Origin: Magnolia sinica | Taxonomy: Eukaryota > Streptophyta > Magnoliopsida > Magnoliales > Magnoliaceae | Length of the DNA stretch: 64,000 bases | Assembly (NCBI RefSeq): GCF_029962835.1 | Contig: NC_080583.1 | Coordinates: 2,696,001 to 2,760,000, forward strand | Reading direction: 5' to 3' | In this document: piece by piece, positions 1 to 64,000 of the stretch | Layout: every line of letters begins with the position of its first letter | Position numbering within the stretch: position 1 is the stretch's first letter | Notes under the pieces: generated by a model | The model's input: only the letters and a program-made list of their open reading frames with translations | Database searches by the model: none | Told to the model about the DNA's origin: nothing | Position numbers and translations under genes: made by a program

Positions 1-766
1 AGACAAAGCGCCCTCACTCTGATACCATTTGTAATACCCCCAACCCCTTCGGTAAGATATTGTCCGCTTTGGCTGGTACTCACTGTCCACCTTCACGGCT
101 TTGTTCTCGCAGACGGAAGCGGTTAGCGAACCACCAGCAAAACGCGTCTTACCCTTAAGGTCGAAACCCGATAAGACACATTTTGCGGGTGGTTCACTAA
201 CCGCTTCCGTTTGCCAGAACAAAACTATGAAGTGGACAGTGAGTGCCACCAAAGCGGACAATATCTTACCGGAGGGGTCGGGGTGTTACAAATGGTATTA
301 GAGCGAGGGCGCTCTGTCTCCCGAGGGGGGTGGGTGTTAGTGCCCGTCCCACATCGGAAAGGGAGAGCCCGAAGATCTGGGTTATATGTGGGGCTTCGGC
401 CTTCAAGGGTAAGACGCGTTTTGCGGGTGGTTCGCTAACCGCTTCCACATGCGAGAACAAAACCGTGAAGATGGATATTATACCAGCCAAAGCGGACAAT
501 ATCTTACCGTTGGGACTAGGGTGTTACAAATGGTATCAGAGCAAGGGCACTCTGTCTCCCAAGGAGGGGTGCGTGTTAGTGCCAGTACCACATCGGAAAG
601 GGAGAGCTCGATGATCTGGGCTATATGTGAGGCTTTGACCTTAAGGGTAAGACGCGTTTTACGGGTAGTTCGCTAACTGCTTCCGCCTGCGAGAACAAAG
701 CCGTGAAGGTAGACATTGTGTCAGCCAAAGCGGACAATATCTTACCGGAGGGGTCGAGGTATTACA
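1..766. mobile_element. TRIM-like short LTR array (family A), one inverted and three forward LTR copies
   Basis: This looks like a non-autonomous short LTR retroelement in tandem form. Forward LTRs are at 335-528 and 574-766 (about 194 bp, beginning TGTTAG and ending TTACA). A partial forward LTR ends at 290. Between LTRs are only 44-45 bp, opening with the plant primer-binding motif TGGTATCAGAGC (531-542), which pairs with initiator tRNA-Met. Bases 1-160 carry the same LTR and interior in reverse orientation, so the left side is head-to-head with the array. No coding capacity is seen. It is a fossil or passively moved element. The copies differ from each other at many sites, so the array is not very recent. 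The window edge cuts the left side. Confidence 0.75.
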
Positions 767-886
767 CTTTGCCCTATAGGGTAAAGTGGGGTAGCTTTGG
801 CCAGGCCCAACTCTCTTAAGCCCCGACTCTACTTAGGCTAAAAGGACCTTGGTCATAGTCTTTGCCTTATAGTGTAAGGTCACACT
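767..886. other. short spacer with no recognised feature
   Basis: Spacer between the TRIM-like array and the target duplication of the solo LTR. No ORF or repeat was recognised. Confidence 0.4.
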
Positions 887-891
887 GGGGC

Positions 892-3800
892 TGTAACATC
901 CTTGATTTTCACTGTTTTGGATTTCCAAAAATTCATCAATTTTTATTTTTATTTTTATTTTATTTAATTAACCTAAATATTACTTAATGACCATTAGCAC
1001 TCAATGTCAGTTTATACAGGGTGTACCAGTGAAGAACCGCACAAGTCCGGTTAATCATGTAACGTCCTGTCCAACCAGAACAGTGTACTGAGGCGTCCTC
1101 GTAGGATTTGCCGCAGGACCGTTCGTTTAAATTACTCATGGTTTGGTGTCATAACTAAATTAAGTTAGGATTAGCCCATTAGAGTAGACCAGTCGGGTTG
1201 TGATTGGGCCAAGTGCGGGCCGTCAAGCCAAATGGCCATTTACACTTGGCAGCAGCCCGTGCGGGCTATACCGCGATATAGGAAGGTCAGAAAATTATAA
1301 AAATCGAGGGGAGCATAGATCTCACTGGGCTTGGGGACCATCGTGGACCACGGACCCAGTGGACACCCAGAAGTGTAATCTGGCACTTGCCAGATGCGCC
1401 CCACCAATACCAAAATTGGAATCTGACACGTGTAAATAAAACTGAAATGTAAGACATTTCAGTCATCAGATTTCTTCATAATTTATGATGAGGGTCTAAT
1501 GTATTTTTCTACACCCGCCCACAAAATCTGGGTCCGATCGTGGCACGGTGACCGTTGATCGCGAATCAGACCCGTGCGACCAAACCCCATATCTGATCAT
1601 TCCCAAATTTTGCATGGCCCTTCATCGGGCCAAGGAACACCTATCCTATAAATTTCATGGTCAGAGGGCCACCAGAACTGCCTCGATTCTCCAAACGAGA
1701 TCTAGATCGCTCGTTGGTGGACCACTAGATCCAGAACTATAGAATAATGTCCATCCCATTGGGCTTGACGTCCATCACGGGAATCGGACCTGGGTACGGT
1801 CCAGAACCGATCAACTTGAGCTGAAGAACGAGTGCATGAGAAGTGCAAATACCCTAAAGGAAGGAGTTGGAACTTAAGTGAATTGAGTCGTTCATTCTTA
1901 TGCAAAGTTGAGGATTTCGGACCGTCGGTTTGTAACCAAACTTTACCCATGGAGTAAGGATATTTCCCTTCTCATATCTATATAGCCGCGGCCCTGATTG
2001 ACTATCGGTGACCGTTGAACAGACTTCTTATCATATCTGTCGATCGGCGCATCCAAATGGCGGGCCAATCATATTCATACGTAGATCATCACTAGGGCTA
2101 GCTATCCTACGGTGTATATTGACTTGTACACCCCATAGTGGGCCCTAGAGGCTAGAAAGACCCTCTCATAGGTCTAGTATAGTGAAAACCCATCCCTTAG
2201 GGCCATTTACACCAAACCTGAGACTATATAAAGGCCTCATTTGGGGCACCCCTCTCCCCATACGAATTTGCCCTAGAGAAAGGAAAGAGAGAAGAGAGAA
2301 AAGAGAGAAAGGGAGAAGAGGAAGAGGAGAAAGGAGGAGAAAGAGAGAGGAAGAAGAAAGGAAAAGAGTATGTGGTAGGAGGTGGGGCCCAAGGAAGCTC
2401 AAACTTGCAAACTCTCTACCCATTCTCCAAGGAAACCTCCACCAAACCCACCCATGCCAAGAAGAGAAGGTAAGAATGGTATATTTTCCTTCAATAGAGC
2501 AACTTTGTGTAGATTTATAGGCATTAATGTTGTCCTCTTAATTTTGATTTAGGAAATGGTTGTTTTACCCAAATCCTCAAACCCTAAGATCTCAAAGAAT
2601 GGAAATCTCCTCTTAAGGTGCGGACTATTATCCTTAGGTGGCCTAGCACCAATTATAGTTGGAGTTTAATGATTTTGTTTGCTTGGTGTGTTGTATGGAA
2701 GAATCTAGAAAAACCTAGGAATGACATATTGTTGGAATTGTATGAATTGCATGTTTATTTCTCTTTGATGTTAATCTTGCCTCTTTCATAATCTAGTGTA
2801 TGGATGATTACATGCTCATGTATGGTTGATTTCTTCTTCTCATATGTGTTGCTTCGTAATTCGTATGATTTCATTACTCTTGTGTGTATGATTTCTCAAC
2901 ATGGACGAAGTGTTAACTTCCTCAATAACCCACACCACACACATACACTTTATTATAATATTGATGATTTTGCTTGTAGGAAAATTTGAATTGTATGTTG
3001 AGCAATATGAGATCAAGGTGTTGAATATGTTTGATGTTACATTGATAGTTGGCATGCTATGAGTCACTATTCCTACCCTTGGGTTGGTCAGGAGCATGAG
3101 GAGAGCGAAGGTGGTTCCGTTGGTAGGACCACCTTGAGGCTAAACCCATGGGTTTGGACGAGTACGTGTGGGCGGCAGTAGTTAGGCTACATAGGTCGCT
3201 TGTACCCGATGTCGTTCCGCCACATACTTGCCTGGGCTCGTGCGGTTCAGTCCACTGGCTGACCCACCTAGTTTGTTAACCTTGTTTGCTCACACATATA
3301 TGAAAACTGGAACACCCCACCACCGTTGTACCCCATTGATACCGGATAGAATATTGATTCACAGTCTCGTGAGCCAGGCATGGTGGAATGGGACAATATG
3401 TCCGAGCTGTCGGCCTACGCTGGGGTGACACGCCTCCCCGTAGTGACCGCGAGCGATCCCCTTTTTTCTTAGCACTCCTCATGTGCTTGAAGTCAAGGAT
3501 GGAGAACCCGACGGGATTAAGGATCGCAGGGTCTTGGCCTCATACGTTGGGGGGCATTGGCCTCGCAACTAGTTCACGACATTTGATACGTGGGGTGTAT
3601 CAGATTCCCAAATCTACTGGATGAATGGACTTAACTAAGAACCTGGTTAACATCATCATTACATGGCATTAGCTAGGTTGGCGACTCGGCAGTCGAGGTC
3701 GCACTGAGGGAGTGTTGCATTGGCGATCGTTAGATGTTGTCGCACGAGGGAGCGTTGTGGTGAGGGCATACATCATATCATTCTGCATCCATGCACATTA

Positions 3801-4173
3801 ACAAGACTAGATAGATGTTTATGATTGAGTATTTTTCATTAAATTCTTATTATAATTGATGCTTGTTGCGACTTAAGGCTAATAGCACCCACTGAGTTGA
3901 TCACTCACTCCCACTCTAGAATGGTGTTTTAAAACACCAACCAGACCCGTTCATAGATGCAGGTAATACAGATTTCATGGAGCCTGACGATGCGAACCTC
4001 GAGGAGGAGGATGAGTTCCCTTACTTCCAGTTGATGAGCAGGACCCCGTCGGATCAGTAGATGGGTCGTTGGATCGCTGCGCAGAGGGCTCAGCTTTATT
4101 CCTTTTTGACATATTATTCTTTGTGATTTTGTTGGGTGACACCATGTGTGACCTTTTATATTTTTCTTGGTCA

Positions 4174-4204
<31 letters not shown>

Positions 4205-4380
4205 GTATGCTAGTTCTCTTTCATTTCAGTCGGCAGGTGCATTTGTGCTTCATGTTCCAGGAACTCCAGGCTGCGCATTTAAACATAGATTAATCGCATA
4301 TTAATGAAAATCGATTACAAGTGACCCCGGGAACTCGGGAGTCGGGCGTATGCACGACCCCCGATTTTCAGGGTGTTACA
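892..4380 (+). mobile_element. 3.5-kb solo LTR with 5-bp target duplication
   Basis: The segment starts TGTAACATCC and ends GGGTGTTACA, the typical inverted ends of plant LTRs. It is flanked by a perfect 5-bp direct repeat GGGGC at 887-891 and 4381-4385. No second LTR, gag or pol lies inside, so it is read as one solo LTR left by recombination between the two LTRs of a Ty3/Gypsy-like element; LTRs this long are known in the Tekay/Del group. A TATA-like stretch (tatataaagg at about 2226) followed by a purine-rich tract (2280-2370) could mark the old transcription start. ORFs in the purine tract are low-complexity and not genes. The perfect target duplication suggests a fairly young insertion. 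Confidence 0.75.
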
Positions 4381-4468
4381 GGGGCAAAGTATGGTAAAAA
4401 AAAAAAAAGCATGACAAGATAAAAGATTCAAAATAAGTTTGAATCTAAGAAATGCTTTGCAATATTGC

Positions 4469-5345
4469 ATCTACGTGGACGAGTCCCACCATATAAATGG
4501 ATTTAATGATAGGAGCATGATAGTCACACATTAAAATTTTATTTTTAAATTACAAATGAAAGCTGAATCTCCAAATCTACCTCGACGAGTCCCACCATAT
4601 AAATGGATTTAATGATAGGAGTATGAAAGTCATTGGTGATATAGAAAACTGGTTAGCCTTCCCTAGACCTTCATGTGGCTGCACAAGAAGAAAATAAAAG
4701 AGACCCTGGCTAAAACAGGGGATCATCCGATGCCAAAGTCAGGCTGAGGAATTCGGGTCTAGTTGACCAAGGAGTTTTATACTAGAGATTGTGCATACCT
4801 TTCACCATTAGAAGCGTCTCTATTTACAGATTAAGAAAGGCGGTGGCATAGTGGGGGTTTCCTCATTTAGTAGGAATAGAATCCATTTTGGGAATCATGG
4901 TGATCACCCTAAATTCTCGGTTGAGATCTCGGGCAAATTCGTATCGTGATAGGCTTCCTGGATCTTCGGCTAGGATCTTGGGCGAAGGAGGTCAGATTTT
5001 GATAGGAGGTGGTCAGTGCCGACCTGAAGTATATCGGCCAGGGACATGCTGACCTGGGACCTGCCAACCTGAAGTGCATCGGCCCGGGATATGCTGACTT
5101 GGGTCCTGCCGAGCTGGGTTATGCTGAGCTGTTTCCTTAGTCGAGTCTGCGGATTCCTTTCATTGAAGTTTGTGATCCCTCTTGTTGGCAGGACATCGAG
5201 CTCGGGTTTGGAGTTTCTATTATTGCGCGGCTTGGCCGAATGCATAAGGTTCTGACCTGACCTGTTCCCATTGGTCGGTCTATTTTTCCCTATAACAGTC
5301 ACACATTAAATCTTTATTTTAAAATTACAAATGAAAGCTGAATGA
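4469..5345. repeat. about 105-bp tandem duplication, second copy split by an LTR insertion
   Basis: The segment from about 4469 is repeated from about 4574; both copies carry gacgagtcccaccatataaa. The second copy stops at 4633 and resumes at 5298 with gtcacacatt, where it again matches the first copy. The interruption fixes the ends of the inserted element exactly. Confidence 0.75.
4634..5297 (-). mobile_element. small solo LTR, reverse orientation
   Basis: A 664-bp insertion reads TGTTATAGGG to ATATCACCA on the minus strand, with TG...CA ends. It is flanked by GTCAT (4629-4633) and GTCAC (5298-5302), an imperfect 5-bp target duplication. It interrupts a tandem repeat, so the empty site can be seen in the neighbouring copy. 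No coding domain is visible. The minus-strand ORF over part of it matches no family I recognise. Confidence 0.6.
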
Positions 5346-6639
5346 GATCCTCACAAGTGCCTTTAATTCTTTTTTATACGATAGTTACCCGTTTAATTAT
5401 TAAATTGAACCGATGGGTCAAGATGGGCAATTCATCATTAGCCTTGGTCCAATTTGAGTTTAGACATTGGACATAGATTTTAAGCCCAAACCCAACCTTT
5501 TAACAATATTTAGAAGCCCAAGTGCTAGCCAAGCTCATTCTCACTCCTAAGAACAAGCTTATTTTTACAAGGATTTATGTTTAGAAACATTTCCATGCAT
5601 ATAGTTGCATTAGGAATTCTTGATTATTAGAAATTCAGTGCTGCGAAAGCACCTTAATCTGGATTGAAACAAATAAGAGAAAATGAAAAAAATTAAAGCA
5701 ACGACATAAAAAATGTACGATTTTTTACATGGAAAACCCTTATAGAAAAAAACCATGACACAAAAGCGACAATCAATCTACTATTCAGAAAAGATTACAA
5801 TGATGGGGAGAACTTATAATAAAAACTCTAGCTCTTTCTTCTTACTCTTAAAAAATAGAAAAAATAATAAAAATAAAAAACCTATAATTGTAACTCTCTC
5901 TTAACTCTAACATAACTAACCTTAAAACCTACCATTTCAAGAAGGAAATGTCAAAAATACCAGATCGTAATGTATTAACAGTTATGAATGAACTTCTTTA
6001 TTTGGTAACAGTAGTATCGTAGATTCTTTCGAATGTTATACAATCACCAAGCATAAAAATGATCGAGTCTTGTATTGGACTAATCCGATTAGCTACGAAG
6101 AACCTCGAGCAAACCGACATTGGTTGTAAAGTATCCCGTATAATTCTAATTATTGTCAATTGTTCGTGTTCAACTTCGGTCAACTGTATACGTTCAAGAT
6201 AGCCGACACAAGGCGGGACTATCCTCATACTTAAGTAGTTTGCAAGACTTGACCCATTACAATAAAAATATAGATTACCATCTACGCAACTATGTTCACA
6301 TCAATAGCATTTTATCATAATAAGGTATATCAATTCAAGACATACGAATCAACACAATCCAACATATAGGAATGCAATCTCACATATATCAACAATTTCA
6401 ATTCAATACCCCACAAGGGTATAATAACATAACTCAAGTACCACCATCATAATCCAATGTATGTCAACACGAACCAATACCGCATCAATAACCTAAGTAA
6501 CATAGCTAAACATAATCCTAATAGTAGAGACCTTATGTTGATCAAGCATTTCTTCAAACATGTTAACTACTAATGATAACAACATTAGAGTTAGTAATAA
6601 TAAAGTAAATGTGACCCGAATATCGTATGGATTGCTAAG
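5346..6639. other. AT-rich intergenic DNA with no recognised gene
   Basis: AT-rich sequence with many short A and T runs. I see no gene, tRNA or clear terminal repeat. The only longer ORF (minus strand, 5998-6228) has no recognisable domain. Confidence 0.4.
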
Positions 6640-7814
6640 CTATAACAAAAATCATTGACTAATATCCTCAAGGGTTGATAAATGAAAACTTAGAAAAATA
6701 GTCTCCACCTTAAGAGGTTTTCCCTCAACTTAAGGCATTTATAGGGTTCGGGTTTTTGGAAAAATCACATACTCCTATCCAAGGACCAAAGCCATTATGA
6801 GGTTCATTAGATTTTAACCTAGAGGAACTACGAGTGGGAAGTGAAATCCAAATGTTATCTCTGATCATGAATGAAAGGGATTCATTGGAAATCAAGGAGT
6901 GCCTAAGGCTTCAATTGAAGGGGAGGAAGGCAAGAGGATGTCAAGCCTCACAAGCATTTAATTTCCTTCTCTCTTCTCTCCTCTTAGGGAAAAAATCGTA
7001 TAAAGTGAAAGGGTGGGCCAAATTGGGCTTTTTATAGCACTAGAAGTGGTGTAAATGGCACCAAAGGCCAAGTGTGAGGTATACTAACCTTATGGGATGT
7101 CATTTTCAACTATTAGGGCCCACAGTAAGGTGTATGAGTCGATCTACACCATGGGATAGGTGTCCTTAGTGGGGATCTACATATGAGTGCAATCGTTCTA
7201 ACATTTAGATACTTTAATTGATGGGCAAAGTTCTAATTCAGTTCGACGGTTACCAGTCATTGGTCGGAGTCACGACTATACGAATATGTGTAGGGTATTC
7301 CTAAATTATTGCCTTTAATTTGATCGAAATCTAATAGTTCGAAAGCAACAACTTTGGCAAAAAAAATGGATATGGACATTCAGCTTAACTTCATAATGCT
7401 TCCTAAGGTATTCGTGCATCCCATGAGCTCGGCTTGCAAGCTTGAGTTGAATAATTCAAAACAAGAACTCAGTTTAATGTTCATAATGGATGTAAAGTCC
7501 GATAAGACGAACGTTTTTCTATAATTTTATGTTTAGTGGCCCACTAGCGAGCAGTCCAGAGCTAGTTCGGTTAATCTGAGCATTTCTTGAATAAGTTAAG
7601 ACATGAGATTTCTCGTGCATGATGACTAGTGTTTGGCTTTGCTAAGTTCATAACGCGACATATTCGCAAATAGTGAAAACGATTATTCAGTCATAGTTGT
7701 ATGAAATAATCGATTTGTAGGCTAACCATGGTAACAAATTGAGTTCATATGATTTTCTAATAGTGACACTCATGTTTTGCTAGGGTCGAGTACAGAAAAA
7801 TCTAGGATGTTACA
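6640..7814 (-). mobile_element. antisense LTR fragment related in layout to the 3.5-kb solo LTR
   Basis: Read on the minus strand from 7814, the sequence opens TGTAACATCCTAG, like the start of the solo LTR at 892. Further in, it has a TATA-like element (tataaaaagcc at about 7032-7037) and phrases resembling that LTR, such as ggtgtaaatggc. The far end is not defined, so the left boundary is approximate. It is a degraded Gypsy-type LTR; the family is inferred from similarity inside the window only. Confidence 0.45.
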
Positions 7815-8283
7815 TTATCCTAACATAATTAACCTTGAAAGGCACACTTTCAATAGGGAAATGTAAAAAATATCTCTCCAATGGTTCCCTAACATGTGAG
7901 CCTTTCTAATATGTGAAACATAGGTCCCGTAAGCTACTAAAAGTGAATAAATTCATAGTGATTTTGATGTCACAATTTTAATATTGACATTTTGATCACA
8001 TTTGTGAATTGTCCATTAAATCTAATTCAATCTTTGCTTTGCTACCGTGAAAAAATCACAACAAACAAATGGCCCTGAATGATTGTGAACAGACCAGTTT
8101 TCTATATACAATTTTAGAAGTCTATTTTTGCATACCATTAACTAGTCCAGATCAATAGATCTACATTAAATTTTGAGTTGACCCATAAAGAGTGGACTAG
8201 CCTAGTGGACCGTCTAGGTAAGTGATACTAATGTAAATCAGTCCAAATGTAACTATGCGCATGTCAAAGCAACCCATGTGAGG
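7815..8283. other. intergenic DNA with no recognised feature
   Basis: AT-rich DNA between the antisense LTR and the left edge of the duplicated tRNA/methyltransferase segment. Nothing was recognised. Confidence 0.4.
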
Positions 8284-8392
8284 TCATATATCGTTCAAAA
8301 CATCCCTAAGTGGGTAAACATGCGGTAGAGATTTTAAGACCCCAAGACTATTTTACGATTTATAATTAATATAATGCAAACTTTTATATCAA

Positions 8393-8465
8393 TCCATTGT
8401 CGTCTAGTCCGGTTAGGATACCTCGCTTTCACCCAGGCGACCCGGGTTCAAATCCCGGCAATGGA
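8393..8465 (+). tRNA. tRNA-Glu (UUC), copy A, with an anticodon-stem mismatch
   Basis: A 73-nt cloverleaf without an intron. The acceptor stem is TCCATTG/CAATGGA, fully paired. The D-arm contains GTCTAG...GGTTAGGAT (A box), the anticodon loop is CTTTCAC with anticodon TTC, and the T arm is CCCGGGTTCAAATCCCGG (B box). The anticodon stem reads CCTCG against CCAGG, leaving a C-C mismatch at the fourth pair; copy B is paired there. A T-run at about 8481 could end Pol III transcription. It may be expressed but less stable. It lies 172 bp upstream of the methyltransferase start codon, so Pol III and Pol II promoters are packed together. Confidence 0.9.
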
Positions 8466-8637
8466 AATTTTAATTAATTTTTTATTCCATTTTAAAAAAA
8501 ATTTATTTTTCGAACCGCGCATGAACAATCGCGCTACGCCATAGTATTTTTATTTTTTTATTTTTTTTCCGCTGCAGCTAGGGTTATTCTGATCTGTCCT
8601 TTTTTCTTTTCCCTTTTTTCTTTTCCCCTACGTTTCC

Positions 8638-9369
8638 ATGGATCGGATCGAGATCGGGCGGCAGGAAGACGTCGCTGCTCCATCGTCTGCTTTGGCCTAC
8701 CTCGATCCTCACTACTGGTGAGATCCTAAACGTTAATCTGAGCTCTCGATCGATCCGCTTCCGGTCTCATTTTCTCCAGCTTTTTTGTGCGATTTTTGCT
8801 CAATTTCACTCTTGTAGATGGCGTTTTCCGTTGATTTTCTAGAATCGTAAGTTTTGTGGAGATTTTTGTGGTATTTTCCTTAAATTTATAATTTTTCCTG
8901 TAAATTTTTGTTCTTATCTCGAGATTTTAATTTTAAGCTGGATTCAAGCTAGTAGGACTTGAATTCTGAGGTTTCTGGAGAAACTTGTAATGGGCTTTTT
9001 ATGTTTTTTACATAATAAAAAAGAAAAGAACTTTCTGTTTGAATTCCTTATAAGTTTTTTTTTTTTAATCTGAATTTTGATTTTCCACTCTTTAAATTGT
9101 ACCTTCTGCTTGAATTTTTCATACTAAGTGCATCTTACAGAAGATTCTTATTCAGTTTTCTATAATATTTTATGTTCTTGTTTGATTCTTAAATTTATTA
9201 ATTTACTTATTTCAGATAACTTTCTGTTTGGATTTCTCAATCTTATGGCATTTGCTTGGTCGGATTCTTCAGGGATCGCCGTTTCTCCTTTGAGGAGCAC
9301 TATGAATGGTTTAAGGAGTATTCTCATTTCCAACATCTTATCCAGCAGCACATAAAATCTTCAGACTCT
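8638..9369 (+). CDS. methyltransferase exons 1-2, copy A (alternative or redundant 5' end)
   Basis: Exon 1 is 8638-8717 (MDRIEIGRQEDVAAP... to ALAYLDPHY), with donor GTGAG. Exon 2 is 9273-9369 (W-DRRFSFEEHYEWFKEYSHF...), with acceptor TTCTTCAG and donor GTACGT. Both are identical to copy B at 11199-11930. Exon 2 starts in phase 2 and ends in phase 0, so splicing exon 2A to exon 2B would shift the frame. Copies A and B must therefore be used as alternatives, each joining exon 3 at 27579. Copy A has its own upstream region and could drive an alternative transcript with an even longer intron 2 (18.2 kb). Whether it is expressed cannot be told from sequence. Confidence 0.8.
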
Positions 9370-9758
9370 GTACGTATCAATTTGATTTTCTGAACGTTTC
9401 CCTTCCGCTTCGATTCATTTGTATATGATTGTTTAGTGGTGGATTGGTGCTCAGTAGGTAGGAATGAATTTCTAATTAGAAGTGAATGTACTAATACAAT
9501 GTTGGATCAGCATTTTCTTGGCCAATAAACTGTAAATGTGGGTCCCACTTTGTAGAGATTGATATAGTTCATATGGTGGGCCCCATGGTGGATTCAAAAT
9601 ACCACAAGGATCATGCCTGTTAGATGAGATTGGATGCCATGATTCCCAGTGGTTTTAAGGGCCTAGCTTGACGCGTTCCATCGGAACTGGGGCCTTGTTT
9701 GGCGTATTGGTTAGGTTTTGAGCATTTCGTACCAAAGCCAACACCATGTCTTGTGTTC

Positions 9759-10239
9759 AGGGTATCCCAAATCGGTTACGTATCGGTAGTAGCGCCGTGA
9801 CATGCTGAATGCAACGGTGGGACCCGTTAAAGCGTCTGAGGGTTAAAGCGGCGTTCACGAATTCTTTGACCTAACGGCCAGTTTACGGTCATGAGCCATA
9901 ACGGCCAAACGGCGTTACTGGATCCATGATTGCTGTGAGCCCTAAAAAAAAACAAAACAAAAAAAAACTCACCTTTTTTTCCTTTCTTTTCTTCTTCTTC
10001 TTTCTTCTTCTTCTTCTTCTTCTTCTTCTTCTAGTATCTTGGGAATGATTGTAATGGTGGAGGCCATGAGTATTCTGCACTCTCTCGCTTCTCTCTTCTT
10101 CTCTCTCTTCCTCCCCCTTCCCTCTTTTTTCTTTTCTCTCTTCCCTCTTTTTCTTTCTTTCCTTCTCTCCTTTTTTTTTTTTTAATCGTGTAGGTACGTG
10201 TCACGCAAGACACACTCCTCGAGCTCGAGTTGTACGAGG
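9759..10239. other. unique DNA between the duplicated copies, with a pyrimidine-rich tract
   Basis: This starts where copy A homology ends. It contains a long CTT/TTC-rich tract (about 9972-10180). Arg/Lys- or Glu-rich ORFs on the opposite strand come from this tract and are not genes. Confidence 0.5.
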
Positions 10240-10735
10240 TTAAAGGAGATCAAAGTTATATGGGCTCCACTGATGTATTTATTACATCTACATTCTATTT
10301 TGAGATCATTTTAGAGCACCGCCCAAAAATGACTTATATCCGATATCATTGGCCCCAAAAAATGAAAAAGTTTTTTACTTAAAAAGAGGGTCGTTTATTT
10401 TCCTAAGTGATACCCAATGGGGATTAGTTATTTTTACCTTCTCCTATTTTCCAGTCATTTTAGAGGATTCAAAAATTAGTTTTAAATTTATGGCCCCAAA
10501 TAAAAAATGGTTTAAATCTATTTAAAATTTTTTAAATAAATTTATTTTAATTAATTTTAATGTAATCATTTTTAAAAAAAAAATGATGTTAAAATTTTCA
10601 TCAAAAATTTATTTGGTATAACATTTAATTATTGTTTTTTTTATTCAATTCACTTTTCATTCATTTTTGGGTATGCCCTAAAATTATTTGGAAAATCGGA
10701 TGGATAAAACATATATCAGGGTGGGGCCCAAAAAC
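10240..10735. mobile_element. diverged MITE of the dominant family (family 1)
   Basis: The left end reads atgggctccactgatgtatt and continues with gagatcattttagagc...cccaaaaatga, the layout of family-1 MITEs elsewhere in the window. The right end reads ggataaaacatatatcaggg then tggggccca, the inverted counterpart. It lies in the spacer between the two copies of the duplicated segment. Confidence 0.55.
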
Positions 10736-10802
10736 TTTCCGGTTTACTTTAATGGGTCCCTCCTAACAATTAAATAATTTAAACGGCAATTTTTAAAATT
10801 TA

Positions 10803-10858
10803 AAAGGAGATCAAAGTTATATGGGCTCCACATGATGTATTTATTACATCTAGTACGT
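10803..10858. mobile_element. truncated MITE left end abutting copy B
   Basis: About 50 bp repeat the left end of the MITE at 10242 (agatcaaagttatatgggct). The match then breaks off at the exact left edge of duplicated copy B, so this marks the breakpoint. Confidence 0.55.
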
Positions 10859-12319
10859 TCATATATCGTTCAAAACATCCCTAAGTGGGTAAACATGCGG
10901 TAGAGATTTTAAGACCCCAAGACTATTTTACGATTTATAATTAATATAATGCAAACTTTTATATCAATCCATTGTCGTCTAGTCCGGTTAGGATACCTGG
11001 CTTTCACCCAGGCGACCCGGGTTCAAATCCCGGCAATGGAAATTTTAATTAATTTTTTATTCCATTTTAAAAAAAATTTATTTTTCGAACCGCGCATGAA
11101 CAATCGCGCTACGCCATAGTATTTTTATTTTTTTATTTTTTTTCCGCTGCAGCTAGGGTTATTCTGATCTGTCCTTTTTTCTTTTCCCCTACGTTTCCAT
11201 GGATCGGATCGAGATCGGGCGGCAGGAAGACGTCGCTGCTCCATCGTCTGCTTTGGCCTACCTCGATCCTCACTACTGGTGAGATCCTAAACGTTAATCT
11301 GAGCTCTCGATCGATCCGCTTCCGGTCTCATTTTCTCCAGCTTTTTTGTGCGATTTTTGCTCAATTTCACTCTTGTAGATGGCGTTTTCCGTTGATTTTC
11401 TAGAATCGTAAGTTTTGTGGAGATTTTTGTGGTATTTTCCTTAAATTTATAATTTTTCCTGTAAATTTTTGTTCTTATCTCGAGATTTTAATTTTAAGCT
11501 GGATTCAAGCTAGTAGGACTTGAATTCTGAGGTTTCTGGAGAAACTTGTAATGGGCTTTTTATGTTTTTTACATAATAAAAAAGAAAAGAACTTTCTGTT
11601 TGAATTCCTTATAAGTTTTTTTTTTTTAATCTGAATTTTGATTTTCCACTCTTTAAATTGTACCTTCTGCTTGAATTTTTCATACTAAGTGCATCTTACA
11701 GAAGATTCTTATTCAGTTTTCTATAATATTTTATGTTCTTGTTTGATTCTTAAATTTATTAATTTACTTATTTCAGATAACTTTCTGTTTGGATTTCTCA
11801 ATCTTATGGCATTTGCTTGGTCGGATTCTTCAGGGATCGCCGTTTCTCCTTTGAGGAGCACTATGAATGGTTTAAGGAGTATTCTCATTTCCAACATCTT
11901 ATCCAGCAGCACATAAAATCTTCAGACTCTGTACGTATCAATTTGATTTTCTGAACGTTTCCCTTCCGCTTCGATTCATTTGTATATGATTGTTTAGTGG
12001 TGGATTGGTGCTCAGTAGGTAGGAATGAATTTCTAATTAGAAGTGAATGTACTAATACAATGTTGGATCAGCATTTTCTTGGCCAATAAACTGTAAATGT
12101 GGGTCCCACTTTGTAGAGATTGATATAGTTCATATGGTGGGCCCCATGGTGGATTCAAAATACCACAAGGATCATGCCTGTTAGATGAGATTGGATGCCA
12201 TGATTCCCAGTGGTTTTAAGGGCCTAGCTTGACGCGTTCCATCGGAACTGGGGCCTTGTTTGGCGTATTGGTTAGGTTTTGAGCATTTCGTACCAAAGCC
12301 AACACCATGTCTTGTGTTC
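10859..12319 (+). repeat. segmental duplication, copy B (tRNA-Glu, promoter, exons 1-2)
   Basis: Second copy of 8284-9758, 1461 bp. It is the copy adjacent to the rest of the gene. Just beyond its right edge (12436-12512) there is a diverged repeat of its own last 100 bp (cagtggttttaagggcctag against cagtggtttaagggctagc), so the edge lies inside an older local repeat. Confidence 0.95.
10968..11040 (+). tRNA. tRNA-Glu (UUC), copy B
   Basis: Same 73-nt cloverleaf as copy A, with G instead of C at 10999. The anticodon stem CCTGG/CCAGG is therefore fully paired. Anticodon TTC lies in loop CTTTCAC, and the A and B boxes are intact. This is the likely functional tRNA-Glu of the pair. The 3' CCA is not encoded, as usual for nuclear plant tRNA genes. 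Confidence 0.93.
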
Positions 12320-15300
12320 GAGTCACGGAGATGATAGTCACCACAAGGTGTAAAGGGCAGCTGGACATAATCCAGAGTGTGTGCCGCTGTTGGGCTGCCT
12401 GACACTGGCTGGGAAGTGTGGTGGCATGTTACAATTCCCAGTGGTTTAAGGGCTAGCTTGACGCATTCCATCAGTCTTGGGCTCTTGGCGTATTGGTTAG
12501 GCCTTTTAGTCTATTTGTTATAACTTTAAATTTCCATTGAGTTTCTATGGTCATCTGGCAGGCGATGTCAGGGAATGATGGCCCATCTTGTGATTGGGCC
12601 CCCAGATTGACAGTTTAGGTTACTGAAAGGTGACTGTTCACTAACTGTACTATTATTAGGTCTAGCCAAAAAAATGCTTCTTTCAACTGAGCATGATGCA
12701 ATAACCCTTTTGTAGATATGGTAAAGGAAAAGACGTTCGCACAAAGGGCCTACTCATGTGCAAACCCTGTTCTTACTTTTACTAATGTTTCTGAATTTTT
12801 CCAGCGGTTCTTGCAAATTTCTACTTTTTAACTTATTCAAATCTTTTCCCTCACACATAGCCACAACTGTTACCACCAAAAACTACCTATGACCACTTCT
12901 CTCTCTCTCGCTCTCTCTCTGATGAGGACATCACATCACGAAGCCATTATGTACATATCAGAGGAGGAGGCGAGCCCGTCTCCCTGTGGCTAGGTGGGTA
13001 CCCGTTCGGGTCTTGAGGAGCTAATGACCCCATATAGCATGTCAGAGCATCATCGAAGACCCCACATTGGGAAGATGCTTGTGATTTGCGTGGTGGACGA
13101 GCTTGGATGAGTTTTGGACGAGTTTTGACCGTTGGATCGCGAGGATGTCATGATCGGACCATTGGATGCGGCTTGATCGCGTGGCCTGCCTTGATCATGG
13201 ACGTCGTCGGTACCCATCGGGCACTTAAGATGATTTAGATTATTTTATACTTTAGTACTTTTGTTAGTTGATTTATTGGATTATATTCTCATTTTCTTTT
13301 AGAAGAGAGTATTTTGAAATAAGTGTTTTGTAGGAGGTAAAAGGCAAACTATGTTTTGCTTAAGCTTTTTTTTTTTTTTTTTTTTTGTAAAAACCCAAAT
13401 CTGGAACTATATAAGGCCTTGAACATCCAATCCTAGGGCCAATGATGCTTTAAATTAAATTTGAGATTTATTTCTTGATGCTCTTGTGCATGGGGTCTTT
13501 TTTAATAGTGTGAAGCCATCCCCTTGGTGTGAATTCAAGACTATCCTAATAGTGTGAAGCCATCCCCTTGGTGTGAATCTAAGACTATCCCTTCTCTTAA
13601 ATGTATCTTCTCAACTTTATCTATTTTCTCACTTTTTTTTTTTGTTCTTTTTCCTTCGCCACTCTCAAATCCTAACATCCAAAACCACAAATCCATCAAC
13701 CAAAACCTTTCGAACCTCAAAACCCACCCAAGTACGTGTGGATTCATCCATCCATACAACTGTATGGACGACCGTACGGTCATCCGTACAACCGCACATG
13801 TGTGGCCTATCTAACATATGGTTTTATTCCCTTTTGCCATTTCTCATCCCATCAATGTTTCCTCGTAAAACTCTCTAATTCATAGTTTCTCATTCTTTTT
13901 ATAAACTCTAAACCCATTAAACCCTAATCCCTCTAAAACCCAAAATTCTCTCAATTCCCTTTTGATGCAAGTAATTCCCCTTGATTGATAGCCTATCTCT
14001 ATGTTAATTTAGGGGTTTCTTAATTCTATTGGGACCAATTGCTTCAGTATGTTAATAGTTCTTATTACGAGCATGTATTAGCCTATGATCTAATATATTA
14101 TCTACTTGTTTACTGTTTTGTATTGATATTAGATTGCTGAAATTTATGAATTATTGCTCATATAATCTGGAAATATGATTTTATCACCACCTTAGGATAG
14201 AAAACTTCATCACGCATAAAATTTTGGTATTAGAGCTTAGGTTAACATAGGGTACATTCCTCTTAAATCTAGAATAGGGTTGTTCATCATCATATATAGT
14301 GTAGATCATCATATTGTGGCATTTTAGGGTCAATTATTCCCATATATATACCGCTTAAATTTGGTACATGCTGTTTAACAATTTACATTGCTAAAATTTT
14401 CGGGCTAGGGCCTCAATCTTAACGCTTTTCATCACACGATCATCAAGATCGTGGTGGTATAGATACTCTCCACGGATGACTGGGCACGTACCCCATTATG
14501 GCCAACACCTCGGCCATGGTCTCTGTCCACCAACGTGATCTCCCATGTGAACTTCCTCTGCACATTTCACTTGGGATTGGCCATCTTCCCCATTGTCAAG
14601 GTTTGCTTGAAGGGAAGTCTCCAACTGACCTATATAATTGTTGGTGGTTCTGCTTTGAGCCTCAAGGGCATCTAGTCGTCTAGTTATGGCATTAAGAGTT
14701 TCGAGAATCTGTTCTTGGGTCATGGTGGTAGGGTGAAGACCAAAAGCACGCCCAGATTGTGTGGGCATGCACTAAGACCCTACGGTGGGGACTCGACATG
14801 ACCCTAGATGATCCTAGACAACTCTAGATGACTCTATATGACCAAAGAGATGCTTTTACCCTAAAAATCTAGCAATTTAACCAACGAAACGCCATGATAC
14901 ACTAAAAATTCAGCAATGTAGCATGGAAATAGTGGGTTATGGGTGCTAAGAAAGTTCAGCAATGGTATAACTAAAGGAATAGCACTAGTATTCTCAACAA
15001 TATGCTAAAATAAATACTAGGACTAAAATTTCAGCAATACACCATGATAAACAATTAGTACCCGAAAATTTCATTGATGTAAATTGCTAAACAGGTAGTA
15101 CCAAATTTCAGTGGTATACATATGTGAATAATTGATCATAAAATGCTACAATATTATGATATACACTATGTATTATGATGAACAAGCCTATTATAGATTT
15201 AAGAAGAATGTACCCTATGTTAACCTAAGCTCTGATACCAAAATTTGATGTATGATGAAGTTTGCTATCCTCAGGTGGTGATAAAATCAGATTTCTAGAT

Positions 15301-18300
15301 TATATGAGCAATAAATCATAAATTTCAGCAATCTCATATCAATTCAAAACAACAAACAAGTATATAATATGTTATAACTTATGCTAATACATGCTCGTAA
15401 TAGGAACTATTAACACAAAAAAGCAATCGATCCCAATGGGATTAAGAAACCCCCAAATTAACACAGGGATAAGCTACCAATAAAGGAAAATTACTTGCAT
15501 CAAAAAAGAATTTTGGGTTTAAGAGAGATTAGGGTTTATGGAAGAAAATGTGATTTAGGATTTATGAAAAGGAGAAACTATCAATTAGGGTTAGGGTTTT
15601 GTGAGGAAACATTGATGGGATGAGAAGTGGCAAAAGGGAATAAAACCATATGCTAGATGGGCCATACACGTACAGAAGTCCGTACGGCTGTACAAATGGA
15701 TGAATCCACACATACTTGGGTGGGTTTTTGAGGTTAGAAAGGTTTGGGTTGATGGGTTTGTGGTTTTGGATGTTAGGATTTAAAAGTGCCAAAGAAAAAA
15801 AAAAAAAAGATGAGAAAAGAATTGAAGTTGAGAGGATACCTTTGAGAGATGAGAAATAATTGTCTTGGATTCACTCCAAGGTAGCTTCCTCTTGGATTCA
15901 CACTAAAGGGATGACTTTACACCATTAAAAGATACTCCATTCACAAGAGCATCAAGAGAGAAATCTCAAATTTCATTCAAAGCACCATCGGCCCTAGGGT
16001 TAGACGTCCAAGGCCTTATATAGTTCCAGATTTGGATTTTTACAAAAAAATAGTTTAAGCAAAGCATATTTCACTTTTTACCTACTACTAAACACTTATT
16101 TTAAGATACCCCCTACTAAAAGAAAATGAAAATATAATCCAATAAATCAACTAACTAACAAAATTACTAAATCATAGAATAATATAAACCATTCTAATTG
16201 CCCGATGGGTCCCGATGACATCCATGATCAAGGTGGGCCACGACGATGAAGCCACATCTACGGTCCAATCATGCCATCCTCTCGATCCAACGGTCAAAAC
16301 TTGTCCAAAACTCATCCAAGCTCGTCCTCCATGCAACCTACAAGCATCTTCCCAATGTGGGGTATTCAATGATGCTATGTGGGGTCTTCAACTCCTCTTC
16401 TAGACTTGGATGGATACTCACCTAGGCACAATGAGACTAGGGCTCGCCTCCTCCTCTAATACGTACGTAACGACTTGCATGATGTGATGTCCTCATCAAC
16501 TTTCTGAGAAGAATTCGCCTTTGACGAAATAAAGCTTCGGTACTGCTCAAGTGAATCTGGATCGATGTTTTGGAACTCTTGTCTCTGTGATCCACATATT
16601 GTCTAAAATCGGTCTGTTTCGGAGGACATGTCACGTAATGGCCATGGGTCCTGCGACAGGTCTAGGTCACTATGATGATCAAGTGAAGTGCTCGGAGTTG
16701 TAGCTGGGGACCTAGGTGGCAGAGGAATTTATTAAGCAAAATTTCCTTTCAAACTCTAGGATACTCATATCATCATAATTCTTGAGATGTTGCAGGTGTA
16801 GGAGGGAGTTCTTGTGAGCTTTTGGGAGCAAACGGATAATATTTATGCAATAGTCCGAAAGACCGTTGCGATAGGGCCGGTGTTGTTGCGCCTGCCGCAG
16901 AAGGCTTAGTGACCGACACGGAGGGTACGGTGGCCATCATGCGAGGGAATGAGGATAACCATGCAAGCGCAAGGCATCTGCTGCAGAAGAGCTGCGACCA
17001 CCATAAAGACTGACTTAGCAACTCCGCGATCGTGGGAGGTTGGTATGGGGATGGTATGGCTGCCACGGAAGCTAGCAGGCCGCCGTGCCTTGGGGACTTC
17101 TCCTCGCGGGCAAGCCGAAGCCTACTAACTTCGCGCTTCACGGTGTTGTTGAGATTCGAATGTCGTGCATCCTACGCGGCACTGTGCCACCCTTGTATGT
17201 CGTTAGGACTTGGCTGATGCCCCAGACCTATACTTAGGGCAATCCCGCCGTGCGGGAGTTGACTCCTAACCTGTCGGTGACCGGAATAAGGGATTCAGTG
17301 ACAGGGTTGAGGAATTCTAGCGATTCCTCTAGTTCCTTCTCTTATTCACTGGTCTGAAGCTTTTTTCTCTTCCAAAAGTCTCTCTTCTGTAGAGTAAAGT
17401 GCCCTATTTATAGGCGAGGAGGGTGACAACAAGGTGAATGAGAGTCCACCATGTGGCGCATTGTGCGGCGTGCTTGTAGTGGTGGCCGTGAGCTAGCCTT
17501 CCTCGCTGCGCGTCAGCCTGTGAGGCGTGGCACGGGTCGTCGCGGGATGTGCCACGCCCCAAACCCGGAAATCAGGCTCACAAAATTCCCGACTGCCGAA
17601 TTTGGTGCCGACAGCTTCCGTAGTATCTCATTCTTGGCTCCCAATGCCCATACGCTACATTCCGATCCTGGGATACTACAAGGAGGATTTTCCAATGTAC
17701 ATTTGTCTCATAAGAAGCATAACCACAAGTTTACCTAAGTCACAAAGGCAACATCATCATCACATATCCACTAATATAAACATTTGAATACAATGCTGAA
17801 AGGGAAATACTTATGTCAAAATCAAAGCTCCAGAAGTCCGCTGCACGCACCAAGCTCAACGCTGCTGCGACCTAACGCCACCTGCACTCATCTATCGTGC
17901 ATAAGCTTATAGAAAGCTTAGAGTGTGGTGTAAGTGTGTGCATAAGGTAAGTGTCAAGTATACAATACAGGTCCATAAATCATACGATATCGGAAATACT
18001 GGCAAGATCATGAATCCTAGGATATCAGAGTAAGTGGAAATACTGGCAATCCATAAATCCATGAACGCTATCAGCCATACCAAGGCTATGTGATGCAAGA
18101 CATGAATGCTGACGACCATATCAAGGCTATGCGATGCAAAATCATAATAAGCCAATATCATATACTGAGAATGCGAAGCAATATACAAATCCTGCTAAGT
18201 CCGTCTAGGCCATATAAGTGTAGAAACATAGCAACCCAAAATGCCAGATGCCGCGGATGTAATGCAATATGCGGTGCGAATGAAATGACCAAGCTGGAGT

Positions 18301-20784
18301 GTGAGGTTGGGATGATAGTACGTAGTATCGCAGACTATGGGGTCCATCACAAGGGACTTCTATCCAAACCAGTCCCATACCTAAATTTGGATAGCCAGAC
18401 TCAATGTGGTAGACTCCTGATCTCAGGTTGGTGGCGCGCCCCAACCGAAATCTTGGCCACTGCGAAGGTACACATGATGACTTTATTTTGCACTACCAGC
18501 CTGAGTGGATAGTGAATGAATAAATGAATGAGTAAAATGTTGGGTATATAACTCCTGCTCAGGAAGTCCACATATCATACCGTACATTTCTGGGATCATC
18601 ATCGGGGTCTAGTACACTCCAAACCAGATTGTCGCCCCATTGCGCGCAAAAAGGTGAGTGGAAGAGACCTCACTATCCGCCTACGAATATCGGGTCCGAC
18701 TTGTTGATAATGGACCCATTCCTCGAGCTGGTCAAACTCAGCCTAGCTTTGCCCCCTCCTCTCGGGCAGGTAAGGCCGCACCCCCTTCCAACTGACCACG
18801 ACACAGTGGGAGACGCGGCCTAATGGTATACGGCCCTCATGCGCTCATGCATTCACTCGGTTTAGACGTTGAAGCAACTTCTGGAACCATGAGGGTTTAG
18901 GGACTTTCACCCAGGAATATCTATAGCACCCCATGTAGAAAAGATTTTCGGTATCCCATCTGGCCATCCACGACATGCCTGTGGAGGCTACGGCCCTGAT
19001 GTCATTAGGGTGTACGGTGGTCATGATGCATGAGTCACACAGTCCAATCATGCATCAATCCTGCACATACCGTGCGCTCATGTGGGGCAACTCTGCCTAT
19101 CAGGGAGCCCCATGAACAACCTGCCCTATGGCATATGCAATGACAAATCACATCTCATAATAAACATGTAGATGATGCGTATGGGCATGTATCATGATGT
19201 TATGGTGTAATATACTTATAATCGGTATCGACAACCGGTACCGATGATCGACATCAATAATCAGCCTATACAATCGAATGCCCCCGCATTAATCACTATC
19301 AGTGAGAAATCTCGAACACGAGACCTCCTGCTCTGATACCAATTTGATACAGGACAATTAACCACTTGCTCTAAAAGCTCGAACTGTTAGAGTATGACGA
19401 ATTAATCCCTTTATCCCATAGCTCAGGCCCCATATCTCATGGGTTAGGACCTCGGCCAAACCCCCTTCGTGGGCTCTAAATCACATGGGCCGCCCACCCC
19501 GAGTGTGTCCCCGCATCCCACAGGCTACTCCACTCAAGCCCGATGTGAAATGCGCATTACTCACCCCTTGTAAGGAGTCTCGAACACGAGATCTCTCCCG
19601 TGGACCCCAAATCGCATGGGTCACCCACCCCAAGTGTGCCCCTGCATCCAACAGGCGACCCCACTCGAGCCCAATGTGAAAATGCCCCCGCATTACTCAT
19701 CAATGTGGACATTTAACCAATATTGCTCCCAAGGAGTGGCCCTTATAGAGCCAGACATATAGTGGGCCTATGGCCTCATACAAGGGCCTAATACACATCA
19801 CTATGGGCCTCACTCATGGGTTGCATATACATCACAATGGGCCTCGCCACATGGGCCATTAATACATCACATCGAGCCCCACTCATGGGCCTCATATACA
19901 TCACAACGGGCATCGGCACATGGGCCATAAATACATCACATTAGGCCTCAACAGATGGGCCGCAAGTACATCAAAATGGGCCTCGGCACGTGGGCCATAA
20001 ATACATCACATCGGGCCTCATGCAAAGACTTTATATACATTGCATTGGGCCTCACTATTGGGCCACAAATACATCATATTGGGCCACACACAAGGGCCTC
20101 ATACACATCCCATTGGGCCTCACTCATGGGCCTCATGTACATCATATTGGGCCTCATCAAATGGGCCACAAACACATCACATTGGACCTCACTATTGGGC
20201 CACAAATACATCATATTGGGCTACACACAAGGGCCCATGGGTTAGGCATAAGGGATGGGTAGTGAGCTTGTTATACATACATCAAGGTGGGCTTAATAGG
20301 GCAGCCTATAACTCAGGAAAAATGGATGGGCAGCCTGAATACATTATACATCACGGTGGGCCGCACAAATGGATGGCATAGATATACGATACATACATCA
20401 CGGTGTCCCTCACAGGGATGAAACACATACATTCAAGGTGGGGGTCCCATCTGTCTAACAAAACGGACAGCGTGGATGTAAACCACATATGTCAAAGGTG
20501 AGGTCCACATGTCCAGATGGATGGTTGGGAGAAACACAAACATCATGTGGCCCCCACACCACCCGTCCAGTTGGACGGTACTGATAAAATACATAAATCA
20601 TGGTGGGGCCACATGTGTGGATATAGAATAAATGCACCAAGCTGGGCCCCATCGTCAAAAGAGCTGGACGGTGTGGATACACACACAGACCCACAGTTCT
20701 TGCTGCTGTCACATGGCACCGCCTAGATGGACGGTGTTTATGTAAAATACATGCATTAAAGGTGGGTCCCACGTGGGGCCCACC

Positions 20785-20859
<75 letters not shown>

Positions 20860-21882
20860 GGGCTCCATCCAGCGTCCAGGAAGGGATGGACGGCTGGGAT
20901 GCAAAACACATATAGAATGGGTCCCACCATCCATATCTGGACGGTGGACTGCATGGATGAACACATGCTTTATGATAGGGCCCACCATCCAGGTCATGGT
21001 GGGCCACGTTAAAATGGATGGATGGTATGATATAAAGCACATATATCGGTGGTGGCCCCACGTGGCACCGTCCAAAATGGACGGTGTAAATATACGATGC
21101 ATACATCGAGTGGGCCCCACCTCCACACGTGCAGTACCTGTGGAGTGGTTCCCACACGGACGGTTGGTGAATAATACATACCTCATGTCAAACCACAGCA
21201 GCAGCATTTGCTGCATGAGATACCCAGCCAATCTACTTTCATCCCACCGTCCAGAGATTGGATGGTGAGGATACAACACATCCATCATGGTGGGGCCACA
21301 CGTGTGGCCCACCAGCCTCAATCAAACTACCTCTGTACTCTCCCATTGTCCAGCAACGGACGGTGAGGATGGGACACAACTCGGTGGGCCCTACAGCTAA
21401 TGGACGGTGTCCAGCAGCGTCCTGGGTTGCTGGCCCAACCAATGGACAGTCAGAATATAGCACATGTTCTGGTGGGACCCACATCAGCGTGGCCCACCCC
21501 ACGTCGCATGGATGAAAGACATGAATCATGGTGGGGTCTCACACAGACCAAGCTGATATTTGATTTTCTCTTCGTCCAGGGGTGCTGGACGGTGCCAGCA
21601 GCTGGCCCGTCCAGGCCTTCTGGCCGTCCAAACCTTAGGTCCACTTGCTGGATAGGGGGGGTGCACACATCACAGTGGGGTCCACCGTCCCAGCTGGACG
21701 GCTGGATAACATATAAACATCAAGGTGCGTCACACATGGATGGGGTCCACCGTCAAATGGATGGTTGGATAAAATACATTCATAACGATGGGCTCCACTG
21801 TCCTAGCTGGACGGCTGGATGAATCACATTCATCAGGTGGGTCCACGCGGCTGCACGGCGTGGATCAAGTGGGCCACACGCA

Positions 21883-21942
<60 letters not shown>

Positions 21943-23919
21943 GAGATTGGATGAGGTGGGAGGAGCTCTGTCACTATGAGCTCCTCCATACAAGATACAA
22001 TGCATACATCAAGTGGGTCCCACCATGTGGGCCCTAAATAAAAAAATGAGATCAAATACTATGAACACCCACCATTTTTGTTTCTTCTTACTCCGATGAA
22101 ATCCCTAGCTCCTCGGCTTCGACTTTAACGGAGGATGATGGAGATTGGACGGTTGGATTGGGTGGTAGGGAGTGGGCCACACCTAGCTTTTCCTCTTCTC
22201 TCATGGAATGTTTGGACGTTGGGTTGCTTGGGAGAATGAGAGAGAGAGATGAGAGAGAGTGAGAGAGAGAGAGAGAGATGGGTGTGAGTGATGGGTGTAC
22301 TTGACTAGGTATGGGTTGTAAGAGAGAGTTGACTTTGGGGAGGGTCGTTGTGATGGGAGTGATGGGATGTGTACTTGGCATTTGATGTGATGGATTCTCT
22401 TGGGATTGCAAAGTGCGGTGTTTTCCTCGAATTGAACGCGAGCCCACATCTCCTGGCCCGGGTATCGCCTCGGCGCGCGAGACGCGCCGTCGTAACATCG
22501 GCAACAGCGCGGTCGCAAGGATACAAGTCTCGGATTGAGCTGACTCAGGAATACGGGATACGACTCAGGGTCGCACGCAACTGTTATCTACGCATCGCAG
22601 GTCGTCGGAATTTGACCGGGAGGACTACAGAAGCCTACAGAACGGTACGGGCTAGGATACGGGTCTCACAAGATGGTTCCGCCTGCTCCGCGCGTCGCCC
22701 TCTGCAATCTCTGAGCGGCTCACGTATGTCGCTCATACTGGTTCCCCACGTCACTTTTCTTTGATGTTTTCCTTTCACACTACTAAGCTGGTGGCGTTCT
22801 GACGTGTCAGCACAGGAGCTTACGTGTTGCCCTGCTTGTCTGGCCACAGGTTAGTTGGCTTTGGCCCTTCTGTCTTATTCCTTCTTGAGTGATGCGCTAG
22901 TAGCTCCTGCGCATTGCCCATGTGCTCTCTGCGTCAATCCTGCCCATCACTCATGCCTTAGTGCCTCGCCTCCTTTTTAGGCCCCAACGACGCCCTTTTG
23001 ATTACTTCGAGTGCCAGCAAAGAGTTTGGGTTAATTCCCAAAGTTAAATTTAGCTCCATGGGGAGTAATCTTAACATTGGACTCATGGGGGTCAAACTGG
23101 CTCCTAAATTGCAATTTTAAATACTGCTCAAGTTCTTGCACCAACTGATAGGCATGCTTAAGGGTGCCAACATCATAAGAGAGTAGCTCGCGCTGAATAT
23201 CGGATCGGAGGCCCATCCTAAAATGTGAAAGAGTCACTATTGGGTCCTCCTTGACATTACATCTCATCATGTACTCTTCAAATTTGGTGATGTAATCCTT
23301 CACGGGCATTGTTCCCTGGCGAAGGGATTGCCATTGATCCATTAATTTCTGGTGATATGAAAGAGGAAGATATTTTTCCTTCAGTGTTTCCTTTATCTGG
23401 ACCCAATTTACAATTGGGTCTTGTCCAGACCTTTCTAACTTGCTCTCAAGATTGGTCCAAAACAATTTAGCCTGGCCCACCAACTTTATCTTGGCAAACC
23501 TCACATGACAATGATCATACATCTCGTACCACTCAAAGTAGTGGTCCATGTCTGCAAGCCAGTCAAGGAAAGCCTTTGGGTCCAGATAACCATTAAAGCT
23601 AGGGGCCTTGATCTTTACGCTTTTCATCAAATGACCATCAAGATCGTGGTGGTCTAAATACTCTCTATGGGGTGGTTGGGCACGCACCCCATTATGGCGA
23701 AAACCTCGTCCATGGTCTTTTCCACGGCCACGAACGTGACCTCCCGTGTGAACTTGGGATTGGCCATTTTCTCCATCATCGGGGTTTGCTTGAAAGGAAG
23801 TCTCCAACTGACCTATACAATTGTTGGTGGTTCTGCTTTGAGCCTTAAGGGCATCCAGTTGTCTAGTTATAGCATTAAGAGTTTCAAGAATTTGTTCTTG
23901 GCTCATGGTCTGGTTATGG

Positions 23920-23960
<41 letters not shown>

Positions 23961-26900
23961 TGCACGTAAAACTATCCAGCATCCACAAACACATCCACAT
24001 GATATCCACTAAAATCGCGTGGATTGTCTACTACAACGTGTGTGGAAGACCACTTTAAAATTCTTTGCTTAATTAACACAATTTACCCGTTAAAACTAAT
24101 AAGACAAATTAACACTAAGGCTTCCAAGCCAAAGTGGGTTCAATCAAATAGACTACAAATGTTCTACCAATAAAGCAACTAGTCTATAAGAGATAGTGAG
24201 CTTATGTGCTTACAAGTGCCTAGCATACAACCCAATTCAAGCATTCTTATTATTTAACTAATCAAACACAATTATGTATAGAATTTGCTCAAATGAAAAT
24301 CACAAGCACAAGCATGTATAATGGTTCGGTTTCCCTATTCTATTCCCAGCGGACGCACTTTCCTCGAGTGTATTGGTATTCACTATTTTAGAAGTTTTCA
24401 ATAGGTTCACCCCTAACATATACAACCCTACACAAGGACCTAACACATGTATACTCCCATGTCGGAGGACATGTTTCCACCCATGTCGGTGGCTCTCGCA
24501 AGAGACTTTAGTTGGTTTTCTATCGGCTAACCAACAACTACTAGTGGTCCTAATGTAAGGCCCTATGTTTTGCTCCCGCCAGAGGCTCCCAAGGATACTA
24601 ACATGTTTACACCCGTGTCCGGTGAAATCAACCCTACACAAGAATCTATTTGAGTTTGGGTCACAAACTCTGCACTCAATCCTACACAAGGAAAGAGTGT
24701 GTGGACTCTGAAATTGACAACTTAGTTGTCAGATTGAGCCCCCTTCGTAGTGTCTTGCTTCCTTTTTTTTTTTGTTAGCTTGTTAGTACACCCTACTGTC
24801 AGATCACACTTCACTGTTAGCCACCCCCACTAGGGATCGATACCAAGACCTCAGTGTTCGTAGTGTCTTGCTTGAGATGCTTGATCGATTCTCTCCTGTG
24901 CCTCAATCAGCTTCTCAATTGCTCCCTCAATCGCTGATGCTGATGTTTCAACTCTTATGATCAACCGCCTTGCAAATGATGCTCCTATGAGGTGATCAAG
25001 GTGGTGGGAGGATAGTGGAATCTCCTACAACTAATAGGATAGTTGTTTTCCAAGAAGGATTCACCTAAATGGTTGTTCTAAGGGATTTAAACGAGGATTT
25101 AAGTATAGGTTCATGTCTAATCTCTAGAACAAGGTGGATATCAGGTTCATCTTCATAATCGAGGTTTGAATCCTTTTTAGAGTGGTAAAGCTCAAGTATA
25201 TGACTTATATCTCATTGGTTTAGAGGCTTAGGATGAAGGATATGAGTGGGGAATCACCTAGACTTCTATTGCACCAAAAACCCATCATAATGCCCAAGGT
25301 TCGTATGCCCTTTAAAAAGGAACCAAGTTCTAACGATACAAAAAACGAGCAGAAAACGACACATTCAATCGATTGAGTGATGCTTCAATCGATCGACCAA
25401 TTCCAACATTTTTCCAGAAAGCTTGCTAGACGATTTTGGTCGTCGTTGATCAATCGAACGGGGTCCGTCGATCGAGACCAATTGAAGGTCCATCGATATG
25501 ATCGAGAAATTCCAGATATACATGATTAGCTTGCTGGACATTTCTAGCAGTCATCGATCGATCGGACCAGTGCCATTGATCGATCGACCAGGTCACCGAT
25601 TGATCCAATTGCTCTCGACAACACCTATGAGTCTGCTGGTTTGGGCAGTTTGGTTTCCAGTAGCTTAGGACCTCTATAGCCTATGTAAGCATGTTCAAAT
25701 GGAGCTCCTAAGGCTAAATGGTGATCAAAAGAAGGTTTACCTATTAAGGTTAGGAGCATCTAGAGGCTAGGTTGTTTTGGGTCTAAGGTTAGGGTCACCA
25801 AGGCACCTCAATTTGCGTGTTCTTCACTTCCTTGATGCTCCAACTCTTCATGTGTCTTCGGTCTTCAGTTTCCAAGGGCTCAACCGTCTCACTGACACAT
25901 ATACGCACGTGATTGACAAATAGGTGCATAAATAAGTGCACTAACATCCACAACTGCTCAAAGTCACTTATCATCCCCCTCTCCTTCTCTCCTGAAGGAG
26001 TAGATAAGAGAAAATTTAAATTCATATCTGAACATGTTTCTGTCTCGAAGAAAGATTGGTAAATTCTTATTTGCAACAAGGCCTCTCCATTCATCTATCT
26101 CAAACTAAGTACCATATTTGCTTCAACGAATATATACGGCGGGGAAGCATTTTCCTGTGATCGGAATGTTTGATCTGATAATAAACACCATGGATTGGAA
26201 GATTAGTCATCCAACAAATTTTTTCTCTTTCGAATGTCAATGGTTGCCCTTTTCTCTCTAATCTGTTTACAAGAAGCAGATGGAAGGGTTAGGATTTAAT
26301 TGCATCCCAGTGATTTTACGGTTTCTATCTATCCAACTAATTAATGTCTTGGATCTCACTCATATGCACATATTGTCACGTGTTCCTACAGGTTAATGCA
26401 CTCTGGGAGCCTCGCAGAGAGTGATGTTTCATCCACAACCCCTCAAAAGGCATTCATATGACACACAGTAACTTATTAAACAGTTGATGTTGTGGGACCC
26501 ACTGTTGAAACTCAACCCAACCTGAACCAGATCCATTGACAGCCCTAAAACTTATTAAAGAGTTGATGTTGTGGGACCCACTGTTGAAACTTGACCCAAC
26601 CTGAACCAGATCCATTGACAGCCCTAAAACTTGATAAGTACTGAACTCGATCAGATTCCGTCCTGTATCCTAAGCATGGTAGTAGAACCTGAACCTGACT
26701 TGACCCCATTTATTAACTATATTTTTCACATTTTCAAGTCTTCTCTTTCTTGGGAAATGGTTGTGACTGCTTTATCAGTTGTAACGTGTTCCATCCAGAA
26801 TGGGGCCCATGAGTTCAATATAGATTATCCTACATATGGAAAAGGTGGGCTACCAATGACACTCATCTCTCTGGGCAGGGCTCAAATGTACATTGACTCA

Positions 26901-29082
26901 TAATAGCAGCTTTCCGTCAGTTGTCTGGCCTGATGAGTGAGATTGACCCAATATTCATGCAAGGTTATCTTCAAGGTGGGGCTGATATATGTGACGCGGT
27001 GTTGGAAAAGAAATGTTGTATATGAACCATCACATAGACGGGTTGCATGTGATAACTTAGCTTTTAAGAAACAGTTCCTCGTAGTTCAGTTGGATTATGC
27101 TGTAGCTGAAACCATCATTGCACTGGTAGTCCACATGAGATGATCCAATGATTATACCCATTTATCTTTCTTCTGGTCACTTTTATGATTGTTCGTCTTA
27201 TGCTCTCTTTCTTTGTTGTTTCTTCTGGGCATTGTCTAGTGGTCCCATTAGTATTGTAATTTTTCAACGAAGGAGCTCCTTAATTCAACATTGAGGTCTC
27301 AGGTGCATCGAGCTTACTTACCAGAAATGATGACAATGATTTGCATCTTGTCATGATGACTGGTTATTTTATATAATTGGAGAGATTGACTCCACTTTGT
27401 CCATGAACTATGAAGGGAAAGATAGAAACTTTTCAAGGAACGGTTAAACAATTTGGTTGGTGGGGCTCCATAAAATCCTTTTCATGTTCCCAATCAGAAC
27501 TTATATTCATTGTTTATAAAATTACGTTCTCTTAAATTTGATTTGACACACTGTCTGTGATGAATGTCTGAAATTTAGGTGTTGGAGCTTGGTTGTGGAA
27601 ACTCGCAGTTGTGTGAAGAATTGCACAAAGATGGGATTACTGAAATAACATGCATTGATCTTTCAGCAGTTGCTGTCGAAAAGATGCAGAAGCGGTTATT
27701 AGGCAAGGGATACAAAGGTTTGTGGTTTGGATCTCTATCAAATGTTCCATCAAGTGTTCATACCTGGTCATTTCCTCATATCCCATGTGAAGGGTTAGAT
27801 AAAATAATCAAGTGGAAAAATATTCAGATTTTGCCATTATTCGCAAATGGAATGCCCACAGTACCCTGGCCATTTAATGAGAAGATTTGTAGTTTGTACT
27901 GCAATGCTATGTTTTGGATGAGAGTCCTAAATATCTTGGCAGTATTGGAAATGCTGCAGTTCTTAAAGATGGCCAATCAAAAGATTTCTTATATTCTTTC
28001 AGATATCAAAGTGATGGAAGCTGACATGCTAGACTTGCCCTTTGGCAACGAGTGTTTTGATGTCGTAGTTGAGAAAGGAACCATGGTATGGTCAAGCATC
28101 CTGTTTTAAGGTTTTTACTTAAAATATTGATGTATGCATCTCTTTTCTGCTTGAATCTTTATTGAGCCAAGCCTGTAAAACGTGTTGAATTTGAAGGATG
28201 TATTGTTCGTGGACAGTGGCGATCCATGGAATCCAAAGCCTGCAACCGTGAACAAGGTGATGGCAATGCTTGAAAACGTTCATAGGGTTTTGAAACCAGA
28301 TGGAACTTTCATTTCAATTTCTTTTGGACAGGTACACAAACCAAACTACAGAAACTGCTAGTTTCTTTTCTTCTTTTTCAAACTCTTAATTTTCATGTTT
28401 TACAGCCACACTTCAGGCGTCCTTTGTTTGAAGCCCCAGAGTTCACTTGGTCCTTTGAGTGGAGCACTTTTGGGGATGGATTTCACTATTTCTTCTATAC
28501 CTTGAAGAAGGTTTGTATGAATATCTATAGATTTTATACAGCCATCTTAGCACACTTTTTTTTTTGAAAGATTTTGTCTTTATACACTTAAGCCATTGCT
28601 TTTGTGTTATACAGGTTTGCTAAAATGGGGCTAGACTACTGTTTACATTTTCCCCTTTTCTTAAATGGTGGCGACTATGGTTCAAAATATCAGCTGCTAC
28701 GTAGCATTTTGGCTGATACATGTTGGGTATCGGTGGATATTAGATACTACTTGATAAGAATCACCATACCCAAAATTTTGACAGATTTGGCCCATATGAA
28801 CATATGCACAATGGTGAAACTGTTTTCCCCTTTTTCTTTGTCGTTTTTGGCGTTTTTATCTCTTAGAGAAAGGGCCAAAGGGGTTTTCTTTCTCTTGTAG
28901 AGTTGTGTATACGTCATACGTTTTTGCATGCACACACAAATATATGATGTTTTGGCAGTTACTGATTTACCTACAAAATATCCTGAGACTCAAAAAGCTA
29001 AAGATGGTAGGGCGGCTGAAGAAGTCGAAATTCGGTATCAACATTGGACAGACACACAACGGCAGCCATACCACAAAGCTGT

Positions 29083-29114
<32 letters not shown>

Positions 29115-30672
29115 TTCATATTCCATTATCATTATTTGTATTGAACCCTTGGGAAATGGAAACATGTATTGATATTGATATCATAGATAAAATCATAAAT
29201 GCCGGGGAATGTGTCACTACCCGAGAGACACTTTGGGGAAACATTAGGAAAATGGTGGAATTTTTCAATGAAACTTCAAGAGATGTTAAAAAAACACATG
29301 ATTACACACTTGCACTCAGATATTACAAAAAATAAAGGTTTCCAATTGTATATGGGCCCAAACTATGGGCCATTGAAAAAATATTTAATTAATACACTAA
29401 TTTTTAAGTAATAACGCAATAATTCAGCATATATAATGCACTAATTTAAAACACCCCTAGGAAGAGATCTCCCTTGAAAAATGCTTTTCTTTTCTTTTTT
29501 AATTTCTAGAATTTTGTGATAACAATGATATTATCGATAATATTGCATGTATTGATGGTACAGTGTATTTATTTCAAATTACTATCACTGATATCTTGTA
29601 ATATCAAAAAATATCATCAACATTATCGATAGTATCGAAGGAACTAACGTATTTGATTTCCAAAACACAATTTAAATTTCAAAATGTACCTTTTGTTTTC
29701 TATCAATTTCAAAATATGCATTTCCTTTAAAATTTTGGTAAAATGGAAAACTAGAAATATGCATTTTTCCATCAAATTTATCTAATACTTCACAACCCTC
29801 TCCCCTCCCGCCCCCCCCCCCCCGGGGGAAAAAGTTCACACCAGTACAACCGTTATGCACCAAATTCTATTATGTCTTTGGCTGGATGATATTGGATTAT
29901 GATATTTTGAACCCTGGTGGCAATTCATCCACCATACATGTTACATCCATGTGCATCAATCTAGATGGCCAAAATCATTGGGCCCACTGCATGTAGATCG
30001 CAGCCCAAGAATCACTCTGATCACATGATCTTAACCATCTTAATTGGCTGTTGAATGTGGACTGCTGGCGATTTTCCTTTTAATTGTCCATTTGACGGCC
30101 GTCAATTGAATGGTTTGGATCATCATGGGTATGCTTCCTCTAAAATGGGGTTTACAAATGGATGGTTTGAATTAACGTATCCTTATACCATGTAATAGGT
30201 GATGAGTCTCTGCCATTTAAGAAATGGTGGAAATTACAGATTATAGTCTGCCTGCCAGAACCTTATGCATTTTGAGTAGGTTCTGGTATTTGGTAGCCTT
30301 CTTTTTTTTCATTTAATTTTAATCCTTGATTAGGACTCTCATGTATGTTTCTTGATGTCCATAAAGTTTTTGTGTATCTAATGACTGGATTGCAACTGAT
30401 GAAGGATCATCCAGCATTTCTCACCCACTGTATTACATTTCCTTAGCAGCAATGGAATTCAATATCATTCAGCCCTTATTTGCATTTTCAGAAATCCCAT
30501 CGTATCACATTTCCTTCTTTAGCAGCATCAGAGTTTTTTTGGTTGCTCATTTCAGGGAAAGAGATCACTAGACAGCAAGAAGTGCAGCGACAGGCTGGAT
30601 TCGCCATCCATCTGTTTATTACAAGAGGAATTGGAGGGAGAGGATTATATCTTCCGAACCCATATCGACTGA
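11199..30672 (+). CDS. class I SAM-dependent methyltransferase, EEF1AKMT4/METTL13-like, 7 coding exons
   Basis: Coding exons: 11199-11278, 11834-11930, 27579-27717, 28003-28085, 28197-28331, 28406-28510, 30556-30672. All introns are GT-AG and the frame is open throughout (756 nt, 251 aa, stop TGA). The protein has motif I (VLELGCGNSQ), the acidic post-I loop (TCIDLSA), EADMLDLPFG, FDVVVEKGTMDVLFVD, VHRVLKPDG and GQPHFRRPLF, ending DYIFRTHID. This matches the plant family near Arabidopsis At3g17365 and human EEF1AKMT4, whose human member methylates a lysine of elongation factor eEF1A. The substrate here is inferred. No signal peptide or membrane segment is seen, so it is probably cytosolic. 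Intron 2 is 15.6 kb and filled with repeats; the others are 74-2045 bp. The 5' end exists twice (see copy A). Splice sites were chosen from consensus and family sequence, with no transcript data. Confidence 0.9.
12320..12919. other. start of the large intron 2, no recognised element
   Basis: Intronic DNA of the methyltransferase. It includes the diverged repeat at 12436-12512 and a CT-repeat (12897-12920) directly before the first Gypsy LTR. Nothing else was recognised. Confidence 0.4.
12920..16498. mobile_element. Ty3/Gypsy remnant with two LTRs in head-to-head orientation
   Basis: A forward LTR covers about 12920-14217 and a reverse LTR 15246-16498; both open TGATGAGGACATCA. Each is followed on its inner side by a primer-binding motif (TTGGTATTAGAGC at about 14224 forward; TTGGTATCAGAGC at about 15241-15229 reverse) and by leader sequence. 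A short antisense gag start (14410-14768) follows the reverse leader and is similar to the gag at 23031-23906. The arrangement is not that of an intact element, which has LTRs in the same direction. It is a broken and rearranged fossil. The clear divergence between the LTRs suggests considerable age. It lies within intron 2 of the methyltransferase. Confidence 0.75.
16499..17557. other. repeat-like intronic DNA, not assigned
   Basis: DNA to the right of the reverse LTR. The first 130 bp may be the tail of the same Gypsy family's internal region. The rest includes a TATA-like ctatttataggcg (about 17403) in an LTR-like setting. No conserved protein domain was recognised; the minus-strand ORF at 16773-17141 is not family-like. 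Confidence 0.35.
17558..19288. mobile_element. probable LTR-derived sequence, boundaries unclear
   Basis: It opens tgccacgccccaaacccgg, a phrase typical of the start of long plant Gypsy LTRs, and runs without coding signal up to the TRIM repeats at 19.29 kb. No matching end or target duplication was found, so this is tentative. Short ORFs on both strands show no family features. Confidence 0.35.
19277..19695 (-). mobile_element. TRIM-like element family B, minus strand, tandem LTR copies
   Basis: On the minus strand an LTR of about 212 bp covers 19556-19345 (TGCGCATTTC to TGTATCA). It is followed by AATTGGTATCAGAGCAGG, a primer-binding motif, and a 56-bp interior (19289-19344). Then comes the start of a further LTR (TGCGGGGGCATT) that diverges after about 15 bp. 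Part of another LTR and interior lies at about 19557-19695. The same family recurs at 56634-57244. It is a non-coding fossil. Confidence 0.65.
19740..20250. repeat. GGGCC/ATACATCA minisatellite with higher-order repeat
   Basis: Many short units of the form gggccacaaatacatcacat and gggcctcatatacatcaca, about 30-60 bp each. A larger period is visible: the block cctcactattgggccacaaa at about 20049 recurs at about 20187, a period of about 138 bp. ORFs across it in all frames (for example IGPHYWATNTSYWA patterns) arise because the units read through; they are not genes. Confidence 0.8.
20785..20857. repeat. (TA)n microsatellite
   Basis: About 36 TA units inside one array unit. Confidence 0.95.
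21887..21940. repeat. (GA)n microsatellite
   Basis: About 26 GA units near the right end of the array. Confidence 0.95.
22046..23030. other. GC-rich intronic DNA, possibly LTR-derived
   Basis: It contains GA-rich tracts (22230-22280) and a GC-rich stretch (22430-22740) with gcctcggcgcgcgagacgcg. Such a stretch can belong to the transcribed part of a Gypsy LTR, but ends were not found. ORFs here have no recognisable domain. Confidence 0.35.
23031..23906 (-). mobile_element. Ty3/Gypsy gag fragment
   Basis: A minus-strand reading frame of 291 codons with the Retrotrans_gag layout: an N-terminal coiled region (LETLNAITRQLDALKAQ), a basic linker, then FNGYLDPKAFLDWLADMDHYF, AKLFWTNLE, a YLPLSYHQKLMDQWQSLRQG stretch and a C-terminal helix region. 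This is the capsid part of a plant Gypsy element. No protease, reverse transcriptase or integrase follows, so it is a partial fossil copy. A related but shorter gag start lies at 14410-14768. It sits in intron 2 of the methyltransferase. Confidence 0.85.
23921..23957. repeat. (CT)n microsatellite
   Basis: About 18 CT units directly beside the gag fragment. Confidence 0.9.
24761..24856 (-). mobile_element. truncated SINE, minus strand, with 17-bp target duplication
   Basis: On the minus strand it reads ...GAGGTCTTGGTATCGATCCC...ACTAACAAGCTAAC and ends in a poly(A) run, seen as T-run at 24763-24773 on the plus strand. It is flanked by identical 17-bp repeats TTCGTAGTGTCTTGCTT (24744-24760 and 24857-24873). 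It is the same family as the SINE at 62718-62876 but lacks the 5' tRNA-like head. The perfect target duplication suggests a recent insertion. Confidence 0.85.
24874..27578. other. right part of intron 2, one tandem duplication, otherwise unassigned
   Basis: No gene is seen. Around 25370-25620 there is a run of gatcgat/tcgatcga-rich sequence that looks LTR-derived. At 26468-26630 an 80-bp unit with gttgatgttgtgggacccac is duplicated in tandem. The last 400 bp before exon 3 look like ordinary intron. Confidence 0.45.
26468..26630. repeat. 80-bp tandem duplication
   Basis: Two copies of a unit from aacttattaaa(c/g)agttgatg to ccattgacagccct, differing at a few bases. Confidence 0.85.
28511..30555. 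other. intron 6 of the methyltransferase
   Basis: It contains a (TA)n run (29083-29108) and an unusual poly-C/G run (29811-29825). ORFs in it show no domain. The run of C followed by G may be a sequencing or assembly weak point. Confidence 0.6.
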
Positions 30673-31603
30673 ACTGGAATGAACTAAACATCTTTTTGTT
30701 TTTTTTTTCCCATCATCCTTGTTACTTAACATAGGCCTAAGTTATGAAAGAGACATCACTTGTTCAAAACCAGTGCAAGTCTTTAACACATGCTTTCTCA
30801 GAACTGTTCATGTAATTAATTATCTTGTTTTGCATTTTAATCAAGGATAATTAGGGCACGGAACTTCCGTTTCTCAATTACGGGCCGCTCTGTCATTGTC
30901 TGATTTTTGGTTATCTGATAACACTTGATCTGATGTATCTACTTATCGTATTTTTGCCCCTGCTCGGTAGTTCCGTAGCTGTCGCCTCTCTCCATATCTC
31001 TACTTACTGGCTGGTTTGACTCTTTAAAAAAAAAAGAAGAGAAAAAAGAGGGCCTGTTTGGGTGAGACTTAAAAATGGTCATCTCATTTTAGCATCACAT
31101 GTAGTTGAGTTGAGTGAATGTGGCCCAGGCGGGCTTGTGTGCTGCTGCTGCTGGTTTGAAGCTAAATACAAAGGCTGGGTCTGGGCATGAGTTTTGAGTA
31201 CTGATATCTTGTCTGACCATAGTTTGGAAACTTGAAAGCTCTTCTAGGTACGACTGGGATCCCCTAGGAAACGTGGCACCTTGATACGTATGGGGAGAGG
31301 GAAGATACCTTGGTTTTAAATTCTAGCCGGTGGGGCCTAAATTTCGGTAATCAAGACCGTTGGTTGGTTGACTCCAACCGTGGATGGAACATAACCCAAA
31401 AAACTCCTAGATGGGAAAGTTCCAGAGAAGATAAACTTTATCATGATCGTCCTCTCGACGAGATTTTTGCAGAAATCCTTATCCATAGTGAACTGCCAAA
31501 AAAAAAAAAAAAACCCAATGGTCTGGATTATCGAGGTATGGGCCCCACTTATCAGAGTGCAAAACCCTCCGGCCCCGTACACAGGAGCACGTGCAACAAA
31601 GAG
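30673..31603. other. intergenic region between methyltransferase and RPS9
   Basis: It holds the 3' untranslated region of the methyltransferase, which cannot be bounded, and AT-rich spacer. A GGGCCTGTTTGGG motif at about 31050 resembles the end of a Tourist-type MITE, but no partner end was found. Confidence 0.4.
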
Positions 31604-32033
31604 CTCTGTGGGCCCCATCGTGATTTTTTTCGCTACATCCACTCCGTCTATCATTTTCGCCAGCTCGTGGTAGAATACGATTTTCAAAAACAGGCTGATC
31701 CAAGACTCAACTGGGCCACACCACAAGGAACAGTGAGCACAGGAACGCCCTCCATTTAAACCCTCTTGTGGCCCACCGTAATGTTTATACGTCATCCAAC
31801 CCGTTCATAAGTAGATCCCTGATGTTTTGAAACGAAAAAAATGAATCAACCTGATCCAAAACTTTTGTAGGCCACAAGAAGGTAGAAGATATCTCGCCCT
31901 CATCCCCACTTCTCCATGTGGTGTGGCCCACTTTAGATTTGGATCAGCTCTATTTTTTGAATTCTACACCTAAATTATCTGACTCAAATTATGGACGGAA
32001 TGGATTCCACAAACGCATCACAGTGACCCCATG
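31604..32033. mobile_element. family-1 MITE in the RPS9 promoter
   Basis: The left end is CTCTGTGGGCCCCATCGTGA. Internal family phrases are aactgggccacaccacaagg, cgtcatccaacccgttcata and tgtggtgtggcccactt. The right end is ggacggaatggat...catcacagtgacccc. It is about 430 bp, non-coding and quasi-palindromic. It ends about 125 bp before the RPS9 start codon, so it must lie within or beside the promoter. Confidence 0.75.
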
Positions 32034-32159
32034 GAGATTTTCGGAAATCCACGGTTCATAACGCACCAATCCCTCCCGCGGCGTTATCCGTTCCCCATCT
32101 TCTTCAAAAACCCTTCCATACATTAGAAAAAACAGGAGAAGGGTCTCGCAGGGGCAAAA

Positions 32160-35100
32160 ATGTCAATTTCCATCTCATCTCTCTCATCCTCTCTCGCAGC
32201 TCTCTCCTTCTCTTCCCAAATATCTTCTAAGCCCAAAACCCTCACCTTCATCCAAAAGAAATATCCCCAAAATGCCCTCGCCCTGAAAACCCCCCTCGTC
32301 GTCGTCGCCGCATCTGCCGCTGCGGTGGCAGCCACGCCTGCTGATTTGGAGACGACGAGTATCGAGAAGTACGTGAAATCGAGGCTTCCTGGAGGATTCG
32401 CTGCGCAGAGGATCATCGGGACGGGCCGCAGGAAGTGCGCGATCGCACGCGTAGTTCTTCAGGAAGGGACTGGAAAGATCATCATCAATTACCGCGACGC
32501 CAAGGTGTGGAAAATTTCCCCATTTTTTGATATTTACTCACACCAGATTGATGAATGCAACCTATTTCTTTCGTACTTAATACTGTGATGAAATTGTAAA
32601 GAGAACTGATTACCTACAACCCCTTGCGAAAGTATGAAAATTTTGTTGATTTTTTTGGATATTTACACCCACCTGATTGATAGATGCAACCTCTTTCTTT
32701 CGTACTTAATAATGTGATGAAATTGTAAAGAGTACTTAATAATGTGATGAAATGAGTACTGATCACCTACAACCCCTTGCAAAAGTATGAAATTCTCGTT
32801 TATTTTTTTGGATATTTACACCCACCTGATTGATAGATGCAACCCATTTTCTTTCCTACTTAATACTGTGAATACAATCACAGAGGAGCACAAAAAAAAA
32901 AAACAAAAACAAAAACAAAAAACAAAAAAGCCAGTACAACTATCACATAGGTTCCCATTCCTTAATCAGCAAGAACACTTTTGAAAGAGCCGAGGACAGA
33001 GAGCCGCAATATTCCTAAAATGGCAGTTGTTAAGTTCTCCCCAAATGGTCCACGATGCTGCTAGAAGAGATAATCTCCACTTCTGCCTCGCACTCCCCTC
33101 TGGCATGCCTTCATGCCACAAAGATAAGAGGCTCTCTGGAGAGGCAAGCATAGCCCAGGAAACGTTGAAGAATCGAAGAATGTTGGACCCCACAGGAAGG
33201 CAGCAAAATGGCAGTAAATGAAAAGATGACCAACTGATTTAGCTTCCTCCATAAATGGAAGGGAAATATTAGGAAGGACCATATTGTGCTTTTGAAGATT
33301 ATGAACTGCGAGGACTCTATTGCAACCCACTAGCAGCCACGCAAAAGCGGAAACCTTTGTTGGGGCACCATACGACCAGGCATAACTGCGACCTCTGCCA
33401 GATTCATTGGGACTCCTATGCCGAATAAAGTTACACAACAATCTGACTGAGAATAGACCAGATTTGTAAATCTGCCATCAAACCCCTTAGGAAAGTATGA
33501 AATTTTTATAGATTTTTTGGTATTTACACCCACCTGGTTGATAGATACAACCCCTTTCTTTCCTACTTAATACTGTGATGAAATTGTAAAGAGAAGTGAT
33601 CACCTACAACCCCCCCTTTTCTCCGCAAGCATATTTCTTTGAGGATGGATCTAATGAAGGATAAGGTTAACTTACAAATCAATGTGTGGGGGCCACCATG
33701 ATTTTTACTGGATCCAACCCATCCATCATTCCGCCCTGCCCAAGTCTCCTTGGATCGCACAACTCAGGTTGATCCAAAATTCATGTGACACACTATGTAA
33801 GATCATGCCTAAAACCTTTAAAATCATGTGTTGTGGACCACCTGAGGTTTGGAGTTACTGTTTTTTGGGTGTTCGTTTATCTTGGTCACTTGTCAAATGA
33901 ATTTTCTGGATGAATTAGATGGCATGTCCAAAGTAGGGAGGGCCCCAAGTACAATGTGGAATGTTTTTAATGCTGTGTCCCAAGTGTGGCCTATACTATC
34001 AATGGTTTGGGTTAGCGAGCAATGGGCCCCAATTGTACAAATTGAAAGCCCAGATGATATTGTACAATCTCTTAGGCGGAAAGGTTGTCTAGTGCTGCTC
34101 TGGTTGGTTTGTACTTTGTAGAACTGGGGCAAGCAGGGCCTGTGATTTAGCGATCCAAACAGTTGATAGTATGAACCTCAAATGTGGATGGGCCATATAT
34201 GAGAATTTATCCAGATTGAAGTTGGTGGGGCTGTCAGGAGGCTCTCAAAGTCTCCGTAGCTTATTCCAGTCCTATAGACTTGCAGGGTCTGAATTTAGTA
34301 GGTGCATGGTTTGAAAAATCATCCTACATGACTTGGCATCATTCATGTCATATCTGCTTCAGTCTGAAATGAAGCGAGTTACCACACTGGATACTGGACT
34401 GAGTCAGACCGAATCAGGATGAGTCTTACCAGTTTTGGTCCCCAGGCGAGTCCCCCTGTATCGCCTGTATCGGGCTGCCTTAGGCTGATGCAGTTTGACA
34501 CAGTCGTCTCTTTCATGGATGATACCTGTACATAGTAGGCGATACCATACTGGTTTCAGACGATACTTTAAACATTGGTTGTATGATTGTATCCCACCAT
34601 TGGTGAACAATGCCTCAAAAATCTCCTTGATAAAACAACCTAGCCTCTGCTTGTGTCCTATAGATTTATCATTAAGAAGAGAGACACAGTAATGGTCCGC
34701 ATTCAGCTGAAAAGGCCCTGATATCAGTTGCTGGGCCTTCCAATCTGGTAGATTTTTTATTTTTTATTTTAAATATCATTCTCCATCAATGGCCTGACTC
34801 AATGTGACAATGGTCTGGATTACAAAGCAGGATGGCTGGAATTCCTCTAGGAAATGAAAATTGATTTGGGTCAGAAAAGCAACATGAGATTTGAGAAAAA
34901 TGGAATATGCATGGTGCAGTTTTTGCTCTCCATCACGCAGCAAACACAGTTGGATGGAAGGGCATTGGTTATTTTCACTAAAGTTGTTGCATATCAATAC
35001 TAAATATTAATCAGTAGGATCTGTCTTCTTAATATAATGCATAGTTTTCCAAGAGCTCTTGCTAGAGCAATTCATTGCATTAATATTTATTTTTTTAATC

Positions 35101-36000
35101 ATGGATAAGTCACTGAAATGCTCATCCTAAATACCTTTACTGGCCATGAATGTGCCCTTACATTGTTTTATATCAATAAGGCCAGTCTTGTAGCCCATGG
35201 ACTACTAATGTGAATTTGTAGCACGCTAATTTGGCTATGCCATGTGAGTGATCGGAACATTTCAAGAGGTAGGTCCCACTACTAATAGGCAACGAGCAAA
35301 GTATGAGTTGTCACAATGGATCCTGGCCATTCAATCTATGGCCAGTTAAATCACAGAATGGTAAATGGTTTGCATTCAAGTCCATTTTTTGAATGGTTAA
35401 GATCCTCTATACTGAAAAAGAGGACTGTCCATGGCAATGAGCAAAGTATGAGTTGTCACAAATGATCCTGTCCATTCAATCCATGGTCACTTAAATCACA
35501 GAATGGCAAATGGTTTACATTCAGGTCCATTTTTCAAATGGTTCAGATTGTCTTACTGAAAAAGAGGACTACCCATGGCCTATCTTCCCTACCTTCTGAA
35601 GTGGGTCTCACAGTGATCCACATGGCCTGGTTAGGAGACTCTTTAGTTCCTTTTTTACCCATTCCATATTTACATATTCTAATTTTGTATGGGCGGGCTT
35701 CTGCTATGACAGGAATACATGCAAGGGAATCCGCTATGGCTAATGTATCTCAAAGTACCCTTGTTAACCTTGGGATACGAAAGCAGTTATGATGTGTTTG
35801 TTAAAGCTCATGGGGGCGGTCTCTCAGGTCAAGCTCAGGCCATCTCTCTTGGCATTGCACGTGCTTTGCTCAAGGTGAGTGAGAACCATAGGGTGGCTTT
35901 GAGGAAGGAAGGTCTTCTAACCAGAGACTCCCGAGTCGTCGAGAGGAAGAAAGTTGGGCTCAAGAAGGCCCGAAAGGCCCCACAGTTCTCCAAGCGTTGA
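32160..36000 (+). CDS. RPS9: plastid ribosomal protein S9 (uS9c), nuclear gene, 2 exons
   Basis: Exon 1 is 32160-32504 and exon 2 is 35713-36000; intron GTGTGG...TGACAG, phase 0; 210 aa, stop TGA. Residues 1 to about 58 are rich in Ser, Lys and Ala ([19 protein letters not shown]), a chloroplast transit peptide. The mature part has the uS9 signature [20 protein letters not shown], then INYRDAK across the exon junction to [48 protein letters not shown], and the conserved C-terminus KAPQFSKR. uS9 sits in the head of the small (30S) subunit, and in bacteria its C-terminal tail reaches P-site tRNA. Length agrees with about 208 aa in Arabidopsis. The ORF runs on into the intron after exon 1, but family alignment places the splice at 32504. 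The 3.2-kb intron carries a minisatellite and a LINE. Confidence 0.95.
32505..33615. repeat. minisatellite in the RPS9 intron, beginning at the splice donor
   Basis: Units of about 125-140 bp share atatttacacccacctgattg, tttctttcgtacttaat, gtgatgaaattgtaaagag and acctacaaccccttgc. Units start at about 32515, 32640 and 32785; one more lies at 33482-33615 after a LINE insertion. The first unit begins within 10 bp of the 5' splice site of the intron. Confidence 0.85.
32885..33475 (-). mobile_element. L1-type LINE 3' fragment in the RPS9 intron
   Basis: The minus strand encodes the zf-RVT region found after the reverse transcriptase of plant L1 elements: [14 protein letters not shown] (33370-33330), [16 protein letters not shown], then [15 protein letters not shown] and [14 protein letters not shown]. 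It is 5'-truncated, as LINEs usually are. An A-rich stretch on the plus strand (32893-32930) borders its left side. It splits the intron minisatellite, so it came later. It is opposite in direction to RPS9. Confidence 0.75.
33616..35289. other. rest of the RPS9 intron
   Basis: At 33680-33850 the sequence resembles part of a family-1 MITE (gggggccaccatgatttt, ggatccaacccatccatca). The remainder is unassigned. No coding evidence is seen. Confidence 0.45.
35290..35580. repeat. 145-bp tandem duplication near the end of the RPS9 intron
   Basis: Two copies of a unit with gagcaaagtatgagttgtca, taaatcacagaatggcaaat and actgaaaaagaggact (about 35290-35434 and 35435-35580). They are about 90% alike. 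The second copy ends 130 bp before the splice acceptor. Confidence 0.85.
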
Positions 36001-36640
36001 GGTCAGAGCTTTGAACACTTTCTATCTTCCCATCGTGTGTCTGTGGCACTTCTCAACATCTTCTACTAGAAATGTATGTAGCTGGCGATTGATTTTAGTA
36101 TTGTGAATTTCTTCCTTTAGCCAAAAATCAAGATGATGATGAGCACATCGACTGCTCATCATCACATGTGAATTTGGGTATCCATGGGGTTGGTCGTCTC
36201 TCTTGAGTGTCTGTTTCAGCTCAATAGGCCATGATGATCTCGATGTTCTCTTCCATTTTGTTAAGCACACTAGTGCTCGTTTGAACTTTTTGTTAGACCC
36301 CTGCTAAGTGTACTACAGGCACATGTGCCCATGTGGCATGTGTTCGAGATCCAGTCTATACATCATATGGACTCCACCATGCATGCACCCTGTCTGGAAA
36401 TCAATCCGCTCATCAAGTGAGCTGCACATGATCAGATGAAAGGGACGGTTAAAAAAAGTTGACTATGAGGCCAAATCCAACATACAGCATGCCCACCCAA
36501 TTATCATATTAGCCTGATTTTTTGGTTAGGGAAACCTGGACCTGCACATGTGTGCAGTGCTAGCTGCGACTGAGACCGGGATTCTAACCCAACACCTCCC
36601 GAGGCCATCTCTCTTGGCCTTCACACTTCTCTTTTTGTTA
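36001..36640. other. RPS9 downstream region
   Basis: It includes the presumed 3' untranslated region of RPS9. No gene or clear repeat was recognised. Confidence 0.4.
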
Positions 36641-36875
36641 GGCTGTATTTGGACATGCACATGAGTTGGATATCAAACACCAAGTTTAATAAGAATTAGA
36701 GTCCTTGAATTGCAGTTGCTTTTCTTTCAAATCCTATCTTAAACTAACATAATTGCAATTTTGGGGCCTAGTCCCTCAATATGAACTCTAAAGAAGTAAT
36801 TATGATTTGGTTACTTCAGCTTCATTAGATTGATAATTTTGATTCAATTAGGTACTGCACCCAAACGCACCTCTA
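36641..36875. mobile_element. possible Tourist-like MITE
   Basis: The left end AGGCTGTATTTGGACATGCAC and the right end TGCACCCAAACGCACC are roughly inverted. The AT-rich interior is about 200 bp. No clean target duplication was seen, so this is tentative. Confidence 0.35.
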
Positions 36876-36954
36876 ACATAGAAACTGCATTGAATAATTT
36901 TAACAGGACTTTCTTTTAGGCAGTGGTGGACGATTTTCTTGTAGGGATTCCTTT

Positions 36955-37565
36955 TAAAAAAAAAAAATTTATTATTTTTAAGATTAATGGAAATTTTATT
37001 GAAGGCCTGCAAGCTGAAACAACACGGAAAAAGAATACAAGGGAAAAAAAAAAATTTAAGAAAAAAGAGCCCGCCCAACAAGCACCCAACATTTAACAAT
37101 TCACACAAAAGATGGTCCATTCCAAAACTAACAAAAAAAGAGTCAACAACCGCCTTGAGAGATTTTGAAGTGTTCTGAGAGAGCCTTTTGTTCCTTTCGC
37201 CCCATAATGCCCACCACGCAGCCGGCAGCACCATCAGCCACCTCTCCCTCCCATACTTCCCACTATAACCTCCATGCCACCCCCAAAGGTCTCTAACTGA
37301 GGCAGATATGACCCACTGCACTTCCAAATCAGATAGCGTGTGGTCCCACCCTTCTCAAGCAAAAGGGCAAAGGATAAAAAGATGATTGATAGATTCCTCA
37401 TCATGACAACACATGCAATGCATATTCAGAATGACCATGGATCTTTTTTAAAGATTGTCTATTGTTAACACTTTTCGTCTGCCCACCAGCCATTTGAAGG
37501 CAGCCACTTTTGATGGCACTCCATAATACCGAAAGGGATTCCTTTATTATCCTTTTCAGCTTTGA
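36955..37565 (-). mobile_element. L1-type LINE 3' fragment
   Basis: The minus strand carries the zf-RVT region: FRYYGVPSKVAAFKWLVGRR (about 37535-37476), VLTIDNL, then WWALWGERNKRLSQNTSK (about 37225-37170). An A/T-rich stretch at the left end (36957-36980) fits a 3' end. It is 5'-truncated and lies about 1 kb downstream of RPS9. Confidence 0.75.
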
Positions 37566-38395
37566 TCACTTTTGCTATGCCCATTAGGATAAGTGGAACT
37601 TTTAAGCTGGAACCCAAAGATATTGTATATCCTTCATGTTAATAGGTACCGGCGATGTTATTTTGACCATTGATGATTACTACCCATGAATAAAATTAGA
37701 ATAAATAGTTTTGGATACATTTCCCAATTGACTAACATTGGACCCTCTCTCATCTAATGTAGTGAATAAGCAGTGGCATTGAAGATTATTATTTGATCTC
37801 TTGAAAGGTATAAATTTGAGGGGAACATGTTCAATGATTGGTGTTAATCGATTGGAATTCTTTTAGATGAAGAGAACATGCTCTATAAGTTGGAAATCGA
37901 TACTGGTAAGAAAATTTAAGGTTGTGCAGGAGAAGTACAAGAATCAAAAGACGCATAAGAGAACTATTAGAAATCTCAACATTGTACTAGCGAAGTGTTA
38001 GAATTAAAAGAACATAAGAGAACTGCTAGGAATATCCTTCTTATTTCTATGCACAAAGAATTAATTCTTACATATGAAACAATAAATTTATTGGACGACT
38101 AAAAAATATGTCCTATTGGACATCAAAGTTAGAGGTTGCCAGATTGAATTTAATGCATATAGAATGTGAATTGAATGATCTATTAAAGATCATGTTATGA
38201 AAATGGAACGGATTATAATAAAAAAAAAATCTTTCAAATGTTCTTAAAGCATCTTTTTGTTAGGAATTTGAAATACCAAAAGCATTGCAAAAGGGCACTT
38301 CTCATATGGTTTTTGAGAGAGAGAGAGAGTTTACTCGCGGATTATGGTAATCCTTCTGAATCCGTTGATTGCGGATGTGTGATGACCTGCCAAAG
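37566..38395. other. intergenic DNA with no recognised feature
   Basis: AT-rich DNA. It has a short GA run at 38318-38331, a poly(A) run at 38220 and no gene. Confidence 0.4.
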
Positions 38396-38800
38396 TTCGG
38401 TGGGCCCCACTATGATGCGTGTGTTATATCCACACCATCCATCCATATTGCGTCATCTATTTTATGAAATGAGCCTAAGAATGAGGCAGATCCAAAGCTC
38501 AAGTGGACCACCACTGGGGATTGAACGCCTACGATTGAAAACTTCGTTGTGGTCCACAGCACTGTTGGATCAAGCTGATATTTATGTATTCCCTTCGTCC
38601 AGATCTGTGTGACCTTATGGATGGGTTGGATGGCAAATAAACGTTACGGTGGGTCCTAGGAAGGTTTCAACGGTGGGCGTCATTGGCCCCACTGCTTTCT
38701 GTGGTGCGGTCCACTTGAGCTATGGATCTTCCTATTTCTTGGGTCTTGCCCTAAAATGATATTGCAAAAATGATGGACGGTGTACATATAACCGCATATT
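38396..38800. mobile_element. family-1 MITE
   Basis: The left end is cggtgggccccactatgatg. Internal family phrases are aatgaggcagatccaaagct, aagctgatatttatg and gtgacctta. The right half is its near-inverse, through cacttgagctatggatctt, and the right end is tgatggacggtgtacatata. It is non-coding. Confidence 0.75.
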
Positions 38801-38974
38801 GAAGAATTTACATCCACACGTGTATCTAAAAATGGCACGTGCTTTACATGCATATCATTTGTGAACGGCTCGTATTTCACATATAAACGCCACGTTTGGC
38901 ATGTGCGGTAAGAAATCAAAATCATACAAAGGAGGCAAACCGTCTAATAAAGAGGTTTTGTAGAGTTCAGCATA

Positions 38975-39252
38975 TGAAAGGGCTATAGCCGTTGGATTTG
39001 GTTCGTGTTCGGTTATCCAGACCATTGATTTGATGAGATATACGGTTGATGTTGGTTGCCTTGAAAATTTTCAAAAGTGAAAGGATCCTAAACGTCCAAT
39101 CAAGGGCCCACAAAACTACTGTCCATAATCAAAGAAAATAAACTATTACAATCCGAGAGGGTTTTCTTGTATACGTAGTCTAAGATGAGACCGTCATATA
39201 AACGGCTTGGATTATCAAATCATGACTCATATCCAACGGCTATAGTGGCGCA
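38975..39252. mobile_element. MITE with CTATAGCCGTTGGAT terminal repeats (family 3)
   Basis: The left end gggctatagccgttggattt (38981-39000) is matched in inverse by atccaacggctatag (39231-39245). It has about 280 bp of non-coding interior. Target duplication is unclear. Confidence 0.6.
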
Positions 39253-39574
39253 TCTTGTGACAAAAACTCGGATCGCTTTCTGGAGAGGGAAAAATGATAC
39301 AATCGTAGCCCCCTTCGATTGGCTCCATTCACATAACGTCGAATGATTTTAACCATTGTGATTGGCCCAAACACAAAATGTCAAAGTCGATCAGAACCGT
39401 TAACCTTTTTGGCTTGATTGGGGATCGAATGTGGTGGGCCATAGGTGCGACTCTTTGCCATTCGCTCAGTTTATTGAAATTGACAGCTAAAACATATACC
39501 AGCAGCCTTACAATTCAGTTCGGAGAAGATGGTCTCTTTGCCAATGAATGCATCTGGATGTATTAGCCTTTGGA
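39253..39574. other. intergenic DNA with no recognised feature
   Basis: No gene or repeat end was recognised. Confidence 0.35.
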
Positions 39575-40040
39575 TCTAGCCGGAGCTGTACACGAGCTGA
39601 ACCGAGTCAAGCTTGGTTCAGCTCGGCCAGCAAGCTACTCCAGCTCAAGCTCAATTTGGCTCAATCCTCGAGCTTAATTGGCCAGCTCGACTTGGTTAGC
39701 AGTTCAAGCCAACTCAATCTAAGTTTGAGTTGAGCTTGAGCTCAATCTTTCAAGCCAAATTTGAGTTTAAGCCGCAAACTGAGTTCCAGTTTATATTTCA
39801 AGGTTTTTAATATATATATAAAATATATTATACTATATATAATATATAATTTATTTAAATATAAATAGTTATAAAATATTTATATTAAGTGAACCTGATT
39901 TGAATTGAATAAGTCAAGTTTGAGTCTATCTTGGACTTATTTCGTGCTCAAAAAATCAGTTCGACTTGACTCGAAATCAAGTCAAATCAAGCTTTTTAGA
40001 GTCAAGTCGAGTGAATTAATTGAGCCAATTCAATTGGTGT
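39575..40040. mobile_element. GAGCTCGAG-type dispersed repeat, probably non-autonomous DNA transposon
   Basis: Rich in agctcgg, gctcaagctcaatttggct and gagttgagcttgagctca on the left, and in tcgacttgactcgaaatcaagt on the right, around an AT-rich core (39800-39880). Such sequence is common in plant genomes and is often linked to hAT-like non-autonomous elements. Ends and target duplication were not fixed. Confidence 0.4.
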
Positions 40041-40950
40041 ATATCTCTATATCTAAGGTCATCTTTCAATGATCCAAACCATTTATACAATGGGCCACAC
40101 CTCCGGTGGGTATAGCTAAGATTTGGAAATTTCAATCCTCTCTTTCCATCTGAACATGAACGGTCTCTTAGAAAAGTTTATATCCGAGTTTTTCTTTTCT
40201 TTTCTTTTCTATTTTCGTGCAGTACCCCATCCATGATGAGGCAAATCATATAAATGATGGGAGCCATTGAAAGGACATGATCCATGGGCGAAACCCAGAT
40301 CATTGTACCAGCGCGATGTATTCTAGTAAACCTCATATGGACCATTATAAAATTGACCAACGGCTCGTATTTTATGTGAAAGTATGGCCCACCTGATCAT
40401 TGTTCCAGCCTAATTTCAAAGCCATATAAGGCACACGGTGGAACCCATCTGATGGAAAACACGTGCCTCTTACACGTGTAGTGTAGGAAGCGCGTGAGAG
40501 GAGTTATTTGATACTCCTGCACTATGATGATCATGGACTCGAATTCCTACGCATAGGATTGGCAGTCATTTTTTTTCCTATGGTGTGGCCCAACGTATTG
40601 ATTTTATGCGATCGAACATGGTCATCAAGTGAGCTCATCATGATGATTGGATTTCCAAAGAGTCAGATTTAAACAATCATCAGGTGGGCCACCATAGAAA
40701 ATAATGGACAGCCAACCGAGCCTTGTTATGGTTGGATTGGTCTGATTTTAAGATGTTTCATTTCTTGGGAACTGTTCATATGAAACAGTGCATATTTTGT
40801 AAGCATGAATAAGACAATCTCCATACGCAGATTTCAATGCCGAGCGTTGAATCCTGATTCGGCATGGCCCGCTTAAGTTTGGATGTTCCTGATATGACTA
40901 ACATGATATGGCGAAAGGGATGTCAGAATGCATGTCTCATTCTCCTACAC
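40041..40950. other. intergenic DNA with MITE-like phrases, no gene
   Basis: Contains ggtgggccaccatag-type phrases (about 40681) but no complete element. Confidence 0.35.
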
Positions 40951-41250
40951 CTCCACACATTTGCCATCATGGAAGGCAGGTCTGAGATCTAATCCATCCA
41001 TTAGAAAGGTACCTCTATATTGATGATCTAGCCTAAGAATTAGATTGATCCAAAGGTTAGGTGGGCCACAGTTTGAAAAACAAATGAACGGCTCTAAGAC
41101 AATTGGCTGAATTTTCTAACACATACACCTGTTTCGAATATTGGGGCCCAGATTTTAAGTGGTCTAGATTAATTTCAGAGAAAGCATGATCAGACCAAAC
41201 AGTAGATGGAGTAGATCTCGGACCTATATGCCATGATGGCACGTGTGGAG
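40951..41250. mobile_element. MITE family 2, copy 1
   Basis: Ends ctccacacatttgccatcat and atgccatgatggcacgtgtggag are inverted repeats. The interior shares cctaagaattag-t-, ggtgggcca-a-tt-a and gttctctaac...ctt-tttc-aatat with the copy at 57497-57866. It is non-coding. Confidence 0.6.
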
Positions 41251-41740
41251 TGAACAACTCTACGCTCATCTACAATTAACGATCCTTCCAACAAGAAAGA
41301 GATCTTCGATTTTTACGAGTGCAATGTTGAAAACGACTGCACGCCTGAGGGAAATTTGAAAGTCTACTTGCTCACACGCATGAACATCTCGCACGTGTAT
41401 AGGATCGTTCCCGGTTGTTAGGCCATCCTCACCGTGCAGATATCTAAAACCTGGAAGATTTCTGGTGGGACATACACCTGGGTAGGATTTGAACCGCTCA
41501 TTTATTTATCTCAACCGTTAATTTATTCTGCACACTTGAGGGCCTCCTGATGATCATGACGGTATGAACACTGTTGGGTCAGAGCTGATGATTACACATG
41601 CTTGATCCAAACCGTTGATGTTATGGGCCGGTCCATGCACGAGATTTCCGCGTAAAAGACGCGAATCTCCTTCAACGTCTTGTGGGGGGGACGTGGATGG
41701 CCTGCAGCGGCCGGCTGCCAGGAATTCTGCAGCACTGAGT
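41251..41740. other. intergenic DNA with no recognised feature
   Basis: No gene or complete repeat was recognised. Confidence 0.35.
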
Positions 41741-42482
41741 TCTGTGGAGCCCACCGTGATGTATATTTTGTATCCATTCCATCCACACGTTTCTATTGAT
41801 TATTTTAGGTCACGAACCCAAAAATGAGGTAGATCCTACACTCAAGTGGACCACACAACTGGAAACAGCAGGGACTGAACGTCCACCATTAAGAACTTGA
41901 TACTTGTGTTTTCACGGTAGGCCCTAGGAAGTTTTCAACGGTGGGGGTCGTTATTCCCATTGTTTCCTGTGGTGTGGCCCACTTGAGCTTTGGATATGCC
42001 TTATTTTTAGGCACACGAGGCTTTACAATGAGCTGAAAAAATGGATGTACGCTTGGATAAAACACATACATTAGGGTGTGTAGCGGTGCACATGGAACCG
42101 GTAAACCGGACCGGAACCGGACCGGAAGTGACCAAAAATCACGTGATGGTCTGGTTATGAATTGAAGTGCAACGGTTCGAGTTCTTGTTCCAAAAATCAA
42201 AATTAAAACCAAAGAAACAATTAGTTCAATTCATTCTCTAAAATAAAAAATAAAAAAATTTCATAGTCTCTTGATTCTCTTCACACTGTCCCTGCTCTCT
42301 CTCTCTCTCTCTCTCTCTCTCACCTGGAATTGAACACGTTTTTACGGTCGGGTTCCCATTCAATTCTAGGATGCAAATGGTTCGGTTCCAGTTTCAATTT
42401 TCTTAGAACCATTATGAACAGTTCGGTTCTGGTTTCACCCCAGGACCAACCTGTGTACACCCCTGCTATGGTGAGCCCCATT
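41741..42482. mobile_element. family-1 MITE split by a hAT-like element
   Basis: The left end is tctgtggagcccaccgtgat and the body runs to ggataaaacacatacattag at 42074. The last few bases of the end (about ggtgagcccc) reappear at 42470 after a 390-bp insertion. The MITE was therefore present before the hAT-like element landed. Confidence 0.7.
42079..42465. mobile_element. hAT-like non-autonomous element with EGGNOG-free, AACCGG-rich ends
   Basis: Ends TAGCGGTGCACATGG and CCTGTGTACACCCCTG form imperfect inverted repeats like those of hAT elements (CAGGGGTG). Subterminal sequence is rich in aaccggaccggaaccgg on the left and ggttcggttctggtttc on the right. The flanks ttagggtg (42071-42078) and ctatggtg (42466-42473) match at 6 of 8 positions, fitting an aged 8-bp target duplication. 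A (CT)n run lies inside (42297-42321). There is no transposase. Confidence 0.6.
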
Positions 42483-42540
42483 GGGTAGAGTGCTTGAGGC
42501 AATCTAAGTCTCTAGGAGGGAGTCTATGCAACAAAATTAT

Positions 42541-42972
42541 CTGTGAGGGCCCACCATGATGAGTGTATGACATCCATTTTGATTTCGTCCATATAGCCAG
42601 CTCATGTTAGGGGCAAGTGCCAAAAATTAGGCAGATGGTAACTCGAGTGGGTCACGCCACAGGAAACGGCGGGATGCAAATCGCAGAAGCACATGATCGA
42701 AACCTTCCTGGTGTCCGCCATCATGTTTATATGCCATTAAACTTGTTCATAATGTGAGTCTCACCATGATGAAGAGAATACACAAATATAAGCCTGATTG
42801 AAAAATTAGTTGGAACCCAAGAAGGTTTCAATGTTGGGCATTCCATCCCTACTGTTCCTAGTGGTTGGCCTACTTGAGTGTTGGATCTACCTGATTTTTG
42901 GGCTTATGTTCTAGAGTGAGTTGCGCTGCTGATGGACGGACTGGATGCCGCAAGAAATCACGATAGGCTCGT
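42541..42972. mobile_element. family-1 MITE
   Basis: The left end is ctgtgagggcccaccatgat; the interior has catgtttatatgccatta and gtgagtctcaccatgatgaa; the right end is gatggacggactggatgc. It is closest to the copy at 61218-61555, sharing aatataagcctgat and caagaaggtttcaatgtt. Confidence 0.7.
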
Positions 42973-43049
42973 TGGAGCATTTTGTTTGGAAAACCACACG
43001 TACGGACGCAGATTTCCTACCAAAGCCTTTAGCCGAAAGTTTCTACACT

Positions 43050-43277
43050 GGGATGCTAGGTGGGGCCTACAGTAATGATTGTATATACTCTGTCTATCCA
43101 TTCTCAGAGCTCATTTTAAGACTTGAGACCAAAAATTAGACAGTCCAAAATTCAAGTAGGCCAAAAGAGAGGGAAAATTGAAAAAAGAGTTTCCTACCAT
43201 TAAAACCTTACTGGGCTCCACCTTTATGTTTTTATGCCATCCAAACTGTTTATAAGGTCATTAACACTGGTATGAAG

Positions 43278-43327
<50 letters not shown>

Positions 43328-43517
43328 TTGGCCTAATATGAAACTTTTGTAACCTTACAAATGTTTCAACGGTGATCACTGAATCCCCACTATTTCCTCT
43401 TGTATGGCCCCTTGAGTTTTGGATATACTTCATTTTTAGTCGCATATCCTAGCTCGTAAAACAAATGAACGGGATATATTTCTTACAAATATCAAGGTAA
43501 GCCCCACTTAGCATCCC
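43050..43517. mobile_element. family-1-related MITE with GGGATGCTA ends and internal (CA)n
   Basis: Ends GGGATGCTAGGTGGGGC and GCCCCACTTAGCATCCC are inverted repeats. Internal family phrases include caaaaattaga and atgtttcaacggtgatcact. A (CA)n run of about 60 bp (43267-43326) has expanded inside. Confidence 0.7.
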
Positions 43518-44075
43518 AATAAGGCTTGGGAGGAAATCACATGGATTTTTATCACAACACCATCGTGGAGCGATATTATCTTAAGATGACTTTATTCATG
43601 ACATGAGATTTTTTATTTTATTTTAGACGTAACTACCTTTCTACACCACCTGCTGCATCGTACGACTTTGCTTGCTCAAAAAAAGGATTGTGGGACCCAT
43701 GAAAACAATGCTTAGGCTCATTACTTGGCTAATTTGATACATTCGTTTGATACAAGACATGCATGGACATTGAAGGGTGTTGATTTCATCTTCATCCGAG
43801 ACCTCTGTGGCCCCGAATAGAGATAACGATGACCTTTCTCTCTTAAATTGTTTATTTTGGTGTGGTACATCCTAGATGCTACTTCCCCGATTCTTGGGTT
43901 TGTTCCCTCAAATTATTTTCCCAACCTAATCGTTGGAGGAGATTTCAATGGAGATGCACGGTGAGCCTTGCAATATCAATCCGTAAGCCATATATGTGGG
44001 GCATACCCACGTTTCAACCCATTTTAGGGTTTTTAAATATTTGTTTTTGGGAGAGAGGAGATCACCACCATGACC

Positions 44076-44078
<3 letters not shown>
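43518..44078. other. intergenic DNA with no recognised feature
   Basis: No gene was recognised. Confidence 0.35.
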
Positions 44079-44130
<52 letters not shown>

Positions 44131-44290
44131 CACCACCACCACCACTAAAGCTCGAGAGAGGCGGGGCCGCCGCCACCACCACTAAAGCTCGAGAGAGAGG
44201 GGGGGGGGGGGGCTACCACCACCACCAAATCGAGAGAGAGGGGACCATCACCATCACTAAATCTAAAGAGAGAGAGAGAACACCACCATT
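44079..44290. repeat. (GA)n and CCACCACCACTAAAGCTCGAGAGAG minisatellite
   Basis: A (GA)n run (44079-44128) is followed by four degenerate units of an (accacc)n-(taaagctcg)-(aga)n pattern up to about 44290, including a G-run at 44197-44212. ORFs across it read Arg-Glu repeats and are not genes. Confidence 0.85.
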
Positions 44291-44781
44291 GAAGTGCACA
44301 TGGATGTGCATGTGCATGTGGGGAAATAGTAGGTAAAGGTAAGAATACGCAGAGGGATCTACAATGCATGTGGAAGTGGAACTGCACGTAAATGTGTATA
44401 TGCATATGGAAGTGAATTTTGATGTGTATGTGGCTGTGGAAGAGGTGGGGTGGGGGTGGATCCCCCTTGGGTAGTTTGGATCTCAATTGGTGGGGTGGAT
44501 CCCCCTGAGCACTGTGGATTGCCATTGTGAATCGCCCCTGGTGAGATCCAAACTACTCAAGTTACTTAATTTAATTAGTTGTTTTAGTTATAGATGTATG
44601 ACCTATATTGTTTAATTAAGTTTGGAAATTAGTAGTTGTCCTCCTTTATTTTATATGTACATAGCCTTGTGGGATTGAGTATTTACTGATGCATTAATGA
44701 TAATATATAAATTATAGCTCACGTGTTTAGAATTTGAATATTGAGTAGTCCTATTCGAGTACTCAAATCTTGGGGTGTGAC
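44291..44781. mobile_element. possible LTR end
   Basis: The stretch ends tcttggggtgtgacag at 44782, like the 3' end of many plant LTRs. No matching start was found, so this is only a hint. Confidence 0.3.
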
Positions 44782-45511
44782 AGGTAGGCCACACCAAGTG
44801 TAGCAATCAACGCCCTCTACGCCCTCTGATGTCTAGTAACGATAATAAATGGATGAATGAATGAGATGGTTATGCCCATTTATGCCATAGGGGGATGCAC
44901 AAACCAATATTTGACAAATATTTCTCTGAGATCCAAGGTAAGAAGAGTAAAAGAAGAAACTGCAATGAAAGAAATGCCTTATGCGGCAAGGCCCACCTTT
45001 GAAATTCGTTTGGTCTTATATGAGGCTCACTGGACTGTTGTAGAGCAAATCCAACTCGTCTATATCTAAGGGGTTTTAATTTAATGTCCATAACTTAAAA
45101 TAAAAAAATAAAAATAAAAATAAAGAGTACAAAAATCATTATGGATGGATAACATTGGATGAAACAATTGAGAATTAACTCACAACACTTATGCAGTTGT
45201 GGACTACTTAGAGACTTTACGGGAACTAGAAAATTCAATTTTATGATTTTACAATGGTCCAAAGAAAGTGAACGAATGGACCCACAATGTTTTTTTTCAT
45301 GGGTCGCACCGTTCCTCTTTGGAAGCTTCTGTTACAAAGGAGGCCGAGGATGCAGCAAGTGGTGTAGGAAGGTAGTTTCATATGAAAAAAAAAGGCCCAA
45401 AATCTGCTAGGAGCAAAAATATTCCCTTAATAGTAATGGAGCCATTTTAGGCCTAATGTCATTTCATATAGCTATTATGATAAAAATAAAAATCAAAAAA
45501 AATATTCCTAC
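44782..45511. other. intergenic DNA with no recognised feature
   Basis: No gene; A-rich runs at 45100 and 45480. Confidence 0.35.
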
Positions 45512-46206
45512 TGGCGGGGCCCACTTTGATGTATTTACTTAAATCCATGCCATTCATCCAATTTTAAAGCTCATTTTAGACCATAAGAAAAAAGAAAAAG
45601 AAAAAAAAGAAGCAGATCTAAATCTTAGGCGGACCACATCACATGATCAATTTTATAGTGTGATTCCTAAATCTAGGTTTTTGTGACCTTATGAACACGT
45701 TGGATGGAAAATAAACATTAAGGTGGCCCCCATGAAAATTTTAATGGTGAGTATTCCATTAGAAAAAATTAACACAATAGACAGTCTGTACTATGACTTT
45801 TTTTTTGCCGCTTGAAAAGTATATTACCGTTTCGAATTTTTTGGGCACGAAGTTTAGATTTCTAACGAAAATACTTATGGTAAAGCGGCTGAAAAAGATA
45901 AGAGTATTTTCGTCTCTCTGAATTTTTCAACACAAATATAAGCCTACTTTGATAATTAAGATTTTTTCGAGTTGAATGAAAAACCGTCGAACACAGTACG
46001 TTGGGTCTTTGCTAAAAAACGTATGCGGTGTGGTCTACCAGGTACTTGGATCTACTTCAGTTTTGGGATCGTGCTCTAAAATGAGCTGTCAGAACGGACG
46101 GACGTCATATTCGGATCTACTTCAGTTTTGGGATCGTGCTCAAAAATGAGCTGTCAAATCAGAACGACGGTGTGGATGTAAGGAAAATACATCGTAGTGG
46201 CCCCCG
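45512..46206. mobile_element. family-1 MITE, interrupted, with a local 60-bp duplication
   Basis: The left half (45512-45766) has ggcggggcccactttgatgt, ttgtgaccttatgaacacgt and atggtgagtattccatt. About 250 unrelated bases follow, then the right end from 46020 (gtgtggtctaccaggtactt, gacggtgtggatgt, ctacttcagttttgggatcg). The phrase ctacttcagttttgggatcg occurs twice (46050 and 46110), a 60-bp tandem duplication. Confidence 0.6.
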
Positions 46207-46711
46207 TCCCGCTTACGGTGGTACGGGTAGAAGTGGGACCCATGTGATATATTCACGACATCTGACCCGTTCATCAGATGGGTCACCTCAATTGTTACGC
46301 CCACCGCTAAAAAATCAGCCCTAACAGTTCTTGGGTGGCCTGCAGAACTGGGTACAAGCTGAAAGGCAAGGGCCGCCGTTGATTTACGCGTGGGGCCAAC
46401 CATACTGCGTATGCGGAAATGAAACGGTCGTAACCTTCATTTGCCACGTATGAAGGATCACGACAACAACCACACAGTTCTGAAACTCAGGTCGACTCCG
46501 GTGAAAATCAAGGGCGAGCGTTCTCTCTCACCTTGTTTCCTGCATTGTTTCTCACAAGAGTTCGGATCTTGCTGATTTTTAAGTCCAAATAGTAAAATGA
46601 GAGAAGGCATCTGATGTACGGGTTGGATTTGATACACGTATCATGTGGTCTCCAAGTGAGAACGTGGATTGAGTACTGAGTCACTCGGTACGCTATAGTG
46701 TACTGAGTAAA
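46207..46711. other. intergenic DNA upstream of the ARI gene
   Basis: No gene was recognised. Confidence 0.35.
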
Positions 46712-47144
46712 CTCTGTAGGGCCCACCATGATGTATGCATCTTATCCACGCCGTTCATCAGTTTTTCCAGATGTTTTTAGGTATTTTCCTGAAATGTACG
46801 CATATAAAAAGCTCAATTGGACCACACCAAATGAAACAGTGGGAATAGAACGCCTACCCTGGAAAACTTCCTGGGGGACATAGAAGTTTTGGGTCAAGCT
46901 GATATTTGTGTTTTCCATTCATCCATGTATCTGTGACCTTATGAACAGGATGGATGATAGATAAACATCACTGTGGGGCCTAGGAATGTTTCAACGGTGG
47001 ATGTCATTATCTCCACTGTTTACTGTGGTGTGGTCCAATTGAGCTTTGGGTATACTTCAATTTTGGGGTCACACCATAAAATAAGCTGTGAAAATGGATG
47101 GACGGTGTGGATAAGACACATACGTCACGGTGGGCTCCACAGAG
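46712..47144. mobile_element. family-1 MITE in the ARI promoter, well preserved
   Basis: The left end is CTCTGTAGGGCCCACCATGA and the right end is ...gacggtgtggataagacac, atacgtcacggtgggctcca, cagag: long inverted repeats of about 45 bp. The two inner halves are also roughly inverse. It has no ORF. It ends about 163 bp before the ARI start codon. Confidence 0.8.
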
Positions 47145-47307
47145 GTACGCAATCTGCGTTCACTTGAGAGAACTGCAGAGAAGGGAATTCCTATTTATTG
47201 CATTTCGTAGTGGAAACGATCTGGTTTTCTTCGTTCGATTCTCTCTCTAAACCTCTCCTTTTCTTCTCATCTCTCAGCAATCTTAGTTCTTCCGATTCTT
47301 CTCTCTG

Positions 47308-50300
47308 ATGACGAGCGAGGAAGAGGATTGCTACTATTCGGACTACTCGGATCATGACTCTCTGCAAGGGATCGAGGACGCCGTCGAGGACGATGTCCAA
47401 ACGCATTCTATCCAGGTTAGGAATCCAAATCCCTTCGGATCGCGATCCATTTCAATTTCGAAATATGTTCTTGGGTTCTTTCGTTTTTTTAGGTATTGTT
47501 GTGATTTCATCTTTTTCTTCTGTTCGGGAGAGGTTATCGTAATCAATGGTTAATTGCAAGCATCGTTTTTTTTTTTTTATTAATTTTTTATTCTTCAATT
47601 TTGTTTATTGCCTAGTTTTTGGCCCATGGTACAGTGGGGCCCACATGTTCAATGGCTCGGATAATTCCCGCACTAGTAGCTTCTTCGCCCGGTGGGGTTC
47701 ACATGCGAAGTATGTTATTGGGTTATTTCATTTTTTAAGGTTTTCTGGTGAGTTTCTGTTTTTCTTGTGTTCCGGGAAGATTTTCGTCTTCCGTCGATCA
47801 ATGTTTGATATGATCGGATTTTTTGTTTTAAAATTCGTCGATTAGTTAATGGCCTGGTTTTTATTCCAGATGGTGGGGTACGGTGGGGCCCACCTGTTCG
47901 ATGGCTTGGATCACGGCCCCCCTTGGCCCACTTGCTGAGATGATGCGATGATCTGAGCTGGCTATATTCTCTTTACTACCATAAATAAGCTATTATCCAG
48001 TAATCACTCTTCGTTGATTATCCTAACCTTTTGATATTTAGAGTTGAATGCCAATCATTGAAAAATTCCTTTTTTTTTATTTTTTATTTTTCTAGTTTCA
48101 TACACAAACACAATCATTCGTTCAGATTAGGTTTATTACCCAATATTATAGAGTCCACAACATGGCAGGTTCCGATAATTGGACCACTCAGCACCTGGAC
48201 CTTAGTGCTCAGAGGTACATGATGGAACCTGAGTCATGACAGAGGCAAAATGAACTCTTCCCACAGATGCATGCGTGTAGAGAATTGCATAAAGATTGGA
48301 TTTTTAGTGGAAGATGTTAAGACTGGACCGCAGCCTGACGGAGAAGCCCTTTGACAAATGGACATCCACACATGGAGAAATGAAGAACAGGAGAAGGGAG
48401 GAGATCTGTAAGTGTGGTGTTATGAATCCGCACAACAGCTACACACCCAATACACAGAGGAAGAACCTTCTCCTTGCAATAGCAATAATTTTATTTCTTC
48501 AAAAACTGAATCCTACAGATGTTTTCTCTTAACCATTGAGAATTTATTGCTTAAAATAGCAAACAATGGAAAACCAGAAGAAAAGATTAAAAATCCTTGC
48601 TAAGATCATCCTTGAAGGATTCCAATGGGCTTGGAGCAATCTTTATCTCCTCTAAACACGTGGCATGTGGTCCCGCATGGAGAAAATCAAAGATGGGGAG
48701 CCCAACACATGTACTTGGATGAAGGGAGGAGATGTTTTGGCAAAAAACATAGTGGGCCCAAGTTTGTTGGAGTAAAAGAACATCTTCTGTCCATTTGGAC
48801 TCTCTGGACAAAATGACCAGAGATGTCCTTCTGGTGGAGGAAATTCCTCCAACAATCTGGTCCCTTTGTTGGCTTTTCCTTTGCTCAATTCGGCCCATGT
48901 ATGCATGGGGTATGATATCTACATCAAGAATTAAACTGAAATTTGGGTCTGTGTGGAAAATCTTTATTTATACAGGATTTAAATAGCTGTCTCGGAGTAC
49001 GAATTGCCAAGGGACTGAAACCGGTACACCTCATGCCATATCAGTCCGCATCGGTCACTTTCAGTCCATTTGTGCTGTGTTTATTTTGGGGCATCTGCTG
49101 TTTGAAGGATGAGTGTAGCTTAAATGAGGATGTTGAGATAGATGGTTGGCAAGATGACGAAGGATAGAATAAAAAATGAATGCATTCGAGGAACTTAAGA
49201 GTATCACCAATAGGTAATAAGATGAGGGAAGTAAACTTAAATGGTTTGGTTATGTGCAACAAAGGCCAAGAATTTTATTGGTTAGGAGTGAGTTGGTAGT
49301 TGGTACAAGTTGAAGCCTCTGAAAGTGCAAACGGAAGGCCCAAAAGGACGTAGGTGGATGTAATATGAAAGACATAAATGACCTATGGTCTAACTGAAAT
49401 TATGGCCCTTGAGCCTTGATAGAGTGGAATGGAAGAGTAGGAATCATTTAGGGCCTGTTTGGTTTTCTAATTTCCTATGAAATGCAAAGTAAATGAGTCA
49501 TCATTTTCTTTTCTAAGTGTTTGTTTAAACATGAATTATGGCTCGTAAATTGAGAGTCAAATACACTTGTAAAGGAAGTGGGTAAAGTAAATTATAATCA
49601 TTAAAATTTCACATTATAAAACTACCATTTTTACACTGATTTGTGGGTGAAACAAACAATGTGGCAAAATCATCATTATAGTCAAATGTAAGTAATGTGA
49701 CCACACAATTACAAGGTTAAATAGTCGTTACCCATTTACCGCTATTCACCATTGTAATTTGAAAACCAACAGGCCCTTAGTGGACCCTAATTAGTTATGA
49801 TGAGGCTTAGATAATGATGATGCTATTCAAAGTTTTGAACTATATGTTCTTTTTGGCATTTCCCCAAATTCTAACAAGGTACAAGTTAGATACAGTTTGA
49901 GTATAATTATGATAATCAAAGGTGATGATCAAAAGAGTTTGAGTTTAATATGATTTCCCTATGTACTCTAGCCTATAAAAAGGCTCATATGTCCTGTGTC
50001 GAGAAGAAACCCGAGCCCATCTTGATTAAAGAAAAAAAGGCTTTACCTTCCAAAAACAAGGTTTATTATTATTATGTTGTTTACAACTCATAGGAACTTC
50101 TCCAAATCCATTTGCAAGGAGTTGAATATCTACACACAAACCTTGAACCACTGATTCAATTGCACCCCTTACTACACGTGCAAATTCCACACGTGCATAA
50201 GAAGAGGCCTAGATGATGTAGGCCCATGGCCCACTGTAGGGCCCAATATATGCTCATTTTGTGTTGTTTGTTGCAACATTTGGGTCAATTGGGTCGCACC

Positions 50301-50597
50301 ACCAGATGGGGTCCCACTTAATCACAAGTGGCAGTAGTTCCTAATTTGAGTAGTTCTTCATATGCATGGTTTTAGTTTAGTTTACAAGATTCATAATGTG
50401 AGTCTTTCCTTATTTGTTTTCTCTAGCATCTTAGAAGGTCGCCTTATCCCAACTAATTGGGGTCGGCTACATGAATCCTATTTTGCCATCCCACTCATCG
50501 AGGACCATATGCTTAGTTAAACAACAGGCCATCAAGTCTTTTCTTACTGCCTCCATTGACGTCCTTTTGGGCCTCCCTTGCCCTTTCTAGAGCCTTC

Positions 50598-50644
<47 letters not shown>

Positions 50645-53600
50645 TTTTTTTTTTTTGGCTTATGAGAAATCTTATTATTTCTTGTTACATTGTTTGGAAA
50701 TTCTAGTTTCCTTAAGAGAGAACTATGTAACTACTCTATAAATATGGCTCATAGCCATATATACATGAATACACTGAGATATAGGGCCTGTTTGGGTTGG
50801 AGATTTCCTCAGTAATGTAATGAAAAAGTGCCACCATTACGATTTAACCACCACAAAACCAAACATAGGAATTGTCAGTCAAATGCCGGTGTTTTCAAGA
50901 GATAGGTAAAGGAATTTGTAACTCATTGCGCTTTTCAATTGCATTGCCGTGGAAATCTCGAATCCAAACAGGCACATTAGTGTATGAATTTGTTGATTTG
51001 ACATCAATGGAAAAGTGCCACTTACGATTTTACCGCCAATAACCAAATACAACAATCCTCAGTCAAATGCAGATGTTTTTAGGACAAGGAATTTGTGGTC
51101 ATTGTACTTTTCCATTACATTACTGTGGTCATTCTTAATCCAAACATACCCTTAATGAAATTCATAAGAGCTTTGTTTTCTAAATGGTAGAAGTTTTGGG
51201 GATGGGAGGATTTTGTGAACTCTAGTGCAATGCAACACTTGAGGGCTTTGGAGCATTGTGGTTGAAATCTCTTTTGATTCTAAGTTTCTTCCTGCATATG
51301 AAATATGAATTTTCTGTCTGGTGAATGTATGTTGAAATTCTCTATTATGTGACTTCTTGCTTTTGCAATTAGTCTCAGTTCTTTTGATGCAAGTTTGTAT
51401 TAAACACCCACACAATGTGCGGATCCAGTTCATCTGGAATACAAACATTCTGTCAAAGCAACACAGAGACTTCCAAGGTGTGCTGTAATGGCCGTTGCAG
51501 AAAAAAGAAAGAGTGACCCTAATGGCCCCATAATGGTCCATTAGGGGGGCTGATACAGTTTTCCTTTTTAAAAAAAGTGCCCTAATGACCATTATGGTCC
51601 GTATCATGACGATAACAGTAGTGGCCGGTCACTGTCACCATTACAGAAGACCTTGGAGACCACATACAAACAGAAAACAAGGTAAGAGCCTTCAGTAATG
51701 TTAGAAAAAGAAGAAGTGAATTTCCATGACAGATCTGGAAGCTCAAAGGTAGAAATGTTTGCCTGAGAATAGTACTTCTATCAAATAATAACACCTGCTT
51801 CTCTTTATTATGGGGAGTTTCCAACTTCTATAAGACCATCCAGCTTGCTAAAACTCCACTAAATTGGACGGCACAAAACTGTGTCTAACATGGTGCTTTC
51901 TGAATACAAACACGTAAGACTATAGGTCTTTAACTCCTACCCAATTGAGACATTTTCAATAGAAACACCTTAAAATATTTTGATATTTTAAAGACTTACA
52001 GGGTTTGGAAATAGCAGTTCGAAATGCATATTTCCAATATATTTGTGTTTAAAATGGGTACATTTGAAATTCTTTCTCAGTTCTACAGTAACCTTTCTTA
52101 TGATGGGGTTGTATTGCTTTCAAGTGATTTCATTTGAAGTAATTGGAAATACTTTGTTAAACATGGTCAGTTTGATTGAACTAATCTTGGAATGTTGTTG
52201 ATAATGGAAGGTTCTGGATCTTGTTTGACAAGTAATGTATAAATTGCATCAAATTCAGTGCCTAGATTTCTCTTTCTATTTCGCGGAATTGACTTTGCTT
52301 AATTACTCGCTTGGAATTCACAGGTAGTCACAAAAGAATCGCTTTTGGAAGCGCAGGTGATAGCTCCTTTTGTGTGCTCTTGGCTCTTTTTGACTTCATC
52401 ACTAGGCTCTGAGTTGAGCTTAATGTGCTTAATTCCAATCCGAATTCTGTGCAGAGGGAAGATTTGCGTAGGGTGATGGACATGCTAAAACTGAGCGAAC
52501 GACATGCACGCACTCTGCTTATTCATCACCGTTGGAACTTTGAGAGGTTGTCAACAGAACTTGTAGAGAAGGGAAGGGATAGCTTATTTGCTGAAGCAGG
52601 CGTAACTATAGCGGAGTGCAAGAAACGTGCCTTGCCATTGTCATATTCACGGTCACGGTCTTTAGTAAAATGCAACATCTGTATTGAAGACGTTTCTCCA
52701 CATGCGGTTACAACAATGGATTGCGGCCACTGCTTTTGCAATGATTGTAAGCATTCTCCTTCACCATATCTTCTATGGTTTTGTTGCAAAAATACACAAA
52801 ATAAAGTTCTTTCTTGTTACTGTTACTCCTATAAATTAAGGGGCTAGGCTAGATTTTTGTGCTAAACACTTCTTTTCACTACATTTATCATCAACTTGCT
52901 TTTTCATAGATGTGGCTAATTTACTGTCAATGTTGTCAAATCGCATATGCAATCAGCATATGTTGTTTGCATATGCAATTGCATAATCGCATATGCCATC
53001 GCAATTTTTTTAGAAAAATAAAAAATTGAAAAAAGGGAAAAATTGAAAAAATTGAAATTTTAAAAAAAAAAAATTAGGGAAAACTTGCCTAATTGGTGGT
53101 ATACATGATTGGATTGGGTTGTTTTACTTATTTCATTGTAGTTTGTGTGTTTCATTAAGTTATATATTTAATTACTTATATTATATTTTCATAAATTTTA
53201 ACAAAACAATCAACAAGCTACATTAAGAGAGAATTAATTATTAAAAACTTTGAACATAGAAATTTTATTGATAAATGGATAACTTGAAACAAGTTATAAA
53301 TTACAACTTACAACTTAATTTACAAATACAATTGAGAAAAACCAAGCACAACTTACAAAATATAAAAAATAAACATACTTGAAATATTTGTAGAGCGATT
53401 AAAGTAAGAGAGAAAGAGTGAGAGATTTAGAGCTTTGGAGTAAAGAATAGTGAAAATGGAGGGGATATTAGTGCAGTGTGCAATCACATATTGGTCGCAT
53501 ATAAAAGTAGGCTATGACATACTTGTCAGGATCACATATGCCATGATTGCATATGTGATTTAATCCACGGTATGCGCATATGCGATCGCATTTGACAAAC

Positions 53601-56600
53601 AATGTGTACTGTACAGGATCTGTACCAGTCATCAAGTTGGCCATACCTTGGATGGGCCGTATGCCAAAAATGACATTGTTTGGCAATCCTAAGTTCCTTA
53701 CAACTCTATTGGAGGAACTTCAGTGATGAAATTAGACGGTTAAAAGAAAAAAGTTGACCAAAGCTCACTAGACCAGCCATTCTCTCCTAAAATTCTCCAA
53801 ATCCAAAATTTGAAACTTGTCTCATTAGTGTGAATTTTGGGTTGTGGCCAGTCCAAGGTAGGACCTACTTGATGATCATTTTGCATCCTGTAAATCTTTG
53901 TCACGTGTGAAAGTGGGTCACCGATGAAGTGAATGAAAGAGAAAACTTCCTATTTTTTTTCCCTCTAAATTAGGGGCTTATTTGGATGTTTCTCTATGCA
54001 CAGGCTGGACTGAACATTTTATTGTTCAGATAAATGACGGGCAAAGCAAGCACATTAGATGCATGGAGCACAAGTGCAATGCTATTTGTGATGAAGCTGT
54101 TGTAAGAAATCTCGTCAATGCGAAGTATCCTGATATTGCTGAGCGTTTCGATCGTCATCTCCTAGAGTCATACATCGTGGACAACAACAAGGTTAAATGG
54201 TGTCCCAGTGTCCCACATTGCGGCAACGCGATACGGGTAGAGGGCGATTCTTATTGTGAGGTGGAATGCACGTGCGGGCTGCAGTTCTGTTTCAATTGCT
54301 CATTGGAAGCACACTCCCCTTGTTCATGTCAGATGTGGGAGCTTTGGGCCAAGAAATGCCAGGACGAGTCGGAAACAGTCAACTGGATTACTGTTAAGAC
54401 AAAGCCCTGCCCCAAGTGTTTCAAGAATGTTGAAAAGAATGGTGGCTGCAACCTTGTTACCTGTATTTGTAAACAGGTATTTTGGTGAGTCTTTCTCTAT
54501 CATACTCTATATTGCAATGATTGAAGTTTATGCGGGTTATGTATGTAGTGTAGATCAAAATACATTAGCCCGGTACTTCTCTCAAACTAATTTCTTATAT
54601 ATGATTCTCATGTTGTCAGTGATCTTGAACACAAACATGTGTTGTTGCCAGCTGTGGATGTGGTTTATTGGATAGAGCACTTCACGAGGCTTGATATACT
54701 TACCTGCATAGACTCTTTTTTTTTTAAAAGGTAAATGAATTTCTTAGGAAAAGCTAGAAAATAGAACAACACAAAATGGGAACAAACCGAAAACAAAAAG
54801 AATGAAAGAGGAAGAAAAACAAAAACCAAAGAACTGAAAACTAAGATGCATCAAGCCAACCCCAAGGCTGGAGACCCAAGCCTAGGCTACGGAGCCCAAT
54901 CCCTAAACAAACTCAAAACTCTACTAAAGACCCCATCCGAGGTAACCTGATGATTCCTAAAGATCCAGTTGTTTCTTTTGAGCCAGATTGCATATAGGAT
55001 CGCCAATAGACTTAGTCTCCATCTTTTCCTACCAAGCCTACCACCGTCACCATCATGCCAGGTATGGAATAGATATTCAATGGATGAGGACATCACCCCA
55101 CACACACCTACGTGATCCAACAAGCTAGACCGGATTTTCCACGCAAAGGGGCTGTAGAGGAACAAATGATCCATGGATTTGGCATCTTGCAAGCACAACA
55201 GACAAAAATTGATGAGAGGCAACCCTCTCTTTCGAAGGTTGTCCAAGTTAAGAATATGATTTTCGACCATAAGCCATGCAAATGCCAGAACCTTGGGGGA
55301 GCCCCGTAGAACCACATTGCATCCAAGGGGCTACTTAAAGCCGGGGAGGGAGAAGCTAGTCTTGTATAACAATGGCATCAAAAAGGCTCTTGATGCAGAT
55401 AAGCCCCAATACAAGGAATCTTCCAACTCAGGAGAAGGGACAAAGCCCTGCAAACAAGACAAAACGACTGTAAGGTCTTCGATTTTGGAATCGCAAAGGT
55501 TGCGCTGAAATGGGGGAATCCAAACCCCATTCGCTCCGCCACTCGAGAAACAAGCTCGCACTAAAATTCCAATGTCAGGACAGAGCAGTAAGCGAGGGAA
55601 AGTCTGAACTTAGGGGAGACTTCCCACACCATTTATCAACCCAAAACCTGATTGATTCCCTTGCCCAAAATGAAACTCAGGTTGTTTAGCACTCTCGGGG
55701 CAACTCTAGCGAGCTCTTTCCAAATGGAGGAATGGTAGAGAGTCGAAGTTTCAGTCCATCTCACAGTTGAATCATCCCCACATTTGGCCACAGCTATCAA
55801 TCTCTAAAGATTATCCTGCTCATTGTTAAATTTCCCAATCCATTTACCGAGCACAACCTTGTTCACCCAATCCAGTCTCTTAATACTTGCTCCTTCTGAA
55901 AAAGGGGGGTAGACCTCATTCCACTTAAGGAGAGGGAATTTGTGGTATGAGGATCCTCCTTGCCACAGAAATTCCCTATGGAGTTTATCCATGTGCTGAA
56001 TGACAGATTTTGGGCATTGGAAAAGTGGCATATAGTAAATGGATTGGATGAAGACACCTTAATCAAGTTAATCTTGCCACCCAACGGTAGAAGCTTGCTT
56101 TTCCAGGTGGAAAGCTTTCTTTCCATTCATTCCAGAATGTTGTCCACGAGGGAAAGGGGAGGCTTCCCCATATAGAGAAGGAGACCTAGGTACATAGTGG
56201 AAAGGGAGCCCACTCCACACCCGAACAACCTAGCTGGACGAAGGGTTTCTTCATGTGGGAGATCGATTCCAAACAATTTACTTTTGGACATATTCATTTT
56301 GAGACCTAAAACCAGTTGAAACCCAACCATAAATTCATTAGCTTCACAGAAGATGAGGGTATCATCTGCAAATTGGAGGTGGTTGATAGGACCAAGGAAA
56401 TTATCTACCTTAAAGCCTCTATAGAGGCCAACCTCTTAACATCTCAAGAGCATTTGGCTAAGGGCCTCCGAGATGATGATGAATAAGAAAGGAGACGGAG
56501 GGTCTCCCTGCCTGAGGCTGCAAGAGGCTTTGAAGAAACCAAAATGAGATCTATTAAGTAGGATTGAGAATCTCACTGAAGAGAGGCAAGACCGAATCTA

Positions 56601-59600
56601 GGCCCTCCATTTTCCCCCAAATCTACTGCGGGGGCATTTTCACACTGGGCTCGAGTGGGGTGGCCCGTGGGATGCAGGGGCACACTCGGGGTGGGCAGCC
56701 CGTGTGAGATGGAACCCATGTGATGTGGGGCCCACAAAGGGGGGTTTGACCGAGGACCTAACCCGTGGGATGTGGGGCCTGGATTATGAGATAAAGGGAT
56801 TGATTCACCAGGAGTTTCAACACCGGGTTAAGGGTTCGAGTACCCACAGGTGGTGTAATTCCACTACGGTGTGAGTGTGTGCGTGCGTAAAAAAATTTTT
56901 ATTTTTTATTTTTTAAAAAAGGGTTGATTCACCACGCTTTATCAGTTCGAGCTTTTAGAGCAAGTGGTTAGTTGTACTGTGTCAAAGTGGTATCAAAGCA
57001 GGAGGTTCCTCATCGAGGGTGATTAATGCAGAGGCATTTTCACATTGGGCTCGAGTGGGGTGGCTTGTGGAATGCAGGGGCACACTCGGGGTGGGGTGGC
57101 CTGTGGGATGCAGGGGCACACTCGGGGTGGGTGGTTCATGTGAAGCAGATGGCTCATGTGAGGTGAGCCCCACCTTAAAGGGATTGATTCGCCACGCTTT
57201 ATCAGTTTGAACTTTTAGAGCAAGTGGTTAGCCGTTCTGCGTCAAAATCCCATCCTAATCATCATGTAATCTAAAAAAACCACATGACATGATCATAAGC
57301 CTTTTCCAGATCAAGCTTACAAAGAACCCTAGGATTGCTTGATCTGTTACAAGAATCTAGACATTCGTGAGCAATAAACACACTATCAACAATCTGTCTA
57401 CCTGAAATGAATGCACTTTGGAATTGGGAAATGAGCTTCAATAGGGCTGGTTCCAGTCTTTGACTTGAAATTTGAAAATCTATAATTTTGCATGATCTTT
57501 GCTAAGCCCACATGTGTGCACAAGTCATCTAATGCAACAGTGGCAGACACACAATATCCAACCCTTCCATCTGAAGGGTACCACTATGAAGATTCCCCAT
57601 CCTAAGAATTAGGTCTAGCCACTAGTCTGGTGGGCCAAAATTAACTGAAAAAATATATGGTTGTGAAAAAGTTGACTGAAGTTCTCTAACCCATCCACTT
57701 ATTTCTAATATGATGGTGCACTACTGGTCGGACCAACTTTTTCTTCTGCCAGTTGCATGTAGGCAGTGATGTGCACATGATGGATGGCTTGGCTTGGATA
57801 TCTCACCTGTGTGCCACAGTGGCATGCACATTAGCTGATGTGTACACACATGTGGGCTTAGCAAAGCTCTATTTGCACTATCTCATAATAAAATATTTAA
57901 AAAATAGAAATAGAAATTAAAAGGTCAGAGAAATTACAAAAAAAAAACCTGTTTTTTTTTTTTAAAAAAATAATTAAATCCAGATGTCAGTTTGTGATGG
58001 GAGCTGGAAATGAACTCCTTAAAATCATGTCCTCGATATATCATCCCTCCACTGTGACATATATGTAGGGTTATTCCTGTAATTTGATCACGTGCTCTTT
58101 CTGGTCTCCCAACTGTTACTTGCAGACGGAAATTAAAGCTGGTCTTTTAAACTCTCACCTTCTCAATGCAGTTGGCTGTGTGGCGGCGCCAGTGGCAGAG
58201 AACACTTTTGTGGTCGTGACAAACAAGTAACGTCTGTAAAAGCTGCACGTGCACAGCGGGACCTTCATCGATACATGCACTACTACAACAGGTACAAAGC
58301 TCATACAGATTCCCTCAAGCTCGAAAGCAAGCTTAAGGCAACTATACAGGACAGGATATACTTCTCTGAAAGTAAGGAGTCGGGGCTCAGAGACCATAGT
58401 TGGGCGATGAAAGGACTCCACAGACTCTTCAGATCGAGGCGCATTCTTTCCTATTCATACCCATTTGCATTCTACATGTTTGGGGAGGATCACTTCACTG
58501 ATGAAATGACTAGGGAGGAACTGGAATTGAAACAGAACCTTTTTGAGAACCAGCAGGAGCAGCTGGAAGTAAATGTAGAGAGGCTTTCTATGTCGATAGA
58601 GCAACCATTTGATGAGTTACCGAAGGATAAGGTATGGGAGGTAAGGATGCAAATCATCAATCTCACCACCCTCATTGACAAGCTCTGCAAGAAAATGTAA
58701 GTCAGCCGTCATGAACTCTTTTGGATTTGCAAAGGTTGGTACCACGTATCAACCCAATTTCCTTTGCAGGTATGAGTGCATTGACAATGATCTATTGGGT
58801 GCCCTTCCACGGATGCTGAACATTGCTCCATACAAATCCATGGGTGTTGAGAGAGCATCGGAACTTTCAGTTTCATTGGATTCTAATCCAAGCTCAATGA
58901 GTATGGAAGCATGTAATTCAGATAGTTATCTGCAGCAGGATTCCCCTGCAAATAAGGCTGGTATGAACTCTTCTCCACAACTAAATCCCCCCTTGGGGCC
59001 TGTTTAGATCTGGGCAAAGTTGTGTCATTTACAAGCACGCAGGAGAAAAGTACATGTCCATCATTTGTGAACCTCCCCATGCATGGGAAGCTAGGCATGT
59101 TTGGACTAGTATCCAGGGCATTGTGACTGTTAAAGCATGGATTGATTTTCTCTACTAAAGAGATGAAACTTTCTCAACAACACTTTATGGTTTCAGTGCA
59201 CAAGAGGAACATTCTTATCCGTACATGTGTGACATGTTCCAATATGCCACTTATGCAACCATCCAAATTCAAACACTCCACATGTTCATGTGTGCCACCA
59301 TCAATCTTACAAGCATTGAAGAGGTGGCATGTGTCAATATGCACATGTATGTGTTAATGTGCCACTATCCATATTTTACTCCTCACATGTGCCACAATCC
59401 ATCCTTTCTGTTTGATGGGGGGACAAAGAACGAACAGTTAGTCACAATCATTTATCCATGAACAAACTAATCCCGACAACATGTCCATGGATAGCCTGCC
59501 TCGTGACACAACTTGGCCTGAATCCAGACAACCTCTAGTGTTTTTAATAATCAAAACAAACTGCCAGTACTATGCTCTATAACTTGTCCACCACGTGTGG

Positions 59601-59875
59601 CATACATTCAATGCCTATCCGGGCTGTCCAAACCAAGAGGCTGATTGTGGATGGAGCACATCCCTGAATTCAAACTGATTAGATGATCTTGTCCATCCCG
59701 TTTCACCATTGAATTTGGACAGCCGGACATTCGGATATCTTGCCTGGCTGTCAATTTCTCCCAATTTCTCCACAGTTAAACAATGCCTTATTGTTGTTGT
59801 TGTTGTTGTTGTAAGACTGATGAGTACTTTTCTCCATGCTTGATTAGTTTAGCTGGAAGAATATTGAAGAATTAA
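47308..59875 (+). CDS. ARI: ARIADNE-type RBR E3 ubiquitin ligase (ARI1/ARI2/ARI3 group)
   Basis: Exons: 47308-47415, 52324-52356, 52455-52746, 54004-54484, 58172-58696, then 58770-58960 plus 59853-59875 (550 aa), or 58770-59007 unspliced (558 aa). All are GT-AG and in frame. It has an acidic N-terminus (MTSEEEDCYYSDYSDHD), VVTKESLLEAQREDLRRVM, and RING1 (C120-N-I-C ... DCGHCFCNDC145). The IBR is CPSVPHCGN...CTCGLQFCFNC...CSC. RING2 is CPKC (280-283) with catalytic GGC (about C293), then CICKQVFCWLCGG; the Ariadne helices include HRYMHYYNRYKAH and YSYPFAFYMFGE. RBR ligases take ubiquitin from E2 onto the RING2 cysteine and pass it to a substrate. After WLCGG the usual H-x9-C zinc pair is shortened to H-F-C. 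The end of the gene is uncertain. Confidence 0.9.
47416..49124. other. ARI intron 1, left part
   Basis: Ordinary AT-rich intron at first; no clear element until the RTE fragment. ORFs have no recognisable domain. Confidence 0.4.
49125..49445 (+). mobile_element. RTE-clade LINE 3' fragment, sense to ARI
   Basis: Read with several frameshifts, it follows the C-terminal end of plant RTE elements: a gatggttggcaagatgacga stretch (MVGKMTKDRI), aaaatgaatgcattcgagg, gatgaggg..., atggtttggttatgtgcaac, aaaaggacgtaggtggatgt, and an end giving DRVEWKSR-like sequence. It is degraded and 5'-truncated. Confidence 0.6.
49451..49776. mobile_element. Tourist/PIF-Harbinger-type MITE with TTA target duplication
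   Basis: Ends GGGCCTGTTTGGTTTTC and GAAAACCAACAGGCCC are inverted repeats. The element is flanked by TTA (49448-49450 and 49777-49779), the usual target of PIF/Harbinger elements. It is 326 bp and non-coding. Confidence 0.8.
50440..50600 (-). mobile_element. RTE-clade LINE 3' end, minus strand
   Basis: The minus strand reads GGGCAAGGGAGGCCCAAAAG (GRPKR), then GCATATGGTCCTCGATGAG, and the well-known RTE tail TAGCCGACCCCAATTAGTTG-GGATAAGG. It lies in ARI intron 1 next to a (CT)n run and is opposite to the first RTE fragment. Confidence 0.65.
50600..50656. repeat. (CT)n plus T-run
   Basis: About 20 CT units (50600-50639), then a T-run. Confidence 0.95.
50784..51155. mobile_element. two adjacent Tourist-like MITE copies
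   Basis: The first has ends GGGCCTGTTTGGGTTGGAGATT and AATCTCGAATCCAAACAGGC (50787-50977). A partial second copy follows (about 51007-51152), sharing aaaagtgccac, ttacgattt, accgcc and cagtcaaatgc, and ending aatccaaacatacccttaa. Confidence 0.6.
51156..52323. other. ARI intron 1, right part
   Basis: No clear element; an ordinary intron leading to the ARI exon 2 acceptor (attcacag). Confidence 0.4.
52934..53597. mobile_element. hAT-like non-autonomous element with GCATATGC repeats
   Basis: Ends TGTCAAATCGCATATGC and GCATATGCGATCGCATTTGACA are inverted. Flanks gtcaatgt (52926-52933) and aacaatgt (53598-53605) agree at 6 of 8 bases, fitting an aged 8-bp target duplication. Both ends are crowded with CATATG motifs; the middle is AT-rich and non-coding. 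It lies within ARI intron 3. Confidence 0.65.
53606..54003. other. rest of ARI intron 3
   Basis: No recognised element. It ends with the acceptor tctatgcacag before exon 4. Confidence 0.45.
56634..57244 (+). mobile_element. TRIM-like element family B with two LTRs, inserted in the LINE
   Basis: LTR 1 is 56637-56984 (it contains a SINE) and LTR 2 is 57027-57244 (218 bp). Both open TGC(G/A)G(G/A)GGCATTTTCACA and end TG(T/C)GTCA. The interior is only 42 bp and opens with a primer-binding motif, AAGTGGTATCAAAGC. The insertion is flanked by AAATC (56629-56633 and 57245-57249), a 5-bp target duplication in the LINE. It is non-coding and looks structurally whole apart from the SINE. Moderate LTR divergence suggests middle age. 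Confidence 0.75.
56811..56920 (+). mobile_element. SINE fragment inside the TRIM LTR
   Basis: It contains a Pol III B-box-like GGTTCGAGTACCC, then gtggtgtaattccactacgg and gtgtgagtgtgtgcgtgcg, ending in an A/T-rich tail. It is flanked by gggattgattcacca (56796-56810) and gggttgattcacca (56921-56934), an imperfect 14-15-bp target duplication. LTR 2 of the same TRIM (gggattgattcgccacgc) shows the empty site. The 5' head is missing or short. Confidence 0.7.
57497..57866. mobile_element. MITE family 2, copy 2, in ARI intron 4
   Basis: Ends ctttgctaagcccacatgtg and cacatgtgggcttagcaaag are perfect inverted repeats of about 20 bp. The interior has atcctaagaattagg and gttctctaacccatccactt, shared with 40951-41250. 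It is non-coding. Confidence 0.75.
57867..58171. other. end of ARI intron 4
   Basis: AT-rich with A and T runs. It ends with acceptor tctcaatgcag before exon 5. Confidence 0.45.
58993..59542. mobile_element. possible MITE at the ARI 3' end
   Basis: The left end GGGGCCTGTTTAGATCTGGGC and the right end GGCCTGAATCCAGACAACC are roughly inverted. The middle is non-coding. If ARI exon 6 is not spliced at 58960, its last codons and stop (TAG at 59005-59007) lie in this element's left end. Confidence 0.45.
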
Positions 59876-61217
59876 GACCCACATTGCCTCTGACAGAGAC
59901 TGATGTGGGCGAGCGATTCATAGGAGCATCTTAGTTTGATAGCCTGTTGGGGATGCCGTTTTCCATCTTAATCCGCCCTGGGAGGTGGCCAAAGAGAGCC
60001 GAATCCGTCTGTCAAATTCAGCATCTTCAACTGTACAGTTTAGATTAAACGACTGCACTGCGATTATGAGTTTCTTCGTACTTAAGTTATTTTTTAATAA
60101 TTATGGCCTGTGAAAAAGAGTATTCCGTGGTGTTGTTGGATTCTCTTTTATACTTTGCTCTGTAAATGCCTCCTTTCAGTTCTCTCTGCACTGTCTATTT
60201 TATCTGTACATATTCTCTAATCCGTTTCTGAGTTCAATCTCATGAACTCCATTGTGGATAGTTTAGTTAGGCTGGTTGTCGATGATTTCTCACTGTATGG
60301 GTCCCTTGATGGGCCATCACCTAATGCTCAATTCAGATGAGAAACGTACCAGGTGATGGCACGAGTAGCTGCAATGCCTGCATGCAGGTGTCCCATAATT
60401 TGTAGTTTTGGCATGATTTGTCATCTAGTCTGTGAACTTAGGTGGGTCCCACCTCTTATCGTCCTGGCGTAAGCTTCTATCTAGTCTGCTCATCCAGCTG
60501 GCCAGGTACAAAATAATATGGTGAACGGTTTAGGAAAAAAGTAGACTATACTAACTTGAGTAGAATGATAATCATCTAGCATTGATCTAAATTTCCAAAC
60601 TATTACTGCTATACATTTTAGGTTTTTAGTTTGTGCTAGTGGGACCCATAATTCAGTGGTCCATTGCATTGATGGGACTGTCCCATACACCTAAAACTCC
60701 AAGATTGAATGATCCTAGCCATTTAATATCTGGCCAGTTTTTAGGTCGAAGCGCACTGGTCGCTCTATTGACTGCCTAGATGGGTGAGTTTGAGATCTTT
60801 GCATTTGGGAAATTTTGGTTCATGGACCATTCGCACAGGGGCCCATAGAATCATCAGTTTGGATGGCTGAACCTGGACGTCACTAAGATGGGCTTCAAGA
60901 AATGGAGTTGTGATGCATCAGAGCTTGAATGTAATCTCTGTTGGGCCCATGGTTGGGAGATCCTAACCGTTCTCTCCATCTTGATTCTGATCTGGATAAT
61001 TTTTACAGCATCTCCTATCTGTTGTGGGGTCTATTTGGTAACCAATTATTGAATAATAGGTATGGCTCCAATTGGGACCTGCCCATCAGGACCTGGCCTG
61101 AACAGTTCGAAATTGGGCTGAAGCAAACCCTAGGCCCGGCCCTTTGATAGCTCTAATCATGGGCCCCACTTGCAGGACCAAGGTCTATCCTAGCCTAGCC
61201 TGGGAAGTGAAATGAAG
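59876..61217. other. ARI downstream region
   Basis: Probable 3' untranslated region, then intergenic DNA. A (TTG)n run at 59793-59811 lies just before. No gene was recognised; ORFs have no recognisable domain. Confidence 0.4.
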
Positions 61218-61555
61218 GCCAGCTCATTTTACGGCGAGTGTATCTTAGGTGGGCCACACCACAGGAAACTGTAGAGTGAATCCTTCCCGGTGGCAACCAT
61301 GATGTTTATATGCCATCAGACCCGTTCAAAATGTGAGTCCCACCATGATGAAGAGAATATGCAAATATAAGCCTGATCTAAAAATTAGGTGGAACGCAAG
61401 AAGGTTTCAATGTTCGGCATTCGATCCCTACCGTTTCCAGTGGTGGGTCCACTTGAGTTTTGAATCTGCCTGATTTTCGGGCTCAGGTCCCAACGTGAGC
61501 TGGTGCTGCTGATGGACGGAGTGGATGTCCCACAGAAATCACGGTGGGGCCGTCA
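61218..61555. mobile_element. family-1 MITE, left-truncated
   Basis: It shares aggtgggccacaccacagga, gagtcccaccatgatgaaga, aatataagcctgatctaaaa and gatggacggagtggatgtcc with the copy at 42541. The left terminal repeat is missing or degraded. Confidence 0.65.
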
Positions 61556-61669
61556 GAGCCTTTTATTTCCAAAACAAGTGAAGGGGATGCGCTCCGATGA
61601 TACCAGTACGGTGGTACCGGGCAGAGGTGGGATCCACCTGATATGGAAATCGGATTGTGTACTGAGTAA

Positions 61670-62110
61670 ACTCAGATGGGTCCACCGAGAATGCATGTAG
61701 TTTATCCAATCCGTTCGTCAGTTGTTTCAGCTAATTTTAGGCGTTGAGCCAAAAAGCGAAGCATATCCAAAGTTTAAGTGGACCATACCACATGAAACAG
61801 TGGGAATAATGATTTCGATCGTTGAAACCTTTCAACGTGCCCGCAGTGATCTTTATTTGTCATCCAACATGTTCATAAGATCAAAAATACCTAGATGAAG
61901 GGGATAAAAAATAAAAATACAAGCTTGATCTAAAACTTTTGTGGACACCAATAAATTTTCAACGGTAGACACTCAATTCACACAATTTCCAGTAGTGTGG
62001 TCCACTTGATCTTTAAATATACTTCATTTTTGGGATGAAGATCTAAAATTAACTTTTAAAATGGATGGATGGGGCGGATAAAATACATAAATCACAGTGG
62101 ATCCTATAAT
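61670..62110. mobile_element. family-1 MITE
   Basis: The left end is cagatgggtccaccgagaat; the interior has taagtggaccataccacatg and ccagtagtgtggtccacttg; the right end is atggatggatggggcggat and aaatacataaatcacagtgg. It is non-coding. Confidence 0.7.
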
Positions 62111-62395
62111 GGGATCTAGGATTTCCCGTGAAAGCTTCCTAGAAGTTTTGTGGTGTTGAAACTCCCGAGAGTAGGACCCCATTGTAAATGACCTTATAAA
62201 AGGTCTGGATAGCATATAAACATTAAGATGGATCTCAGAAAAGTTTCAATCGTAGAAATTTCTTTTCCAAATTTTTCATCCCGTGTGACCCACTTGAGTT
62301 TTTTATCCACCTCCATCTCTGTTGCACGTCTAAAGTGAGGTCGAAAAACCGATGGATGAAATGGATTTGTCAAATACATCCTCATTCGGTATTCC
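62111..62395. mobile_element. family-1 MITE, partial
   Basis: It lacks the left end. It has gaccttataaaaggtctgga, catataaacattaag and the right end gatggatgaaatggatttgt. Confidence 0.5.
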
Positions 62396-62481
62396 TGCAC
62401 GATGCGCAAGGCTTTGGCAGGAAATCCGCGTGCCAGGTACAAGTTGAAAGGGAAAGCGTATTGGCTGGTCACCCAATCGGA

Positions 62482-63048
62482 CATTATGGGGCCCACCGTG
62501 ATGTATGTGTTTTATCCATGCCGTTCATATTTTTTCCAGATCATTTTACAGCAGGATGAAAAAAAAATTAAGCAGATTCAAATTTCAAGTGAACCACACC
62601 ACAGGAAACAGTGTTGATTGAATGCTCACCTTTTAAAACTTACTGGGGCCGCGAAAAGTTTTGAACCAAGATGATATTTGTGTTTTCGCTTCATCCAGCT
62701 ATGTGTGACCCTATCAACCCTTTTTTTTTTTTTTATCCATTTAGTTTGTTAGTACACACCCATGTGTGTGTACACACAACTCCGTGTTAGCCACCTCCGC
62801 TAGGGATTGATACCAAGACCTCAGGTGTTGAAACGAGGTATCTCCACCCGGTCTGCCAGTTGAGCTGTAGATTTAGGTGTGACCCTATCAATAGGTTGGA
62901 TGGCACCTAAACATTAGGGTGGGCCCTAAGAATTTTTTTCCTTCCACTTGAGCTCCGAATCTACTCCAATTATGGGCTCAAGCTCTAAAATGAGTTGAAA
63001 AAATGAATGAATGGTGTGGATACAAGCACATGCAACCATATGGCCCCA
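62482..63048. mobile_element. family-1 MITE carrying a SINE
   Basis: The left end is ttatggggcccaccgtgatg, then tatgtgttttatccatgccg; the interior has aagtgaaccacaccacagga; the right end is gaatggtgtggatacaagca. A SINE splits it after gtgtgaccctatcaa, which is repeated on both sides. Confidence 0.75.
62718..62876 (-). mobile_element. tRNA-derived SINE, minus strand, with 15-bp target duplication
   Basis: On the minus strand it opens CTAAATCTACAGCTCAACTGG (A-box-like TAGCTCAACTGG form, here ACAGCTCAACTGG), then GGTCTTGGTATCAATCCC (B-box-like), a body with GTTAGTACAC in reverse, and a poly(A) tail (T-run 62721-62734 on the plus strand). Flanks GTGTGACCCTATCAA (62703-62717 and 62877-62891) are identical. 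It is 159 bp and looks full length. The perfect target duplication means a recent insertion. A truncated relative lies at 24761-24856. Confidence 0.85.
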
Positions 63049-63139
63049 TAGTACCCAAATTCGCGTCCGTTGAAAGGAAAGCGGATTGGCCGGTGGACCT
63101 CACACTAGCTATATAGCTGACGGATTGACAACAGTAAGT

Positions 63140-63545
63140 TATGTGAGTTTGATCATGAGATATGTGTTATATCCAAACCATCCAACCATTTTACAAGCTA
63201 CGCTTAAGGCTTGAGATGAAAAATAAGACAGTTCTAACTGTCAAGTGGACCACACTGAAAAAAGCAGCAGGAACCCTTTTTGGGGTAACAAAAGTCTTGG
63301 ATCAATATGAAAATTGTGTTTTCCTCTTCATTCAAGTCTCTTTGACCAAACAGATTGGATGGAAAATAAATGTTATGGTGGGCCCTAAAAATTGCTTAAT
63401 AGTAAAAATCATTATCTCCGCTGCTATTTGTAGTGTGGTCCAGATGATTTTTGGATATGATTAATTTTTTGGGTAATGCTTTAAAATAATCTCTAAAAAT
63501 AGATAAAGCAGTTTAGATATAATAAATACATCACTGTGGGGCCCA
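63140..63545. mobile_element. family-1 MITE, diverged
   Basis: It shares gttatatccaaaccatccaa, caagtggaccacact, gttatggtgggcccta and tacatcactgtggggcccat with the family; AT-rich drift suggests it is older. Confidence 0.65.
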
Positions 63546-63697
63546 TTGACTTTGATCTCCTTTGAACCATTCGTATAACTAAAACCGGAGGAGACACATA
63601 CCTACAGCTGTATAGCTGGTGTGTGGTACACGAGCCAATTAGGCGGGACGAGGATTGCAGCCTACCCCCGCCCAGATGGTAATCCGTCTGGGTAGGG

Positions 63698-64000
63698 CTC
63701 TGTGAGGCCCACTATAATGTAAGTGTTTTATCCATGCTGTTAATCGTTTTTGGCAAATCATTTTAAATTATAAGACAAGAAATTAAGTAGTTTCACATCT
63801 GCAGTGGACCACACCAAAGGAAGCTGCATTGATAATGACACTCACTGTTGAAACCATTCTAAGGGCCACCGTGATGTTTTTTTACCATACAACCTATTCA
63901 TAAGGTCATGTAGACGTGGATGAAGCCAAAAAACAAATATCAGCTTGACTCAAAATTTCTCCAGCTCCTAAGAAGTTTTTAATGGTGGACGTTCAATCCC
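63698..64000. mobile_element. family-1 MITE, cut by the window edge
   Basis: The left end is CTCTGTGAGGCCCACTATAA; the interior has gcagtggaccacaccaaagg and ttcataaggtcatgtagacg. It runs off the right end of the window. Confidence 0.7.

What the first reader, a model, noticed from the sequence alone, without database searches (positions are those of the whole stretch)
8284..12319. Methyltransferase promoter, exons 1-2 and an upstream tRNA-Glu duplicated in tandem
Two 1.46-kb copies, about 2.56 kb apart, differ by only one base and one 14-bp indel. Each has a complete tRNA-Glu, start codon, exon 1, intron 1 and exon 2. Exons 1 and 2 cannot be chained from A to B without a frameshift, so the gene has two interchangeable 5' ends. 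This could double promoter output, or be an assembly duplicate.
Basis: seen in the sequence. Interest (0 to 1): 0.75.

Follow-up and report, generated by a model that had tools for sequence, protein, structure and literature searches.

The report
Likely false duplication in plant assembly
The apparent doubling of a plant methyltransferase gene's front end, with its tRNA gene, is most likely a genome-assembly error, because the stretch joining the two copies is a transposon piece that looks full of raw long-read sequencing errors.

Summary

The 1.1-kb spacer decides. It begins at the first base of a hAT-type transposon (~1.9-kb family, 8-bp target duplications) and follows it for ~1.25 kb. Against the family consensus it shows 88 deletion events, 9 insertion events, 117 substitutions, ts/tv 0.44 and almost no CpG decay. 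Of 24 other copies, 23 together have 157, 127 and 1030; only L033 resembles the spacer. This looks like unpolished long-read sequence, not evolution. The genome fits the published Magnolia sinica assembly, made from ONT reads with gap filling.

Best reading: a false tandem duplication at a bad join; the real locus probably has one 5' end, with a hAT insertion in intron 2 on some molecules. If real, linear splicing 1A-2A-2B-3 breaks the frame, making copy A a decoy. No reads were available, no N marks a gap, and the copies are closer than two haplotypes would be.

The parts
8284..9758 (+). Copy A of the repeated segment (probably the false or gap-filled copy). Its last base (9758) can equally be read as the first base of the transposon.
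8393..8466 (+). tRNA-Glu(TTC) of copy A, with a C-C mismatch in the anticodon stem at 8424
   Evidence: 6 of 6 related tRNA-Glu loci examined have G there
8598..8611 (+). Extra 14-bp pyrimidine repeat unit of copy A
8638..8717 (+). Exon 1A coding part (80 nt)
9273..9369 (+). Exon 2A (97 nt, 3n+1)
9758..10805 (+). 5' ~1.25 kb of a ~1.9-kb hAT-type, apparently non-autonomous element, read with very many short deletions (long-read error signature); 3' end missing
10800..10852 (+). ~53-bp second piece from inside the same element (equivalent to 10242-10290), followed by 6 bp, then copy B
10859..12319 (+). Copy B, continuous with the true right flank
10968..11041 (+). tRNA-Glu(TTC) of copy B, intact; identical over 74 nt to 3 of 6 related loci examined elsewhere in the genome
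11199..11278 (+). Exon 1B coding part (80 nt)
11834..11930 (+). Exon 2B (97 nt)
12203..12501 (+). Interspersed repeat with a tRNA-like T-arm (12312-12328) that runs unbroken across the right edge of copy B; copy A is cut inside it
27579..28509 (+). Exons 3-6 of the methyltransferase (27579-27717, 28003-28085, 28197-28331, 28406-28509; the 3' edge of exon 6 is not fixed to the base and later exons were not modelled)

Best explanation
The tandem duplication is most likely an assembly error. The real locus probably carries one copy of the 1.46-kb 5' end (tRNA-Glu, promoter, exons 1-2), and on at least some molecules a ~1.9-kb hAT-type transposon sits in intron 2 at CTTGTGTT (9750-9757). At this transposon the assembly seems to have broken or been joined badly: one piece ends left flank-segment-hAT, the other begins with the same segment and runs into the right flank, and the join was made with little-corrected long-read sequence without noticing that both sides hold the same 1.46 kb. 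Shown: the error-like divergence of the spacer, the transposon's 5' terminus at the A/spacer junction, the missing 3' end, the second internal piece, the continuity of copy B with the right flank, and the derived base in copy A. Inferred: that the divergence is read error, which assembly step made the join, and that only one copy exists.
For: (1) Spacer vs family consensus: 88 deletion events (65 of 1-3 bp), 9 insertion events, 117 substitutions, ts/tv 36/81, CpG to TG/CA in 1 of 33. The 23 clean copies of 24 together have 157 deletion events, 127 insertion events and 1030 substitutions. In consensus 301-600 the spacer has 8 substitutions and 21 deletion events; the 24 other copies sum to 190 and 43, with at most 4 deletion events each. 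(2) The genome fits the Magnolia sinica assembly: C8 is 92,164,922 bp, the scaffold N50 printed in PMC10999834. That assembly was made from noisy ONT reads, merged with QuickMerge, gap-filled with LR_Gapcloser from ONT reads and then polished with Illumina reads. LR_Gapcloser takes its fill from one read or two read ends and may use uncorrected reads; in a benchmark with PacBio reads its fills had a mean identity to truth of about 88-90%. (3) The two A/B differences lie in a tRNA gene with many relatives in the genome and a 90% pyrimidine stretch, where short-read polishing is weak (inference). (4) Copy A carries a base that 6 of 6 related tRNA loci examined lack. (5) The spacer is the element's 5' part plus a second internal piece, as if two read ends abut.
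Against: There is no N in the window, and no reads were available. If A and B came from two haplotypes, the 1.21% heterozygosity printed for this individual predicts about 17.7 substitutions in 1461 bp and one was found (P about 4e-7); so they would have to be one haplotype assembled twice, or have been made alike by polishing. The other noisy copy (L033) has no flanking duplication, so noise alone does not imply a false duplication. The spacer has clean runs of 22-40 bp and, in two 100-bp bins, 20 and 23 substitutions, so it is not uniform deletion noise. Its stretch 10350-10619 matched nothing in the scored list, and 10442-10700 is a weak inverted repeat of itself (63%); both are unexplained.
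Confidence: 0.8

Rival explanations
1. A real, recent tandem duplication made at the transposon. A hAT element inserted at CTTGTGTT, excised, and the break was repaired by copying with template switches (element 5' part, an internal patch, then 1.46 kb of upstream flank) until the strand annealed at the target-site copy before the right flank. Copy A would be an upstream decoy 5' end whose transcripts splice 1A-2A-2B-3 and decay; copy B makes the protein. The spacer would only be badly sequenced.
For: Element 5' terminus at the junction; family with 8-bp target duplications (20 of 26 fetched loci perfect); CTTGTGTT lies before the element in A and before the right flank in B; internal 53-bp patch at the other junction; A and B far closer than two alleles would be. 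Tandem duplications up to 4.9 kb are known in rice (PMC7971508 passages); filler DNA is known in maize (PMC2686159 passages).
Against: With ~100x ONT reads a real heterozygous or homozygous structure should give a clean consensus (inference); 23 of 24 other family copies are clean. The spacer is rich in short deletions. The maize fillers named are 1-131 bp, far shorter than 1.1 kb.
Confidence: 0.13
2. A real tandem duplication with an old, decayed transposon copy as spacer (ancestral order left flank - element - segment - right flank, with copy A inserted at the element's end).
For: The spacer is only 72% identical to the family consensus in the multiple alignment (88% of paired bases in the pairwise alignment with freer gaps) and has no close donor among the scored matches (40 of 3658 candidates scored). 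Copy B is continuous with the right flank and holds the common tRNA base.
Against: Old copies should show transition excess and CpG decay, as the more diverged clean copies do (e.g. L016 ts/tv 1.58, CpG to TG/CA in 14 of 72); the spacer shows 0.44 and 1 of 33, and blocks of perfect identity broken by short deletions.
Confidence: 0.05
3. One reading: a real duplication giving two interchangeable 5' ends that raise output of the methyltransferase, as at PEP1 of Arabis alpina.
For: PEP1 has a duplicated exon 1 with parts of promoter and intron 1, and both first exons are spliced to the same exon 2 (PMC3527215 passages). Here 1A-2A-3 or 1A-2B-3 would give the same protein.
Against: Unlike PEP1, exon 2 is duplicated too; linear splicing 1A-2A-2B breaks the frame. 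The duplication itself is doubtful.
Confidence: 0.02

Closest known systems
False duplications in genome assemblies (PMC9516828)
   Same: Near-identical adjacent copies that break a gene model, joined by badly supported sequence; the paper names gaps, or unsupported sequence from incorrect gap filling, between copies as a mark (passages).
   Different: No N gap is left here, and A and B differ less than two haplotypes of this plant would.
LR_Gapcloser-type long-read gap fills (PMC6324547, PMC8848313)
   Same: Sequence taken from single, possibly uncorrected reads, with low identity to truth.
   Different: That LR_Gapcloser, rather than the QuickMerge join or the assembler, made this stretch is inferred; its two-read case would leave 100 N, not seen here.
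PEP1 of Arabis alpina (PMC3527215)
   Same: Tandem repeat of exon 1 with parts of promoter and intron 1, upstream of shared later exons.
   Different: PEP1 copies are 6.3 kb apart, the sequence upstream of them is highly diverged, exon 2 is single, and both transcripts were shown; here exon 2 is repeated with a frame-breaking length and the repeat is doubtful.
hAT superfamily DNA transposons
   Same: 8-bp target duplications, and CAGGG start in 19 of 24 family copies (superfamily features recalled).
   Different: The spacer copy has only the 5' part; no transposase was sought.

Membership tests
Assembly false duplication | Half (or lower) read depth over each copy | not testable with these tools
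   No reads held
Assembly false duplication | Gap or unsupported, incorrectly filled sequence between the copies | tested here: inconclusive
   No N, but the spacer has a long-read error signature
Assembly false duplication | Heterotype: copies differ at about the level of heterozygosity | tested here: not met
   1 substitution against 17.7 expected at 1.21% (heterozygosity); homotype, or later levelling by polishing, not excluded
hAT-type transposon (spacer) | 8-bp target-site duplication and conserved termini across family copies | tested here: met
   20 of 26 fetched loci perfect (one of them CCCCCCCC), 3 more with 1 mismatch, 1 with 2, and 2 without both ends (shifts of the ends by up to 3 bases were allowed)
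hAT-type transposon (spacer) | hAT transposase or its domain | not tested
   Family copies are ~1.9 kb; none was scanned for a transposase
LTR element with copies A and B as LTRs | TG...CA ends and a 4-6-bp target duplication | tested here: not met
   Ends TCATATATCG / TCTTGTGTTC, flanks ATGTGAGG / GAGTCACG
PEP1-type partial duplication with two working 5' ends | Both first exons can splice by default into shared downstream exons in frame | tested here: not met
   Exon 2 is repeated, 97 nt; 1A-2A-2B-3 stops at nt 196
PEP1-type partial duplication with two working 5' ends | Transcripts from both 5' ends | not testable with these tools
   No RNA data
EEF1AKMT4-like methyltransferase (gene name recalled) | Sequence similarity over the length to human MGC2408 (2PXX; species recalled) | tested here: met
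   E 6.7e-38, query 20-212 of 213; Pfam Methyltransf_31, _25 and _11

The most novel reading that the evidence does not exclude
A real, very young duplication born from abortive repair of a hAT excision has given a methyltransferase gene a second, upstream tRNA-promoter-exon module that acts as a frame-breaking decoy. Its tRNA is crippled by one base in the anticodon stem, so the two modules form a natural test of whether a tRNA gene 157-171 bp upstream affects the mRNA.
Probability: 0.1. Interest if true: 0.45.

Novelty: not a real feature. Interest (0 to 1): 0.12.

Why it matters
It matters mainly as a warning: a gene model with two 5' ends, and an extra tRNA gene with a broken stem, would enter annotation and copy-number counts although the join is poorly supported. 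The test used here needs no reads: compare a suspicious stretch that contains a young transposon with its near-identical relatives. Many short deletions, no transition excess and no CpG decay point to raw-read sequence. It also flagged a second place in the same assembly (L033).

Tried and rejected
LTR-retrotransposon reading (copies A and B as LTRs): no TG/CA ends and no target duplication. Helitron or TIR boundaries for the whole A+spacer block: judged by eye from the ends printed; no fit. Target-site preference to choose between CTTGTGTT and the left flank ATGTGAGG as the element's original site: scores 0.28 and -0.25, not discriminating. Simple dating (about 50-230 thousand years from one substitution) is meaningless if the copies are an artefact. 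Rfam scan for a tRNA in the repeat at the right edge: none, so its tRNA origin rests on a T-arm only, and two further T-arm-like matches exist on the minus strand of the window. Sigma-70 promoter scan: not applicable to a plant. First tRNA comparisons on the wrong stretch or strand were replaced. In one search exons 5-6 were mislocated; corrected. A flanking duplication at the other noisy copy was sought and not found. A whole-genome count of similar noisy joins could not be done, and paralogues of the gene could not be sought. Papers: search listings; passages of PMC9516828, PMC4812662, PMC6097286, PMC8166872, PMC2686159, PMC7971508 and PMC8848313; outline, abstract and passages of PMC3527215; passages and the assembly section of PMC10999834; passages and the gap-closure section of PMC6324547. 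No paper was read whole. I made no search for a printed report of this locus.
Full report
What is in the sequence. Two direct repeats, 8284-9758 and 10859-12319, are identical except for one base and one 14-bp unit of a pyrimidine tandem repeat. Each carries a tRNA-Glu(TTC) gene, 171 bp (A) or 157 bp (B) before an ATG, then exon 1 (80 nt), intron 1 and exon 2 (97 nt); the surroundings of the three splice sites compared (about 50 nt on each side) are identical. Exons 3-6 lie at 27579-28509. The joined protein matches PDB 2PXX, MGC2408 (E 6.7e-38), and Pfam methyltransferase families; I recall 2PXX as human EEF1AKMT4.

What the gene would do if the repeat were real. 1A-2A-3, 1B-2B-3 and 1A-2B-3 encode the same residues through exon 6. 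But the next acceptor after exon 2A is that of 2B, 2.46 kb away, against 18.2 kb to exon 3, and 1A-2A-2B-3 shifts the frame and stops at nt 196, 78 nt before the 2B/3 junction. So copy A would mostly feed nonsense-mediated decay (inference). This is the difference from PEP1 of Arabis alpina, where exon 1 is repeated and both versions splice to one exon 2 (PMC3527215, passages).

Which copy is original. The one substitution puts a C-C mismatch into the anticodon stem of the copy A tRNA (52.7 against 62.8 bits). All 6 related tRNA-Glu loci examined have G at that place, and 3 of the 6 equal copy B over 74 nt; these six are the best-ranked other loci, whose list holds more tRNA-like matches that I did not read. 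The right edge of copy A cuts an interspersed repeat. In 4 of 4 other copies of that repeat fetched, the alignment of B and its right flank continues past the edge (to 12325, 12366, 12500 and 12501), while the alignment of A stops at 9757-9760; in one of the four the extension is only 6 bases. A canonical T-arm is complete across B and its flank and broken in A; two other such matches occur on the minus strand of the window, so this alone is weak. So B and its right flank are most likely the undisturbed sequence.

What the spacer is. A search of the window's own genome (1.84 Gb, 127 contigs) with the spacer found 89 matches from 40 of 3658 candidates scored. Eight copies compared share the spacer's first bases but not what lies before them: the 1500 bases before the element in L015 gave one 26-bp match to L014 and none to the other six. 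Of 26 family loci fetched, 24 had both ends, 20 had a perfect 8-bp target duplication (one is CCCCCCCC) and 3 more had one mismatch; elements are 1.82-1.98 kb, and 19 of 24 start CAGGG. This is a hAT-type family (superfamily criteria recalled). The spacer follows the element for about 1.25 kb of its 1.9 kb and then has a second, ~53-bp piece from inside the same element before copy B.

The decisive point. I compared the spacer and the 24 full copies with the family consensus under one alignment scheme. The 23 clean copies have 0.05-0.79 deletion events per 100 bp and ts/tv 0.64-2.40 (the low ratios are in copies with few changes); more diverged ones show CpG decay (14 of 72 in L016). The spacer has 7.0 deletion events per 100 bp (65 of 88 of 1-3 bp), 0.72 insertion events, ts/tv 0.44, and TG/CA at 1 of 33 CpG. 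In consensus 301-600 it has 8 substitutions and 21 deletion events; the 24 others together have 190 and 43, none more than 4 deletion events. I know of no evolutionary process that gives this mix, while noisy long reads do. One other copy, L033, is of the same kind (3.6 deletion events per 100 bp, ts/tv 0.47) and is much noisier after consensus position ~634 than before. Cautions: where the spacer is very unlike the family, gaps may be misplaced and ts/tv drifts to 0.5 by misalignment; the consensus 301-600 count avoids most of that. In two other 100-bp bins the spacer has 20 and 23 substitutions, and its part 10350-10619 matched nothing in the scored list; these parts are not explained by short deletions.

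Where the genome comes from. C8 is 92,164,922 bp, exactly the scaffold N50 printed for Magnolia sinica; the printed total, 1,839,595,854 bp in 130 scaffolds, exceeds the held one by 1,022,573 bp, within 6 kb of the two organelle genomes together. The paper describes ~100x ONT reads corrected and assembled twice, merged with QuickMerge, scaffolded with 100-bp gaps, filled with LR_Gapcloser from ONT reads and polished with Illumina reads. LR_Gapcloser may use uncorrected reads and takes fill from one read or from two read ends; a benchmark with PacBio reads gives its fills about 88-90% identity (passages). The spacer's make-up, element 5' part plus a second internal piece, resembles two read ends placed side by side. 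But in that case the tool's paper says 100 N are left until a later round, and there is no N here; I cannot show which step made the join.

Conclusion and limits. The two copies most likely come from two assembly pieces that both held the 1.46-kb segment and were joined over a poorly read transposon. The residual A/B differences sit in a tRNA gene with many relatives and in a pyrimidine tract, as expected if copy A was polished from raw sequence (inference). Against this: there is no N in the window, no reads could be inspected, the near-identity speaks against two unlevelled haplotypes (17.7 substitutions expected, 1 seen, P about 4e-7), and the other noisy place has no flanking repeat. A real duplication born at a hAT excision remains possible, at about one in eight.

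Noticed in passing
L033 / L042 (G000 C7, about 79.761-79.764 Mb): A second copy of the hAT family with the same deletion-rich error signature, much noisier after consensus ~634 than before; probably another unpolished fill in the assembly. No near-identical repeat flanks it.
   Followed up: partly
8393-8638 and 10968-11199: A nuclear-type tRNA-Glu gene ends 157-171 bp before the methyltransferase ATG in the same orientation; in grapevine the median distance of dicistronic tRNA-mRNA pairs is 133 bp (PMC8166872, passages). Read-through here is untested.
   Followed up: partly
12920-14404 and 15061-16498: A large inverted repeat with ~1.5-kb arms, 80% identical, in intron 2.
   Followed up: no
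11931-27578: Intron 2 is 15.6 kb and holds transposon remains, among them a Retrotrans_gag frame at 23031-24008 on the minus strand.
   Followed up: no
about 62475-63593 (-), and 46111-46205 (-): Pieces related to the spacer at 70-89% identity, perhaps older relatives of its hAT family.
   Followed up: no
32127-32588; 53937-54488 and 58137-58700; 33061-33477 (-) and 54887-55330 (-): Frames with a ribosomal protein S9 match, IBR and Ariadne domains (an ARIADNE-type E3 ligase gene), and two zf-RVT frames, probably remnants of non-LTR retrotransposons.
   Followed up: no
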